From the NCBI RefSeq assembly GCF_041154675.1, contig NZ_AP031322.1, forward strand, positions 1,116,001 to 1,180,000: DNA of 64,000 nucleotides, in the 5' to 3' direction. Every line of letters starts with the position of its first letter. Within the stretch, counting starts at the first letter, position 1. Of the stretch, positions 1 to 64,000 are shown piece by piece. Position numbers and translations under genes: made by a program. This stretch comes from Sulfurisphaera javensis (lineage in GTDB: Archaea > Thermoproteota > Thermoprotei_A > Sulfolobales > Sulfolobaceae). Under the pieces are notes generated by a model. That model was not told the origin of the DNA. It ran no database searches and saw only the letters and a program-made list of their open reading frames with translations.

Positions 1-2
1 GT

Positions 3-470
3 TATAAAAATATAAGAAAAATTAGAGGCATTAAATACAAGGAAGACTGGATCAAATTAACAGTAAAAAATGCAGAAAGAGAATACAAAGCACTAGATTG
101 TTTATATAACAACTTTGGTAACGTGCCCAAACCTTATGGACAAGCTTATAACGCAATAGTGATGGAGTACGTACAAGGTACAGAACTATACAGAACTAAT
201 ATATCAAATCCAGAGGAAGTATTGCAAGATATACTTTCTACATTAAGAATTGCTTACACTTATTGTGATAAGATAGTTCATGGAGATCTTAGTGAATATA
301 ATGTTTTAATTAGTGAAGAAGGAAAACCATATATTATAGATTGGCCTCAATGGAAAAGAGAAGACGAAGATTTATTGATTAGAGATGTAACTAATATATT
401 ATATTATTTTAATAAAAAATATGATATATATAAAGATATTAATCAAGTAATAAATTATATAAAGGGGTAA
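3..470 (+). CDS. RIO-type protein kinase, C-terminal part (cut by window edge)
   Basis: The reading frame is open from the window edge, so the true start lies upstream; the GTG at 123 is internal. The catalytic loop HGDLSEYNV and metal-binding IDWPQ are visible. IDWPQ followed by LLIRDVTNIL and a KY motif points to the Rio2 branch of atypical RIO kinases rather than Rio1. In archaea Rio2 has an N-terminal winged helix (off the window) and acts on late small-subunit ribosome maturation; that role is family knowledge. The stop is followed after two bases by the DUF460 gene, so the two are probably co-transcribed. The Rio2 versus Rio1 assignment rests on the IDWPQ motif alone. Confidence 0.85.
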   Translation, partial: YKNIRKIRGIKYKEDWIKLTVKNAEREYKALDCLYNNFGNVPKPYGQAYNAIVMEYVQGTELYRTNISNPEEVLQDILSTLRIAYTYCDKIVHGDLSEYNVLISEEGKPYIIDWPQWKREDEDLLIRDVTNILYYFNKKYDIYKDINQVINYIKG

Positions 471-472
471 TA

Positions 473-2285
473 ATGCGAATAATGGGTATTGATATAGAAC
501 CAGGAAAGAGTCCTAATTCGACCCAACCCCCTTCATATGCAGTCATAATTATAAATGATAAAGGAGAAATTGAAGAGAAATATGAAAATATTCACATTGG
601 TAAATTAATAAGATTAATCTGGGAAAAGAAACCAGATATCTTGGCTACAGATAACGTTTATGAGCTTGCGTCTAACGAAAGACAATTAGTAAAATTACTC
701 TCTTTATTGCCAGATAATATTCAGATAATACAGACAACATATGTTAATGGTCAATTTAAAGATATCAGAGAAGTAGCAAAGGAGAATGGAATAGAAGTTC
801 AAGGTAAAACTAATCCAATAAAAACTGCTTATCTCTCCGCTTTATTAGCCTCCAAAGGTATAGGCACATCAATAAAAGCAATTGAAAATAGGACAAAAAT
901 AATTGTATCTAGAGGTAGAGCTTTAGGTCCAGGAGGAATGAGTAGCAACAGATATAAAAGACATATAAGAGGATTAGTTCTAAGAGTAATGAAAGAAATT
1001 AAAGAAAAATTAGATAAAAATGGTTTTGATTATGATTATACTATAAAAAGAACTAAAGCCGGAATAGAAAAAGCAGTCTTTGTCGTTTATGCCCCAAGAC
1101 AAAGCTTAAATGGAATAATAAAGAAAATGAAAGGACATGATTTAGTAGTAGATATAAAACCAATTTTTAAAAGCAAGATTGAATTCGTAGATAAAGAGAG
1201 GTATTCAAAAAAACCTGTTATTGTAGGAATAGACCCAGGTATAGAGGTAGGAATATCTATAATAGATCTATATGGTAATCCAGTTTATCTTGATAGAAAA
1301 AGAAATATTGATAGAGAGGAAATTATTAATATAATAAGATTAAATGGAAAACCAGTATTAATTGCTACTGATGTTAATCCAGTACCAGATACAGTAAGAA
1401 AAATCGCTGCTCAGCTAAAATGTAAAATATACGAACCAGATCGTCCTTTATATATTGACGAAAAGATGGAATTAGTTAGCAAATTCTCTGAATTACATGG
1501 AATAAAAATCGATGATCCACACATTAGAGATTCTTTATCAGCTGCTCTTAAAGCTTATTATGATTTTTCACATAAATTAAGGCAAATAGAAGGTTTCCTA
1601 GGAAGATTAGACTTAGAAATAGAAGAAGATAAAATAGTTGAATGTGTAATTGAAGGAAATACAATAAATGAGTGCATTGAGAAAGAAATCGAAAAAGAAA
1701 TAACTACTTCTTCTAGTCAAATAGATAATTCTAAAACAACAGAGAATAAGCAATTTGCAACTCCATCTCAGACAGTAAATAATGAAGTTCTTGAATACAA
1801 GAAAGAAAACGAGAGACTAAAAAGATATATAAAACAATTGCTAAGTTATAAGGACTATTTAGAAAGGAAAATAAATGAAATTAAAATGACAATTAACGTA
1901 GAAGTAGAAAAAGATAGAAGAGTTTACGAATTACATAATATAATAAGCACTCACTTAAAAACTATAAACACTCTTAAAGCTGAAGTTGAAAATAAGGATA
2001 AGGAACTAATCAAACTAAAAGAATTAATTAGAGATCTTATTATTGGAAATAAGATAGCGTTACATCTATCCCAATTACCCCCATATTTGAGAATTGAGAA
2101 TAATAAAGTAATACTACTCGAAGAAAATGTAAGCAGTGAAATTATTGATTTAATAATAGGTGATTACGTTATTCTTTCTAAAGATCTATTAAGAGATGCC
2201 GGAATACTTAATAAAGAGAAACAACTAAACATAGACTCAAAAATTGATCTTAAGCGTATAATTGATGAGTATAGAAAACAACGCT

Positions 2286-2299
<14 letters not shown>
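473..2299 (+). CDS. DUF460 / COG2433 family RNase H-fold (RuvC/YqgF-like) protein
   Basis: A 608-residue archaeal protein. The N-terminal domain begins [11 protein letters not shown], a central domain carries [13 protein letters not shown], the typical RNase H-fold first strand with Asp, and a [15 protein letters not shown] segment resembles the RuvC-type C-terminal acidic motif. Residues about 440-540 are rich in Lys/Glu heptads and should form a coiled coil, followed by a small C-terminal domain. The family is annotated as a possible nuclease; no substrate is established to my knowledge. It starts two bases after the RIO kinase stop. Its 3' end overlaps the convergent SAM synthetase gene by 14 bases. 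Confidence 0.85.
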
Positions 2300-3503
<1,204 letters not shown>

Positions 3504-3535
3504 TAGAATACACTCACCGATGTATTCTTATAAAA

Positions 3536-3808
3536 TTATTTTCCCATTAGGGCTTCATAGTCTACGCTTATGAAAAGAATATTGCTTCCTCTTATTAGGA
3601 CTCTTCCATATTTTGCCACTGGCTCTGTTGTACCTTCCTTAGTCTCAATACAATCCCTTAAAACTAAATTCATTGTACCGTCACTTTGCTCTAATCTTCC
3701 TACATATTCTGAGCCATCTTTAAGTTTTACTAGCACGATTTTATTTGTTGCAGTTTTTAAATTCTTTAATGGATTTTCTATCTTTGCTTGCACTATAGTC
3801 ATCCTCAT
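3536..3808 (-). CDS. Sm-like (LSm) archaeal RNA-binding protein
   Basis: A 90-residue protein with the two Sm motifs: Sm1 includes [22 protein letters not shown] with the conserved Gly and Asn, and Sm2 includes [15 protein letters not shown] with the Arg-Gly pair. Archaeal SmAPs form heptameric rings that bind U-rich RNA. The N-terminal extension before Sm1 is about 20 residues. I cannot tell which SmAP paralogue this is. The gene is first in a likely operon with SAM synthetase. Confidence 0.92.
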
Positions 3809-3860
3809 TTTCTTTTCTGTTACTGACTAATATAAAAGGGTTCTTGTCTCTTAGCCACAT

Positions 3861-3872
3861 CCTTTTTAAAGG
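3861..3872 (+). promoter_or_regulatory. TATA box inside a palindrome upstream of the ArsR-type gene
   Basis: CCTTTTTAAAGG is a perfect 12-base palindrome that contains a TATA-like TTTTTAAA about 30 bases before the GTG start at 3897. That spacing fits a leaderless transcript. An operator overlapping the TATA box would suit autorepression by the ArsR-type product; the regulatory role is inferred. Confidence 0.45.
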
Positions 3873-3896
3873 AAAAACTTTAAATCTTTATCTAAT

Positions 3897-4217
3897 GTGG
3901 AATTAATAGTATCTGATCCAGAGGAAATATTAAAAATTACTAGAGCATTATCGGTTATGTCACGTATAAATATTCTTAAATTAGTAGCTGATAATGAGTT
4001 AAATGTTACAGAATTAAGTGAAATTCTGCATATGACTAAAGCAAATGTAAGTATGCATATTTCAGAATTAGAAAACGCTGGACTCATAGAAGTTACTTAC
4101 AAAAATGGAGTAAAAGGTATAAAAAAAGTAATAAAATTAAAATATGACAAAATTATTATTGACTTAAATTCCAGCAACAGCTTTCAAGAAACTAATAAAG
4201 ACGGGAGAAGGAGCTAA
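3897..4217 (+). CDS. ArsR-like winged-helix transcription regulator
   Basis: A 106-residue protein. Residues about 14-85 form a winged helix: [14 protein letters not shown], then [33 protein letters not shown], then a beta-wing containing [10 protein letters not shown]. This is the ArsR-type arrangement; no cysteine metal-binding motif is present, so it is probably not a metal sensor. The start is GTG with a TATA-like element about 30 bases upstream and no leader. The last 54 bases overlap the convergent 3' end of pyrG. Its ligand and targets are unknown. Confidence 0.8.
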
Positions 4218-5759
4218 TGGCCTACTCTTATATTCTGGGTGGCCCTGAAGCCCTAAGAAGAATTTATGATTATTTAATTCAATCATCTCAACCAATCCAT
4301 TTTCACTAACACCGGATATAACTAGGCCTCCTTTCTGGAGCTGATCAACATATGCTGGATTAACCTCATATCTATGCCTATGTCTCTCGTATGCAGTTGT
4401 ACTACCATAAATACTGTAAGCTAAAGTCCCTTCTTTTATTCTAACTTTTTGAGAACCTAGCCTCATTGTTCCGCCCATTTGAACTACTCTTTTTTGCTCA
4501 TCTAACAGCGTTACTACGGGATGAGGAGTATTTGGATCAACTTCAGTTGTATGTGCCTTTTCTAACCCTAATACATTTCTAGCAAATTCAACAACAGCTA
4601 ATTGCATTCCATAGCATATTCCTAGAAATGGAACATTATTCTCTCTAGCATATTTTATAGCCATTATTTTTCCTTCAACCCCTCTAGCACCAAAACCTGG
4701 TAAAACTATAATTCCATCAACTGATTTCAATTTATCAATAGCCTCTTTAGAAGTTTCTAAGTCAGTTGACTCAATCCAAACTAGGACTGGTTTAAGATTC
4801 AGTCTTGATGCAGCATGATAAATTGCTTCTTTTATACTAATATAACTATCCTTAAGCTTAGTATATTTTCCAACTAATGCAATCTTTACTTCCTTGTTTG
4901 CTGTCTTTAGATTATTTATAAACTCATTCCATTGAGATAAATCTGGTTGACTATCTGGCAGATTCAGTTTTCCTAAGATCTTACTTGCTAAACCTTGTTT
5001 TTCCAATATGAGCGGAACCTCATATGTCATTGTAACGTCATAATTAGAGAAAATATACTCCGGTTTTACATTTGTAAATAATGCAATTTTCTTTTTAGTC
5101 TCGTCATCTAATGGAACTACTGATCGCGCTACAATAATATCAGGTTGTATCCCAATTCTCCTTAATTCTTGTACACTATGTTGCAATGGCTTGGTTTTTA
5201 TTTCCTCTGTAACTTTAAGATATTCAACTAGTGCAACATGAACAAAAACAACATTTCCTTCCTCTTCTTCTAGTTTCAATTGCCTCACTGCTTCTAAGAA
5301 TGGCAATCCTTCTATATCTCCTACAGTACCACCAATTTCTATAATAGTAATATCAGCATTAGCCATATTTGCAGCATATCTTATCATACTTTTTATCTGA
5401 TCTGTTACATGAGGAATAATTTGTACTGTTTGACCCAAATATTTTCCTTGTCTCTCATTCTTGATTACTTCAAAATAGACCTTTCCAGCTGTTATATTGT
5501 TATAACTATACATATTAATATTAACAAACCTCTCATAATGTCCTAAATCTAAATCAGTTTCAGCACCATCTTCAGTAACAAAAACTTCTCCGTGCATGTA
5601 AGGATTCATTGTGCCGGCATCAACATTAAGATATGGATCAACTTTTACCATAGTAACCTTATATCCTCTGCTTTTTAGCAATAAACCTATAGAAGCTGCA
5701 ACAGTTCCTTTACCTACACTGGACAATACTCCTCCAGTAACTATAATGTACTTTGTCAA
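4164..5759 (-). CDS. pyrG: CTP synthase
   Basis: This enzyme converts UTP to CTP using glutamine or ammonia, the last step of de novo pyrimidine nucleotide synthesis. The N-terminal synthetase domain (about residues 1-265) has the P-loop-like [17 protein letters not shown] and [10 protein letters not shown]. The C-terminal class I glutamine amidotransferase has the nucleophile Cys in [10 protein letters not shown] and the His/Glu of [14 protein letters not shown]. Its 531 residues match the family. The start codon is TTG. It is divergent from the hexulose-phosphate synthase-like gene. Confidence 0.97.
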
Positions 5760-5793
5760 TCGGAAATCACAGCTAAAAATATCATACAGTGAG

Positions 5794-5800
5794 TTTTAAA
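5794..5800 (+). promoter_or_regulatory. TATA-like element before the hexulose-phosphate synthase-like gene
   Basis: TTTTAAA lies about 49 bases before the chosen ATG at 5843. Transcription would start near 5823 and leave a short leader containing the GGTGG ribosome site at 5837-5841. This spacing is part of the reason for choosing 5843 over upstream in-frame ATGs at 5789 and 5819. Confidence 0.35.
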
Positions 5801-5842
5801 AATCATTCATTTATTTTTATGAAGAAATACCTAGCTGGTGGA

Positions 5843-6514
5843 ATGATGGAATTACTCGAAAAATTACTAAAAGGTAAAAATTTACAAGTAGCTTTGGATT
5901 TTATTGATTTAAAAAACGCAGAAGAAGTGGCTAAGCAGTCTATTGATGGTGGGGTTGATATAGTAGAAATTGGAACACCATTAGTTAAGTCTACAGGTAT
6001 TGAAGGAATAAAGAAAATAAAGAAAATAGCTCAGAGTAAAATTATCTTAGTAGACACAAAAACTGCTGATGCCGGAGACGTGGAAGCTGAAATAGTGAAT
6101 TTAGGAGGAGGAAACATTATGACAGTATTAGGAATAATGGATGATTCAACTATAGAAAGCGCAGTTAAAAAAGCTCATGAGTATGGCATTTTAGTTCAAG
6201 CAGACCTAATAAACGTAAAGGACGTTGTAGGTAGAGCAAAAGAAATTAAGAAATTAGGCGTAGATATAATAGGCTTACACGTAGGTCTTGACGTTCAGAA
6301 AAAAAGAGGAATCACAATAAGAGACCTTAAGAACGAAATAAAAATGGTTAGCGAATTGGGTGTTATAATCTCTGTCGCTGGAGGACTAAATAAAAACAAT
6401 ATTATTGATCTCTTAGATTTGCCTATTAACATTTACGTCGTTGGAGGAGCAATAACAAGATCAAAGAACCCATTTGAAGAGACAAAAGAGATCGTTAAAA
6501 TAATTAAGGGGTAG
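5843..6514 (+). CDS. 3-hexulose-6-phosphate synthase-like (OMP decarboxylase superfamily)
   Basis: A TIM-barrel protein of about 223 residues from the ATG at 5843. The superfamily metal/phosphate motif is clear as [14 protein letters not shown] (D-x-K-x-x-D), and the phosphate-binding end includes [10 protein letters not shown] and [12 protein letters not shown]. In many archaea this enzyme runs in reverse of formaldehyde fixation, making ribulose 5-phosphate from hexulose 6-phosphate for nucleotide synthesis. That role fits its place next to pyrG. The isomerase partner (HxlB) is not fused here and not in the window. Confidence 0.85.
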
Positions 6515-6540
6515 ACAAATAGTAATAAAGGAGTGATTAA

Positions 6541-6990
6541 ATGTCACAACCTGGACAGACTAAGTCTAAAGAACTTAAAATAACTTCTAAGCAAGTATTT
6601 ACACCAGAAGCACTAAAAGATGATAGGAGAAAAGTAAAACTTCTATATATAATTAAGACATTAAATGGAGCATCGGAGAAAGCATTAACAATCGGTTTAT
6701 ATGAATTAAAACAGAAAGGCTTAGATTTAGGATATCAATTTAATGTTATAGGAAATAACGTGTTTAGTCCAATGTTAAAAGAAGATGTTACTGCATTACT
6801 TTATGTAGGATATTTAGAAAATGACCCTCAGAGTAAGAAATTAAAACTTACCTCTAATGGGCAAGAGTTCCTAGATGGACAACAGATTGAAGATGACTTC
6901 AAGAACACATTAGCTCAGTTAATTAGTGATATAAAAATGAAAGTAAATGCAATAGATGAAGAAAATAGACTTAAAAGTAGAAGAAGATAG
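6541..6990 (+). CDS. Conserved hypothetical winged-helix-like protein
   Basis: A 149-residue protein not recognised by name. A GGAGTG ribosome site precedes the ATG by about five bases. After a polar N-terminus of about 30 residues, residues about 32-115 look like a winged helix: KVKLLYIIKTLNG, helices around LTIGLYELKQKG, and LLYVGYLENDPQSKKLKLTSNGQEFLD, which resembles the last helix and wing of PadR or YwgA-like proteins. The C-terminus is charged and helical, ending in RLKSRRR. It follows the hexulose-phosphate synthase-like gene by 26 bases on the same strand. DNA binding is inferred. Confidence 0.6.
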   Translation: MSQPGQTKSKELKITSKQVFTPEALKDDRRKVKLLYIIKTLNGASEKALTIGLYELKQKGLDLGYQFNVIGNNVFSPMLKEDVTALLYVGYLENDPQSKKLKLTSNGQEFLDGQQIEDDFKNTLAQLISDIKMKVNAIDEENRLKSRRR

Positions 6991-7026
6991 ACAATTTTTA
7001 TAAAAATAATAAAAGAAATTAATTTA

Positions 7027-7449
7027 TTACATAGTCATAAATGTTCCTCTTCTGTTAGGAGTGCTTTGCTGTTCTTCATTTAATGGCCTATTCCATATTA
7101 ATGGATCTAACTTCCCTTCTTTACTTAATTTGATTACTAAATCTCTAAATTGGCTAGTGTGCCTTATATCTAATTCTAGTAAAGTTTCTAATATATTCCA
7201 TGTCGTTTTCATAACATCTTCTAGCATTTCTTTTGGCATATGTTTTATTATCTGAGGATCTTGTAGCCACTGATCAAATGCCTTTATAGTTCTCATTATA
7301 TGCTGAAATGCTACACGTGTAGCAAGAATTAAATCTAACCTATCAGCATCTGCTGATTCATACTTTTTCTCTAGTTCTTTCAATGTTTCCAACAAATTTT
7401 TCTGCATTTTAATCCATTCGTCAAGATTAGACAGATATCCGCTTTCCAA
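7027..7449 (-). CDS. Conserved archaeal hypothetical helical protein (possibly DUF2153)
   Basis: A 140-residue all-helical protein. I believe this is the archaeal family DUF2153, but that is from memory. Visible features are an N-terminal helix [20 protein letters not shown], a central [19 protein letters not shown] segment and a polar tail with STPNRRG. There are no cysteines and no membrane segment. It is followed on the plus strand side by the 3' end of the winged-helix gene (convergent) and lies 47 bases downstream of the Trm112-like gene, in the same direction. Confidence 0.6.
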
Positions 7450-7496
7450 TAGTTACACCAGATAATATTATTTAAATTCAAGCTAATAAAGATATG

Positions 7497-7895
7497 TCAA
7501 CTTTGTTCTGATTTTAAATTGAAAGGAAGTCCTTCATCTAAAATTTCCTTTGGAATCTTATCTTTATATTTCTTCATAAAGTTAAGATCCTCATCCTTCT
7601 TTCTAAGCTTATCTGGTAACATCCTTGGTATTTCATCTATTATTGGATACCATCTTTTACAGTTAGGACAATATAGTAAACCGTCTATGATTTCATATTT
7701 AAAGCACTCTTCACAAGGAGGAGTTTCCTTCATATCTTTTATGAATTGATTTTTATAACTACAGAAAAGCTCACATAAAGGCTTTTTCTCGTCTCCTATG
7801 CTTCTCTCTACAGTTTTGGCAGAAAAAACATAATATTGCAAGGGAAAATGTTTACAGATAGGACAAGCTAAAAGATCCATTAACCTATATTTCAT
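7497..7895 (-). CDS. Trm112-like zinc-binding methyltransferase activator
   Basis: A 132-residue protein starting [19 protein letters not shown] and ending its core with [25 protein letters not shown]. This is the Trm112 pattern: a CPxC pair, an inserted helical region and a second CPxC pair before the IP-x-M-LP motif. Trm112 proteins stabilise SAM-dependent methyltransferases acting on tRNA, rRNA and release factors. The inserted segment has additional cysteines (CEECFKYE), which may bind a second metal. The ATG overlaps the stop of the upstream phosphohexomutase gene by four bases (ATGA), indicating translational coupling. Confidence 0.85.
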
Positions 7896-9259
7896 TTACC
7901 CTCTACAATTCTTTTTAACTCATTAGCTAAATTATTTGCTATACTCTGATCTTTTGCCTCAGCCATTATTCTTATAATGGGCTCTGTACCGCTTTTTCTC
8001 ACAAGAAACCAGAAGTCTTTGCCTATGACTTTAACACCATCGATAGTAATGGTCCTAATTGCTGAACTAGAGTATATTTCGATAATTCTTTTATATATTT
8101 CCTCAAGATTCATTCCTGGTTTTAAATCTACCTTAGTTTTAACCAGATAGTATTTTGGAAGTCTATCGAACAGTTCTGCTGATGAAACATTTTCATTAGC
8201 CATAAGCTCAAGCATTAGTGCAAAGCTCATCGCTCCATCTCTTACATATTGATGAGGAGGATACATAAAACCTCCATTCTCTTCAAACCCAGCTAATGCT
8301 TTTTCGTCAACAACTTTATGAGCAATATCCACACTTCCTACTTTAGTCCACTCAACTTCAATATTAAATTGACTTAAGTACTCCTCAACAAGACTTGAAC
8401 TAGACACTGCTGTTATTACTTTCTTGTTGCTATTTGGATTCTTCAAATAAGCCCAGTAGGATAACAGTGTCGCACTCCTATCTCCCCATTGTATTCTTCC
8501 TTCAGAATCTATAAAAATAGCTCTATCAGCATCTCCATCATGAGCAACACCTAAATTTACTTTTAGTGATTTAGCAACTTCAGCAGTTTCTTTTAGACTA
8601 TCAAATGTGGGTTCCGGTTGCCTTGCAGAAAATAAAGGATCAAGATTTCCATTAAGTGTATATATCTTACAGCCTAAAGATCTGGCTACCAAAGGAGTTG
8701 AAAGTGCACCTACACTATTTGCCGGATCGATTAAGACAGTATAGTGCTTTTTAGACACTTTTTCAACGTCGATATGAGATAAAATACCAGAAACGTAATT
8801 ACTGATTACTCTATCTTCTTTTTTAACCTCATTAGTTAACGCACTCCACTCAACAGTATTGAATTTCTCTTCAAATAAAATCTGCTCTATGGTATCTTCT
8901 TTTTCTCTTCTTATTTCTATACCATCTTTATCTATTACTTTTATACCATTATAAGGTGCAGGATTATGACTAGCAGTAACTATAATACCGCCATCATATC
9001 CTAAAGTCTTTACAGCGTATTGTAAAGCTGGAGTTGCGGCCATTCCACCATCAAAAACTTCAATTCCAACGCTCAGAAGTCCACCTTCAACAATCTTTAC
9101 TAACATATCACCTCCTGCTCTTACATCCCTACCAACTAGAATCTTACTACCCTTACCAAAAAAAGTACCAATCGCTTTAGCAAGACGTAAAACAAGTTCA
9201 GTTGTTAACTCTTTATTAGTTACTCCTCTTACACCATCAGTACCAAAAAGCTTTCCCAT
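7892..9259 (-). CDS. Phosphohexomutase (phosphoglucosamine/phosphomannomutase family)
   Basis: A 455-residue alpha-D-phosphohexomutase with all four signatures: the phosphoserine loop [13 protein letters not shown], the metal-binding DGDADR, the sugar-specificity GFEENGG and the phosphate-binding [11 protein letters not shown]. The archaeal enzymes interconvert hexose 1- and 6-phosphates, including glucosamine, mannose and glucose phosphates, for glycan precursors; the preferred substrate cannot be read from the sequence. From memory the protein is very similar to the crystallised S. tokodaii enzyme of the same length. It is coupled to the Trm112-like gene downstream. Confidence 0.93.
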
Positions 9260-9274
9260 AATTTAATACTCACT

Positions 9275-9574
9275 TTATTGCTTTAATTTCTTTAGTAACT
9301 CTATCGCTTCACTCCCTCTCTTATCCATTACAAACTTAATATTCCTTATTGTCTGATACTGTTTCTCTTCCCTTAATCTCTTTAAAGAATCTAAAATTCT
9401 ATTCAACTCTTTTTCTATGTCACTTACGTTTTTATTAGCTTTCTTAGCCTTAGCAATTTCACTTTTTAATCCATTATGAATTTCCTTTATTAGTAAATTT
9501 AGATCTTTCATTAATTTTTCTTTATCATTATATCCTTTTTTTCTAATTTCTAAAACAAGCTTATCAAGTTCCAT
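9275..9574 (-). CDS. Small coiled-coil hypothetical protein
   Basis: A 99-residue, highly charged, all-helical protein not recognised. Residues about 20-95 are Lys/Glu/Leu-rich with heptad spacing, for example DIEKELNRILDSLKRLREEK. There is no membrane segment or cysteine. It lies 15 bases upstream of the phosphohexomutase gene in the same direction and is probably part of that operon. Confidence 0.6.
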   Translation of the reverse strand: MELDKLVLEIRKKGYNDKEKLMKDLNLLIKEIHNGLKSEIAKAKKANKNVSDIEKELNRILDSLKRLREEKQYQTIRNIKFVMDKRGSEAIELLKKLKQ

Positions 9575-9610
9575 ATGAAGAATTTAAAAAAAGGAATTTA
9601 AAAAATTGAT

Positions 9611-10573
9611 TTATACTGATAACAAAGTTAATGTATCTGCGACACCCGGAATACTCCTAATTAAAGCTACAGTAGAGAGAAGTCTTTCAGAAGTCTCTGC
9701 GGCAATAGTAGTTACTACATCGTAGGGTCCGTAAACCAGCCTGGCATCAATAACTCTGTCTAACTCTTGAATTGGAGTAATATCAAAAGATGCGTTAGGA
9801 GCTAGTTTTATCAATACAAATGCGTAAGTTAATGTTGCCGTTATTTTAACTAGATCCCATTCAGTTACAATAGCCCTAATATTATCTTTATCATCTACTA
9901 TTAAGACAGAACCCACATCTTTAGAGGCTATAATATCAGCAACTTCTCCTAACGTTAATTCCTCATTACCTTTAACTACATCTTTAGAAGCGTAATCAGT
10001 AACTTGTGCAGTTAACTTGTCTTCAGATAGTGCCCTTAAGACATCTCTAAGACTTATTAAACCCACTATTTTCCTAGACTGTTCTAAAATGGGTACATGT
10101 GATATACCATAACCTATCATTAATGATGCGGCATCCTTTACTGTTGAAGTTGACATAATTGTTAATACTGATTTAGTACCTACATCAATAGCTGGAATTG
10201 TGACATCTCTTGGAAAAGCTTTTGCTATATCCCTTTCAGTTACTATTAATGAATTTTCAACCAATAAAGAACCTAGGCCAAAAGCTAGCATAATTCTACT
10301 AGCATCTTTTACTGTAGTTGAAGAATCAACAGAGACTGGACGTGAAGCTATATCCGAAGCTTTTTGAGTCTTCCAATTTTCATTCGATAACGCAGCCCTA
10401 ATTATACTTCTCGCACTTATTACTCCTACGATCGATCCTACGGGACCGTAAACTGCTACTCTTCTTATTTTGTTATCAATCATAGTCTTTGCTATTTTAT
10501 CTAATGTATCTTCTGAAGATACGCCTATTAAATTCCTTGAAGCTATTTGAGATACAAGAATTTGTTTTGCCAT
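9611..10573 (-). CDS. Protein with four CBS domains and a C-terminal AsnC/RAM-like domain
   Basis: A 320-residue protein. Residues about 1-240 contain four CBS repeats, each with the pattern (D/G)xI(V)GVISxRDxx: SIVGVISARSIIRA, SLLVENSLIVTERDI, KIVGLISLRDVLRA and NIRAIVTEWDLVKI. CBS pairs usually bind AMP, ATP or SAM. Residues about 250-320, with LDRVIDARLVYGPYDVVTTI and LIRSIPGVADTLTLL, match the Lrp/AsnC ligand-binding (RAM) fold. No enzyme or DNA-binding domain is present, so it is probably a ligand sensor or scaffold. It is the last backbone gene before the tRNA-His island. Confidence 0.85.
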   Translation of the reverse strand: MAKQILVSQIASRNLIGVSSEDTLDKIAKTMIDNKIRRVAVYGPVGSIVGVISARSIIRAALSNENWKTQKASDIASRPVSVDSSTTVKDASRIMLAFGLGSLLVENSLIVTERDIAKAFPRDVTIPAIDVGTKSVLTIMSTSTVKDAASLMIGYGISHVPILEQSRKIVGLISLRDVLRALSEDKLTAQVTDYASKDVVKGNEELTLGEVADIIASKDVGSVLIVDDKDNIRAIVTEWDLVKITATLTYAFVLIKLAPNASFDITPIQELDRVIDARLVYGPYDVVTTIAAETSERLLSTVALIRSIPGVADTLTLLSV

Positions 10574-10978
10574 TAGTATATAATAGACTTACATATTTTT
10601 AAAATTTGTCAATTATAGTTAAGAAAATGAATATTTTAGTCATTATAAATTATTTTTATTTGACTAAGTAAATAAAAATTTAAAAACCTAATAGAATGTT
10701 AATTATTACAATTCTAGATTCTTTATAAAATATTTTATTCTTCTTTATTTAGAGAAAGGCTTAATAAAAGCTTAATCATAATTAAAAGAAATATTAAAAA
10801 GTCAATTACCCAACAACTTCCTAAATTACTATCCGAATCTGCTTATTAATGAAAATCGATTACTGTATCACAGTATAGTAAAAGGAGAAAATAATAGAAT
10901 TATAGAGAATCAAATTCACTTGAGATAAAAGAGTTCGTTATATTCCTATGAAGAGAATATTAGTAAATGTTAAAAGTA
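10574..10978. other. AT-rich intergenic gap at the left edge of the island
   Basis: About 400 bases of strongly AT-rich DNA without an open frame of useful length, a tRNA or a clear structured RNA. It separates the CBS/RAM gene from the tRNA-His fragment. I see nothing in it beyond the promoter region of the CBS/RAM gene at its left end. Confidence 0.6.
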
Positions 10979-11022
10979 GGGCTCGGGCCGGGACTTGTAC
11001 CCGGGACCTACGGGTCCACAGC
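10979..11022 (-). repeat. Displaced 3' half of tRNA-His, left attachment site (attL-like)
   Basis: This stretch matches positions 27354-27397 in the intact tRNA-His gene with one mismatch (T instead of A at 10998). It covers the 3' half of the tRNA from the anticodon loop through the T arm and acceptor stem, in the same orientation as the intact gene. The sequence then diverges at once. Such a partial tRNA is what remains when an element integrates into the 3' half of a tRNA gene. Confidence 0.85.
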
Positions 11023-11140
11023 TCTCTAAGAGTTATTCAATAAGGTAAAGAATAACACATTGTTGTTATTCAATTGAATTTTTCATTAATTAAAGATAAA
11101 ATATGTGTATAATGAGAGGATTAAAAATGAGGAAGACGTT

Positions 11141-11168
11141 ATTCAGTTAACTCCCCAGTTAACTGAAT
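11141..11168. repeat. Palindrome family copy P1
   Basis: A perfect 12-base inverted repeat, arm ATTCAGTTAACT, around a CCCC loop. It is the longest of seven related palindromes, all inside the island. It lies about 48 bases beyond the apparent stop codon of a decayed insertion-sequence-like tail read on the minus strand, which suggests (inference) a subterminal hairpin of an IS200/IS605-type element. Confidence 0.7.
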
Positions 11169-11215
11169 TATTGGTTTAGATCTTAGTAAAAATAATTGAT
11201 AATAGCGTTTCCCCA

Positions 11216-11378
11216 TTAGCGGTATTTCAGCGCGTTTGTAAATATTTGTACTTCTGCTAACAAGGTTGAGCTTCTGTATGGGTTCATCAGCCTCACTACA
11301 CTTTATGAGCTCCAGTCGAGGCTAACGCCATAACCTCCTATCCGAGTTATCCGGGTATTCTCACCGAAAGCTGATCAT
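11216..11378 (-). pseudogene. Decayed coding tail, possibly TnpB/OrfB of an IS200/IS605-type element
   Basis: On the minus strand two overlapping frames give GENTRITRIGGYGVSLDWSS followed, after a frameshift and stop, by VRLMNPYRSSTLLAEVQ and an end at KYR. The change in frame with continued protein-like sequence indicates a decayed gene. The tail resembles, from memory, C-termini of TnpB-type proteins in Sulfolobales, but no zinc finger or catalytic motif is left to prove it. The segment is richer in GC than its surroundings. Positions 11396-11815, to its right, hold nothing I can identify. Confidence 0.35.
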
Positions 11379-11820
11379 CTAAAGCTTACTTGACCTATAA
11401 TTAATTACTAAATTTAAATATATCGTTAGTTACGCTATAGCTTTTTCCTTTGTTTTCTAATGATCAATTTATTTCTTAGGTTTTAATTCATATTTTCGCA
11501 GTTCAAAAATAAAGATTTAGTAATATTTTTCATGAGTTGAATTTGTGAAGTACAGTTTAGGGGCGGGGAAGGGTCAGTAACTAGTTTATCTCCCCAAGTG
11601 GTTTATATTATATTAATTCAGAAAGTGTTATTTAGTTACTGTTTTTGAGTTCTCTACTTAGGTAACAAGTTAATGCGCTAAAGATGTAATATGATAAGTT
11701 TATATATTTAATTTAGCTTTGGCTATAAGTATAATATGAATATTAGTCTTTTTTCTATAGTTAAGAAATGAAAATAAATTACATCTAGTTATTTTAACTT
11801 AAAACTTTTTAATACTCATG

Positions 11821-11828
11821 TTTAAAAT
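11821..11828 (+). promoter_or_regulatory. TATA box of the DsrE-like gene
   Basis: TTTAAAAT lies 26 bases before the ATG at 11851, the spacing of a leaderless archaeal transcript. This decides the start in favour of 11851 over the in-frame ATG at 11818. Confidence 0.5.
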
Positions 11829-11850
11829 GCTTTGCATAATTAAAGTATTT

Positions 11851-12213
11851 ATGAACGATAAGGTATTGTTTGTTTTCATGACTGGAAGGGAGAATATGGC
11901 AAAACTATTAGCTAATATTGGAATGGCTGGTAAAATTAAATCTGTTGATCCTAATATAACAGTAGAGATGATTTTCTTAACTCCTGCAGTAGAGGTGTTA
12001 AATAAAAAACAAGTTATTTTTAGGCCTATAATAGATACTATAAAGGATGCTAAAAAGGTAGGGGTAAAAGTAGTAGCTTGTGAAGTTGCAATGAAAAATG
12101 TGGGACTTGATAAGGAGGATATAGAAGATGGATTAGTTGATGAATATGCACCAATAGGAGGAATTTATGTTTTGAATAAGATAAAAGAGGGATATGAAGT
12201 ATTAACAATCTAG
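11851..12213 (+). CDS. DsrE/DsrF-like family protein
   Basis: A protein of about 120 residues with the DsrE fold pattern: the first strand KVLFVFMTG, helix ENMAKLLANIGMAG, FLTPAVEVLNK, and the second half DAKKVGVKVVACEVAMKNVGLDKEDI ending in a short GGIYVLNKIKEG helix. The Cys in VVACEVAM is at the position used by DsrE-like sulfur carriers and YchN-like proteins. In sulfur-metabolising archaea such proteins bind sulfane sulfur, but no sulfur-oxidation neighbours are present. It sits inside the island interval and is preceded by a good TATA box. Confidence 0.8.
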   Translation: MNDKVLFVFMTGRENMAKLLANIGMAGKIKSVDPNITVEMIFLTPAVEVLNKKQVIFRPIIDTIKDAKKVGVKVVACEVAMKNVGLDKEDIEDGLVDEYAPIGGIYVLNKIKEGYEVLTI

Positions 12214-12371
12214 ATTTTTTATTGTTAAATTAAATTTTACTAAAAATCTTATTGAGACTTATAGAAAGTACTTTTTGGACTTTTTAGTTTAAACGAAAAC
12301 TAAAGTTATGTATATCTAAAATTTTCGGTTTTGTGTCTAGATTATTTAAAAATCTTAACTTGTAGATCACT

Positions 12372-12622
12372 ATGATAAGTATTGCTTCAGATAGGTCATT
12401 TGATAGTGAAGTAGATCATATAATAGATACCATTATCGATTTAAAGAGGAAATATAATTTAAATATAGAGCATAAAATATTTGGTAATATTTTAGAATTT
12501 AGGATGAAAAGTAAAAATAGTTATAATGAAGTAAAATTTGTAATAAGAAGAGATGATAAATTAATTGTAGATATTTTTCTGAAAATGATTCTTTATTGGG
12601 TGAAATACTATGGAAAGTGTAA
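12372..12622 (+). pseudogene. Hypothetical protein with a probable frameshift near its end
   Basis: The frame starts at ATG 12372, about 24 bases after the TATA-like ATTTAAAAA (12344-12352), so a leaderless start is likely. The first 68 residues or so look like a real small alpha/beta protein (MISIASDRSFDSEVDHI onward). Near the TTTTT at about 12574 the sensible reading shifts: the original frame runs on into the next gene, while a neighbouring frame gives [16 protein letters not shown] and a stop at 12620-12622. That stop overlaps the next gene's ATG in normal operon style. I therefore read it as a gene with a one-base frameshift. Family not recognised. Confidence 0.45.
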
Positions 12623-13086
12623 CTTCATTTATTTTAGTTATGGCTACTGTTGTATTAGGGCTTGTCGCTGTAGGATTATTTGCTTCTTATGGAAGTATTA
12701 CTTATGCTAATACTGTTAGTTTGAAACAAGCTCAAGAGTATTCTGCTGGTTTAAGAATAACAGTAGGAAAGGTAGATGGTAATGAAGTTCCTGTTCTTAT
12801 TAATGATTATGATTATAATGGGTCAATATATCTTGTAGCATTTTATTCAAAGTATAATAATCCTAATTATTTCACTTCTCAATATGCTGAAATTAATTCT
12901 ACTGCTTCTCTCTCTGGTAATGCCAAAATAAATAGTTTGAACAATGGTATTCTATACGAAGGTCAAATAAGTTATTATAAGACGTATACTGGTGATTTGC
13001 AGTTAGTAAGTGTTAAGCCTGGGTATTATACTATCTTGTGGATAATTATTGGGTATTATGAAGTTGGATATGAGGTGATTCAATGA
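12610..13086 (+). CDS. Secreted or membrane-anchored protein with pilin-like N-terminal helix
   Basis: A 158-residue protein not recognised. Residues about 4-27 form one hydrophobic helix ([20 protein letters not shown]), similar in placement to archaeal type IV pilin or FlaG/FlaF N-termini. The remainder is rich in Tyr, Asn, Ser and Gly, as in extracellular beta-rich proteins of Sulfolobales, and ends with a second hydrophobic stretch ([12 protein letters not shown]). Its stop overlaps the ATG of the next gene (ATGA at 13083). Surface location is inferred. No clear class III signal cleavage site was seen. Confidence 0.6.
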
Positions 13087-14369
13087 GTTCAGTAATAGGA
13101 ATGATATTTGTTTTGATTATAATGTTGTCAGTTATAATACCAGTAATGTATTTGGTAACTTCTACTCCTTCAAAGTATGAGGAGAGTTTAGCTTCTGTTC
13201 AGCCTAAAGTGGATGAGGCTGAAGAGCAGTAAAATGAAGTTAATAGTCCTTCATCACCTATTGGTTTCTATTATGATAATAGTACTGGCAATGCTTATAT
13301 TGTGTATTATAGCGAGCCTGCTGTTCCACTAAATATTTCGTATTTTCTAGGATATTCTGGAAATGATTTAAAAGTAATAAAGATTGGTGATCCTACTAAT
13401 ACTACATATAATGGTTATCCTGCTGTTGAGTATGATATAGGTGATTATACTGAGTTAGCTATGGTTACTTCGCTTGGTAATATAATATATGCCAATCCTA
13501 TTGTTAATTGTAACAGTAATACAGATTCAACGATGATAAGCCCTATGGAAATGTTTGCTATACAAGATGCTTATATGAATCCAAATAATGTAAAAACAGA
13601 TAATCCTTATTCTCTAACTTCTCATTATGTGATTAACTACTGTCAAACACCAGGGTTAACAGGATATGGTGTAGAAATAACTATAATAAGAGAGTATAAT
13701 TCTGGATGGCTTAATTTAACCATTGCTGGGGTTAAACCTTTCTCTGGTTCATCTGTAGAAGATCCTGATACGATTGGATTTTATGCGCCTACAACTTATG
13801 GAAATATGTATGGCCAAATAGAGTGGTGTTCTAACTCTATGTTATTCAATATATCATATGATGGAAATCCAAAGGATTGGGGTCTTACTCCATATTTCTA
13901 TGCTGGAGTCTATACGTCTGTTCAATATAATAATATATTTCCAGCAAACATAGACTTTTATTTTGAAGGGAATCAGATTTACGTATATGTCATTCATGAT
14001 GGGAAAGAATTAGAATTACCTAATATTAAACCTGTGGATTTGCCTCCTAATTCTAATTTTGGGTGTCCCCCACTTCCACCAGGATTCCAAGACAAATATT
14101 TTACTCCATTGTATGAAGTAAATTACTCTGTTTCGATATGGGGTCCTTTACCAGCAGATTCGTATAAGGATACTACACTATCAATGTCTAATAGTTTTCC
14201 ATTTAGTCCTATACAAATGAAGCCATACACTATCCCTGATGGTAATGCTGTCGCTTTCTGTTATTATTATCCAGTAAATAATGATTACGTTCCAATTCCT
14301 ATAGGGGCTCCTATAGAAATTTTCATAGACAATGGAATGATACTAAGTAGTGTTCAATCTTCAATTTAG
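13083..14369 (+). pseudogene. Surface-protein gene interrupted by an in-frame TAA
   Basis: The frame starts at ATG 13083, overlapping the previous stop by four bases. It encodes an N-terminal membrane helix ([20 protein letters not shown], residues 5-24), then a charged linker ending DEAEEQ, and then TAA at 13230-13232. The same frame continues without a further stop to 14369, giving about 378 more residues of Tyr/Asn/Pro-rich, beta-type extracellular sequence. The first ATG-like start after the stop is far downstream. One nonsense mutation in an otherwise intact 428-codon gene explains this best. With the two genes before it, it forms a small operon for a putative cell-surface structure. Confidence 0.6.
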
Positions 14370-14442
14370 TAAACATATAAGGCTATGTTTTGATAAGTTT
14401 TATTTAGAAAGTTTTTTTATCTAGATTAGAGAAATATTTTTT

Positions 14443-14832
14443 ATGAGTATAAAAGATCTTATAACGAAAGAGCCTATTACTATTTCTTCTTCGTCTTCTA
14501 TAAAAGAAGCAGCTAAAATGATGAGGGAGTATAATGTTGGTTCGTTACTTGTTACTAGTAATGGGAATGCGGTAGGAATAGTAACTGAAAGAGATATAAT
14601 TCAAGCTATTTCTGATGATATTTCATTAGAGGAAAAAGTTAGTAAGATAATGACAACTAACCTAGTTATGGCTGAAAGTAATATGGATGAAGGAGATGCT
14701 GCATTATTAATGGCTAATAAGAAAATAAGGCATTTAGTAGTTACTGAAAATGGAAAAATCATAGGTGTAATCTCTTTAAGGGATGTAGCTAAGGCTTTGG
14801 GTTTAGAAACTACAGATGCTAGTATATGGTGA
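14443..14832 (+). CDS. Small protein of two CBS domains
   Basis: A 129-residue stand-alone CBS pair. The first repeat ends [15 protein letters not shown] and the second [16 protein letters not shown], each with the RD motif typical of adenosyl-ligand binding; [20 protein letters not shown] opens the second repeat. Such proteins usually sense AMP, ATP or SAM and regulate partners in trans. No partner is evident. It lies inside the island interval and is convergent with an alcohol dehydrogenase fragment that starts at the next base. Confidence 0.88.
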
Positions 14833-15090
14833 TTACTCAGGAATTATTAAGCTTCTTATAGCTTCTCCTTGATTTAATAATTTTACTGCTTCGTTAATTT
14901 CTTCTAATTTGAATTTGCCAGTTACTAATTTTGTTGGATCGTATTTACCCAATTTTACTAGGTCTAATAATCTTGGCATATCTACTCTTGGTCTTCCTCC
15001 ATAGTTTCCTATTATGGTTATTCCATTTCTCACTATATTAGCTCTAACACTCAAAAAACTTGGGATCCCAGCAGGATTAACTTGATTGAA
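14833..15090 (-). pseudogene. Zinc-type (MDR) alcohol dehydrogenase, C-terminal fragment
   Basis: The frame encodes about 85 residues matching the end of medium-chain dehydrogenases: [49 protein letters not shown] and a C-terminal RSLIIPE. The open frame extends upstream past the TTG at 15054 through NPAGIPSFL but loses protein-like character where palindrome copy P2 begins (15098). The cofactor and catalytic domains are missing, so this is a remnant cut at the repeat. Confidence 0.8.
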
Positions 15091-15097
15091 TTTTTCT

Positions 15098-15119
15098 CAG
15101 TTTACTGGGGAGTTAACTG
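15098..15119. repeat. Palindrome family copy P2
   Basis: CAGTTTACT, GGGG, AGTTAACTG: an inverted repeat with one mismatched pair around a GGGG loop. The flank TTTCTCAG on its left is shared with copies P3 (TTTCTCGG) and P5. It marks the point where the alcohol dehydrogenase fragment is truncated. Confidence 0.7.
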
Positions 15120-15208
15120 ATTGTAAAATAGTAATAATATTACTATTGCGTTATTAAAGATAATAACGCGAGAAACGAAAGATTAAATACCCCTTTTTGC
15201 AAAATCAG

Positions 15209-15297
15209 AAATCGGGGGATGAAGGGGATGAAGAACACAACACGAGATGAAGGGTAAATGACCAGCCTGCGCTGACCCAGACCCTCTCCATCCCCCT
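15209..15297 (+). ncRNA. Possible structured RNA A (weak box C/D features)
   Basis: A GC-rich island in AT-rich DNA. GGGGGATG near 15214 can pair with CATCCCCC near 15289-15297, closing about 65 bases that contain three GATGA motifs and one CTGA (15272-15275). The spacing is not canonical for box C/D sRNA. A TCTAATTAAGCTTA tract follows it, as after element B, so the two may be related. Strand is uncertain. Confidence 0.3.
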
Positions 15298-15390
15298 ATC
15301 ATATTATACTCCTCCCTTTCTAATTAAGCTTATCCTCCTAGAAAAGTAATTACAACTGTGGTAGTCTTTCTATCTGAAGATTATGAAATC

Positions 15391-15454
15391 GGGGCGGGAG
15401 TGGTGTTGAGTTTCCCGGCATCTAACAGTGACGAAGAGGGACAGAACTGACCCC
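15391..15454 (+). ncRNA. Box C/D sRNA-like element B
   Basis: The order and spacing fit an archaeal C/D guide RNA: terminal stem GGGG (15391-15394) with CCCC (15451-15454), C box GTGTTGA (15403-15409), 12 bases, D' box CTAA (15422-15425, one change from CTGA), two bases, C' box GTGACGA (15428-15434), 12 bases, D box CTGA (15447-15450). Both guide intervals are exactly 12 bases. It lies between palindromes P2 and P3, about 420 bases before the Argonaute 1 start. Targets were not identified. Confidence 0.5.
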
Positions 15455-15511
15455 TGTTTTCATTTTCTCATTTTATCTAATTAAGCTTAAACTACTTTAT
15501 CCATCTTTCTC

Positions 15512-15531
15512 GGTTTACTCCCCAGTTAACT
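15512..15531. repeat. Palindrome family copy P3
   Basis: GTTTACT, CCCC, AGTTAAC core with one mismatched pair. The left flank TTTCTCGG matches the left flanks of P2 and P5, although the loop is inverted (CCCC rather than GGGG). With P2 it brackets a 434-base segment that contains RNA-like elements A and B. Positions 15532-15870, to its right, hold no gene; they are AT-rich and must include the promoter of the Argonaute 1 operon. Confidence 0.7.
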
Positions 15532-15871
15532 ACAAATATGTGCAAATTCCTTCAAGATGGAAGAAGTTACCAAAATTTTTTGGAGGAATGATGATGGAAA
15601 AACTCCGTTTTAAACATGTAGGTATTACCTATGATGAAAATTTTTTCTCCGTTACTTACACATTAAAACTAACGTTTGGTAATATTTCATGTCCATTGGT
15701 ATTACTATAAATATACGTATTTTCATTCGAAAATAAGTAGGAGTTGTTTAGGAGATTGTTGGTAGTCTTTATTTTTAAAAAATAAAGGATAATACACAAT
15801 CTTCCATTAGATATAGATTTAAGTCAGGAGAAAAGAAAAAGATTAGGAGGGGCTCGGAGGTGTTGTAAGAG

Positions 15872-15970
15872 ATGTCTACTAATAATTCAAATCAAAACCA
15901 AGCTAATAACTTTAACGTTATATTTAGCGATGTTGATGCGACTTGTAATGTTAAAGGTGGCATAAAATGA
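15872..15970 (+). CDS. 32-residue ORF translationally coupled to Argonaute 1
   Basis: An ATG at 15872 follows a strong ribosome site GGAGGTG (15857-15863) by eight bases. It encodes 32 residues, starting MSTNNSNQNQ and ending NVKGGIK, and its TGA overlaps the Argonaute ATG in the string ATGA at 15967-15970. The good ribosome site and coupling suggest it is translated. The peptide is Asn/Gln-rich at its N-terminus with a single Cys; no family is recognised. It could be a leader that sets Argonaute dosage or a remnant of an ancestral N-terminal gene. Confidence 0.55.
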   Translation: MSTNNSNQNQANNFNVIFSDVDATCNVKGGIK

Positions 15971-17367
15971 TGACAAGCCAAACTGATTATGTTACACAAC
16001 TTAATGAGGCGACTATAAAAGTCATTTTAGGGAGGAACGCCAAGCATCATATTCCAGAATTTATAACAGTGTTAAAACCTTATAAAAAAGCCGATATTAG
16101 CATAAGGGTATTAGCGTTAGGTAATATTTCTGAAGAGTACAAGAACATAGTAGCAAAATTGTTAGATGGCCTTTATAATAGAGGGAAAGATCCTATTAGT
16201 GGCAGTCCTTATCAATGGCCTTATCTTAATTCTAGAGGCTCGAATTTAAGCAAGGTCTTTAATATTAAATATGAGTTCGACCAAAATCTGGAGGTAGTTA
16301 ACCTTGATGAAATAAAGAAGGACATATCAAATTTTTTTGACTACACTGATAAAAGATATACTGTACACCTAGTTGTTGGTGAAGAGAAATCATTTAACCA
16401 ATTTCATGATATACTCAAGGTATACGCTAAGATAGAAGGAGTTAGATTACAATTCATTAAATTATCTACTCTTCGAAAAATTTTTCATAAAATGTATAAG
16501 TATGCTATTCCATTGAATCTTGCTATCCAATTTTTAGCTAAGAGTGGAGATGGTACTCCATGGATCCCAGACCAAGAAGTATATAAAGAGATTTCGAAGG
16601 AATATGGTATATCTAACGGTCTAGTCATTGGAATATCATTCGCTAGGCCGCATGAGAAAATAGTATACGGTGTTGGTTTCTTCTCAACTTTTAATAATTA
16701 TTATCAAAAGTTCGAGTTAGAAGAGTTCGAGTTAGAAGAATCATTGAATACCTCAGAAGGACTGTACGTTCCAAAAGATAAGATGGCAGATCTACTAGAG
16801 AAGGGACTTAGATGGTATAGAGAAGTAGTTCATTCAGATCCACCATTAGTTATTATTTATAAGACTTCACCACTCCATAAGGAAGAAAAGGAGGCAATAA
16901 AAGACGTACTAGGAAATACTAGATGGGTATTCATTCATGCACAATATACTACTAGTGAAAGACTTTTTGATACTTCTAAAGAAGATTTTTATGTCGAAAG
17001 GGGTACGGTGTGGGTACAGCGAAGAAATAAATGGAAACCAGAGTCAGATGATTTTTACCATAGCAAGGTTACAATTGCAGCTACTGGTTACATCAAGCCT
17101 GTTATCCTAGGTAAGGTACCTTATATACCACCATTAGGAACCCCAAAACCGATTAGGTTAAACATATTTACTAACATAGATATTAACCCAGAAGCTGTAG
17201 CTAAAGTAACACTCCTCCAAATTAAGGCTGATTGGGAACATCTAAACATTAAGTCAAGAAAAATAGCAGTTCTTAAGTACTCAAATAGATTTGCAAGACT
17301 CTTACAATGTGCGCTTAAAAATGGTATTGATGGTTTTAGAAAAGCCGATATAAGGGATATATTGTAA
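15967..17367 (+). CDS. Short prokaryotic Argonaute (MID-PIWI), catalytically inactive, SiAgo-like
   Basis: At 466 residues it has the length of a MID-PIWI short Argonaute without N and PAZ domains. The MID domain spans about 130-200 (YTVHLVVGEE onward, with a basic TLRKIFHKMYKYA helix suited to a guide 5' phosphate) and ends GTPWIP, the usual MID/PIWI junction. PIWI begins VIGISFARPH at 220, where the first catalytic Asp of the DEDX tetrad is Ser. The C-terminal KIAVLKYSNRFARLL is the usual PIWI ending. Family knowledge: SiAgo of S. islandicus has this form and signals through Aga1 and Aga2. GGTGG precedes the ATG by six bases. The gene is coupled to a 32-codon ORF and followed by an N-lobe-like gene. 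Confidence 0.82.
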   Translation: MMTSQTDYVTQLNEATIKVILGRNAKHHIPEFITVLKPYKKADISIRVLALGNISEEYKNIVAKLLDGLYNRGKDPISGSPYQWPYLNSRGSNLSKVFNIKYEFDQNLEVVNLDEIKKDISNFFDYTDKRYTVHLVVGEEKSFNQFHDILKVYAKIEGVRLQFIKLSTLRKIFHKMYKYAIPLNLAIQFLAKSGDGTPWIPDQEVYKEISKEYGISNGLVIGISFARPHEKIVYGVGFFSTFNNYYQKFELEEFELEESLNTSEGLYVPKDKMADLLEKGLRWYREVVHSDPPLVIIYKTSPLHKEEKEAIKDVLGNTRWVFIHAQYTTSERLFDTSKEDFYVERGTVWVQRRNKWKPESDDFYHSKVTIAATGYIKPVILGKVPYIPPLGTPKPIRLNIFTNIDINPEAVAKVTLLQIKADWEHLNIKSRKIAVLKYSNRFARLLQCALKNGIDGFRKADIRDIL

Positions 17368-17381
17368 AGGACGTGATATAC

Positions 17382-18077
17382 ATGGTTTTGGAAACTAATG
17401 TTTACATATCAGACAGTGAAATAAACGAGATAAGTCTTTCTTGTGTCGACCTAAAAAACGAAGGAGATGCTTATAAGGTACTTAATGAACTGGCTGAAAA
17501 AGGGATTTTTGCTGTCCCAAGGGAAAACAAATTATACTTCACAACATTAGAAGAGGACGAGAAGACTAGGAAAATACTTGAAGAAGTGCTAAGTAAAATA
17601 GATGTTAAGCCTTCAATACAAAAGGACTGCAAGAAGATAAATCCAGAAGAAAATATAGATTACTTCAGAATAATCATGTCTAATGCAATCAGATACCATA
17701 TATTAAATAAAAGGAAACTAAGCTATCAACTACCAAACACAGGATCTGGAATCTATATATGTACTGAAAAAGTAAGAATTAATAACATAGAGGTTTGTAG
17801 GGGATTAAGATTAACTATTGATGTGTTTGATAATAGGGTTGAAATTAGTGCTGAATACAAAGTTAAAGTTCTTAATGAAAATAAGAAACTTAGTAAAGAA
17901 ATGATAAGAAAAATTAGGGAACTCAGCCTCATTAAGCCAAAGAATAGGTATAATTATATACTCGAAGTTATGAAAGATCTTTTTGAAGATCATGATAGTA
18001 TCACTATACAAATATCACAAGACATGAGAATCAACTTTAGAAGAATGGATTTTCCTTTTTATACAACTTCAAATTGA
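17382..18077 (+). CDS. Argonaute-associated protein 1 (Aga1-like; N-lobe/APAZ-like)
   Basis: About 231 residues. The ATG at 17382 is preferred over an in-frame GTG at 17373 because that GTG belongs to a GTGAT ribosome site four bases before the ATG. The second half, with RYHILNKRKLSYQLP, then GLRLTIDVFDNRVEISAEYKV, resembles the N-terminal/L1 part of Argonautes. I infer that it supplies the missing lobe, forming a guide-binding heterodimer with the short Argonaute, as Aga1 does in S. islandicus. It starts 14 bases after the Argonaute stop. It has no membrane helices and no recognisable catalytic motif. Confidence 0.68.
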   Translation: MVLETNVYISDSEINEISLSCVDLKNEGDAYKVLNELAEKGIFAVPRENKLYFTTLEEDEKTRKILEEVLSKIDVKPSIQKDCKKINPEENIDYFRIIMSNAIRYHILNKRKLSYQLPNTGSGIYICTEKVRINNIEVCRGLRLTIDVFDNRVEISAEYKVKVLNENKKLSKEMIRKIRELSLIKPKNRYNYILEVMKDLFEDHDSITIQISQDMRINFRRMDFPFYTTSN

Positions 18078-18189
18078 CTGAAAAGAACTAAAACGTCTAT
18101 TCCATTTCTATGTTAACAAAATCTATATGACCTCTTCAGTAGAAGTCGTTCAACCTAAGGAGATAAAAACTAACCATAAAATATGTTAT

Positions 18190-19239
18190 TTAATTTGATG
18201 ATTTATTTTCCTTCAATTTGTCAGAGATAAGATCATATAGGAAAAATACAAATGGTGGAACAGTTACTATAATCTCAATGATTTCCTTTGAAGGTAATGA
18301 AATAAATGGTAGTGCTAAAAGTATGCTAATTAAAATTAATAGAATTATTAAATATGTCTTGAGTGTCCTAATAGTTTTCTCAAGTTTTTCACTATTTTCA
18401 ATTAACTTCTTTGCTTTTTCTGAACTTTGACCTACAACATATACCGTTTTATCAAAATCAAGTTTTTTAAGTGCAATAAGGAGAATAAACAGTTTTTCAT
18501 TTGGTGGTACTTCCTCAAATGTAGGGTCATATTCAATTCCGAGGGACTTGAAATACTCTTGTACTTCACTTATGAAACTAATTTTACCTAATTCGTTTAG
18601 TATACTCTCCTCTTGTATTCCAGAGCTAGATCCGAATAGTAAGTATGCAAGTGTTGCCTCTAACAAGTTACTTCTATCAAATACCTCATTTATATTAATA
18701 TCAATGCTGTATTGTTGGTTCTGTAGTTTGTGATACAAATAATAATATAAAAGAACCTTTTTGTTAGAGTTAGCAAACTCATGTATGTCTACATTTAAAT
18801 ATGCCAGTAAGAATCCTAGTTCTTCTGGGTAAGGAGCTCCGGCTATTTTATAATATGACCTCTTTTCCAGAATCTCTTTCAACTTTTTCTTAAGACCTCT
18901 TATATTTTCATTGTCTTCAGTCTTTTCGATTATGTATAGATATATTGCAGTAGCAAGGCCTTCCTCCCAATTATCCTCTATAAAAGCTGGGTACTTGAAA
19001 TAATAATCCACTTTCTTATTTATTTCCTCCAGTAAGCTGTCTCTTTCTGGTGCACCTAAATCAAATTCACCCGAAACATATTTAAATAAATATGCCCAGG
19101 CCCTAGTTAGTTCAGATGTATCTACCCTTAATAAGAGATTATCACCAATTCTTTTTAATTTAATAAAATAAGGGGCATAAACCACCCTGGGTTTAATGTC
19201 AGCGTTAGTCTTATTTTTTCTGAGATTACCTAATAGCAT
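18190..19239 (-). CDS. Two-helix membrane protein, candidate effector (Aga2-like)
   Basis: A 349-residue protein with a soluble, mostly helical N-terminal region of about 285 residues and two C-terminal membrane helices: about 292-311 (YLIILLILISILLALPFISL) and 321-338. The tail is short and charged (KLKENKSSN). It has no signal peptide. It is convergent with the Argonaute 1 operon, 112 bases away. In the S. islandicus SiAgo system the effector Aga2 is a membrane-associated protein that depolarises the membrane; size, topology and position make this the likely counterpart (inference). AGGTAAA precedes the ATG. Having its own promoter allows separate expression of the effector. Confidence 0.6.
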   Translation of the reverse strand: MLLGNLRKNKTNADIKPRVVYAPYFIKLKRIGDNLLLRVDTSELTRAWAYLFKYVSGEFDLGAPERDSLLEEINKKVDYYFKYPAFIEDNWEEGLATAIYLYIIEKTEDNENIRGLKKKLKEILEKRSYYKIAGAPYPEELGFLLAYLNVDIHEFANSNKKVLLYYYLYHKLQNQQYSIDININEVFDRSNLLEATLAYLLFGSSSGIQEESILNELGKISFISEVQEYFKSLGIEYDPTFEEVPPNEKLFILLIALKKLDFDKTVYVVGQSSEKAKKLIENSEKLEKTIRTLKTYLIILLILISILLALPFISLPSKEIIEIIVTVPPFVFFLYDLISDKLKENKSSN

Positions 19240-19475
19240 TAAGCATTTTACCTGTATGTATTTATGAAAAGCTAAATTATATTTATTCTTTAACCCTGCA
19301 TGGTTTATAAAAACATCTTTATCTTGAATAATACCATATTAGAAGTTAGCAAATTCAACAACTACTATTTACTACTACTAAGCTTATGATTGAATAAGCA
19401 ATGTTTCAGCTATTTATGTGTACGTAAGGATCCTTCCTTCCTCCCCTTCCTCTTCCTTCTCTACATAAAAAATCT

Positions 19476-19524
19476 CTAAAAAATGTAAAAAATTCAATTA
19501 GCTTATAATTAGCTAAAAATTAGC
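19476..19524. repeat. AT-rich repeat, copy X
   Basis: This segment matches 22446-22496 closely: CTAAAAAAT, a poly-A tract, TTCAATTAGCT, then TTAGCT and AAAATTAGC in the same order. Each copy is preceded by a pyrimidine-rich run (CTTCCTCTTCC type) and, about 100 bases earlier, by TATTTACTACTACT (near 19365 here). A palindrome copy follows each: P4 after this one, P7 after the other. The AATTAGCT units are internally repetitive. Function unknown. Confidence 0.6.
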
Positions 19525-19610
19525 CTACGTAAAAATTCAAGTTTGCAAATTGTTTTTTCTATCTCTTTTTAGGTGAGTAGTAGTTATACCAGCTATAGGA
19601 TTTTTAGCTT

Positions 19611-19626
19611 TTTACTGGGGAGTAAA
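19611..19626. repeat. Palindrome family copy P4
   Basis: TTTACT, GGGG, AGTAAA: a perfect six-base-arm inverted repeat, 77 bases before P5. The promoter-proximal flank of the membrane effector gene is to the left. Confidence 0.65.
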
Positions 19627-19702
19627 CTGAAAAGTTTACATTGTAGATAAAAAATTAGAAAAAGACTAGATAGGCTGTTTGTTTATTTCAATTTGTTTCT
19701 CT

Positions 19703-19724
19703 CAGTTTACTGGGGAGTAAATTG
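19703..19724. repeat. Palindrome family copy P5
   Basis: CAGTTTACT, GGGG, AGTAAATTG with the shared left flank TTTCTCT. A decayed coding-like segment begins directly to its right. Confidence 0.65.
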
Positions 19725-19739
19725 CCATAATTTGCAAAC

Positions 19740-19905
19740 GTTGATACACAGAAAACTTAGGTTTAATGTTCCGGGCGGAGTAGATCACGATGGTAGTACA
19801 ATATCTGGCTTCTCCCCGCCACAGACTTTCTGCCCTCATTTATGTAATCATGAACATAGAGCGATAACGTATAATGACTTTCCGGAAACAATAACATTGG
19901 TAATC
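19740..19905 (+). pseudogene. Decayed coding remnant with the DFPET signature
   Basis: The plus-strand frame reads KLRFNVPGGVDHDGSTISGF, later CPHLCNHEHRAITYNDFPET. The stretch around NDFPET has counterparts in the spacers at about 41076 and 43456 (YKDFPETVVLLSKHS and MGVPETVALLSKHI). Conservation of the reading frame in three places, each without an intact gene, indicates remnants of one mobile or viral gene. The Cys/His cluster suggests a zinc-binding protein. Family not identified. The GC-rich GGGCGGAG...CCCCGCC section can also fold. Confidence 0.35.
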
Positions 19906-19911
19906 CTCAGC

Positions 19912-21045
19912 TCATTCCCACTTTTGATTTAAGAGAGATCTGAAAGTATTAATGATAGTGGGATTAGAGGAAATTGGATCTTTATGAAATTCCTCAAAGT
20001 CCTTATTTATAATCAACGAATTTAACATCTTAGTCAGAGAAACTATTACTCCGAGCTTATCTTCTGAATTCTCCCTTGCTGCCTCTTCAATACGGGTTAA
20101 AAGATATTTTGCCGATTCCTTATCTGGACCTGTAAATTTGTCAATAAAGGATTTTGTTTCTGATAGAAATCGATCATCATTAACAACATCTTGAAGATTT
20201 CTGGCTTCGTGTGTTACTGGATCAACAATGAAACTTTTACGAAATCCCTCTTCCCATATTTTTGGCATGGGAAGAGGCTTCTTACTCGTAGTTATCCTAA
20301 CTGAGGAACTATAAGATAATATGCCTGGAAAGAAATACCTAAAAATTGATGTGCTTTCCATAACTTTTTGTCTATTAGGGCTTAAGGTAACCGTAAAAGA
20401 TTCTGGTAGGCCGGTAACTATAGGGATAATGTTGTTAAGATTTAGTATTTTGTTGAATTCAACTAAATCTCTCCATATTTTGTTCAAGGTGTTTATTCTC
20501 TTGTTGAAAATAATTCCTAACATCTTGATTCTGGTATTACTTATCACGTTTTTAGCTATCTCCGGATCAAACCCTATTATAGGAACGATATTTTGATAAG
20601 TCTTCGCAAAAGAAGAGATGATATCTTGGATTGATGATCCCTTTAATTTATTTAATGGTAAAAATAATAATGGATTTTCTATGTCCTTTTGAAATTCTAT
20701 CACACCATTTAAGAGACTTCTTATTTTTTCAACTTGAGACAGTTTTCCTTGAATAGACGGAATAACAAGAAATAGCTTATTGTTATCTGACATTAACTTC
20801 TTCAATTCGTATATTTTATCAATCAGTTCAGCCTTTAACTCGGGCTTAAAGGGGATATTAACCAAAAATACGTGGTCAGGGATGTATAAATTTGCTGGAG
20901 TATATTGTTTCGAAATGATCTCTTTTCTCGATAGAGCCTTTATAGGTAGTAGTATTTCCTTACCATTGATTGTTAGTTTATACCCCCTTACATAGAGACC
21001 ATTAAGCTCATATCTATATAAATCTGAGATACTGATGTCTATCAT
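19912..21045 (-). CDS. Unrecognised 377-residue protein of the island's central operon
   Basis: Not recognised. It is soluble, with alternating hydrophobic strands and helices (HVFLVNIPF, KLFLVIPSIQG, PLLFLPLNKL, IVPIIGFDPE, IKMLGIIFN, NIIPIVTGLP), spaced like a TIM barrel, over residues 50-225. A second, helical domain follows from about 270 (FIDKFTGPDKESAKYLLTRIEEAAREN). A KKPLPMPKIWEEGF segment links them. No catalytic motif stands out. It is the last gene of a three-gene operon and overlaps the upstream gene by four bases (ATGA). Its context suggests a defence or toxin-antitoxin role, which is inference only. Confidence 0.6.
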   Translation of the reverse strand: MIDISISDLYRYELNGLYVRGYKLTINGKEILLPIKALSRKEIISKQYTPANLYIPDHVFLVNIPFKPELKAELIDKIYELKKLMSDNNKLFLVIPSIQGKLSQVEKIRSLLNGVIEFQKDIENPLLFLPLNKLKGSSIQDIISSFAKTYQNIVPIIGFDPEIAKNVISNTRIKMLGIIFNKRINTLNKIWRDLVEFNKILNLNNIIPIVTGLPESFTVTLSPNRQKVMESTSIFRYFFPGILSYSSSVRITTSKKPLPMPKIWEEGFRKSFIVDPVTHEARNLQDVVNDDRFLSETKSFIDKFTGPDKESAKYLLTRIEEAARENSEDKLGVIVSLTKMLNSLIINKDFEEFHKDPISSNPTIINTFRSLLNQKWE

Positions 21046-21593
21046 CCCTTACCCCTACCCCACTTAATTTCTTTGAATTTATCTTTGATTTTTGAACGCT
21101 CCTTATATTGCGGATAATTAGCGTAAACGTACCTTAATATTCCTTTTACAGTATACTGATCAATACTTCTCCTGAATAACTTAAAGTCCTCTAAGTCTTT
21201 TCTCCTTATCTTTTCCTCAATAATTGCTTGAGCTTCCCTCTTTCCTTTCTCAGTTAATGAAAATGCTTCTGTCTCTTTACCATACTGCCCCTCTACTTTG
21301 ATGAAGTTTGACCAGACTAAATTATCCAACTCTTGAGTAAGAAGGAAACTATAAGGACCATAGGAGTATGGTATAAAATGAGGGTCTTCGTAAGTATATC
21401 CTTTTTTATCCAATTCCTTGTAGAATAGAAAGAGCCCTTTCTGGTATTTTATTCTAGAATATATAGGCTTATCTGGTGATAAGCCGAACAAAATTAACAC
21501 TACATCAGATATAAAGAGATCTACTTTTTCAAACTCCTTCCCTTCAGCCTCATCCAATGTATAATACCTAGTTTTATCTGGGAGCTCTCTCAT
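21042..21593 (-). CDS. Panacea/YwgA-like winged-helix protein
   Basis: About 183 residues from the ATG at 21593, chosen because GAGGTG lies five bases upstream and the upstream gene's TGA is two bases away; the longer in-frame start at 21626 would overlap that gene. Residues about 20-130 resemble Panacea (DUF4065) and YwgA-like domains: SRIKYQKGLFLFYKELDKKG, HFIPYSYGPYSFLLTQELDNL, and FSLTEKGKREAQ. Panacea domains act as antitoxins paired with varied toxins. If that holds, the toxin would be one of the two neighbours. The family call is from pattern recall. Confidence 0.55.
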   Translation of the reverse strand: MRELPDKTRYYTLDEAEGKEFEKVDLFISDVVLILFGLSPDKPIYSRIKYQKGLFLFYKELDKKGYTYEDPHFIPYSYGPYSFLLTQELDNLVWSNFIKVEGQYGKETEAFSLTEKGKREAQAIIEEKIRRKDLEDFKLFRRSIDQYTVKGILRYVYANYPQYKERSKIKDKFKEIKWGRGKG

Positions 21594-21595
21594 AC

Positions 21596-22114
21596 TCACA
21601 CCTCTATTGGTTCTGGACCAGGACATACGTACTTGTCAAGTTTTTTCTCGTAATAACACGTAATATAATATCTTTTTTTAGTACGTTTATACTCAAAGAT
21701 ATAATCATAACTAAAAATCTGTCTCTTCTTAATAAAATTGATAAACTGGTTTATAATACTTGTTGGATCTTCTGCCTTTAGAGAAGCGTATTTGCTGGCA
21801 AATGCTAATCGTTTAGTAAAAGCTACATAATTATTATTAAGAAAATCTTTGTAACGCGTTATTCCAAATTTTGTATTAAGATAGCGTAATATCGATTCAT
21901 TAAATTCCATATGATTTAATAGATAATTAAGATCTGGTTTCTCTATCCAAAACAATCTGTGGCATACACCACAATAATATGGAATGCCTAGCCTGGTAGG
22001 TCTTGAAAAAGTAATACCCACTCCGGAAGCAGATATATTAGTAAGTGACAGAGGATTCATAGTAGCACCACAGTAAGGGCATTGTATTGATGACAAACTA
22101 TTATACCCCTCCAT
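21596..22114 (-). CDS. Zinc-ribbon protein of the island's central operon
   Basis: A 172-residue protein. The N-terminus carries a zinc ribbon: CPYCGATMNPL at about residue 12 and YYCGVCHRLFW at about 47. The rest is helical and basic, with FIKKRQIFSYDYIFEYKRTKKRYYI. Two more cysteines lie near the C-terminus (ITCYYEKKLDKYVCPG). The family is not recognised. It is the first gene of the three-gene operon; nucleic acid binding is inferred from the ribbon and charge. A CRISPR-repeat-like sequence lies about 20 bases upstream of its start. Confidence 0.6.
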   Translation of the reverse strand: MEGYNSLSSIQCPYCGATMNPLSLTNISASGVGITFSRPTRLGIPYYCGVCHRLFWIEKPDLNYLLNHMEFNESILRYLNTKFGITRYKDFLNNNYVAFTKRLAFASKYASLKAEDPTSIINQFINFIKKRQIFSYDYIFEYKRTKKRYYITCYYEKKLDKYVCPGPEPIEV

Positions 22115-22133
22115 AGTCTAATCACTAATATAT

Positions 22134-22153
22134 CTCCTATGGAATTGAAAGAG
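22134..22153 (+). repeat. CRISPR-repeat-like fragment R1
   Basis: CTCCTATGGAATTGAAAGAG ends like many Sulfolobales CRISPR repeats, whose 3' end is GAATTGAAAG. There is only one copy here with no spacer array. It lies just upstream of the zinc-ribbon gene. It may be chance or an orphan repeat. Confidence 0.3.
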
Positions 22154-22233
22154 ATCCTGGCAAGTGCCAAACTATTTACCCTATGAATATTTCGTTATGG
22201 TTTTAAATAATTCTTCATGATCATCATACAAAC

Positions 22234-22249
22234 TTAACTGGGGAGTTAA
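22234..22249. repeat. Palindrome family copy P6
   Basis: TTAACT, GGGG, AGTTAA: a perfect six-base-arm inverted repeat in the 776-base gap between the zinc-ribbon gene and the second membrane protein gene. Confidence 0.65.
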
Positions 22250-22333
22250 TGAGATTTTAGAAAAATAAGTAGCCAGTGTTGAGCTTTTTTAGCATAGAAA
22301 TGTGTGAAATTCGAGACATATTATTTACTACTA

Positions 22334-22355
22334 CTTTCCTCTAAGGAATTGAAAG
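22334..22355 (+). repeat. CRISPR-repeat-like fragment R2
   Basis: CCTCTAAGGAATTGAAAG is present here, preceded by TACTACTACTTT. The same CCTCTAAGGAATT string recurs at about 26666 upstream of the Argonaute 2 operon, with two extra bases before GAAAG. The end resembles Sulfolobales CRISPR repeats. No array is present. Confidence 0.35.
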
Positions 22356-22362
22356 ACTGTTA

Positions 22363-22379
22363 CAGATGAGCCTCATCTG
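22363..22379. repeat. Perfect short hairpin
   Basis: CAGATGAG, C, CTCATCTG: a perfect eight-base inverted repeat with a one-base centre, immediately after R2. It could be an operator for a dimeric repressor or part of a structured RNA. Confidence 0.5.
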
Positions 22380-22445
22380 TTTTGGATGAATGAGCTCTAT
22401 TTCGTCTCTTTCTTCTTCCTCTTTTTTCTTATCATAAGAAATTTC

Positions 22446-22496
22446 CTAAAAAATACAAAAAAATTCAATTAGCTATATAGTTAGCTTAAAATTAGC
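22446..22496. repeat. AT-rich repeat, copy Y
   Basis: The second copy of the element at 19476-19524, with the same order of CTAAAAAAT, poly-A, TTCAATTAGCT, TTAGCT and AAAATTAGC. It is preceded by a pyrimidine run (CTTTCTTCTTCC) and ends five bases before palindrome P7. Confidence 0.6.
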
Positions 22497-22500
22497 TGAT

Positions 22501-22518
22501 GTTAACTGGGGAGTTAAG
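22501..22518. repeat. Palindrome family copy P7
   Basis: GTTAACT, GGGG, AGTTAAG with a perfect TTAACT/AGTTAA core. It directly follows AT-rich repeat Y and lies about 100 bases before RNA-like element C. Confidence 0.65.
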
Positions 22519-22615
22519 CGAGTAAAAAGGATAGTAATATTATTCCTATTATACTATTAACAATAATTCCGATAAAAGTGAAATATTCAAATATTTGCCC
22601 AAACAGAATTAGGAC

Positions 22616-22679
22616 GGGATAGAGGAATAATGAATTGCCCCGGAAACTGACCGTGATGAGCAGGGTCAGGTCTGATCCC
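22616..22679 (+). ncRNA. Box C/D sRNA-like element C
   Basis: Terminal stem GGGAT (22616-22620) pairs with ATCCC (22675-22679). Inside it: C box ATAATGA (22627-22633, one change), 13 bases, D' box CTGA (22647-22650), two bases, C' box GTGATGA (22653-22659, perfect), 12 bases, D box CTGA (22672-22675, perfect). This is the complete order and spacing of an archaeal C/D guide RNA. It is GC-rich in AT-rich DNA and lies about 210 bases upstream of the second membrane protein gene. Targets not identified. Confidence 0.6.
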
Positions 22680-22890
22680 TACCCCTAATTACATTATATT
22701 TCTTCTTTTCTAAATAAGATTTTCTCACTAGGAAATGTTAGGCTTATTGTTTTTTGATAAAGAGAATATTTTGTCGGCTATTAGGAGAGTAATTAAAACG
22801 ACAAACTAAGGTCTTCTTACTACTCCGTAATTTCTAAACTCAAACAAACTTGAAAAACATATTAACTTTCTTATTTAGTTATAGTTATAC

Positions 22891-23958
22891 ATGATTAGTC
22901 CTCGCTCATCTCAGACTCTTTTAGATGCGTTAGATAGAACTTTAGAAATTTTACATGATCAGACCAAAGTATGTGAACAACTATCTGATAACATAATTTA
23001 TTTGTACATTTATGATCTGATCTGTAACAAACAAGAATCAGAAAATTCTAATAATATTAAACTACCTAGGCCTTATTATGCGTACATAATCATAGCGTAT
23101 CATCTGCTGTTCTATAGAGGGCTAAGCAGAGCACAAAAACTGCTAACAAAATTATCTGAAGTTGAGGATGAAATGGATGATAATGAAAGAAGTGCATTTA
23201 AAATGATTATGGCTGTTTCTCAAGAAGTAGAATATATAACGAAATTTAACGAGTTGACTAAGAAATCTTTAACAAAAAGAGATGAGTACACTGAAGCACA
23301 ATATTCTCTAAATCGAATTAAAATGGAGTTAGATAGAATACCCGTAAATGAATATAGTTGGGCAAGTATATTTAAAGAGATACTCAAGCTTAGAGTAGTA
23401 TCAATAATAGATAGTAGTCTTATAAAGAGTGCGGATAATATAAATAATTCAATAAAGGACCTTGAAGCAGAAATTATATTAGACGAGAGGCTAATTGACG
23501 GATACAACATAATTTCTCTTTCAGGAGATTATATAAAATCTTCAGTCTTGGAATATTTCAAAAAGGAATTAGATATTATAAAGAGTCAAATTATTAATGT
23601 CTTAAAAGAGAAGGAAAAAGTTGATGATAACCTTAACAAAATATATTGGTTGCTATCTAGAATACCAAAACTAATATCTATATTAAGTTTTATGGAATCA
23701 AAACTAGGATCCATACAATATATTCTTTATATTCTTTATGCAGCGATTATAGCATTTGTGGGAGAACGTACATATCAAGGTTTCCTATCATCACATTTAC
23801 AGATTATTGAGATTATTTTACCTATTATTAGTTTGATCGTATTTATATTTCTAGTAATTATATTCTTCTTAGTAATACTCTTTCGCATCTATAAGAGGAA
23901 AGCTATGAAGATAGAATTAACATTCTTTCATAAGCTCGAGGAATTAGGAAATCAATAA
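22891..23958 (+). CDS. Two-helix membrane protein, candidate effector of Argonaute module 2
   Basis: A 355-residue protein with a helical soluble region (residues 1-270, including a coiled-coil-like LKEKEKVDDNLNKIYWLL near 238) and two C-terminal membrane helices, about 276-294 (IQYILYILYAAIIAFVG) and 304-332. A basic tail follows. It has the same size and topology as the module 1 membrane protein, but I see no alignable sequence between them. It is convergent with the Argonaute 2 operon with a six-base gap. TATTAA lies about 28 bases upstream of the ATG, suggesting a leaderless transcript. A membrane-damaging effector role is inferred from context. Confidence 0.58.
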   Translation: MISPRSSQTLLDALDRTLEILHDQTKVCEQLSDNIIYLYIYDLICNKQESENSNNIKLPRPYYAYIIIAYHLLFYRGLSRAQKLLTKLSEVEDEMDDNERSAFKMIMAVSQEVEYITKFNELTKKSLTKRDEYTEAQYSLNRIKMELDRIPVNEYSWASIFKEILKLRVVSIIDSSLIKSADNINNSIKDLEAEIILDERLIDGYNIISLSGDYIKSSVLEYFKKELDIIKSQIINVLKEKEKVDDNLNKIYWLLSRIPKLISILSFMESKLGSIQYILYILYAAIIAFVGERTYQGFLSSHLQIIEIILPIISLIVFIFLVIIFFLVILFRIYKRKAMKIELTFFHKLEELGNQ

Positions 23959-23964
23959 ATCTTT

Positions 23965-25374
23965 TTATATAAACCACATTACTTTTTTAACATTTTCTGG
24001 TAGAGTCTTCTCACTAACCCTAAAAACCCTAGATGTTAAATAAGCTATTTCTCTTGAGTACCTAGTAGTTATTGGTTCCTTTAGCATAGGATTTTGAACT
24101 GATACATAATTAAGTCTAGCCATTGCGAAAACAGTCCTAATTAAAGTAAGATCATCAAGGTTACTTTCATCAAGATTACTTTCATTTTCTAGTTCGATAT
24201 GCCTAGATACTAACAAAAGTGTAGGTAATCCTCTAAATATGTTAGCCTTCGTCTGTTGATTCGAAATCTTAAAAGTTCCAGTAGTGCTTAGAGCATAAAC
24301 ATTATTTTTCAATTTAATAGTTAATCCTATAGGTGGATACCATGAATTTTCTCCAGACTTACCTTGATATTCACTAGAATCATCAATTAACACAAGGTCT
24401 GAATAATTTATTTTCAAAACGAATATGATTACTCTTGAACCTAATGAATTCTTTGCCTCTTGAATAGCTTTTCTTATTTTTTCATCATCATCTCTTCCTA
24501 GTTCCTTTCCTGAATAATGAATAATGACTATATGATCTTGTACACTAGACTTGCTTGCAATATCTTTAATATATCTAGAAATTATTTCACCAAAACTAGT
24601 TGGTACGTTATTCGAATCGAGAACATTACTATCCCCAAATACCCATACACCATAAGAGTCAAAAACTGAAACATAACCAACATAATTCTTATTATTTAAC
24701 GGATCTCTAGATAAACCTAGCCCGATAATATGAAGAGAGATTTTCCCGCTCAATGTTCTCTCCTTAGTTACTGGACTTTGAGCCAGAGAATAAGGCACCC
24801 CGCCCATCTTTACAAACAATTGGATTGCCATAGGCAGAAGCGACCATATATAAATGGAACTGTTCTTTAAAGTATCCGTTGTTACTATTTGGGTAGGGGA
24901 CGAAAGTTCGCCTAGTTCTGGATTGAGGAAATTTGCTTTCACCCTATAATATATACTATCTATTTCACTTCTTGCAGTCTTAGGAAGGACAATTAAAGGA
25001 AAAGTCTTAGACTCATAATTATCCTCATATACTGATAGAATCTTATTAGGATCATAATCGTTTCCAGAATCATAATCAACTACTTGAAAATCTATATTAG
25101 TTCTAAAAATATTGTTAAATCCTTTGTAAACTCGCCAATTATTACCTTCTAGTCCATTTTTTAAATCATTACTTAGCGATTTGCATGAATCTAAATTCTC
25201 CTTTTTACAGATTATTAATATCTTTTTATATCTATTTACACTGATATTTTTATCATAATGTGATGAGATTGAAAAAGGGCCATAGAATGTAATGTAGTAT
25301 GGATGAATATTTACATTGCTTTCACCAAATCTTAATAAGAAATCTGATAATGAAAATCTATGAAAAATTTTCAT
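23965..25374 (-). CDS. Second short Argonaute (MID-PIWI), catalytically inactive
   Basis: A 469-residue protein. The MID domain covers about 50-190, starting KILIICKKEN and ending AIQLFVKMGGVPYSL, the characteristic MID/PIWI junction of prokaryotic Argonautes. PIWI starts SLHIIGLGLSRD at about 213-224, where the first tetrad Asp is Gly/Leu. HIVIIHYSGKELGRDDDEKI is the following strand-helix, and PITTRYSREIAYLTSRV is the typical PIWI end, with Asn in LNYVSV where active enzymes have His or Asp. Cleavage is therefore unlikely. It overlaps its partner gene by one base (TAATG). It is clearly different from Argonaute 1 in sequence. Confidence 0.78.
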   Translation of the reverse strand: MKIFHRFSLSDFLLRFGESNVNIHPYYITFYGPFSISSHYDKNISVNRYKKILIICKKENLDSCKSLSNDLKNGLEGNNWRVYKGFNNIFRTNIDFQVVDYDSGNDYDPNKILSVYEDNYESKTFPLIVLPKTARSEIDSIYYRVKANFLNPELGELSSPTQIVTTDTLKNSSIYIWSLLPMAIQLFVKMGGVPYSLAQSPVTKERTLSGKISLHIIGLGLSRDPLNNKNYVGYVSVFDSYGVWVFGDSNVLDSNNVPTSFGEIISRYIKDIASKSSVQDHIVIIHYSGKELGRDDDEKIRKAIQEAKNSLGSRVIIFVLKINYSDLVLIDDSSEYQGKSGENSWYPPIGLTIKLKNNVYALSTTGTFKISNQQTKANIFRGLPTLLLVSRHIELENESNLDESNLDDLTLIRTVFAMARLNYVSVQNPMLKEPITTRYSREIAYLTSRVFRVSEKTLPENVKKVMWFI

Positions 25375-26423
25375 TATTCGATTACCTCCAATTTAGTTGG
25401 TATATCATATCTAACTCCACCTATTACCATTAAATCCTTAAGTAGATTAGATAACCTTTCTAAATTTTTTTCATCTAACATGATTTTGTAAAATTTTCGA
25501 GGGGTAATTAACATACCCAAGTCTCTTCGGAAGGCATCAAAGTTCTTACATAAATTATTTTGGATAAATAATCTTGATCTCTTAAAATTAGGATTTATTT
25601 TTATCAGATATTTATTTTTCCACATTTTGGGATCAATTGGAATGCTTATCTGATTATTCTCGTCATCTGGAGAACTCAAAACTATTCTATTCTCTTCAAT
25701 ACGTTCAATTGTATACACTTTATTTTTCGAATTGGGATCAGCGAGAAAGTTTACTTTAACTCCCTTTAGAGAGTCAATTTTCCCTTCCTTTCCTAATATA
25801 CTAAGAATATATTCCAAATTTAATTCCATATTAATTCCATATGATAAATTTATAACTAAGTGTAGGAGTTTTTCATCTCTAATTTCGCTCTGCATTATGT
25901 TAAATGTAAAACGCTTAACTACTTGACATAAGTTATCTTTCTTTTCACCACATAGACAAGGGTATTTACCACAAAAACTATCAAAATACCCATCTGAAAT
26001 CTCTAAATCCACTGCTTGCTGATGAGTAAACTCTAAGCATAAATCACTCCCTATTACCTTTTTTTGACATTCATACTGTCTTAATTTTTCATTATTTCTA
26101 AAGTCTTTCTTTAACTTGTTGATCAACAACCTAGAGGCTATAATAGAGTTAGAATCATACTGTTTCTTAACAGCATCTTTTATTTCTGGGAATTGTTGTA
26201 ACTCTTGCTCACTCAGTTCTCCGTTAGCAGAAGTAAAATATATTCCAGCCTTAATATCCTCATTATAGTCATTAGTAAATACAGTAGCAACCAATGAAGA
26301 ACTACTTTTGTTTATCTTAGACCCTATCATAGTGATATCTTGCCTCGGGACTTTAGAAGGATCAACATAATACACTGTTAACACATCTAGATTCGGGATA
26401 AGTCTAACTGCATTAATGTACAC
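25374..26423 (-). CDS. Argonaute 2 partner, cysteine-rich N-PAZ-like protein
   Basis: A 349-residue protein starting at GTG, with GGTGAT five bases upstream. Six cysteines lie within 48 residues (about 119, 129, 151, 156, 158, 166, including CGKYPCLCGE), perhaps a metal site. The part from about 184 to 250 (LLHLVINLSYGIN; SLKGVKVNF; NKVYTIERIEEN) has the look of the Argonaute L1/PAZ region. The end (FRRDLGMLITPRKFYKIML) is helical. I infer that it forms the N-PAZ lobe of a split Argonaute with the following MID-PIWI gene. No exact family is recognised; it is longer than the module 1 partner and not obviously alignable with it. Confidence 0.6.
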   Translation of the reverse strand: MYINAVRLIPNLDVLTVYYVDPSKVPRQDITMIGSKINKSSSSLVATVFTNDYNEDIKAGIYFTSANGELSEQELQQFPEIKDAVKKQYDSNSIIASRLLINKLKKDFRNNEKLRQYECQKKVIGSDLCLEFTHQQAVDLEISDGYFDSFCGKYPCLCGEKKDNLCQVVKRFTFNIMQSEIRDEKLLHLVINLSYGINMELNLEYILSILGKEGKIDSLKGVKVNFLADPNSKNKVYTIERIEENRIVLSSPDDENNQISIPIDPKMWKNKYLIKINPNFKRSRLFIQNNLCKNFDAFRRDLGMLITPRKFYKIMLDEKNLERLSNLLKDLMVIGGVRYDIPTKLEVIE

Positions 26424-26654
26424 TATACATCACCATCTTATCCCATAAAACTCACATATAGTAGTAGATCAGAAATATTAAGTAATTTTTGGATACCACT
26501 GAGTATACAAATTTCTATCCATATCGAATAATTAACAAGTAATATACTTTATTAGATTACAGAGTTACAATGAGAAGAATCCTTTAATAAAGTTTAAGGT
26601 CTACAATATGTAGACTTTTCCTACATGATGAAGAAAGCATAGTAAATGGGATTA

Positions 26655-26687
26655 ACTATTACTCTCCTCTAAGGAATTATGAAAGAG
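26655..26687 (+). repeat. CRISPR-repeat-like fragment R3
   Basis: CTCTCCTCTAAGGAATT followed by ATGAAAGAG resembles R2 (CCTCTAAGGAATTGAAAG) with two inserted bases. It is about 235 bases upstream of the Argonaute 2 operon start. No array is present. Similarity to Sulfolobales CRISPR repeats is limited to the GAATT...GAAAG end. Confidence 0.3.
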
Positions 26688-26709
26688 CAAAGCTTAGATA
26701 GCTAATAGT

Positions 26710-26955
26710 CTACTTATTTAAGCACTGCTTAACCACATCTTTTATCTCATCGGGTTTAGCTTCACATGTACGATATGCTTGGCTTATACTTCCTAGCACC
26801 TCATTATCATACTTTATTATCATAGTATTTGTAGATACAGTATTAAACTCGATACTATACTTTCCATCTTCAAAGGGTCCCCAAAGTGTAACTAAAAGTT
26901 CAATATTATAATCATTGTTAAAGCATTCTATAAAAGCCGTCGAAAACTGTTTTCG
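26710..26955 (-). pseudogene. Open frame of about 81 codons without a start codon
   Basis: The minus-strand frame begins after a TAA at 26956-26958 and runs to TAG at 26710-26712. Its translation is protein-like: FIECFNNDYNIELLVTLWGP, then FEDGKYSIEFNTVS, then YDNEVLGSISQAYRTC and a C-terminal KDVVKQCLNK. No ATG, GTG or TTG is available near its beginning, although a TATA-like TATTTAAA sits at about 26969-26976. It may be a gene that lost its start, or a 3' fragment. Family not recognised. Confidence 0.4.
26941..26955. promoter_or_regulatory. Perfect palindrome, possible operator
   Basis: CGAAAAC, T, GTTTTCG: a 15-base perfect palindrome at the expected transcription start about 26 bases downstream (minus strand) of the TATA-like TATTTAAA at about 26969-26976. 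It would suit a dimeric repressor. The gene it would control is the start-less frame. Confidence 0.4.
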
Positions 26956-26984
26956 TTAAAGCGTGAAGTTTAAATACTTTGCAT

Positions 26985-27174
26985 TCTATATATTTTTTAG
27001 ATTCCCATCACAGATGTGGATGGTAAATTCCCGAATAGTGGTGGGGAGAAGGAAAAAACTTAAGATGTGCGGGTTTCCCTCGCTATAATGCGAGGTGGGG
27101 GGTTTCCCGCGAAAGGGACGGAGAAGAATGATTGGGCAACCATGACTTCGGTGAAATCCAAGGGCCGAGAATAA
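26985..27174 (+). other. GC-rich segment: foldable RNA or decayed coding tail
   Basis: A GC-rich patch just inside the right att site. It contains a nested hairpin: CCTCGC (27078-27083), TATAAT, GCGAGG (27090-27095), enclosed by GCGGG (27069-27073) and CCCGC (27106-27110). The plus-strand frame also reads like a protein tail, DVDGKFPNSGGEKEKT, stop, then VSLAIMRGGGFPAKGTEKND and TSVKSKGRE with a stop at 27172. Both readings are possible; IS200/IS605-type elements carry a structured RNA at the end of tnpB. Minus-strand frames here are also open but lack plausibility. Confidence 0.35.
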
Positions 27175-27353
27175 ATACAATGAAATTCAATGAGACCCAA
27201 ACCCCTTTGTCTCTGTTCATCTGTTAATTTTTCTACTTGTATCATAAAATCACCCGATTCTATTATAGTATAATCTTATGTTATTCTTTTTTCGTCATAT
27301 GTTATGCAATTGGAATAAGACCGGCGGAGTTCAGTGAAAATTATCGTAAAATA

Positions 27354-27397
27354 GGGCTCGGGCCGGGACTTGAACCCGGGACCTACGGGTCCACAGC
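27354..27397 (-). repeat. Right attachment site (attR-like) inside tRNA-His
   Basis: The 44-base segment from the anticodon loop to just past the tRNA 3' end is repeated directly at 10979-11022 with one mismatch. The two copies bound 16.4 kb. The intact tRNA on this side means the element brought or preserved the 3' half. Confidence 0.8.
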
Positions 27398-27430
27398 CCG
27401 TCGCTCTAACCAGGCTGAGCTACCCGAGCC
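27355..27430 (-). tRNA. tRNA-His (GTG)
   Basis: A complete cloverleaf reads on the minus strand: acceptor GCTCGGG/CCCGAGC with the extra G-1 and C73 typical of tRNA-His, D arm, anticodon stem ACGGG/CCCGT with loop CTGTGGA giving anticodon GTG, and T arm CCGGG-TTCAAGT-CCCGG. There is no intron. Its 3' half (27354-27397) is duplicated at 10979-11022, so this gene is the integration target and right boundary of the island. Confidence 0.96.
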
Positions 27431-27474
27431 AGTCCATTTATTATTATAATCTCCTTCTTTTTAAACTTACTCTC

Positions 27475-28701
27475 TTACTTAGTCTTGTATTCTTGTTTAA
27501 CTATATCAAGTATCTCTCTAGCTATTATTGTTTTATAATTTTTATTTATCTTTTTAACAAAATTCTTACCAATTACTATGACCTCATTGTAATCTGAGGA
27601 AAATGCGATATCTCTCCTAGATGCATTATTGGCAATAATTATGTCAAATCCATGCCTTTCTTTCTTTAATTTTGCTTTTTCTATCAATTCACTATCATCA
27701 TTTACTGTCTCTGCTGCAAATCCTACTAGAAAAACATTATATTTTCTAATTACACTAGATATTTTTATTGTTTTCTCTAGTTCTATTTTTGGAACCTCAA
27801 CATGGCTATCTATTTTAGAAGAAGATGTATTCTTAAACTTATAATCTGCTGGTGCGCCAGCTAAAATTACAATATTATACCCCTCTTTAACAAATTTTTC
27901 AACTTCATTAGCCATTTCATTAGTAGTTTCAACACTAACTTTTTTCTTAACATATGGCTTTAAATGAGAGCTTAAAGGGCCATGAACTAGAACAACGTCA
28001 GCACCCCTAAAATAAGCCTCATTAGCTATTGCAACACCCATAGTACCACTACTTGGATTTGATATAAACCTCACTGGATCTAAGTATTCTCTAGTCGGAC
28101 CTGCAGTAACAACAATCTTATATCCTTCTAAATCTTTTCCCCTAAGTAATAAAGTCGAAATATAACTTGCAAGATAATCTATGTCAGGATAATGAGCAAC
28201 GTCTCTGACTAAGAATGGTTCTATTACTATTACCCCAAGTTCTCTTAGTTTATTTAAATTACTAACCATTTGAGGAGAAAAATACATTGGCAAATGCATA
28301 GCAGGAACTAATATTACTGGCTTTTTAAGCCCAATGAAGTTTAAAGCTGTAATTGTTACAGTAGTATCTGCAATACCATTAGAAATTTTACTTATTGTAT
28401 TTGCTGTTGCTGGAGCTATTACATAAGCATCAAAATCCTCCGCTAAAGTAACATGTTCTATTTCGCCAGTAAGCTTAGTAACAACTGGGCTACCAGTTGC
28501 CCATTCAAACATAGAAGGAGAAATTAACTTTGTAGCATCCTTACTCATAATAACTTTAACTTCGGCACCTAGTCTCATTAATGTCCTTACTAAATCAATA
28601 GTCCTATAAATGGAAACACTTGCAGTTACGCCTACAACAATCTTTTTGTTAGAAAGCTCTGAGGATATCTCGCCTATGATCTTTTTTGACGGATGACTCA
28701 T
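27475..28701 (-). CDS. coaBC: Bifunctional phosphopantothenoylcysteine synthetase/decarboxylase
   Basis: Coenzyme A biosynthesis: CoaB joins cysteine to 4'-phosphopantothenate using a nucleotide triphosphate, and CoaC decarboxylates the product with FMN. The N-terminal flavoprotein domain (about 1-185) has GVTASVSIYRTIDLVR and the substrate motif ATANTISKISNGIADT. The C-terminal synthetase domain has VVTAGPTREYLDPVRFISN followed by a SSGTMG loop and GFAAET. At 408 residues it has the usual length. It is divergent from ard1. Confidence 0.95.
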   Translation of the reverse strand: MSHPSKKIIGEISSELSNKKIVVGVTASVSIYRTIDLVRTLMRLGAEVKVIMSKDATKLISPSMFEWATGSPVVTKLTGEIEHVTLAEDFDAYVIAPATANTISKISNGIADTTVTITALNFIGLKKPVILVPAMHLPMYFSPQMVSNLNKLRELGVIVIEPFLVRDVAHYPDIDYLASYISTLLLRGKDLEGYKIVVTAGPTREYLDPVRFISNPSSGTMGVAIANEAYFRGADVVLVHGPLSSHLKPYVKKKVSVETTNEMANEVEKFVKEGYNIVILAGAPADYKFKNTSSSKIDSHVEVPKIELEKTIKISSVIRKYNVFLVGFAAETVNDDSELIEKAKLKKERHGFDIIIANNASRRDIAFSSDYNEVIVIGKNFVKKINKNYKTIIAREILDIVKQEYKTK

Positions 28702-28739
28702 CAGTCATAAATTTATACTTTGGATAAAAACCTTATATC

Positions 28740-29243
28740 ATGGAATATGCAGAAGCAAAAAAAGGAAAAGAGTTTAAGGTTAGAATTGCTAGAATTACTG
28801 ATATTGATGAAATAATAAAAATTAATAGATTAGCTTTACCTGAAAATTATCCATATTACTTCTTTGTTGAGCATCTAAAGGAATATGAAGCAGCATTTTA
28901 CGTTGCTGAGGTTGATGGACAGATTGTAGGATACATTATGCCTAGAATTGAATGGGGATTTAGCAATTTAAAACAGTTACCTTCACTAGTAAAGAAAGGT
29001 CATGTTGTTTCAATAGCAGTACTAGAACCATATAGAAGAATGGGAATAGGTACTGCACTTCTCCAAGCATCGCTAAAAGCTATGAAAGAAGTTTATGGTG
29101 CTGAGGAAGTTTATTTAGAAGTTAGAGTAAGTAATACACCAGCAATAAACTTGTATAAAAAATTAGGTTTTAAAGAAGTAAAAATCCTAAAACATTATTA
29201 TGCCGATGGAGAAGATGCATATTTAATGGCAGCACCTCTTTAA
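28740..29243 (+). CDS. ard1: N-alpha-acetyltransferase, archaeal Ard1
   Basis: A 167-residue GNAT enzyme that acetylates protein N-termini; the S. solfataricus orthologue acetylates the chromatin protein Alba. The signature HVVSIAVLEPYRRMGIGTALL supplies the acetyl-CoA pyrophosphate loop (R/Q-x-x-G-x-A type), followed by YLEVRVSNTPAINLYKKLGF and YYADGEDAYLM. From memory it is very similar to the SsArd1 sequence over its whole length. Its 3' end overlaps the convergent phosphoesterase gene by 21 bases. Confidence 0.93.
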   Translation: MEYAEAKKGKEFKVRIARITDIDEIIKINRLALPENYPYYFFVEHLKEYEAAFYVAEVDGQIVGYIMPRIEWGFSNLKQLPSLVKKGHVVSIAVLEPYRRMGIGTALLQASLKAMKEVYGAEEVYLEVRVSNTPAINLYKKLGFKEVKILKHYYADGEDAYLMAAPL

Positions 29244-29693
29244 CTCGTACTTCTCTCCATCATATATTACATAATAGCCTTTTTCTATACTGCCAACAGA
29301 AACTATCTGTGTTTTATTGATATAATATGTCTTCTGCTCCTCAAGATGACCATGAAGTACGATTTCCGGTAAATTAGATAAAATTTGTCCTAACACTAAC
29401 TGAGATCCTCTAGGATATCTAGGCGGAAAATGAGTTATTACTTTCTTTGAGGTAAAAGAAGTAGAAAGATCCAGGATTTTGTCAACTAATAAACCATTCT
29501 TTCTTAGGTATTTTTGAGTCGTAATATCCTCCATTTCACCTAATATACCATAATAATTCCTTATGTATTGTGGACACTCAACATCTCCTAATCCAACTAT
29601 AGCATCAACATCTAAACTGTTAAGAAATTCGATCACATCCTCTTTGCAAGGTACCCGTGTAATTAAGGCTATTCTTCTTATACCATTCATCAA
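29223..29693 (-). CDS. Small calcineurin-like phosphoesterase family protein
   Basis: A 156-residue protein with a reduced metallophosphoesterase pattern: first strand RIALITRV, where the usual D-x-H is not present, then AIVGLGDVE (GD motif), KVITHFPPRYP and LHGHLEEQKTYYINKTQIVSVGS, which matches the GHTH...NPGS end of MJ0936/YfcE-like phosphodiesterases. The lack of D-x-H suggests altered or lost metal binding. Its start overlaps the 3' end of the upstream CitG-like gene by 74 bases, yet the N-terminal strand is needed for the fold, so the overlap is probably real. Confidence 0.7.
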   Translation of the reverse strand: MMNGIRRIALITRVPCKEDVIEFLNSLDVDAIVGLGDVECPQYIRNYYGILGEMEDITTQKYLRKNGLLVDKILDLSTSFTSKKVITHFPPRYPRGSQLVLGQILSNLPEIVLHGHLEEQKTYYINKTQIVSVGSIEKGYYVIYDGEKYELKRCCH

Positions 29694-30525
29694 GATAATA
29701 TAATGCGATTCCAGTAGCTATTATATCTGCTGTTGATCCAGGGTTGAAATTGTTTTTAGTTAAAAATTCATCAAACTTTTTTACTAAATCTAAAGAATAA
29801 TTATGTAAAATTTCACATGCATATTTTGACACAGCTATAGCAACAAAACCACCATATTTCCTAAATATAAGTCCATCTGGGATTTCACAGAGAATTTTTA
29901 TAAAACTATACACTACACCTTCCTCTATTCCTTTCGATTTAATCTCTTCTACTACTTCTAAAGAATATTTGTAATCAAAAATCATATTTCTAACTGAGCT
30001 ATCGATTTCTGCCGATTTAAGGAGAACAGAATATAAATCATATTTCTTAAGCTCAGTATAATCCATATTACTTATCTTGCCTAAGTAACTTAATTTTAGT
30101 TCCTTAAGCGTTAAAGAGAAATAGTAAGAATCGTTCTTATTTAATGCCTTTATAACTTGTGATGTTTTTGAAAGAGTATCCTTCAAGGAAAACAAAGAAG
30201 AATAAGCAATAGGCAATAATTGCATAGCTGTGCCAAAAATCGAGAAATTAAAATTAAGCCTTTTACTTTCTATTACTGCTTCATACAGTAACTTATACAG
30301 ACTAAAATACTCTTTTTCTCTTCTCATTTTACATGCTTCTTTATAAAAATCCTTCATGACTAACGCTGAGTAGATAAGGTCGGAAAAACTTACCGACTTA
30401 ATATCCTTAACTCTAGATGCATTACCTGGTTTATCAATGAGTGCTTCGTCAATAGAAGCTCTAGATAGAAGAAAACTTATATTCTCACAGTAATCTTCTA
30501 ACATATCCTTTAACATTCCTATCAC
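29620..30525 (-). CDS. CitG/MdcB-like triphosphoribosyl-dephospho-CoA synthase family protein
   Basis: A 301-residue helical protein with the family signatures EALIDKPGNASRVKD near the N-terminus and FNPGSTADIIATGIALYYLD near the C-terminus. Bacterial CitG makes the prosthetic-group precursor for citrate lyase. Archaeal homologues are widespread where citrate lyase is absent, and their substrate is unsettled. It overlaps both neighbours on the same strand (the nucleotidyltransferase gene upstream by 41 bases, the phosphoesterase gene downstream by 74), indicating a compact operon. Confidence 0.85.
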   Translation of the reverse strand: MIGMLKDMLEDYCENISFLLSRASIDEALIDKPGNASRVKDIKSVSFSDLIYSALVMKDFYKEACKMRREKEYFSLYKLLYEAVIESKRLNFNFSIFGTAMQLLPIAYSSLFSLKDTLSKTSQVIKALNKNDSYYFSLTLKELKLSYLGKISNMDYTELKKYDLYSVLLKSAEIDSSVRNMIFDYKYSLEVVEEIKSKGIEEGVVYSFIKILCEIPDGLIFRKYGGFVAIAVSKYACEILHNYSLDLVKKFDEFLTKNNFNPGSTADIIATGIALYYLDEWYKKNSLNYTGTLQRGCDRIS

Positions 30526-31402
30526 CTATAATTAGAATACTCTCACCATTATTACATTCCATAAGCATACCTCTTGCATGAATCCTTTTGGACTTAAATA
30601 ATAACATTGAATATATACCCTCATACGAAGTTAGAGTTTTTGGAGTTATTTCACCTTTAAGTAAAGATATATTATCCAAGACCACTATAGAAGGATAAAA
30701 AATTGAATATGTATTATCAGAAATATCAGCTACAATTTCTCCTTCTCCTACGTTTTTACACACTTTATCACAGTATTTTAAAGGGTAAGGGTATACAAAT
30801 AGAAATGAGTACTTTACCCCTTTATAGATTCCTCTAACACGTAAGTCATATAACTCTTTTGCATCTTCAATTGATATACCATAGTTCTTGGAGGTCTCTA
30901 GAATCCAATCCTCATCTCTTTCAAAACCGTTAAATGAATTTAGAAAATCCAATCCATCTTTAATCCCATAAATTACAAAGTCTATGTCTGAGGAAGAATG
31001 AGATATACCAGCTAAAAGACTTCCTGTGATTCCAATATTCCTAACCCCTATTTTATCATAAATTTCTAAGGCTATATTTTCTAGGATATTTTTGGGACTT
31101 TTAATAACTTCTTTTATTTTATCTTCTGGTCTTAAATGCTTCAAAACATTTGATTCATAAATTATAGGAAAAGAAACATTATAGCAAGGTTCATAAACAA
31201 ACTCTTGATTTACTTTCAAAAGATTATGAACACCGTAATATTTTAATGCTCTTTCATATCCTTTCCATATTCCTTTACCAGTATAAATATATTTCAAATA
31301 TGCATAAACATATCCGAAAGGATTAATGTTTGAGTAAACAACGTAAATGTTTCCATCTTTTCCTATTATAATGTCTTTATCAAGGAAATAATCTCTTCCC
31401 AT
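30485..31402 (-). CDS. Predicted nucleotidyltransferase (COG1665-like)
   Basis: A 305-residue protein with a polymerase-beta-type core: GVRNIGITGSLLAGISHSSSDIDFVIYG at about 120-147, where GS and the D-x-D pair that binds metal and nucleotide are intact. The N-terminal portion (NPFGYVYAYLKYIYTGKGIW) and C-terminal strand region are specific to an archaeal family usually labelled predicted nucleotidyltransferase. Substrate unknown. It overlaps the DUF1464 gene upstream by 37 bases. Confidence 0.78.
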   Translation of the reverse strand: MGRDYFLDKDIIIGKDGNIYVVYSNINPFGYVYAYLKYIYTGKGIWKGYERALKYYGVHNLLKVNQEFVYEPCYNVSFPIIYESNVLKHLRPEDKIKEVIKSPKNILENIALEIYDKIGVRNIGITGSLLAGISHSSSDIDFVIYGIKDGLDFLNSFNGFERDEDWILETSKNYGISIEDAKELYDLRVRGIYKGVKYSFLFVYPYPLKYCDKVCKNVGEGEIVADISDNTYSIFYPSIVVLDNISLLKGEITPKTLTSYEGIYSMLLFKSKRIHARGMLMECNNGESILIIGDRNVKGYVRRLL

Positions 31403-32268
31403 CCTTTTAATCTCACAAAAGAAATAGCGTTTCCAGAGCTTTTTAACATATCTAAATATTTCCTATAAACTCCACCACCTATTGCATTAGCAATATAAGC
31501 AGAACCTACAGCAGCTTCCTTAAATTTAACCTCAAACTTCTTGCCGAAATCCAATTCATGTTTCTTCTTTCCAGAAACAATTATAGGTATTTCATACTTT
31601 GATGAATACCATTCAGCAATAATTCTTATTAACTCCTTACCTCTCTCCCAATTTCCATTAGTATAAATCACATCTTTAGTAATCTTTGCATATTTATGTA
31701 ATAAATATGCAACCTCACCATCAATAAATCCAGCAGATGAAGGACCCGGTAGGATAGTACCACCGAAACCATCAATAATCTTACCGTTTAAAACAACTAC
31801 TATTGCTGAAAAATTACTACCAGCTTCAACTAAAACAAAACTATCGTATAAAGTTCTATAGAAAAAAGCTGAAGCCACTTTATCAGCAGTACCCATATCT
31901 ATCAAATTTATTTTCCTATATGTTGGAACACTTTCAAGTTCTATTACACTAGGAATTGTTACAGCATTAGTAAGCCATAAGGAACTTCGTATAAAGTTTC
32001 TTAATGGTCCTTCCTTTTCTGGGTCAGCTAAAGATAAAAGAAAAATCTCTCTATTACTAATCTTATTTACCTTATAAAATGGTAAACCGTGACCAGAAGG
32101 AAGGGCTATAATCTGCGGTCTTTCCTTGCTTATTTCCCTTACTAAAGAAAGAGAATAATGAGGAATGTTTGAGGTTAGGACTTCCTTATAAGATAATAAA
32201 AGGCCAACTTCACTAACAATAGCTATACCATAAGTCTTGCTACCCGGATCAATCCCAACAAATTTCAT
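31366..32268 (-). CDS. DUF1464 family ASKHA-fold protein
   Basis: A 300-residue archaeal protein. GIDPGSKTYGIAIV at the N-terminus is the phosphate-1 loop of the actin/sugar kinase fold, and SFVLVEAGSNFSAIVVVLNGKIIDGFGGT is the second phosphate loop, followed by AGFIDGEVAYLL. The family has been called a predicted butyrate kinase, but activity is not established to my knowledge. The start ATG overlaps the stop of the upstream gene by four bases. Confidence 0.82.
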   Translation of the reverse strand: MKFVGIDPGSKTYGIAIVSEVGLLLSYKEVLTSNIPHYSLSLVREISKERPQIIALPSGHGLPFYKVNKISNREIFLLSLADPEKEGPLRNFIRSSLWLTNAVTIPSVIELESVPTYRKINLIDMGTADKVASAFFYRTLYDSFVLVEAGSNFSAIVVVLNGKIIDGFGGTILPGPSSAGFIDGEVAYLLHKYAKITKDVIYTNGNWERGKELIRIIAEWYSSKYEIPIIVSGKKKHELDFGKKFEVKFKEAAVGSAYIANAIGGGVYRKYLDMLKSSGNAISFVRLKGWEEIISLIKTL

Positions 32269-32837
32269 TTTTGTTCAATCTTCACTTCTACCATTAAATC
32301 ACTTTTCTTTATTTCATAAGTAATTTCACTGTTTGTTAATTCCCCTTTTAGTAAATTTTTACAAAAATTCTCGAAATAATTTGCTATATTCTCATTTTCA
32401 AATTTATAAATAACATCTTGTTTATACTGAGAAGAATACATGTTAGCCTTCACTCCTCTTAAAAGTTGGGCTATAAAATCTAATATTCCAATTAATTTAT
32501 TTATTTTTCCTTCTTCAGTTAAAGAAATAGTTGATATATAACTAGAAATTAAGAGAGATAAGTCTGCTGGAGTAATTAATGAAGTATTAATTGTTAAAGC
32601 TCCTACAGAAACTAAATGCTTTAAAAGTCTATAATAAACTTGAAGATAACTGACATCATCTCCTAAAGACCTATATAGAGAAATATATAAATCAACAGCA
32701 ATATTAGTAACATCATAAACAGTTCTTCCTTCTTCATCCGCTATGTTCTTTAATTCTTTATACAATTTATCCTTCATAAAGCACGAATGTCTACTTTTTT
32801 CTTCAAAAGTTTCTTCCATGTATACAACTGTATACAA
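32265..32837 (-). CDS. Hypothetical protein with ribbon-helix-helix-like N-terminus
   Basis: A 190-residue protein. Residues about 17-50 (SCFMKDKLYKELKNIADEEG, then RTVYDVTNIAVDLYI) look like a ribbon-helix-helix DNA-binding unit. The remaining region is helical, then ends in two beta-strands (NSEITYEIKKSDLMVEVKIEQ). The upstream neighbour has a similar helical middle and beta C-terminus (SKVQVSENGQFAILTLKVNQ), so the two may be distant paralogues. Function unknown; gene regulation is a guess from the N-terminus. Confidence 0.6.
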   Translation of the reverse strand: MYTVVYMEETFEEKSRHSCFMKDKLYKELKNIADEEGRTVYDVTNIAVDLYISLYRSLGDDVSYLQVYYRLLKHLVSVGALTINTSLITPADLSLLISSYISTISLTEEGKINKLIGILDFIAQLLRGVKANMYSSQYKQDVIYKFENENIANYFENFCKNLLKGELTNSEITYEIKKSDLMVEVKIEQK

Positions 32838-32850
32838 GAGGATAATAAAC

Positions 32851-33504
32851 TTATTGATTAACCTTTAAAGTTAATATCGCAAATTGACCATTTTCACTTA
32901 CTTGAACTTTAGATAAAGAAACTTTCAACTCCGATAATATATCACCTAGAATTTGAGAGATAATTTCTAAAAGGGGCTTATTTGCATACCTAGCTGTAAT
33001 TCTGCATAGAATGTTTCCTCCACCAGAATTTTCACAATCAACATTATCGATTAAAAATGAAAGAAATGGAATGAAAGATATAACATTTTTAAGCTCACTT
33101 ACATCATTTTCACCGACGATTGAAAGTGATTTAATATAATGCTTTCCAGTTGCCGTTGCTATTGATTGAAAAAGATACATTGCAGATTCATCCTTTTGAA
33201 GATAAGAATAGATTAAAGGAACAAAACTTGATAACAAAAATCTCATAGAAGCATAAGAGTGATAAATTTTAGAAAGATTACTTATATCATCCCAAGAGTT
33301 ATGGGTCTTTAAAATTGCATCAATCTCTTGAAAAATTATATATAAAGTATCATCTACCTTGTCATTTATAGTCTTGTAACCATCAGATGTAAGAGAAGAA
33401 GTTAACTGACGTTTTATATGATCTTCAATACTATCCAAAAGCCGTGAATTTTCCTCTGACATTGGATGTAATTTTCTTGTCTTCTTTTCTTTCTTCTCTT
33501 TCAC
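32851..33504 (-). CDS. Conserved hypothetical helical protein
   Basis: A 217-residue protein not recognised. It has a basic N-terminus (MKEKKEKKTRKLHPMSEENS), a helical body and a C-terminal beta hairpin similar in layout to the next gene's product. No membrane segment: the hydrophobic stretch FLLSSFVPLIYSYL is short. It is first in the five- or six-gene minus-strand operon that runs down to the phosphoesterase. Confidence 0.55.
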   Translation of the reverse strand: MKEKKEKKTRKLHPMSEENSRLLDSIEDHIKRQLTSSLTSDGYKTINDKVDDTLYIIFQEIDAILKTHNSWDDISNLSKIYHSYASMRFLLSSFVPLIYSYLQKDESAMYLFQSIATATGKHYIKSLSIVGENDVSELKNVISFIPFLSFLIDNVDCENSGGGNILCRITARYANKPLLEIISQILGDILSELKVSLSKVQVSENGQFAILTLKVNQ

Positions 33505-33600
33505 ATTTTACTAAACTCTTTCAAAAGATATATACTCTTTCATCAGTGGCTGCCCACAAACTGTCATTATTCCATTCGGCTCTTTGTCATCATAAATGGA

Positions 33601-33719
33601 GGCGGGATAGCGGCGCCTGGATTTGAACCAGGGACCTCGGGGTCTCACCGTGGAGAACTTACCCACTTATGAGCCCCGCGGGCTAACCAGGCTACCCTAC
33701 GCCGCTACTCAATCCCGCC
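33601..33719. repeat. Inverted 8-mers flanking the pre-tRNA-iMet
   Basis: GGCGGGAT at 33601-33608 is the exact reverse complement of ATCCCGCC at 33712-33719. The two lie directly beside the 3' and 5' ends of the tRNA and could pair the precursor's leader and trailer. The 5' arm in RNA terms is five bases from the tRNA start. Confidence 0.6.
33608..33706 (-). tRNA. Initiator tRNA-Met (CAT) with a 24-base intron
   Basis: The minus strand folds as tRNA with acceptor AGCGGCG/CGCCGCT (A1-U72 as in archaeal initiators), discriminator A, anticodon stem CGGGG/CCCCG and loop CTCATAA (anticodon CAT). Three G-C pairs in the anticodon stem also mark an initiator. An intron of about 24 bases (33644-33667) sits after position 37, the standard archaeal place, and can form the bulge-helix-bulge through GTGG/CCAC. 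The exact intron ends may shift by a base. Confidence 0.9.
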
Positions 33720-33824
33720 GGATGTATTATTATTAACTAACATATTAAAGCTTTCTGTCTTAAAAGACATTATAATTAATTATATATAACTAACAGTTTA
33801 GAGTACTCTTTTAAAGAGGTGCCT

Positions 33825-33938
33825 ATGAGTAAAATTAGTATATCTTACTTACAAAGAAATCTGAAGATATTAAAAATGAAATATGAACTCAAGGAAAAGC
33901 TAGGTAACGAAAGCAAGACTTACTTAATATCGAAATAA
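33825..33938 (+). CDS. 37-residue small protein ORF
   Basis: The ATG follows GAGGTG (33816-33821) closely, and a TTATATATAAC TATA-like element lies about 40 bases upstream (33779-33789), which leaves a short leader carrying that ribosome site. The 37 residues are basic and helical: ISYLQRNLKILKMKYELKEK. Promoter plus ribosome site makes translation plausible. No family recognised. Positions 33939-34088 hold only the upstream region of cbiZ. Confidence 0.45.
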   Translation: MSKISISYLQRNLKILKMKYELKEKLGNESKTYLISK

Positions 33939-34088
33939 TATTAGATTAGTATCCCTAACTTGAATTTAAATCTAGAGGTTTAAGTCTCATCAAAGAACTT
34001 AATTCTTCCAACCCTTATATAATAAGTTTTTGAAATAACCTAAACAGCATTATATTAACAATTTATTATGATAATATTATTTTAAGTT

Positions 34089-34610
34089 ATGAGAGTTGTT
34101 AAATTTGATCTTGGAAAACACTACTTAACTTTATCCTCAGCTCTTTACCCAGAAGGAATTTCTTATGTGAATAATATAGTTTTAATATTAGTAAGTAAAG
34201 ATTATTGTAATAAAAACCCTTGGAGTGATATAGAGAGATATAAAGAAAGAGGAAGCCTTGTATTTATGACAGCAGCTAAAAATTTTATCTTTGAGACATA
34301 CGATAATATAAAACTCTTTATAAGTGCTGGAATTGGAGAAAGCGGAGAGGACGCTGGTTGCACAATAAATATAGGGGTTTTTGTAGATTATCCTCTTAAC
34401 CTTAACGGGCTAATAGATTTAGTTAGAACCTTAACAGAGGCTAAATGTGGTGCTTTAAGAGATTTAAATTTACCATTCACTGGTACTGTTAGTGATGCAA
34501 TAGCAGTAGGAAGCATAATCGGAGAAAATTATTTTGCTGGTCCTGGAACTGAAATGGGTAAAAAGATAGCAAAAATTGTAAGAGAAAAAATAAAAAAGCT
34601 ATTATCTTAA
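34089..34610 (+). CDS. cbiZ: Adenosylcobinamide amidohydrolase (CbiZ family)
   Basis: A 173-residue protein matching CbiZ: TINIGVFVDYPLNLNGLIDL, then VRTLTEAKCGALRDLNLPF, then GTVSDAIAVGSIIG and a final GPGTEMGKKIA. The enzyme removes the aminopropanol side chain from adenosylcobinamide to give adenosylcobyric acid, allowing salvage of incomplete corrinoids in archaea. No other cobalamin gene is adjacent. The ATG is probably leaderless or nearly so. Confidence 0.85.
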   Translation: MRVVKFDLGKHYLTLSSALYPEGISYVNNIVLILVSKDYCNKNPWSDIERYKERGSLVFMTAAKNFIFETYDNIKLFISAGIGESGEDAGCTINIGVFVDYPLNLNGLIDLVRTLTEAKCGALRDLNLPFTGTVSDAIAVGSIIGENYFAGPGTEMGKKIAKIVREKIKKLLS

Positions 34611-34614
34611 TTAT

Positions 34615-35058
34615 TTATTTGAAAATCATTTTTCCACAATCTGCCTCTTCACTAACCTCTTTACAAAGTATTAGATCATCTTCATATGCATCAAGTAATT
34701 GTATAATTGTACTCTTAACATATTTCTTATTAAAAAGAGTATAACCTAGACTTTTAAACATTTTAATTGCAGGAATATTATCACTTTTAGTCGATGCTAC
34801 TATAATTCTTACCTTTTTTGAGATAAAAACCTCTTCTGCTTTCTCTATTATCTTCTTTCCAAACCCTTTTCCTCTATAACTTGGCAATATACCTACATAG
34901 AATATTGCTCCAATATCCTTATATTTCTTCAATTCAGCAAAACCTATTTCTTTCCCACTATATTTTTGTATTAAGATCTTTGAAGATTTCATATTTTTAA
35001 GGGCATAATAGCTGTCATACCTTGAAAGAGAAGAAGATATTAAGTCTTCAATACTCAT
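34615..35058 (-). CDS. GNAT-family acetyltransferase
   Basis: A 147-residue protein with the GNAT core GAIFYVGILPSYRGKGFGKKI (acetyl-CoA loop) and IVASTKSDNIPAIKMFKSLGY, the usual final helix-strand. The C-terminus is distinctive, with two cysteines (LCKEVSEEADCGKMIF). Substrate cannot be predicted. Convergent with cbiZ, four bases apart. Confidence 0.85.
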   Translation of the reverse strand: MSIEDLISSSLSRYDSYYALKNMKSSKILIQKYSGKEIGFAELKKYKDIGAIFYVGILPSYRGKGFGKKIIEKAEEVFISKKVRIIVASTKSDNIPAIKMFKSLGYTLFNKKYVKSTIIQLLDAYEDDLILCKEVSEEADCGKMIFK

Positions 35059-35100
35059 ATTCTCGGTTCCTTTTGCTCAAACTAATTATTTCTATTAAAA

Positions 35101-35811
35101 TTAAAAAACCTTTCCCTCCTTAATTATTCTTGCAACAATACGCTCTATAGGTTCATCCTCTTTCCCCATAGATCTTAATAAGGAGAAATCGCCTATCCAT
35201 CTAATTGTACCATTCGATATAATTAAAACCTTTGTAGCCAACCTATCAGCAACCGATAAAATATGAGTAGAAACTAAAAGCGTAGAATTAAGTCTACTAA
35301 ACAAATCAATCACTGTCTCTTGAGAAGGAATATCTAAGTAATTTAATGGCTCATCCAATAAGAGTAAACTAGGATTATGAAGAATCGCCATAGCTATTGC
35401 AAGCTTTTGCCTATTACCCCTCGAAAGAGTAGAAGCTTTATAGTTCATATATTGACGTAAATCCAACAAGTCAAGCAAATCATATATTTTACTTTCATCA
35501 ACATCCCTTAAAGAAGCAACAAATTTCAAGTTATCAATTACTGATAGGCCAGGGAATGGATCTGCGTCTTCTGGTAAGTAACCTAGAATCTTTCTTACTT
35601 CAGGGGAGGAAGGATCTTTATCCATTATTCTAACTTCTCCCTTATCTGGTTTTATCAATCCAGCAAGTATCTTTAACATTGTACTCTTTCCAGCACCATT
35701 AGGTCCTAACAATGCCCATTTTTCATTACATTCTATATTAAACGTTACATTGTAAAGTGCAATAACATTACCATATCTTTTTGTTAGGTCCTTTACAGAT
35801 ATACAAAACAT
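35101..35811 (-). CDS. ABC transporter ATP-binding protein
   Basis: A 236-residue ABC ATPase: Walker A GPNGAGKSTM, Q-loop GYLPEDADPFPG, signature LSRGNRQKLAIAM, Walker B LLLLDEPLNYLD and the switch His in VSTHILS. The GLSVIDNLKFVASL sequence after the Q-loop is typical of export-type or multidrug ATPases. No permease gene is next to it, so the partner must be elsewhere or lost. Confidence 0.92.
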   Translation of the reverse strand: MFCISVKDLTKRYGNVIALYNVTFNIECNEKWALLGPNGAGKSTMLKILAGLIKPDKGEVRIMDKDPSSPEVRKILGYLPEDADPFPGLSVIDNLKFVASLRDVDESKIYDLLDLLDLRQYMNYKASTLSRGNRQKLAIAMAILHNPSLLLLDEPLNYLDIPSQETVIDLFSRLNSTLLVSTHILSVADRLATKVLIISNGTIRWIGDFSLLRSMGKEDEPIERIVARIIKEGKVF

Positions 35812-36562
35812 AACTATAAAATGAGTAGTTTTACAATATAATATTAGCTAACGTTCTAAAAACTTCATAGTGTCATCTTTTAAGTATAAATTTAGAGCGA
35901 TTGAATGAAGAGAAAAAATCATAGAAATAAATTATACCTTTACTTATATAAGTATGCAAAATTTTTGACCGCGTAAACGCTATGTTAGTACTGATTAATC
36001 GTAAGTCAAAAATTAAGGAATAACTTAATCACTTAATGACTTTTTTCATGAGTTCATGAATTTTTAGATTATTTCTGTAGAAATAATTTAAAACTTTACG
36101 TGACTACCACAGTTCTCATATCTGTTATAGTTGTACATCATAGGTTCTCTATGATAAATTTTCTTCCCTTCTATTTTTATATGTCCTTAGTTACCTATAA
36201 CATCAAACAAAATTTTATCCAACCTCCAAATCATGTAACTAATGAATAAGTTACTTATTATATTCAGTAACTTGAAATAATCATAAGCCAGAAAAGAACT
36301 TAAAAGAACCTATAAACTTGCTCTAAACTCAAAGACCTTCTTTATCTCTGAATATTCTTGGGTATTATCATGCTGTTAAAAAATGTTTCCTTAATAACGA
36401 TTAAGTAATTTAACCATATAAATAAATCTCAGCGTAGAAGAATAAGGGATAGGGTTATGTATACTTAATAAAGAAGGATTGAGACAATAACACAACGTAT
36501 CACTGCACTAATACTTTAGATTGTTTATATAAAAGGAGGAGGGCCTTAATGCCGCCCTTATG
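35812..36562. other. AT-rich gap upstream of tRNA-Asp with a 29-base repeat
   Basis: No credible gene. It contains a copy (35943-35971) of a 29-base sequence, beginning CTTATATAAGTATGC and ending TTTTTGACCG, that recurs at 38959-38987. The rest is AT-rich and may include decayed sequence; nothing else could be identified. Confidence 0.55.
35943..35971 (+). repeat. 29-base interspersed repeat, copy 1
   Basis: Identical by eye to 38959-38987. It starts CTTATATAAG, a 10-base palindrome that also looks like a TATA box, and ends TTGACCG; a shared AACGCTATG follows within about 20 bases in both places. It could be a promoter carried by a duplicated unit. Confidence 0.65.
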
Positions 36563-36638
<76 letters not shown>

Positions 36639-36876
36639 ACTCTAGATATTCCACACTACTTTTTCTAGCCCGGTATTGCTGCATCTGCAACATATATATG
36701 CTTTGACTACCTTAAAAAGCTTACTGATTAGGTGATACGGCGTTATTGAAGTTGAATCTCATTGAATCTTATATACTTTGTATCCATTCTCCTACTGATT
36801 CATAACGTGAATTAGTTAGACTTAATAGTAGTCATTTCGATGAGCCTTTAGGTCATTGGTAATGCAGGAATGGTTT

Positions 36877-37338
36877 AAAACTTATCGGACTTACTAAGGA
36901 TATAAATCTTCATCTTTTATGCATCAAAGTAATTGTTCTCCAACCATTATTCTCCATCTCTTTCGCAGTAAAACCCGAGAGAGAAACTGACACATCTTGA
37001 ACTTCCCATTACCATTAAGGGATTTATCATTCACGTCTGGAGTAGGGGTATAAAAATTAAGAGTATCTAAAAATTCACGTCTTTGTGGAAACTGTTTTTG
37101 GCATCAATTAATAAGTTAGATTTTGCTTAAATTTCTCCTATATGTGGTCCTTTTCTAGGATACAAGTTCTTCAAACATTCCTCATACTTACTCATATTAA
37201 ATTTACTACAAATGTATTCACATTGTGCTTTAGCAGCTTCTCTTAATCCCTCATCATCTGGCGCACCTAAATGCCACTGCGTATAATAAGGCAAATTCTT
37301 AAGTCTTTCATAAACTTGATTAAAACAAGAATTAACAC
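36877..37338. repeat. Long duplicated segment, copy 1 (second copy 41233-41694)
   Basis: By eye these 462 bases are identical to 41233-41694 at a constant offset of 4356. They cover about 250 bases downstream of the paralogous genes and the last 212 bases of the coding regions. The noncoding part holds no gene. Identity across noncoding DNA implies recent duplication or gene conversion. Confidence 0.8.
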
Positions 37339-38767
37339 AGTTCTCATCAACCTCAATAGCCTGGCTTCTACAAATATGCAAAGCCTCAAACTCCTTCTCA
37401 CTAGCTTCAGACTTTACTAAATTATAAATATCATCAACAAATTTACTCAAATAATTATAACACTCATTATAATCTAAACAAGGATAACTATTACCATCAT
37501 ATATTCTATCTTCAATCTCATCAGCAATCTCCTCAGAATACTTCGAAAGTAAAATACCTAATATTACAGCAAAATTAACCATACTATTAATCAACTTATC
37601 ATCATACCCCAAATACATCTTAGCCCATTCAAATATATCTTGATAACTCCAAGAATTTGGTGGCGGAATAACAGATAAAAATGCTGAAGATTTTAACATA
37701 TCCTTACTAAGCTTAAGACGAGAAATAATATCATCAAAATTCTTCCCGGAAAGCTTAGCTAAATCATTTAACACATCATAAACATTAACGACATCAGTCA
37801 CAAAACCAGAAATTACTGGTGAACCACATTCATTTCCAGAAACATAAACAGGTGAACCAGTATAATAGGTGTCAAAGGAATCACCAGGGACACCTAAACC
37901 TATATAGTTATCGAGGGCACTAGACATAGAAGAGAAGTAAGTTTGTACGTTAAATAACTCAGTAAAATAGGGATATTTGGAAGATGCAGCAGCACTATCT
38001 ATGAGACATTCATTACAATAATAGTGACTTCTAGTACCTTTTGTTACTATTTCCGGGGTGTTTGCAAAAAGATTAATGAGTAAGGTTTTGTATGTTATTA
38101 TTGATGCTGAGTAAGGGTATTGTTGTACTGGGTTGACTGGGTTTACCCATTCTTGTTCCGCTCTTTCTGTTCCAACTAAAACTCCGATTTGTACTTCTTT
38201 TTTATTTATTCTTATTCCTAATATACTTTGTCTTATATTCTTGTTATAATTTAGTCTTCTTTCTGCCCCATATTGATATGCAGATACTTTGCCGGCTGCC
38301 CAATATTGTGATATTCCTCCAATATACACCATTATTGGGTTTCCTGATGGTGTAATTGTTCTGATTAATACTCCTTGTCTGATAAGCATTTTTACGGCTT
38401 CTTCAGCCTGATTTTGTGAGGAGATTATAGTATTGTAAGCTTCACTTGTAATAGTGTTAGATGAGGCTAATGCTGGTGCTACAGATTTTATGAAATTACT
38501 ATTACGATTATGATATTCTTGGTTTATTTTTTGTTGCATTTCACCATTACATTTTGTTTGGGTGTTTGCTTTCTGATTTTGTAATAAGTACATGAAGGGA
38601 AAACCTAATTGTGCTGTTGCTATTCCAATAACTGATATTACACCTATCAATTTTTTATTTATAAATCCAGAGAATTGAGTCTCGTTTTCATTATTTATTA
38701 TGCTTTCTACTGTTTCTTCATCGCCAGCTTCTTCTGCATAGACTAATTCTTTCTCTCGTGTAGACAT
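37127..38767 (-). CDS. Paralogous protein family of unknown function, copy 1
   Basis: About 546 residues from the ATG at 38767, chosen because it aligns with the starts of the other two copies; an in-frame start at 38839 adds an unmatched extension. The N-terminus is charged, then a hydrophobic segment (LIGVISVIGIATAQLGFPFMYLL) could be a membrane helix. A conserved core has MVYIGGISQYWAAGKVSAYQYGAERR and SPVYVSGNECGSP. The C-terminus is cysteine-rich and highly conserved (CVNSCFNQVYERLKNLPYY and CEYICSKFNMSKYEECLKN). Not recognised; a viral structural or secreted origin is a guess. It is the most diverged copy in the middle region. Confidence 0.75.
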   Translation of the reverse strand: MSTREKELVYAEEAGDEETVESIINNENETQFSGFINKKLIGVISVIGIATAQLGFPFMYLLQNQKANTQTKCNGEMQQKINQEYHNRNSNFIKSVAPALASSNTITSEAYNTIISSQNQAEEAVKMLIRQGVLIRTITPSGNPIMVYIGGISQYWAAGKVSAYQYGAERRLNYNKNIRQSILGIRINKKEVQIGVLVGTERAEQEWVNPVNPVQQYPYSASIITYKTLLINLFANTPEIVTKGTRSHYYCNECLIDSAAASSKYPYFTELFNVQTYFSSMSSALDNYIGLGVPGDSFDTYYTGSPVYVSGNECGSPVISGFVTDVVNVYDVLNDLAKLSGKNFDDIISRLKLSKDMLKSSAFLSVIPPPNSWSYQDIFEWAKMYLGYDDKLINSMVNFAVILGILLSKYSEEIADEIEDRIYDGNSYPCLDYNECYNYLSKFVDDIYNLVKSEASEKEFEALHICRSQAIEVDENCVNSCFNQVYERLKNLPYYTQWHLGAPDDEGLREAAKAQCEYICSKFNMSKYEECLKNLYPRKGPHIGEI

Positions 38768-38958
38768 AATTTGTTTTTTAAACTTGTTATACATAAACAT
38801 TTTCACAACATAAATTTTCGATAATATTAGTGTGCCCATAGCAATGTCATAAAGGTATTAATTATTTCTAGAATATTTTTGCAATTTAATTAGAATCTTT
38901 TCTTTCAATCTTCATATAGAGAGCATAAATATATTAATTTAGTGCCTAAGTAACGACG

Positions 38959-38987
38959 CTTATATAAGTATGCAAAATTTTTGACCG
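38959..38987 (+). repeat. 29-base interspersed repeat, copy 2
   Basis: Second copy of the sequence at 35943-35971, located between paralogue copies 1 and 2. A weaker relative occurs near 40890-40955. AACGCTATG follows at about 39003. Confidence 0.65.
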
Positions 38988-39065
38988 AAAGATTTATTAC
39001 TGAACGCTATGGACACAGTCATATGATATAGCGTTACTGACATTTAATAAGCTAAATCTCGCTTA

Positions 39066-40700
39066 TTAAACTTCTCCTATATGCGGTCCTTTTCTAGGAT
39101 ACAAGTTCTTCAAACATTCCTCATACTTACTCATATTAAATTTACTACAAATGTATTCACATTGTGCTTTAGCAGCTTCTCTTAATCCCTCATCATCTGG
39201 TGCACCTAAATGCATTTGTGTGTAAAATGGTAGATTCTTAAGTCTTTCATAAACTTGATTAAAACAAGAATTAACACAGTTCTCATCAACCTCAATAGCC
39301 TGACTTCTACAAATATGCAAAGCCTCCAACTCCTTCTCACCAGCTTCAGACTGAATTACATTATAAATATCATCAATAACCTTCTCCAAATACTTATAAC
39401 ACTCATCATAATTTAAACAAGGATAAGAAGAACCATCATACAAGTACTCCTCAATCTCATCAGCAATATCCTCCGTATATTTAGATAATAAAATCCCTAC
39501 AATAATGGCAAAATTAACCATTGAATTAATCATTTTCTCGTCATAACCTAAATATGTCATAGCCCAATTTATAATATCACCATAATTCCAAGAACGAGGA
39601 GGAGATAATAAAAAGAAAGCACCACTAGAATCAACATACTCTTTACCACCACTAGGTAAGATCTCACTAAGACTCTTACCACTCTCACTAGCTAAACTAC
39701 TCAAAACCTCTGCTAGATTACCAAGATCAATAACAAAACCACCTATCCTTGGAGAACCACACTTCTCGTCAGAAACATAAACTGGAGAACCACGATAATA
39801 ATCATCAAAAGGATTATCTGGAGAACCTAAACCCAAGAAAACATCAGAACTAGAATACCCAAAATAATAACCAAGATTAAACACCTCAACAAAATAAGGA
39901 ATTTTAGCTGATGTGGTATTAGCTACTGTTTCACAAAAATCACATTGATAATGGTATTTTCTACCAGCTGAAACTATTGGAGATATTGAAGAGAATTCAC
40001 TCTGTATGAATTGTTTATATGTTATTATTGATGCTGAGTATATGGTTTGTTGTATTGGGTTTATTGGGTTTATGTATTCTTGTTCTGCTCTTTCATGGCC
40101 AATTAGCATGCCTAGTTGTAACACTTTTCTATTTATTTTTTTGCCAGAGAGGTTTTTCCTTATTGTACCACTGTAGTTGAATCTTCTTTCTGCTCCATAT
40201 TGATAAACACTTACTTTTCCAGTAGCCCAGTCTGGTGATAATCCGCCTATATAAACCATAATTGGTTTACCTTGTGGAGTTATTGTTTTTATGAGGACTC
40301 CTTGTCTGAAGAGATCTTTTGTAGCTTCATAAGCAGGATTGCTTGAGTTTACGATAGCATTATATCCATTGCTTAGTATATCGTTTGTTGTTGCTATTGC
40401 TGGTGCGACAGATTTGATAAACTCTTTGTTTGCTGTCTTGTATTCTTGGTTTATGTTTTGTTGCATTTTGCCATTGCATTCTGTTTGTTCATTCATTTCT
40501 TGGTTGTTTGTTAGGTAGAGAAATGGGTGGCCTAATCTTGCAAAAGCTATTGCAGTATATACTAATGCGTTAAGCCATTCTTGGTTTATAAAATTATAAA
40601 ATTGTGTTTGATTTTGATAACGTAAAATACTTTTTGTTGTCTCAACATCACCTTGTTGTTCAGCATATTCTAATTGTTTTTGCCGTTGTTCGTAAGACAT
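39066..40700 (-). CDS. Paralogous protein family of unknown function, copy 2
   Basis: A 544-residue member of the tandem family, starting MSYEQRQKQLEYAEQQGDVE. It shares with copy 3 nearly the whole sequence, including a hydrophobic segment (LVYTAIAFARLGHPFLYL), MVYIGGLSPDWATGKVSVYQ, FCETVANTTS (a Cys pair with CDFC) and DVFLGLGSPDNPFDDYYRGSP. The last 90 residues match copies 1 and 3 almost exactly. No catalytic motif was recognised. The upstream region of about 40 bases is identical to that of copy 3 and ends TAAAATAGTCGTG next to the start, suggesting the same promoter. Confidence 0.75.
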   Translation of the reverse strand: MSYEQRQKQLEYAEQQGDVETTKSILRYQNQTQFYNFINQEWLNALVYTAIAFARLGHPFLYLTNNQEMNEQTECNGKMQQNINQEYKTANKEFIKSVAPAIATTNDILSNGYNAIVNSSNPAYEATKDLFRQGVLIKTITPQGKPIMVYIGGLSPDWATGKVSVYQYGAERRFNYSGTIRKNLSGKKINRKVLQLGMLIGHERAEQEYINPINPIQQTIYSASIITYKQFIQSEFSSISPIVSAGRKYHYQCDFCETVANTTSAKIPYFVEVFNLGYYFGYSSSDVFLGLGSPDNPFDDYYRGSPVYVSDEKCGSPRIGGFVIDLGNLAEVLSSLASESGKSLSEILPSGGKEYVDSSGAFFLLSPPRSWNYGDIINWAMTYLGYDEKMINSMVNFAIIVGILLSKYTEDIADEIEEYLYDGSSYPCLNYDECYKYLEKVIDDIYNVIQSEAGEKELEALHICRSQAIEVDENCVNSCFNQVYERLKNLPFYTQMHLGAPDDEGLREAAKAQCEYICSKFNMSKYEECLKNLYPRKGPHIGEV

Positions 40701-41232
40701 AATAAAATAGTCGTGTTATTCTTTATAAATTTAATCCAAATATTACTTGTGACTTTGATTGATTATATATGCTATTTCCAATAATTTCACATTCATTTTA
40801 CGAATTTCAACTTTTATTATAAGAATAAAATTAAAGAGTCTATAATATTTATTTAAAGAAAGCTTAAGAGTATATATTTGAATGTAAGTAGACTTATATA
40901 TTTCAATTTCTTAGATATAAGATTTTTAACCGAAATTAATTTGTGAATTTTATTATAGAATTATTAATGTTTGATTTAAAGAGCTGTATAAAGAAAGCAC
41001 TTAGTAAATACAGAAAGTCTTTAGACCAATACTCATGCTAGGTAATTATGCGCATTGATCAATCATGTACAAAGACTTTCCGGAAACAGTAGTTTTATTA
41101 AGTAAGCATAGCAAATGGGTTGCCGTTAAGGTATATATTATTGTAACTTTCTGAGTTATTTTGACATTAATCGTTAGTATTTCAGGAAAGTTTTAGACTA
41201 TCTTATGTTTTGAAGATATAGAGAGCAGGCTA
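40701..41232. other. Spacer between paralogues 2 and 3, with decayed coding remnant
   Basis: No intact gene. It is homologous over most of its length to the spacer at 43118-43640. At about 41070-41140 the plus-strand frame reads IMYKDFPETVVLLSKHSKWV, and the counterpart in the other spacer reads IMYMGVPETVALLSKHI; the same signature occurs in the island near 19870. These look like remnants of one gene duplicated with the array. Confidence 0.5.
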
Positions 41233-41482
41233 AAAACTTATCGGACTTACTAAGGATATAAATCTTCATCTTTTATGCATCAAAGTAATTGTTCTCCAAC
41301 CATTATTCTCCATCTCTTTCGCAGTAAAACCCGAGAGAGAAACTGACACATCTTGAACTTCCCATTACCATTAAGGGATTTATCATTCACGTCTGGAGTA
41401 GGGGTATAAAAATTAAGAGTATCTAAAAATTCACGTCTTTGTGGAAACTGTTTTTGGCATCAATTAATAAGTTAGATTTTGC

Positions 41483-43117
41483 TTAAATTTCTCCTATATG
41501 TGGTCCTTTTCTAGGATACAAGTTCTTCAAACATTCCTCATACTTACTCATATTAAATTTACTACAAATGTATTCACATTGTGCTTTAGCAGCTTCTCTT
41601 AATCCCTCATCATCTGGCGCACCTAAATGCCACTGCGTATAATAAGGCAAATTCTTAAGTCTTTCATAAACTTGATTAAAACAAGAATTAACACAAGAGT
41701 TATTAACTTCAATAGCTTGACTCCTACAAATACGCAAAGCCTCCAACTCCTTCTCACCAGCTTCAGACTGAATTACATTATAAATATCATCAATAACCTT
41801 CTCCAAATACTTATAACACTCATCATAATTTAAACAAGGATAAGAAGAACCATCATACAAGTACTCCTCAATCTCATCAGCAATATCCTCCGTATATTTA
41901 GATAATAAAATCCCTACAATAATGGCAAAATTAACCATTGAATTAATCATTTTCTCGTCATAACCTAAATATGTCATAGCCCAATTTATAATATCACCAT
42001 AATTCCAAGAACGAGGAGGAGATAATAAAAAGAAAGCACCACTAGAATCAACATACTCTTTACCACCACTAGGTAAGATATCGTTTAAACTCTTACCACT
42101 CTTACTAGCTAGATCATTTAAAATCTCTTCTAGATTACCAAGATCAATAACAAAACCACCTATCCTTGGAGAACCACAATTCTCATCAGAAACATAAACT
42201 GGAGAACCACGATAATAGTCATCAAAAGGATTATTAGGAGAACCTAAACCCAAGAAAACATCAGAACTAGGATATCCAAAATAATAACCAAGATTAAACA
42301 CCTCAGTAAAACAAGGAATTGTACCAGATGTAGTACTAGCTACTGATTTACAAAAATCACATTGATAATGATAACTTGCACCAGCTGAAACTATCGGAAC
42401 TGTTGAAGAGAGCAAATTCTGTATGAACTGTTTATATGTTATTATTGATGCTGAGTAAATGGTTTGTTGTATTGGGTTTACTGGGTTTATGAATTCTTGT
42501 TCTGCTCTTTCACGGCCAATTAGCATGCCTATTTGTAGTATTCTTTCATTTATCTTCTTACCAGCAATGTTTTTCCTTATTGTATCATTGTAGTCAAATC
42601 TTCTTTCTGCTCCATATTGATAAACACTTACTTTTCCAGTAGCCCAGTCTGGTGATAATCCGCCTATATAAACCATGATTGGTTTGCCTTGTGGAGTTAT
42701 TGTTTTTATGAGGACTCCTTGTCTGAAGAGATCTTTTGTAGCTTCATAAGCAGGATTGCTTGAGTTTACGATAGCATTATATCCATTGCTTAGTATATCG
42801 TTTGTTGTTGCTATTGCTGGTGCGACAGATTTGATAAACTCTTTGTTTGCTGCCTTGTATTCTTGGTTTATTTTTTGTTGCATTTCACCATTACATTTTG
42901 TTTGTTCATTCATTTCTTGGCTATTTGTTAGATAGAGAAATTGATGACCTAATCTCGCAAGGGCTATTGCGGTGTATACTAATGCGTTGAGCCATTCTTG
43001 GTTTATAAAGTTATAAAATTGTGTTTGATTTTGATAACGTAAAATGGTTTTTGTTGTCTCAACATCGCCTTGTAGTTCAGCATACTCTAATTGCTTTTGT
43101 TGTTGTTCGTAAGACAT
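41483..43117 (-). CDS. Paralogous protein family of unknown function, copy 3
   Basis: A 544-residue member starting MSYEQQQKQLEYAELQGDVE, closely similar to copy 2. The first 330 residues follow copy 2 with scattered changes, and the last 70 residues are identical at DNA level to copy 1 (the duplicated segment), so this gene looks like a mosaic. The hydrophobic segment, central glycine-rich motifs and C-terminal cysteines are retained. CVNSCFNQVY and CEYICSKF may form disulfides or a metal site; an extracellular or virion-like role would fit but is not shown. Confidence 0.75.
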   Translation of the reverse strand: MSYEQQQKQLEYAELQGDVETTKTILRYQNQTQFYNFINQEWLNALVYTAIALARLGHQFLYLTNSQEMNEQTKCNGEMQQKINQEYKAANKEFIKSVAPAIATTNDILSNGYNAIVNSSNPAYEATKDLFRQGVLIKTITPQGKPIMVYIGGLSPDWATGKVSVYQYGAERRFDYNDTIRKNIAGKKINERILQIGMLIGRERAEQEFINPVNPIQQTIYSASIITYKQFIQNLLSSTVPIVSAGASYHYQCDFCKSVASTTSGTIPCFTEVFNLGYYFGYPSSDVFLGLGSPNNPFDDYYRGSPVYVSDENCGSPRIGGFVIDLGNLEEILNDLASKSGKSLNDILPSGGKEYVDSSGAFFLLSPPRSWNYGDIINWAMTYLGYDEKMINSMVNFAIIVGILLSKYTEDIADEIEEYLYDGSSYPCLNYDECYKYLEKVIDDIYNVIQSEAGEKELEALRICRSQAIEVNNSCVNSCFNQVYERLKNLPYYTQWHLGAPDDEGLREAAKAQCEYICSKFNMSKYEECLKNLYPRKGPHIGEI

Positions 43118-43895
43118 AATAAAATAGTCGTGTTATTCTTTATAAATTTAATCTAAATATTACTTGTGATCTCGATGAATTATATATGCTATTTTTAGTA
43201 ATCTTACTTTTATTACATGAGATAAAATTAAAGAGTCTATAATATTTATTTTATTCATTGAAAGCTTAAGAGTACATATTTGAATGAATGTAAGATATTT
43301 CAATCTCTCAAATACAAGATTAAACATCAAATCAATTCATGAATTTTATTGTAGAATTATTAATGTTTAATTTAAAGAGGTAACAAAGAAAACTCTGATA
43401 AGTACAGAAAGTCTTTAAGCCAACACTCGTGCTAAGTAATTATGAGTATAGACCAATCATGTACATGGGCGTTCCAGAAACAGTAGCTTTATTAAGTAAG
43501 CATATCAGGTGTGTTGCTGTAAAGACTATTTCTATAGCTTTCTTAGTTATTTTGACATTAATCGATAGTATTTCAAGAATTTAGACCATCTTCTGTTTTG
43601 GCTATACTGAAAGCAGACTCAAAGCTTATCGGACCTAGCAGTATATGAAGCCTTTGTCTTAACTTTCATATTAAGATCAATGATACCTTAAATCAGCTTT
43701 GATAACATTTATGTAGTAACTCGATGATTTTATAGGAAGAGTGCTCAGGGAAGAAAAGTAATGCAAGTGAAGTTATCTCATAAATTACACGTTTAATCAA
43801 AACCTACCAATTGATAATTTAGTGAATATAATCACTGACACAAGTTGATATTCATTATGTATTTCAAAATTGTCTTTATTACGACTAGAGAGTAA
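43118..43895. other. Spacer between paralogue 3 and tRNA-Ser
   Basis: No intact gene. Positions up to about 43640 are homologous to the spacer at 40701-41232, including the decayed PETVALLSKH remnant at about 43470-43500. Homology to the duplicated segment starts (AAGCTTATCGGAC at about 43622) and then stops. The rest is AT-rich with nothing identifiable. Confidence 0.5.
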
Positions 43896-43980
43896 CGCCG
43901 GGGGCGGGATTTGAACCCGCGCGGGGAAGACCCCCAATGGCTCTCCAGGCCATCCCCTTAGTCCGCTCGGGCACCCCGGC
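43896..43980 (-). tRNA. tRNA-Ser (GGA)
   Basis: Class II tRNA of 85 bases on the minus strand: acceptor GCCGGGG/CCCCGGC with discriminator G, anticodon stem ATGGC/GCCAT with loop CTGGAGA (anticodon GGA), a long variable arm (GGGGGTCTTCCCC) and T arm GCGGG-TTCAAAT-CCCGC. It closes the variable region on the right and lies downstream of rps10. Confidence 0.95.
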
Positions 43981-44048
43981 AAATATTAGTTAAGTAAAAA
44001 CAAATTAAAAACATTTTCCTCTAATAAGCATATAATAAAAGTAGTAGA

Positions 44049-44357
44049 TTAAATTAATTCAATCTCAATATAGACATCATCTGGTACTCTTACTCTCATT
44101 AGTTGTCTCATTACTCTTTCATCTGAGGATATGTCTATAATCCTTTTATGTACTTTCATTTCCCAATGTTCCCACTTTTTCCTACCTTCACCATGAGGTA
44201 ATCTCATTACTGGAATTTCCATTCTACTTGTGGGTAATGGTATTGGACCGTTAATCTCAACACCAGTTTTTTGAGCTAAGGTCTTTATTTGTGATATAAC
44301 ATAATTTAAATTATCAATATTTGTACTCCAAAGTCTAATTCTTGCTTTGGTGGGCAT
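44049..44357 (-). CDS. rps10: 30S ribosomal protein S10 (uS10)
   Basis: About 102 residues starting [13 protein letters not shown], with [20 protein letters not shown] and the C-terminal [13 protein letters not shown] typical of archaeal S10. The ATG at 44357 is preferred over one at 44369 because the latter overlaps the GGTGATT ribosome site. S10 lies in the 30S head. It follows tuf by 27 bases, the conserved archaeal order. Confidence 0.96.
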
Positions 44358-44383
44358 AAAAATCACCATAATAAAAAATATTT

Positions 44384-45691
44384 TTATTTAATATCAACTT
44401 TCTTTGGTTTTACATCAATTACTACTCCTACACCTACTGTCTTGCCCATGTCTCTCATAGCGAATCTTCCTAATGCTGGGAACTCTCTGAATTTCTCAGC
44501 TACTAATTCTTTGATTGGTTTCATTTTAACTATAGCAGCATCACCGGCCTTTAAGAATTGAGGATTCTTTTCTGCTTCTTTACCAGTCTTTGGATCTATC
44601 TTAGATGTTAATTCTGTTATCCTACAAGCCACGCTTGCAGTGTGTATGTGAACTACTGGGGTATAACCAACACTAACAGCTGTTGGGTGCCATATAACTA
44701 TAATTTGTGCAGTTAATTCATCAGCTACTGTTGGTGGTGCGTTAACGCTACCAGCTACGTCTCCTCTCTTTATATCCTTCTTTTCAATACCTCTAACGTT
44801 AAAACCTATATTATCACCAGGCTCTGCTTTCTCAATCTTTGTGTGGTGGGTTTCAATTGATCTAACTTCTGCAACTTTACCTACTGGCATAAAGACAACT
44901 TTGTCACCTACCTTTAATACACCAGTTTCAACTCTACCTACTGGTACTACACCTACACCAGAAATTGAATACACTTCTTGTATTGGTATTCTTAATGGTT
45001 TGTCAACTGGTTTTGGAGGTATCTCTAATTGGTCTAAGTAGTCTTCTAATGTTGGACCATTGTACCATTTCATATTTTCTGATTTTTGTGTAATATTTTC
45101 TCCAGTTGGTGCAACTACTGGAACAAACTTTACTTTATTCATATCAAATCCAAAGCTCTTCATGAACTTTCCTACTTGATCTACAATTTCTTTGTACCTC
45201 TTTTCATCATATGGTGGATCTGTTAAATCCATCTTATTTACTGCAACTATTACTTGGTTAATTCCCATAGTCTTTGCTAAAATAATGTGCTCTCTGGTTT
45301 GTCCTTCAGCACTCATTCCAGCTTCATATTCACCTTTCTTTGCTGATACTACTAATATTGCAGCATCTGCTTGGCTTGCACCAGTAATCATATTCTTTAC
45401 GAAGTCCCTGTGACCAGGTGCATCAATAATTGTGAAGAAGTATTTCTTAGTTTCGAATCTCATGAAAGTTAGGTTTATTGTTACACCTCTTTCTCTTTCT
45501 TCCTTAAGCCTATCTAATAAGAATGCGTATTTTTCTGATTCTTTTCCTAGTTTTTTGGCAGCCTCTTCGGCCTCTTTTATAGTTTTCTCATCTAGAAAAC
45601 CTCTATCCATCAAAAGTCTTCCTACTAGAGTACTTTTACCATGGTCTACGTGCCCTATAACAATTAGATTTAGGTGAGGCTTTTGTGACAT
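44384..45691 (-). CDS. tuf: Translation elongation factor 1-alpha
   Basis: A 435-residue GTPase that brings aminoacyl-tRNA to the ribosome. G1 [16 protein letters not shown]2 region [12 protein letters not shown]3 DAPGHRDF, G4 NKMD and the domain 2-3 features [16 protein letters not shown] and [13 protein letters not shown]-type sequence (here [14 protein letters not shown]) are all present. Located between rps7 and rps10, as in other archaea. Confidence 0.98.
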
Positions 45692-45746
45692 CTTACTCCC
45701 TCTTTCACATAATTAACGAGGCAAGCATTAAAAGTTTAGCTATAAG

Positions 45747-46331
45747 TTATCTCGAGCTTAATGCAATTCTCTCAATCTCTTCTTTCTTCCTAATTGCAAA
45801 GCTTTTTGGATCATTGTTAGCAGCAGCTATTATTTCTTCAGCTAAAGCTTCTTCTATTGGTTTTGGGTTATTAAATGAAGAATCTTTAGCTCCCATTACT
45901 AAATGTCTTAATGCTAAATCAACTCTTCTTTGCGGTGACACGTCTACTGCAACATAATAAACTATACCACCATACATTATTCTAGTTACTTCTTCTCTAG
46001 GTGCTGAATTTTCTATTGCTCTTACCAATACTTGTATAGGATTTTGATTTGTTTTTAGAGCTATAATATCAAAGGCTGTTTTTACTATATTATAAGCTAA
46101 CATTTTCTTACCTTTATTTCGTCCAGGTCTCATTACGTTATTTATAAGCCTTTCAACTATTGGTAGTTTTGCTTTTCCAAACCTTCTATGCTCGTGCCTA
46201 CCACCGGTATGAGGTAAGTAAACTGGCATCAAACCTATATACTTCTTTAGGCTAGGATCTCTGACTTCTACTTTAGTGTCCCATTTACCGAATACTTTTA
46301 GGTCTATTGATGAGACTTCAAAGGACTCCAT
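45747..46331 (-). CDS. rps7: 30S ribosomal protein S7 (uS7)
   Basis: About 194 residues from [20 protein letters not shown], which matches the known Sulfolobus start; the in-frame upstream extension to 46466 is hydrophobic, overlaps the divergent gene and is rejected. Signatures include [40 protein letters not shown] and [12 protein letters not shown]7 nucleates assembly of the 30S head. Confidence 0.95.
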
Positions 46332-46414
46332 TTTTTGTCTTATTGGTATTGTTATTTTTTCCTTAAATGTGTTTATGAAGGATTTTATAGTGCTATTACA
46401 TAGTATATAATATA

Positions 46415-46894
46415 ATGAGCCAGGATAACTCAGAAGAGTTGATAAAAGTAGAAAAAGTAGATGCATTCTTTTATCCTATTCACGGTATTCCAACTATGGT
46501 TCTGTATCTAGAAGATGGTAGAGAGTTTAAAATGTTTCAAATTCCACCAGAAATAGTCATTGCATTAAATAGATTACAGGAAAAGAGAGATTATGAAGAG
46601 TTATTAAGAGGTGATAAGAGAGAAAATATATATGATATTCTTGCATTTTCTTCTGAAATAAAAGATCAATTAAGCAAGATAATTAATAGAGTAATTATAA
46701 ATGATGTGAATGAAGAATATGGAGTTTATATAGCTACTGTTGAGTTCAAATATGATGGAGTAATTATTGAAAAACAGTTAATTCCAAGTCATGCAGTATT
46801 CCTAGCTATTGTATCCAATAGACCAATTTATGTGAAAAAGAGTTTAGTTGATGAACAAGAGAAACAAGAGAGAAAAAGTGGAGAAGAAGCATAA
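46415..46894 (+). CDS. Bifunctional nuclease-domain (BFN, DUF151) protein
   Basis: A 159-residue protein with the BFN domain: [20 protein letters not shown] at the N-terminus, then [20 protein letters not shown], and [22 protein letters not shown], the usual SDAIALALR-like position. Some members have DNase and RNase activity; many are uncharacterised. It sits on the opposite strand between rps12 and rps7, divergent from rps7 and convergent with rps12, and so interrupts the minus-strand cluster. Confidence 0.8.
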
Positions 46895-46903
46895 AGTAAA
46901 ATT

Positions 46904-47347
46904 TTATCTTACTGGTTTTTGTTTCTTGCCTTTATATAATGCATCTAATGATACTCCATTAACCATAATTACTTTATATCTCACTCCAGGTAAGTCACCC
47001 ATAGATCTACCTAAAGTGCCTCCAATTCCAGCTATTACTACTTCATCATGTTCGTCAATGAAGTTTACTCCACCATCTCCAGGAACGAAAGCAGTAACTA
47101 TTCTTCCATTTTTAACTAATTGTACTCTAACTGCTTTTCTTACTGCGGAGTTAGGTTGTCTAGATTCTATTCCTACTTTCTCTAATACAATGCCTCTAGC
47201 CATAGGTGCCCCTTCTAATGGATCAAACTTTTCTTTAAGTCTTAGCATTCTCCTCTTAAACTTCCTTTGATGCCATCTAAACTTTAGCCTTTTTAATCTT
47301 AATTTTCTAGCTGCAAATAATCCTTTTGGTGATTTACTTCCAGCCAT
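46904..47347 (-). CDS. rps12: 30S ribosomal protein S12 (uS12)
   Basis: About 147 residues from [16 protein letters not shown]. The upstream in-frame GTG at 47356 belongs to the GGTG ribosome site. The decoding-centre signatures are present: [20 protein letters not shown], then [17 protein letters not shown] and a basic end GKKQKPVR. It follows nusA by about 11 bases. Confidence 0.97.
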
Positions 47348-47358
47348 CTTACACACCT

Positions 47359-47790
47359 TTAAGTTATAATCACAGAATCAATATCCATATATCTTTTTAA
47401 TATTAACTTTGCTCTACTTACATTTCTACCATTCTTGCCTATAGCTAATCCTTTGTCTTGAGGATCAACGTTAATATAAACTGTTTTCTTAGAGTTGGAT
47501 TGTACTACTTTTACACTTCTTACTTTTGCTGGTGCCATTAGGTTTTTCACTAAATCTTCTAGGTTATCACTATAACCTACTATCTCGATTGACTTACCTA
47601 TAAGTTTTTCTAATCTTTTTACATTAGAACCGCTTTTCCCTATTGCTATTCCCATATTTTCTGGGTTCACAAGAAATATAATTCTGTTATTTTCTTCATC
47701 AACAATGCAATCCTTTGCTGTTACACGTGTTACGTCTTGAAAAAGAGACATGTATCTTAATTCTTCTGAAGTAAGTTTAATCTCTGGCAA
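47359..47790 (-). CDS. nusA: Archaeal NusA-like KH-domain protein
   Basis: A 143-residue protein of two KH domains with GxxG loops: [17 protein letters not shown] in the first and [19 protein letters not shown] in the second. Archaeal NusA lacks the S1 and N-terminal domains of the bacterial factor and probably binds RNA during transcription elongation or termination. The start codon is TTG, three bases after the rpl30e stop (TAATTG). Confidence 0.94.
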
Positions 47791-48111
47791 TTATTGCGTC
47801 CCCTCCTTTATTTGTTCTAGTAATCTTGATTCGCCTAAATCAATAATACCTATAGTTGAAATCATAAATGGTTTTCCACAAAGAGTTCCTAATTCATATG
47901 CACTTCCGCTATATTGATAAACTGGAATGTTTGAAATCTTAGCATAAGTAATTATATCATCTTTCAAGTCTTGCCTTAAAGTAGAAGCAACTATTACCAT
48001 TTTTACCTTACCATTCTTTATCATTTTTATAGTTTTTTTACTTCCAAAAATTACTTTCCCAGTTCTTAATAAAGTTTTCAGTTCACTTTCAAAGCCTGTT
48101 ACTTGAGACAT
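47791..48111 (-). CDS. rpl30e: 50S ribosomal protein L30e (eL30)
   Basis: About 106 residues from MSQVTGFESELKTLL. GAGGTGA lies a few bases upstream and decides this start over 48120. Features include FGSKKTIKMIKNGKVKMVIV and YQYSGSAYELGTLCGKPF, the L7Ae/L30e fold that binds kink-turn RNA. It lies between rpoA2 and nusA, the conserved archaeal position. Confidence 0.96.
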   Translation of the reverse strand: MSQVTGFESELKTLLRTGKVIFGSKKTIKMIKNGKVKMVIVASTLRQDLKDDIITYAKISNIPVYQYSGSAYELGTLCGKPFMISTIGIIDLGESRLLEQIKEGTQ

Positions 48112-48116
48112 TTTAT

Positions 48117-49301
<1,185 letters not shown>

Positions 49302-51944
49302 TCACCTCTTCCAACCTACAACTCTTTCAATTATTCTATTTACATCTACTGTTTTACCATGAGAACTATACATCGGATGGACTTCGTCTTCTCCGTATGC
49401 TGGTTCTATTACTTCGCCATAAAGTGATCTTACTGTTCCATCATATTCTACTCTTAAATCTGATAATGCGTTAATTAACCTTCTCTGCATATAACCGCTC
49501 TGTGAAGTCTTTACTGCTGTATCTACTAATCCCTCTCTACCTCCAGCTGCATGGAAAAACATTTCTATGGGCGTTAATCCTCTTGTAAATGAATTATGTA
49601 CAAAACCTCTTGCATCTGGTGAAATATCTCCAGCTTTAAAGTGCGGTAAAGTTCTCGTCATATATCCTCTTTTTATTCTTTCTCCTCTTACAGACTGTTG
49701 CCCTAACATAGCTGTCATCTGTGTTATGTTAAGTTCACTACCTCTGGCTCCAGTTACTGCCATTATATAAACATTGTTAAACGGATCAAGATACTTAGTT
49801 GCTATATCACCTGCAGTTTTTCTTAACTGGTCTAAAGTTTCTAATATATGATCTTCAAGGCTTTCCTCAGCTGTTCTCCCAGGAATGAGTTCTAGCGTTC
49901 CCTCATTATATTGCTTTATAAATTCATTAACTTTCTGATAAGCTACCTTTGTTTGTTCGTCTATTTCGTTAAAAGCTTGAGAAGGTATAGTTACGTCATC
50001 TAATGTCATAGTGAAACCTCTGAGTTCTATGTATCTTATAAATAATTTGAAGACATTATCCATTATCCATCTTCCGTAATCAGTACCATACTCCCTTATT
50101 AACCAGTGTAAAATGCTCTCTGGTTGCTGGTTGCCTATTGCTTTTTTATCTAAAACACCTTCCAGTAATATACCGTTTTTGATCACGATATAAGAGTCAT
50201 GAGGGCAAACTTCATTTTTACAAGCTCTAAATCCTTTCGATATATTTGCCTGTCCGTGGAAGTTAAAGTCTTTAGGCAAGAAGAGACTAATTATTTGTTT
50301 ACCGGTATAATATTCTTTAGGAGCTAATATTGCTGGTTCACCAATTTCTCCAATAAAGTCTGTAACTCCTAATATAGTAGTCACTTCCTCTTTAGTTAAT
50401 AATGTTGTCTTAACTGTTAATAGATAGGCACCGCTTATATAATCTTGAGCACCACCCATTATTGGGCCTCCATATCTAGGCGTTATAATGTTTTTATGAA
50501 CTAACATAATTTCTTTAGCTTCTGCTATTGCTTCCTCAGACTGAGGTACGTGTAAGTTCATTTCATCTCCATCAAAGTCAGCGTTATATGGAGGACAGAC
50601 AAGTAGATTTAACCTAAATGTTCTACCGGGCAATACTTTAACCTTGTGAGCCATCATAGATATTCTGTGTAATGAAGGCTGTCTATTAAATAATACAATA
50701 TCTCCGTCTATCAAATGCCTTTCAACAATATATCCCGGGGTTAAACTTGAAGCAAGTTCTTTTCTATCTTTAACATATCTCAAATCTATTCTTCTGCCAT
50801 CTGGTCTAATTACATAGTTTGCCCCAGGCCATTTATCTGGACCATTAATAACGTATTGCCTCATTCTTTCTATGTTCATTTTTGTAACTCTTTCTGGTAC
50901 AGTAAGCATTTTTGCTATAGCCATTGGAACACCAACTTCATCTATACTTATATTAGGATCTGGCGATATAACTGTTCTCGAAGAAAAATCAACTCTTTTT
51001 CCAGATAGATTACCTCTAAATCTACCTTCTTTACCTTTTAATCTTTGAGCTAATGTTCTTAAAGGTCTTCCAGACCTATGTTTCGCAGGAGGTATGCCAG
51101 GAATTTCATTATCAAAGTAAGTAGAAACGTGATATTGCAATAAATCCCATAAATCTTCTATAATAAGTTGAGGTGCACCAGCGTCTATGCTTTCCTTTAA
51201 TCTTTCATTTATTCTTATTATATCAACTAACTTGTGAGTTAGATCATCTTCTGCTCTAATTCCGCTTTCAATTGTTATTGAGGGTCTAATAGTGATTGGT
51301 GGAACTGGTAATACAGTTAATATCATCCATTCGGGTCTTGAGTTCTTAGGATCATAACCTAATAACTCAACGTCATTATCTGGTATTTTTTCTAGTCTTT
51401 CCCTTATATCTGAAGGGGTTAATCTTATAACTCCTTCTTTTCTCTCCTCATAGAAGTTGTATGGTTTTTCTAATTTTATCTTAAATTGTTTTTCTCCGCA
51501 ATGGGGACATTCCATGTTTTTCATTGCATTTTTCTTTATATATTCTATTAATCTTCTAGCTGCAGAAGGCCATCTTTCTTTAATTGCATGATATATCCTA
51601 GAATATCTCTGTAACTCTTCTTCTTTTATTTTTAATCTACCACAATGTCTACAAGTAGCTCTTAATATATCGTAAACGTGTTTTACAAAACCTACATGAA
51701 TAACTGGTCTGATTAACTCGATATGACCAAAATGTCCTGGGCAACCATTCAGAGTGTTTCCACAAGTAGGACATTTCTGTCCAGGTTCAATTACACCTAA
51801 TCTAGGATCCATTACTCCTCCTTCTATTGGAGTACCATCCTCGTCATAAACCTCAGATGTTATTATCGCTGTTACTGACATTTTTCTAATTTCGTCTGGC
51901 GAAAGAATACCAAATTTTATTCCTTTTATGATTTTTTCACTCAT
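49302..51944 (-). CDS. rpoA1: DNA-directed RNA polymerase subunit A'
   Basis: About 880 residues from [16 protein letters not shown]. The ATG at 51944 follows GGTGAGAAT; it overlaps the rpoB stop by eight bases. The catalytic [10 protein letters not shown] is present, along with the N-terminal zinc motif [20 protein letters not shown] and a second one, CRHCGRLK / CPHCGEKQ. It forms most of the active-site cleft of RNA polymerase with RpoB. Confidence 0.98.
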
Positions 51945-54900
51945 TATTCTCACCTTTTACAGAAACTTTATCACCTAATATTAATCTAGGTGAAATAACC
52001 ATACTCATTAATTCTTGTAAGAGTAATTTAAATGCATAAGACACAGTTACCGGATATAAGTTAGTGTTCTCTCCATGAATCGGACATACGTACTTATTTC
52101 TTGTTCTATCGTACCAACCTATATATCCACATTTTTCACATACATATATAGTAGCTTTATCTGAATTATCTAAGAGCCTATCTTTAATTAGCATTGCTGT
52201 ACCAAATCCTATAAGACAATCTCTTTCCATTTCACCAAATCTAAGTCCACCTTCACGTGCTCTACCCTCTGTTGGCTGTCTTGTTAGTATTTGTACTGGA
52301 CCTCTTGCTCTTGCATGCATCTTATCTGCAACCATATGGTGTAATTTCTGATAATATACTACGCCAAATAATATTCTTCCTTTCATTTTTTGTCCTGTTC
52401 TTCCATCATATACTACCTCACTTCCATCTGGTAAATATCCTGAATCCTTGATTCCTTTTCTAATTTCTTCTAATTGAGGAGATTCAATGAAAGGAGTAGC
52501 ATCTACTGGCTTACCAGTTAATGCAACATATTTACCAGCTAAAGCCTCCATTATTTGCCCAATTGTCATTCTTGATGGTAACGCATGCGGATTTAGTATT
52601 ATATCTGGTACAATACCCTTTACAGTATAAGGCATATCAGCTTGATCTATTAACATTCCTATTACTCCTTTTTGTCCATGTCTTGTAGCGAACTTGTCAC
52701 CTATTTCTGGTATTCTAAGATCTCTCACTCTTACTTTAACTAATTTATTTCCTTCAAAGGATTCAGTCACTAATACTAAGTCTACTATACCCATTTCTCC
52801 ATGTCTTGTCACTATAGAAGTGTCTCTCTTAGCTTGTTCTGGAGATAATTCCTTAAACTCTTGTAGGAATCTGGGAGGACTTACTTTACCTATTAATACA
52901 TCTCCACCCTTAACTTCTACTTCTGGTGAAACAATACCATTATCCTCTAATAATCTATAATATTCATTACCCTTATATCCCTTTGTCCCGGGCTCGGGTT
53001 TCATTATTTTGTCTTCTTGCCCACCAGGGTACTTTAATTCCTCAGTAGAATAAAGCCTAAAGAATGTTGATCTATACATACCTCTTTCTACAGACGATTT
53101 ATTCATTATGATGGCATCTTCCATATTATAACCAGTATAAGACATAACAGCTAATATAGCATTGTTTCCAGCTGGTCTATCATTATAACCTATTATATCT
53201 AATATTCTCGTACTTACTAACGGCTTTTGTGGATAGTGAAGTAAATGCGCACGTGTATCGGTTCTAAGCTGATAATTAGCAGCATACAAGCCTAAGGCTT
53301 GCTTTGCCATTGCTGACTGATAAGTGTTTCTTGGTGACTGGTTATGTTCTGGATAAGGAATTATTGATGCTGTAATTCCCAGAATTCCAGGAGGCCATAT
53401 TTCAAGATGAGTATGATCTTTTGTTAAATCTTGAGGATTAAGTGCGATATAAGCGTTCTCTTCCTCTTCAGCATCTAAGAATTCTATCTTACCTTGCTTT
53501 ACAAGATCATCAAAGGTGATCTCTCCTTTCTTTAATTTTTCTATGTCTTCTTCTGTGACTAAAGGTTTGCCATCCTTAACAACAATTAAGGGTCTTCTTA
53601 CTCTACCTCCATCACAATTAATATGAACTTCATTTATATACTCTGTAACAATGTGAGCTACGTTTACTTCATCACTTATTTTACCTTGCCTACGAAGCTC
53701 TCTTATTTTCTCAGCTAGCTCTTTACCATCTGGATAATATCCTAATAATCTACCATTAAGATATACTTTACTCCAATTTAGGTATTTATTTACATCCTCT
53801 TCCTCTTCAGATGAAAGCCTATTAATTAATTCCTCTTGTGATAAAACACCTTGTTCATAAATTACTTTCTCAACACTAGATTCGTTAATTCCAACTGATA
53901 CTTGAGCCAATAAAGCTAGATTTTTGACTAACCCGCTATTAGGACCTTCTGGGGTTTCGAATGGACACATTCTTCCCCATTGAGTCCCATGTAAATCTCT
54001 TGCTTCAAAGTTAGGTTGACCTCTAGCTAATGAGGATACTACTCTTCTTAGATGACTTAGCATCGATAACCAGTTTGTTCTATCTAATAATTGACTTACC
54101 CCAGTTCTTCCACCAACCCAATTACCGGTAGCTAATGCATGTCTTACTCTCTCAGTTATTATATCAGCTCTTACTAAAGCAGTTAATGATAATCTTCTCC
54201 CTCTAACCTTTGCTTTCTCCAGTTGATAAACTAAGTCTTTTATAAATGCTTTAAATGCTACTCTGAACAAGCTCGTAAATAAATCTCCAGCCAATCTAAC
54301 TCTTTTATTCGCATAATGATCTTTATCATCTGGTTGTCTTCTACCCAAATATAATTCTAAAAGTTTATTCACAGCTGCTGCTAGATAATATCCTTTTTTC
54401 TTTCTATCTTCTGGAGAGGTACCAATGTGGGGCAAGAAATATTTATCTATTATCTGTTCAGCCCTTTGTATTCTATTTTCTCTTTTCTGACCAATCGCAA
54501 TTCTATTTCCTATAAAATCTAAAGCATCTTCTACTGTAGTTATTGAGCTGGCTTGTTCTAATGAAGGTAGCAATTCGTTTTGTATTTCTGGGTCTAAAGA
54601 TACAGCATAAACGATATCTTTATCCGTAGTAAAACCTAATGCTCTCATCATTATTACAAAAGGTATTTTGCCCGGTACAGTAGCAAATGATACTTGAATA
54701 CTACTATCTTTTAATCTTTCTATAACAACTTGAACTCTATAACCAGCAGCTGATGATGTAATTTTTGCTACGTGAGTTATATTTGATCCACTTTTCCCAT
54801 AATCGACTAGAACTCTATTTGTAGCTAGATCTTCTTGCGCTACAATGACCTTCTCTGTGCCATTTACAATGAAATACCCTCCAGGATCTTTAGGATCTTC

Positions 54901-55323
54901 CCCAATCTGAATTAACTCTTCATACGTCATGTTAGATGTAGGATCTGCTATTGACTTTAACATTATGGGTAAATCTCCTACATATACTTCTACTGGCTCT
55001 CCTTCTATATTATTTTCAACTGGGATCATAGTTAGATACAAAGGAACGGAGTAAGTTAAGTTTCTTAATCTAGCCTCAAGAGGAGTAATTTCTTTTGGTG
55101 GACCTTTATCTGTTTCTCTTATTCCTGGTCTATCATATCTAATTTTCCCAAGCTTTATTTTTAAACCTGGTATTTCTGTAGTTATTTCCCCTTGTTCATC
55201 AATCACTTGTTGCAATTTGTTCCTTAGAAAATCATTAAAAGAGTCTAGGTGTTGTCTCACTAATCCTCTAAGCTTAAAGAAGGATTTTACTATTTCCCAT
55301 CTATCATCTACTGAAAGACTCAT
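51937..55323 (-). CDS. rpoB: DNA-directed RNA polymerase subunit B
   Basis: About 1128 residues from the ATG at 55323, which follows a perfect GGTGATC anti-16S match by six bases; the GTG at 55335 lies within that site. The subunit is unsplit, as in Crenarchaeota. Signatures include [20 protein letters not shown], then [17 protein letters not shown] and the zinc motif [10 protein letters not shown]...CPIH near the C-terminus. It binds the DNA and nascent RNA together with A' and A''. Confidence 0.98.
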
Positions 55324-55331
55324 TAGATTGA

Positions 55332-55586
55332 TCACCCACTTATAACATACCTATATACAACTGCTTCTCCAGAAAGTGGACTTTTCCTTGTTATTTTAAT
55401 TATATCACCAGGCTTTGCTCCTATCATTTTTGCTATAGGATCAGAAGCTCTTATCCAAGGTAACTGTTCTGGTCTTATACCTAATTCTTTAAGAACCTTA
55501 TAAGCTTCTTCAACACTAAGGACCTCATGTTTAGGAACCAGCTCATACTTACTCGGATCTATCTTTACTTTAGATGAAGAACGCAT
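55332..55586 (-). CDS. rpoH: DNA-directed RNA polymerase subunit H
   Basis: An 84-residue Rpb5 C-terminal-like subunit: [20 protein letters not shown], then [17 protein letters not shown] and [14 protein letters not shown]. Its TGA is read within the ribosome site of rpoB (GGGTGATC), so the two genes are tightly coupled. It opens the polymerase cluster. Confidence 0.97.
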
Positions 55587-55641
55587 AATAATTCACCAAA
55601 CTAAGTCGTAATATCTAAGTAGTTCTAACTACTTAAAAAAA

Positions 55642-56922
55642 TTATGTTAATGAGGAAAGAAGTTTTCTTGCGTTATTAATAATGTCTTTAGCAGAATTAT
55701 AAAGTTCATCATAAGATAAAGATACTCTTGCTATCCCTTGTTGTATTGCTTTTACCCCTACTGCAGCTGCAACTCTTGGATATACTTCCCATTCAGTCAT
55801 TTTAGGAATTATATATTTTTCATTAATTCCTTTCTCTCTTGCAAAAGATGCTAATTCCCTAGCAGCTTCTATTACCATTTCATCTGTTATGGTTTTTGCT
55901 CTAACGTCTAATGCCCCTCTAAATACAGCTGGAAATATTAATGAATTATTTACTTGGTTTGGTAAGTCGCTTCTTCCGGTAGCCACTATTCTAGCTCCAG
56001 CTTTTTTAGCATCATCTGGCCAGATTTCTGGGACTGGATTTGCTAATGCAAACACTATTGGGTCCTTATTCATTAATTTTATCCATTCTGGCTTTATTAC
56101 ACCCGGACCAGGCTTAGAAGCTGCAATTAATACATCTGCACCTTTGAATGCCTCTTCAATTGTTTTAACCCCACTCTTGTTTGTTTTCTCTAGAAGTTCA
56201 TATTTCCATGGATTCTCTAATTTCATATTATCCTCATCATCTCTACCCTTATATAACGGGCCACGGCTATCTATAACTATCATATTTTCAAAAGGAATAC
56301 CATACTTATAGAGGAGTCTTGCTGTAGCTATGTTTGCCGCTCCGGCTCCATATAGAATTACTTTTACATTTCTAGGATCTTTGCCCGTTATCTCCAATGA
56401 GGTTATTAAACCGGCTAGCGTTGCACCAGCAGTACCTTGCTGATCATCATGCCAAACTGGAATTTGCAGTGTCTGTCTTAACTTATCTAGAATATAGAAA
56501 CATTTCGGTGATTCTATATCTTCTAAATTGATTCCACCAAATGCAGGTTCTAAAATTTTTACAGTTTCTATTATTTTATCCGGATCCTTAGTTCCAATAG
56601 GAAGAGGAATTGCATCAACTCCTCCTAAATACTTAAATATTAAAGCTTTCCCTTCCATTACTGGCATTGCAGCTTCTGGTCCAATATCTCCTAAACCTAG
56701 CACCCTAGTACCATCAGTGACTATAGCAATCGCGTTCCATCTGTAAGTGTAATGAAATGATAAGTCCTTATTCTTTGCGATTTCCCTTGATACTGCTGCA
56801 ACTCCTGGGGTATATAAAACGGCAAAATCATCAATTGATTTTACTGGAACTTTAGGTATCATTTGTATTTTTCCTTTATATTTAGAAGAAATTTCAATTG
56901 CCTTTTTATCTAATTCACTCAA
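55642..56922 (-). CDS. NAD(P)-dependent malic enzyme
   Basis: A 426-residue malate dehydrogenase (oxaloacetate-decarboxylating). Features: [12 protein letters not shown], the catalytic region [26 protein letters not shown] (metal and malate site), ESPKCF with CWHDDQQGT-like sequence (here [13 protein letters not shown]), and the Rossmann motif [17 protein letters not shown]. It makes pyruvate, CO2 and NAD(P)H from malate. The start is TTG with a GGTG about ten bases upstream. It runs in the same direction as rpoH, 55 bases ahead of it. Confidence 0.94.
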
Positions 56923-57011
56923 TGTAATAACACCATTATCTTAACTAAATATAAGATTAAATTTTTTGAGCATGAAATAGATATCAATGTAGTTTTAATA
57001 GGTGAAAGCTT

Positions 57012-58820
57012 ATGTCTACACAATTACAGAGTAGAAGATTAAGACAACCAATAGTTGTAGTATTAGGACATGTAGATCATGGTAAAACAACACTTCTAGA
57101 TAAGATCAGAGGAACAGCAGTAGTAAAGAAAGAGCCTGGTGAGATGACACAAGAAGTTGGAGCTAGTTTTGTTCCTACAAGTGTAATTGAAAAAATCGCA
57201 GAACCTCTAAAGAAGATCTTCCCTATAAAACTCGAGATACCGGGGTTACTTTTCATTGATACTCCCGGACATGAGTTATTTAGTAATTTAAGAAAAAGGG
57301 GAGGAAGCGTTGCTGATATTGCAATTTTAGTAGTTGATATTGTTGAAGGATTTCAAAAGCAAACGTATGAATCGTTAGAAATCCTAAGAAGTAGAAAAGT
57401 CCCATTCTTAGTAGCCGCTAATAAGATTGATAGGATTCCAGGGTGGAAAACAGCAGATACATATTCGTTCTTAGAAAGTTTTAAAGCACAAAGAAAAGAC
57501 GTGCAAACACAATTAGATAATTACGTGTATAGACTAGTAGGCCAATTAGCTGAATTAGGATTTAATTCTGATAGGTTCGATAGAATAAAAGACTTTACTA
57601 AAACTGTAGCAATTGTTCCAGTCTCAGCTAAAACTGGAGAAGGAATAGCTGAGTTACTTGCGTTACTCGCTGGTCTAACTCAGAATTACATGAAAAGCAA
57701 GTTAAGATTTGCTGAAGGACCAGCAAAAGGTGTGATCTTAGAAGTTAAAGAATTACAAGGATTAGGCTATACTATCGACGTAATAATTTATGATGGAGTA
57801 TTAAAGAAGAATGATACAATAGTTCTTGGTGGATTAAATGGGCCAATAGTTACAAAAGTTAGATCTATTCTTGTTCCAAAACCTTTACAAGATATTAAAG
57901 TAGTTAAAACTGACCTTACGCAAATTGATGAAGTATATGCGGCAGCTGGTGTAAAGATCTATGCTCCGGACTTAGAAAATGCATTAGCCGGTTCTCCTTT
58001 ATTTGCGGCCGAAAGTGAACAACAAATAGAAGAATATAAAAAGATTATTCAAGAGGAAATTTCTAGTGTTAAATATTATAATGCAAATATCGCGGGAATC
58101 GTAATAAAGGCTGATAGTTTAGGTAGTCTTGAAGCTATAGTTGAAGGATTAAAGCAAAAAAATATTCCAATTAGATTAGCGGATATAGGACCTATAACTA
58201 AAAGAGATATTACAGAGGCAGAACTGACATTACAAGAATCTAAAGAATATGCAATAATAGCGGCATTCAGAGTTAAGCCGTTACAAGGAATAGAAGTACC
58301 AAATAAGGTAAAGTTAATTTACAGTGATATAATATATCAGCTAATTGATGAGATAGAAAAATATATAAACGAAATAAGAGAAAGTGAAAAGAGAAGAACT
58401 TTAGATAGTTTAGTTTTACCAGGTAAGTTTAGAATAATTCCCGGATATGTATTTAGAAGAAGCGATCCAGCGATTGTTGGTGTGGAAGTTTTAGGAGGAA
58501 TTATAAGGCCTAAATTCCCAGTTATGAAGAAAGACGGCAAGCGAGTTGGTGAGATCCTTCAGATTCAAGATAATAAGAAAAGTGTTGATAGAGCAACTAA
58601 AGGTATGGAAGTAGCAGTTTCAATTAAAGGTAATATAATGGTTGGAAGGCAGATTGATGAAGGAGATATACTCTATACTGACGTTCCGAAAGAAGATTTA
58701 GAAATCTTAGTAACTAAATATAAGGATATAATAACTGATGATATGAAAGAAGTGATAAAAGAGATAATCAATATAAAAAGAAGCGAAAACCCTACATATG
58801 GGCTTGGACTACAGTTGTAA
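57012..58820 (+). CDS. infB: Translation initiation factor aIF5B (IF2-like GTPase)
   Basis: A 602-residue GTPase promoting ribosomal subunit joining and initiator tRNA placement. G1 [19 protein letters not shown]3 DTPGHELF, G4 NKIDRIPGW and G5 SAKTGEG are present, then domain II ([18 protein letters not shown]), domain III and domain IV ([20 protein letters not shown]). GGTGA lies six bases before the ATG. The last 29 bases overlap the convergent ndk gene. Confidence 0.96.
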
Positions 58821-59235
58821 CTAATTCTTCTTCCTTAAAGAATATACTCATTTCTCTTTTTGCTTTTTCTTCGCTATCAGATGCATGAATAACGTTTTCA
58901 GCTTTACTTAAAGCATAGTCTCCCCTAATTGTCCCTGGAGGCGCTTCCTTAGGATCAGTATTTCCAATCATTTTTCTTACTACATTTACTGCTTCGTCTC
59001 CTTCAATAACCATACATACAACTGGTCCAGAAGTTACATAATTTATTAGCTCATCGAAGAAAGACTTTCCTTTATGTTCTTCATAAAGTCTTTCTGCTAT
59101 ATTTCTATCCATCTTTACCATTTTTAAGCCTATGATCTTTAATCCTCTTTTTTCAAATCTTGAAATTATTTCACCTACTAAATTTCTTCTAACTCCATCA
59201 GGCTTAATCATTACAAAAGTTCTTTGAATAGCCAT
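58792..59235 (-). CDS. ndk: Nucleoside diphosphate kinase
   Basis: A 147-residue enzyme that balances nucleoside triphosphate pools. It carries the phospho-His loop in the [16 protein letters not shown] segment, plus [17 protein letters not shown] and [14 protein letters not shown]. Its start codon overlaps the rpl24e stop by one base; the rpl24e-ndk-infB gene neighbourhood is conserved in archaea. Confidence 0.97.
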
Positions 59236-59420
59236 TATTTACCACCTATATACGCCTTTGTCCATTTCAATTTTTTAGGATCTCTATGTAGTTTTAGCAT
59301 TGATTTCCTACATTTATTTGAACAGAACCATAATATGCTACCATCATTTCTAACATACATTAATCCAGTAGCTGGTGGAATTTCTTTTCCGCAAAAGCTA
59401 CATTGTCTAACTGTAGGCAT
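59235..59420 (-). CDS. rpl24e: 50S ribosomal protein L24e (eL24)
   Basis: A 61-residue protein with the L24e zinc finger: [17 protein letters not shown] and [20 protein letters not shown], followed by WTKAYI. Divergent from rps28e. Confidence 0.97.
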
Positions 59421-59474
59421 CTCATGATAATACAGAGAGTGAAGTATTTAAGTGAATTGGTGTTTGATTACTAA

Positions 59475-60393
<919 letters not shown>

Positions 60394-60427
60394 ACATTTT
60401 TATCTTTAATTACTTTCATGAATAAAT

Positions 60428-61849
60428 ATGGTTAAGATAGGATTAGAAGTACACGTTCACCTTACTTCACTTAAAACTAAACTATTTTGCTCATGTCCTA
60501 GTGATTACACTGGAAAAGAACCTAATACAAACGTTTGCCCAGTTTGCCTTGGCTTACCTGGTGCAATACCAGTATTAAACGAGAACGCTGTAAAATCAGC
60601 TATAATGGTCGCCTTAGCTATAAATGCAGAAGTTGCAAATACGTTAGTTATGGTAAGAAAACACTACTTTTATCCAGATATGGCAAAGAACTATCAGATT
60701 TCTCAATATGATGGGCCAGGCAGTATTGCTATAAGCAAAGGAGGATACTTAAAACTGAGAGAAGGAAAAGTTGTAAGAATAAGAAGGATAAACATTGAAG
60801 AAGATCCTGCAAAAATAATTTATCCCACAGGATCTATGTTAACTAGTAGATATACTCTTCTAGATTATAATAGATCTGGTATGGGACTCCTTGAAATCGT
60901 AACTGAACCAGATATGACAGAACCTAAGGAGGCTAGAGAGTTCTTAGAGAAATTAAGATCTATCCTTGAACATTTAGGCATATGTAATTGTGATCTAGAG
61001 GGAGCAATGAGGGCAGATGCAAATGTTTCAGTAGAAGGAGGGGAAAGAGTAGAGATTAAAAATATTGGATCACCTAAAGAGGTAGAAGAGGCTTTAAAAT
61101 ATGAGATAGCTAGGCAAAAAGCAGCAATAGCTCAAGGATTACCAGTTAAAAGAGAGACAAGACATTGGGATTCAGAAAGAAAAGTCACAGTACCTACTAG
61201 AACAAAAGAAGCTGAAGAGGATTACAGATATTTTCCAGATCCAGATTTACCACCTTATCCTATAACTCCCGAGTACGTAGAAGAAATACAAAAAATCTTG
61301 CCTGAACTACCAGATTTAAGAATCCAAAGATTAGTAAAACAATACGGTATAACGGAATATGATGCTACAGTACTAGTTATGGATAAAGCACTAGCTGATT
61401 TGTTCGAAGCTACAGCTAAAGAATATAAAAACTATAAAAAACTTGCAAATTTACTCATAAATGATTATTTGAGATGGCTTAATGACAAGAACTTAAGGCC
61501 TTCTCAGTCTAAGGCTGGAAGCCAACATTTAATAGAGTTATTAAAACTATTAGATGAGGGAACAATTACAATAAAAATAGCAAAAGAAATTTTACCTGAA
61601 ATAGTTTTAGAAGGAAAAATGCCTTCTGTAATAATTAAAGAGAAAGGACTTATTGCTTTAAAAGACCAAGAATATCTTGAGCAGATAATAAATGAAGTTA
61701 TTAAAGAAGAGCCAGAAGCAGCTGAAAAAGCAAAGAAAGATCCTAAAGTTATCAACTACTTAGTAGGAAAGGTTATGAAAAAGACTGGAAAAAGAGCAGA
61801 TCCTCAACTTACTAATGAATTAATAAAGAAAATTTTAGGAATTAGCTAA
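60428..61849 (+). CDS. gatB: Asp-tRNA(Asn)/Glu-tRNA(Gln) amidotransferase subunit B
   Basis: A 473-residue subunit that binds misacylated tRNA and channels ammonia. The N-terminal catalytic core has IGLEVHVHLTSLKTKLFCSC and CPVCLGLPGAIPVLN, then KHYFYPDMAKNYQISQYDGP; a YqeY-like tail domain ends with KVMKKTGKRADPQLTNELI. GatA and GatC are not in the window. Confidence 0.97.
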   Translation: MVKIGLEVHVHLTSLKTKLFCSCPSDYTGKEPNTNVCPVCLGLPGAIPVLNENAVKSAIMVALAINAEVANTLVMVRKHYFYPDMAKNYQISQYDGPGSIAISKGGYLKLREGKVVRIRRINIEEDPAKIIYPTGSMLTSRYTLLDYNRSGMGLLEIVTEPDMTEPKEAREFLEKLRSILEHLGICNCDLEGAMRADANVSVEGGERVEIKNIGSPKEVEEALKYEIARQKAAIAQGLPVKRETRHWDSERKVTVPTRTKEAEEDYRYFPDPDLPPYPITPEYVEEIQKILPELPDLRIQRLVKQYGITEYDATVLVMDKALADLFEATAKEYKNYKKLANLLINDYLRWLNDKNLRPSQSKAGSQHLIELLKLLDEGTITIKIAKEILPEIVLEGKMPSVIIKEKGLIALKDQEYLEQIINEVIKEEPEAAEKAKKDPKVINYLVGKVMKKTGKRADPQLTNELIKKILGIS

Positions 61850-61902
61850 TCACAGCGTGGGTTTTTCATCACATAATCAGTACTTAAAACCCCGTTCATC
61901 AG
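61850..61902 (-). ncRNA. Candidate box C/D sRNA downstream of gatB
   Basis: On the minus strand: C box CTGATGA (61902-61896), 15 bases, D' box CTGA (61880-61877), four bases, C' box GTGATGA (61872-61866), then about 11 bases to a weak D-like CTGTGA (61855-61850). Three of four boxes are good and the D box is not canonical, so the call is tentative. It lies in the 80-base gap between gatB and gfcR, antisense to both. Confidence 0.4.
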
Positions 61903-61929
61903 AAATATAAGGAAGATGGTGATATTTAT

Positions 61930-62643
61930 TTGAATATGCAAAAAGACAAGGATTTAAGACTAAGACTAACAGTTGTTGATTTACTTAAAGAATTAAAGAA
62001 CAGTTTTACGTATAAGGAGCTTTCAAAAATATTTAATATTCAAGAGAGTCTTTTATGCAGATATGTTAATGGAGCAACTATACCTAGTGAAGTTCATGCT
62101 AAAGAGATTTTAGACAAGTTGAAATCAAAAGAGTTCTTAACAAAATTTTTACTTAATAAAATTGTTATTCATGAGGATGGATATATAGATACTTCCGGTT
62201 TACTATTTTATCCCAATTTACTTAAAATATTAATAGAAATTTATTATCATAGATTTTTTGAAACAAAAAATATAACTAAAATTGTTACTGTAGCTGTAAA
62301 TGGTATTCCTTTTGCTACATTAACAGCTGAAGCTTTGGCTAAACCTTTAGTAATTATTAAAAAACATAAAGATTCTATATTTATTGATTATATAGATGAA
62401 AGCCTAAAAGAATCTGATGGAGTAGTTACTTCTATATTTTTGAGAAAAGACTATATAGTAAAAAGTGACAAAATACTTATTATTGACGACGTAATAAGAA
62501 GTGGTAAAACAATTATTACTGCTTCTAAGTTAGTTAAAAAAGCAGGAGCTGACGTAGTGGGAGCACTAGTAATAGCTACTGTTGGTAATGAGTGGACTAG
62601 ATACATTAATAATATTATAGTGAAACCTCTATTTGTATTATGA
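61930..62643 (+). CDS. gfcR: HTH-phosphoribosyltransferase regulator (GfcR/PyrE-like)
   Basis: A 237-residue protein that joins an N-terminal helix-turn-helix (FTYKELSKIFNIQESLLCRYVNG, about residues 25-50) to a phosphoribosyltransferase domain with the PRPP loop ILIIDDVIRSGKTIITA near residue 192. In haloarchaea GfcR uses this domain as a sugar-phosphate sensor and regulates sugar metabolism; the target here is unknown. Its stop overlaps the next start by four bases (ATGA). Confidence 0.85.
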   Translation: MNMQKDKDLRLRLTVVDLLKELKNSFTYKELSKIFNIQESLLCRYVNGATIPSEVHAKEILDKLKSKEFLTKFLLNKIVIHEDGYIDTSGLLFYPNLLKILIEIYYHRFFETKNITKIVTVAVNGIPFATLTAEALAKPLVIIKKHKDSIFIDYIDESLKESDGVVTSIFLRKDYIVKSDKILIIDDVIRSGKTIITASKLVKKAGADVVGALVIATVGNEWTRYINNIIVKPLFVL

Positions 62644-63221
62644 TAGCTAGAATATCAAAAGACGTTTACTCGATTAAAGGAAATTACAATGTTTATGTCA
62701 TAGTAAATAAAGATACTTCAATACTTATAGATAGTAGTGATGGAACAGATTATACTTTAATTATAGAAGGAATAGAAGAAATTTTAACTAGATATAATAC
62801 TGAAATTAAGTATCTTATACTAACTAGTCATTATGAAGAAGTAGCTGGTGGTGCTTATTATCTTTCAACTAGCTTAAGGATTCCTTATATAATTGCAAGT
62901 AGTGAGGATTCAATTTCAATAAGAAAAGGAAGAGGAAAAAGAAGTAACTATAATCCGGTTAATATTAACTTTGAAATTAAAGAAGGAAGAGGAAAAATTA
63001 ATAGTTTAAATTTTATTAAATCTAGATCTCCTTCCCTGGGTTCTCTCCTTATAATTTATAGTGATATTATCTTCAGCGGTGTTAATAAGGTATCTGGTAT
63101 TATGAACAAGATAAATTATATATGTGATATTAATGATTGTAAAAAGGTAGAAGAGTTTTGGTATTTGAGGAAAAATGCGACTCTTGTGGAAGATATACGG
63201 AAACAAAGTATTGTGGAGTAA
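62640..63221 (+). CDS. Degenerate metallo-beta-lactamase-fold protein
   Basis: A 193-residue protein. The beginning (DVYSIKGNYNVYVIVNKDTS followed by ILIDSS) and LILTSHYEEVAGGAYYLS follow the metallo-beta-lactamase fold, but the metal motif HxHxDH is reduced to SHYEEV and the later His residues are not visible, so it is probably inactive. It is coupled to gfcR. Its 3' end overlaps a small cysteine-rich ORF. Confidence 0.6.
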   Translation: MIARISKDVYSIKGNYNVYVIVNKDTSILIDSSDGTDYTLIIEGIEEILTRYNTEIKYLILTSHYEEVAGGAYYLSTSLRIPYIIASSEDSISIRKGRGKRSNYNPVNINFEIKEGRGKINSLNFIKSRSPSLGSLLIIYSDIIFSGVNKVSGIMNKINYICDINDCKKVEEFWYLRKNATLVEDIRKQSIVE

Positions 63222-63343
63222 GAAAAATTAACGTATGTGTAGATTGTTGTTTGCTCTGTAACATAAGGAGCAAGTGTGAATTAAGAGTATGGTTTCACGA
63301 ATTAGTACCAAAAATATCAATTAAAGGGAATATTCTAAAATGA
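63158..63343 (+). CDS. Small cysteine-rich (zinc-binding-like) protein
   Basis: A 61-residue ORF with nine cysteines arranged CDSCGRYTETKYCG, VCVDCCLLC and SKCELRVWF, suggesting two zinc sites. The start is TTG, inside the end of the preceding gene (64-base overlap), with no strong ribosome site. It overlaps the next gene's ATG by four bases. A frameshifted C-terminal extension of the preceding protein is an alternative reading. Confidence 0.5.
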   Translation: MVFEEKCDSCGRYTETKYCGVRKINVCVDCCLLCNIRSKCELRVWFHELVPKISIKGNILK

Positions 63344-63981
63344 GACCTTATATTATTATTTTTAGCACTATGACAATAGATGGTAGAATAGCATCAAAAG
63401 ACCATTACAGCGAACTGAGTTGTCCTTACGATAAAATGAGACTGCATATCGTAAGAAGCGAAGTAGATGCAGTATTAGTAGGTTCTAATACAGTAAAGAT
63501 AGATAATCCAAAACTTACTCTTAAATACGCTAAAGGTAAAAATCCCATTAGAGTAACTATAACTACAAGTTTAGATATAGATCTTAATTCCAACATTTTT
63601 ATAACTCCGCCTTTAACAATAGTATACACTAGTTACTCCACCTTTATTAAAAAGAAGAATACCATTAATCAACTTGAAACCAAAGGAGTTCTAGTTAGAC
63701 CTTTAGAAAATTTATCTTCTTGTGAAATTGCAAAGGACTTGTACGAATTAGGAATAAGAAAACTGTTAATCGAAGGAGGAGGAAGAACTATCTGGAACTT
63801 TATAAAAGATAACTGTTATGATGAATTGAGGATTACAATTTCACCAAAAATCTTCGGAAATGGAGTTTCAGTTGTAAATGGAGAAGGGTTTAAAGGAAGT
63901 GAAGCCCCTAATCTGGAATTAGTAGATTACAAATTATGTGAATGTAAAAAAGAAGTCCACTTAATATATAGAAGATTATAA
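63340..63981 (+). CDS. 2,5-diamino-6-ribosylamino-4(3H)-pyrimidinone 5'-phosphate reductase
   Basis: A 213-residue RibD C-terminal-type reductase of the archaeal riboflavin/F420 precursor pathway. Signatures are MTIDGRIASKDHYSELS, then VDAVLVGSNTVKIDNPKLT, and the NADPH loop RKLLIEGGGRTIWNF, ending with DELRITISPKIFGNG. The stand-alone reductase without a deaminase domain is the archaeal/fungal form. Coupled (ATGA) to the cysteine-rich ORF. Confidence 0.92.
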   Translation: MRPYIIIFSTMTIDGRIASKDHYSELSCPYDKMRLHIVRSEVDAVLVGSNTVKIDNPKLTLKYAKGKNPIRVTITTSLDIDLNSNIFITPPLTIVYTSYSTFIKKKNTINQLETKGVLVRPLENLSSCEIAKDLYELGIRKLLIEGGGRTIWNFIKDNCYDELRITISPKIFGNGVSVVNGEGFKGSEAPNLELVDYKLCECKKEVHLIYRRL

Positions 63982-64000
63982 GAATAGTTTATATGTTAAT

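Follow-up and report, generated by a model that had tools for sequence, protein, structure and literature searches.

Between two short-pAgo modules of the archaeon Sulfurisphaera javensis lie three tightly packed genes encoding a zinc-ribbon protein, a winged-helix protein and a 377-residue protein, and the question that this locus raises is whether the three form a defence or toxin-antitoxin unit of their own, as a sequence-only reading of the DNA had proposed. In this study, the three genes (hereafter the trio, with genes 1 to 3 numbered in the order of transcription) were investigated within the window, that is, the whole stretch of 64,000 nucleotides that was analysed, and in other genomes. 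We observed that the trio looks like an undescribed toxin-antitoxin-like defence module, in which gene 2 is probably a neutraliser or sensor and gene 3 probably an effector.

The operon and its genomic island

The three coupled genes between Argonaute modules that had been described from the letters were found as open reading frames (Table 1), with short-pAgo modules on both sides. Their transcription runs along the minus strand, from the zinc ribbon through the winged helix to the 377-aa protein, and the ORF coordinates confirm the gap of 2 nt between genes 1 and 2 and the overlap of 4 nt between genes 2 and 3 that had been reported. The start of gene 2 was taken at ATG 21593 (183 aa); an alternative upstream ATG at 21626 gives a protein of 194 aa and an overlap with gene 1. 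The description of gene 1 as a zinc-ribbon protein also holds, with the CxxC...CxxC pattern present at C12, C15, C48 and C51. Profiles built from other genomes only (leave-window-out) and run against all 398 frames of the window recovered gene 2 at E=7e-42, gene 1 at E=5e-5 and gene 3 at E=0.64. The matches of genes 1 and 2, together with an order and coupling repeated in eight loci elsewhere, indicate that the trio consists of genes and not of chance ORFs. No real Pfam match was noticed for any of the trio proteins, and in the PADLOC scan gene 2 alone matched, namely PDC-M19A (6e-15), a type I specificity subunit (2e-5) and DarG (1e-4), while genes 1 and 3 matched no model.

Table 1. Positions of the trio, its upstream features and the surrounding island in the window
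Feature	Position	Strand	Evidence or comment
Gene 1, zinc-ribbon protein, 172 aa, first gene of the operon	21596..22114	-	ORF; leave-window-out profile E=5e-5; family alignment
Gene 2, YwgA/DarG-C-terminal-type winged-helix protein, 183 aa	21042..21593	-	PADLOC PDC-M19A 6e-15, DarG 1e-4; profile E=7e-42; tree; 7yk3 E=0.028
Gene 3, 377 aa, divergent member of a TGT-related, probably TIM-barrel family	19912..21045	-	ORF; rank 1/95 against family profile; beta/alpha alternation in low-confidence models
Solitary CRISPR-repeat-like sequence	22127..22151	+	13-37 nt ahead of the start codon of gene 1; its final 15 nt match host repeat GCTAATCCACTATGGAATTGAAAG exactly; closely similar to the host repeats
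Second, weaker repeat-like sequence, sharing GGAATTGAAAG	22331..22355	+	GGAATTGAAAG occurs at these two places and nowhere else in 64 kb
Intergenic region upstream of the trio	22115..22890	.	Two ACTGGGGAGT palindromes (22237, 22505)
Variable island with both pAgo modules and the trio	9575..27236	.	Congeners share the synteny of the flanks but not the content of the island

The island that harbors the trio and both pAgo modules measures 17.6 kb and occupies a hypervariable slot between conserved genes, beside tRNA-His (27354-27429); synteny with congeners holds for the window genes as far as 9574 and resumes at tRNA-His. The left short-pAgo module comprises pAgo (15967-17367), Aga1 (17373-18077) and Aga2 (18190-19239), with clear PADLOC matches for Aga1 and Aga2. 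The right module (22891-26423) is made up of a membrane-helix protein, pAgo (23965-25374) and a 349-aa partner; a PADLOC model matches pAgo only and neither partner, and no PDB sequence match was detected for the pAgo or the 349-aa partner. It may be a variant short-pAgo system. With reference to the SiAgo-Aga1-Aga2 system of Sulfolobus islandicus, such a module neighbours the trio in the same island; unlike it, the trio genes are separate, with the modules on either side, and no PADLOC Ago-system model was matched within the trio. Additionally, a degenerate second Aga2-like copy was noticed with a ACTGGGGAGT site (L051, G000:C1:1976000-1982000), near a YwgA-type winged-helix gene (4093-4539).

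Distribution of the trio in other genomes

The defence proposal had been made to depend on the trio recurring elsewhere, and the same trio is indeed present in other genomes. Eight sporadic loci of Nitrosopumilaceae keep both the order and the coupling, with junctions from overlaps of about 25 nt up to a gap of 3 nt, and a ninth locus (L070) lacks the zinc ribbon. With a profile of the third genes, the gene 3 family was disclosed in 9 of the 240 Nitrosopumilaceae genomes sampled, and its named records come from Nitrosopumilaceae PL23a_bin.18 and JOPF002 and from Nitrosarchaeum CoA_2_bin.4. The third gene encodes 384-412 aa in the loci first read around the best gene 2 relatives. One zinc ribbon (L036) has no standard start codon, and a profile built without this locus recovers it at E=9e-12. 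The gene 3 family was reached only via gene 2 homologues, by reading around the best gene 2 matches; as sole query, window gene 3 gave no match in Pfam, PADLOC, PHROGs, NCBIfam or PDB, and searches of 41 relatives, of 398 genomes from the phylum and of GTDB contigs, viral contigs, phages and plasmids were likewise negative.

Across the loci, Mantel tests show the pairwise distances of each of the three genes to be correlated with those of the others (r 0.86-0.89, p=0.0002), and the three genes travel as one unit. Their neighbours in other genomes include TIR (PDC-S35, CAP12-type), SIR2, Vsr, Schlafen AlbA_2 and a HerA/VirB4-like gene. The proposed defence or toxin-antitoxin-like role is supported by context, namely the variable island, the defence neighbours and the PIN-type partners of a sister clade of gene 2.

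Gene 2 resembles a DarG/YwgA-type winged helix and has relatives with changing partners

In a tree of 29 winged-helix proteins, those associated with a zinc ribbon formed one group (96/88), with the window protein inside it. The sister group (98/95) consists of winged-helix genes that adjoin a PIN-type gene and a gene 3 homologue, usually in divergent orientation (L018, L020 and L025, with L022 as a variant). In three of them the PIN-type gene matched DUF3368, once above the Pfam cut-off and twice just below it, and other winged-helix relatives adjoin partner genes of other kinds. Such swaps of partner around a small conserved domain are what a neutralising domain would be expected to show. 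By eye, the C-terminal tails of three of this PIN-paired set of four resemble the UPF0175 antitoxin domain.

The sequence-only reading had called gene 2 a Panacea/YwgA-like winged helix. The best PDB match of the gene 2 profile is a DarG chain (7yk3, E=0.028), and the match to the PADLOC DarG model covers its C-terminal half. The Panacea label was ruled out at the family level: the PF13274 (DUF4065) HMM gave no Pfam match up to E=1, and the aligned members read GPYS, GPHS or GAYS where GPV is the Panacea signature motif (PMC8832971). DarG/YwgA-type winged helix is the better label. The likeness to PanAT lies in a small domain with changing partner genes in toxin-antitoxin-like operons, while the absent PF13274 match and GPY/GPH instead of GPV set the two apart.

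In comparison with DarTG, the trio is likewise an operon of a probable neutraliser and a putative base-acting protein. The differences are that gene 2 has no macrodomain and no adjacent DarT (183 aa without a Pfam match, with genes 1 and 3 matching no PADLOC model), that the partner belongs to a TGT-related, probably TIM-barrel family, and that a zinc-ribbon gene is added. The closest PADLOC candidate is PDC-M19, through its PDC-M19A model; unlike in gene 2, no PADLOC model is matched in genes 1 and 3, and the literature searched offered no account of PDC-M19.

Gene 3 probably belongs to a family with a predicted distant relation to TGT

Window gene 3 is very divergent from its family. HMM searches against the family gave E values of 0.64 and 0.03, both non-significant, and with a broader family profile it ranked first among 95 proteins of similar size, locally as well as globally, the global alignment extending over about 350 columns. 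This first rank supports homology to the family, short of significance. The protein also shares with the family an N-terminal pattern of an Arg, a G-x-x-x-x-P step and an E...K step.

It could be supposed that the third gene of the window has no relation to the Nitrosopumilaceae family and represents another effector swapped into a conserved pair of zinc ribbon and winged helix, as the want of a significant HMM match would allow. Swaps seem to occur, since in a Sulfolobaceae variant (L041, 6433-8569) the gene after the zinc ribbon encodes a winged helix joined to a P-loop domain that has a hydrophobic segment. Against this, window gene 3 holds its first place among the 95 by both kinds of alignment and has the same length, position and N-terminal pattern as the family, and we regard the swap as rather unlikely.

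Strands and helices alternate both in the AlphaFold model of window gene 3 from a single sequence (pLDDT 39) and in that of a relative from a three-sequence alignment (pLDDT 52). The best-ranked PDB matches of the three-sequence model are mostly TIM barrels, none of them at E<=0.001, with no TGT among the 50 listed, and a viral Foldseek search was uninformative. A bridge protein of another lineage (L057) aligned by hhalign with probabilities of 95-97% to the combined gene 3 family and of 82-92% to archaeal TGTs; it also gave a weak match (E=0.095) to the TGT Pfam model (PF01702). The direct hhalign probability between gene 3 and TGT was 1-24%, and because this direct profile match is weak, TGT membership is not claimed. 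Among 97 proteins, the three best local matches of TGT are gene 3 members, and local matches 2 and 3 of the gene 3 profile are TGTs.

The PF01702 HMM found no match in the gene 3 members scanned, and TDSG and CxCxxC are absent from every gene 3 member. In the archaeal TGTs compared, TDSG occurs in 16/16 and FDSA(S/A)Y in 15/16. The Asp residues of TDSG and FDSASY are catalytic in TGT; at the Asp position of FDSASY the gene 3 family displays N, S, C, D or I, the Asp being replaced in the majority by N, S, C or I. Judging from its motifs, the family probably does not catalyse the reaction of TGT unchanged. We predict it to be a TIM barrel distantly related to TGT, related by inference and not a TGT by test. 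The sequence-only reading had held that a structural match of the 377-residue protein to a housekeeping enzyme would refute its proposal: a housekeeping relative of the family was found in TGT, but the family is devoid of the TGT signature motifs, and a separate canonical TGT is encoded elsewhere in the same genome.

An explanation by base modification resembling that of the Dpd system has also to be weighed, in which gene 3 would be an active transglycosylase that places 7-deazaguanine into DNA or RNA as a mark of self, and genes 1 and 2 would confer specificity. TGT homologues insert such bases in Dpd and have been proposed to do so in BREX-related capture systems, the published TGT-fold defence proteins being the DNA-modifying DpdA and the TGTs of those capture systems (PMC6884629, PMC12839542). 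The weak match of gene 2 to the type I specificity-subunit model would also accord with it. In sequence and predicted fold, the gene 3 family shows a distant relation to TGT. However, no gene 3 member carries the TGT motifs TDSG and CxCxxC, the FDSASY Asp is replaced in most, the trio has no DpdB/DpdC-like partner, and the described gene sets of DpdA and of the BREX-related capture systems differ from the trio, all of which leaves active base modification with a low probability in our estimation.

The upstream region

Upstream of gene 1, two CRISPR-repeat-like sequences were detected (Table 1). Cbp1 is the CRISPR-repeat-binding factor of the Sulfolobales. In Saccharolobus, solitary repeat-like sites are known non-canonical Cbp1 targets (PMC10883916). 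A CreTA-like reading of the pair was tried and set aside: no convincing partial match to either spacer-like stretch was seen in the window, and for this reason the Cbp1-site reading is preferred. In the two CRISPR arrays read, the longest match of any spacer to the window does not exceed 17 nt.

The same region harbors copies of the palindrome-like ACTGGGGAGT, which occurs in the window at 11150(-), 15104, 15517(-), 19614, 19709, 22237 and 22505, that is, 7 times against 0.03 expected, and 18 times in the genome against 1 for the reversed control. The copies cluster round both pAgo modules and the trio. Further copies were noticed in L046 (1702/2033) and L048 (1538). All four genomes of the genus contain a divergent pair about 330 bp apart, which here adjoins an Orc1/Cdc6-like gene; a second gene of this type has a further copy upstream (both genes named by eye). 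The element is possibly an initiator-type box.

Both the adjacency and these palindromes, common to the two pAgo modules and the trio, would suit an explanation in which the trio assists or regulates the pAgo modules next to it and is not an independent system. The Nitrosopumilaceae trios adjoin other defence genes, however, with no pAgo recognised in the stretches read, and such dependence on pAgo appears quite improbable.

A putative toxin-antitoxin-like defence module

A housekeeping or metabolic operon with no role in conflict, which the housekeeping nature of TGT relatives might suggest, is very improbable in view of the sporadic presence, the variable island, the separate canonical TGT and the lack of any gene 3 match in congeners and the other Sulfolobales sampled. 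The explanation that we hold to be the best, with a confidence somewhat under even, is that the operon is a mobile toxin-antitoxin-like defence module, in which gene 2 restrains gene 3, the zinc ribbon senses or adapts, and a Cbp1 site tunes expression. In such a module, gene 3 would be an effector with a TGT fold that acts on nucleic acid by binding or altering bases, and gene 2 would bind and restrain it, as the C-terminal domain of DarG does with DarT. The zinc ribbon would be a nucleic-acid sensor or a DNA-binding adaptor, which on infection may free the effector or control the operon, and the CRISPR-repeat-like site upstream of gene 1 would be a putative Cbp1 binding site that tunes the expression of this gene. 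The roles of genes 1 and 3 are here inferred from the organisation only.

A bolder version of the toxin-antitoxin-like module, which we think unlikely as it stands, would make it a new class of archaeal immune unit, with a catalytically altered TGT fold as toxic or sensory effector, a DarG-type partner that restrains it, a zinc-ribbon sensor that triggers it, and a promoter tied to the CRISPR machinery through the solitary repeat. Should the toxin-antitoxin-like module be real, a TGT-related fold would join the effectors of archaeal conflict systems, and the DarG-type neutralising domain would be seen to serve with one kind of partner after another, as Panacea does in bacteria. Since genetics-ready relatives of the host genus are available, toxicity, neutralisation and protection are directly testable.
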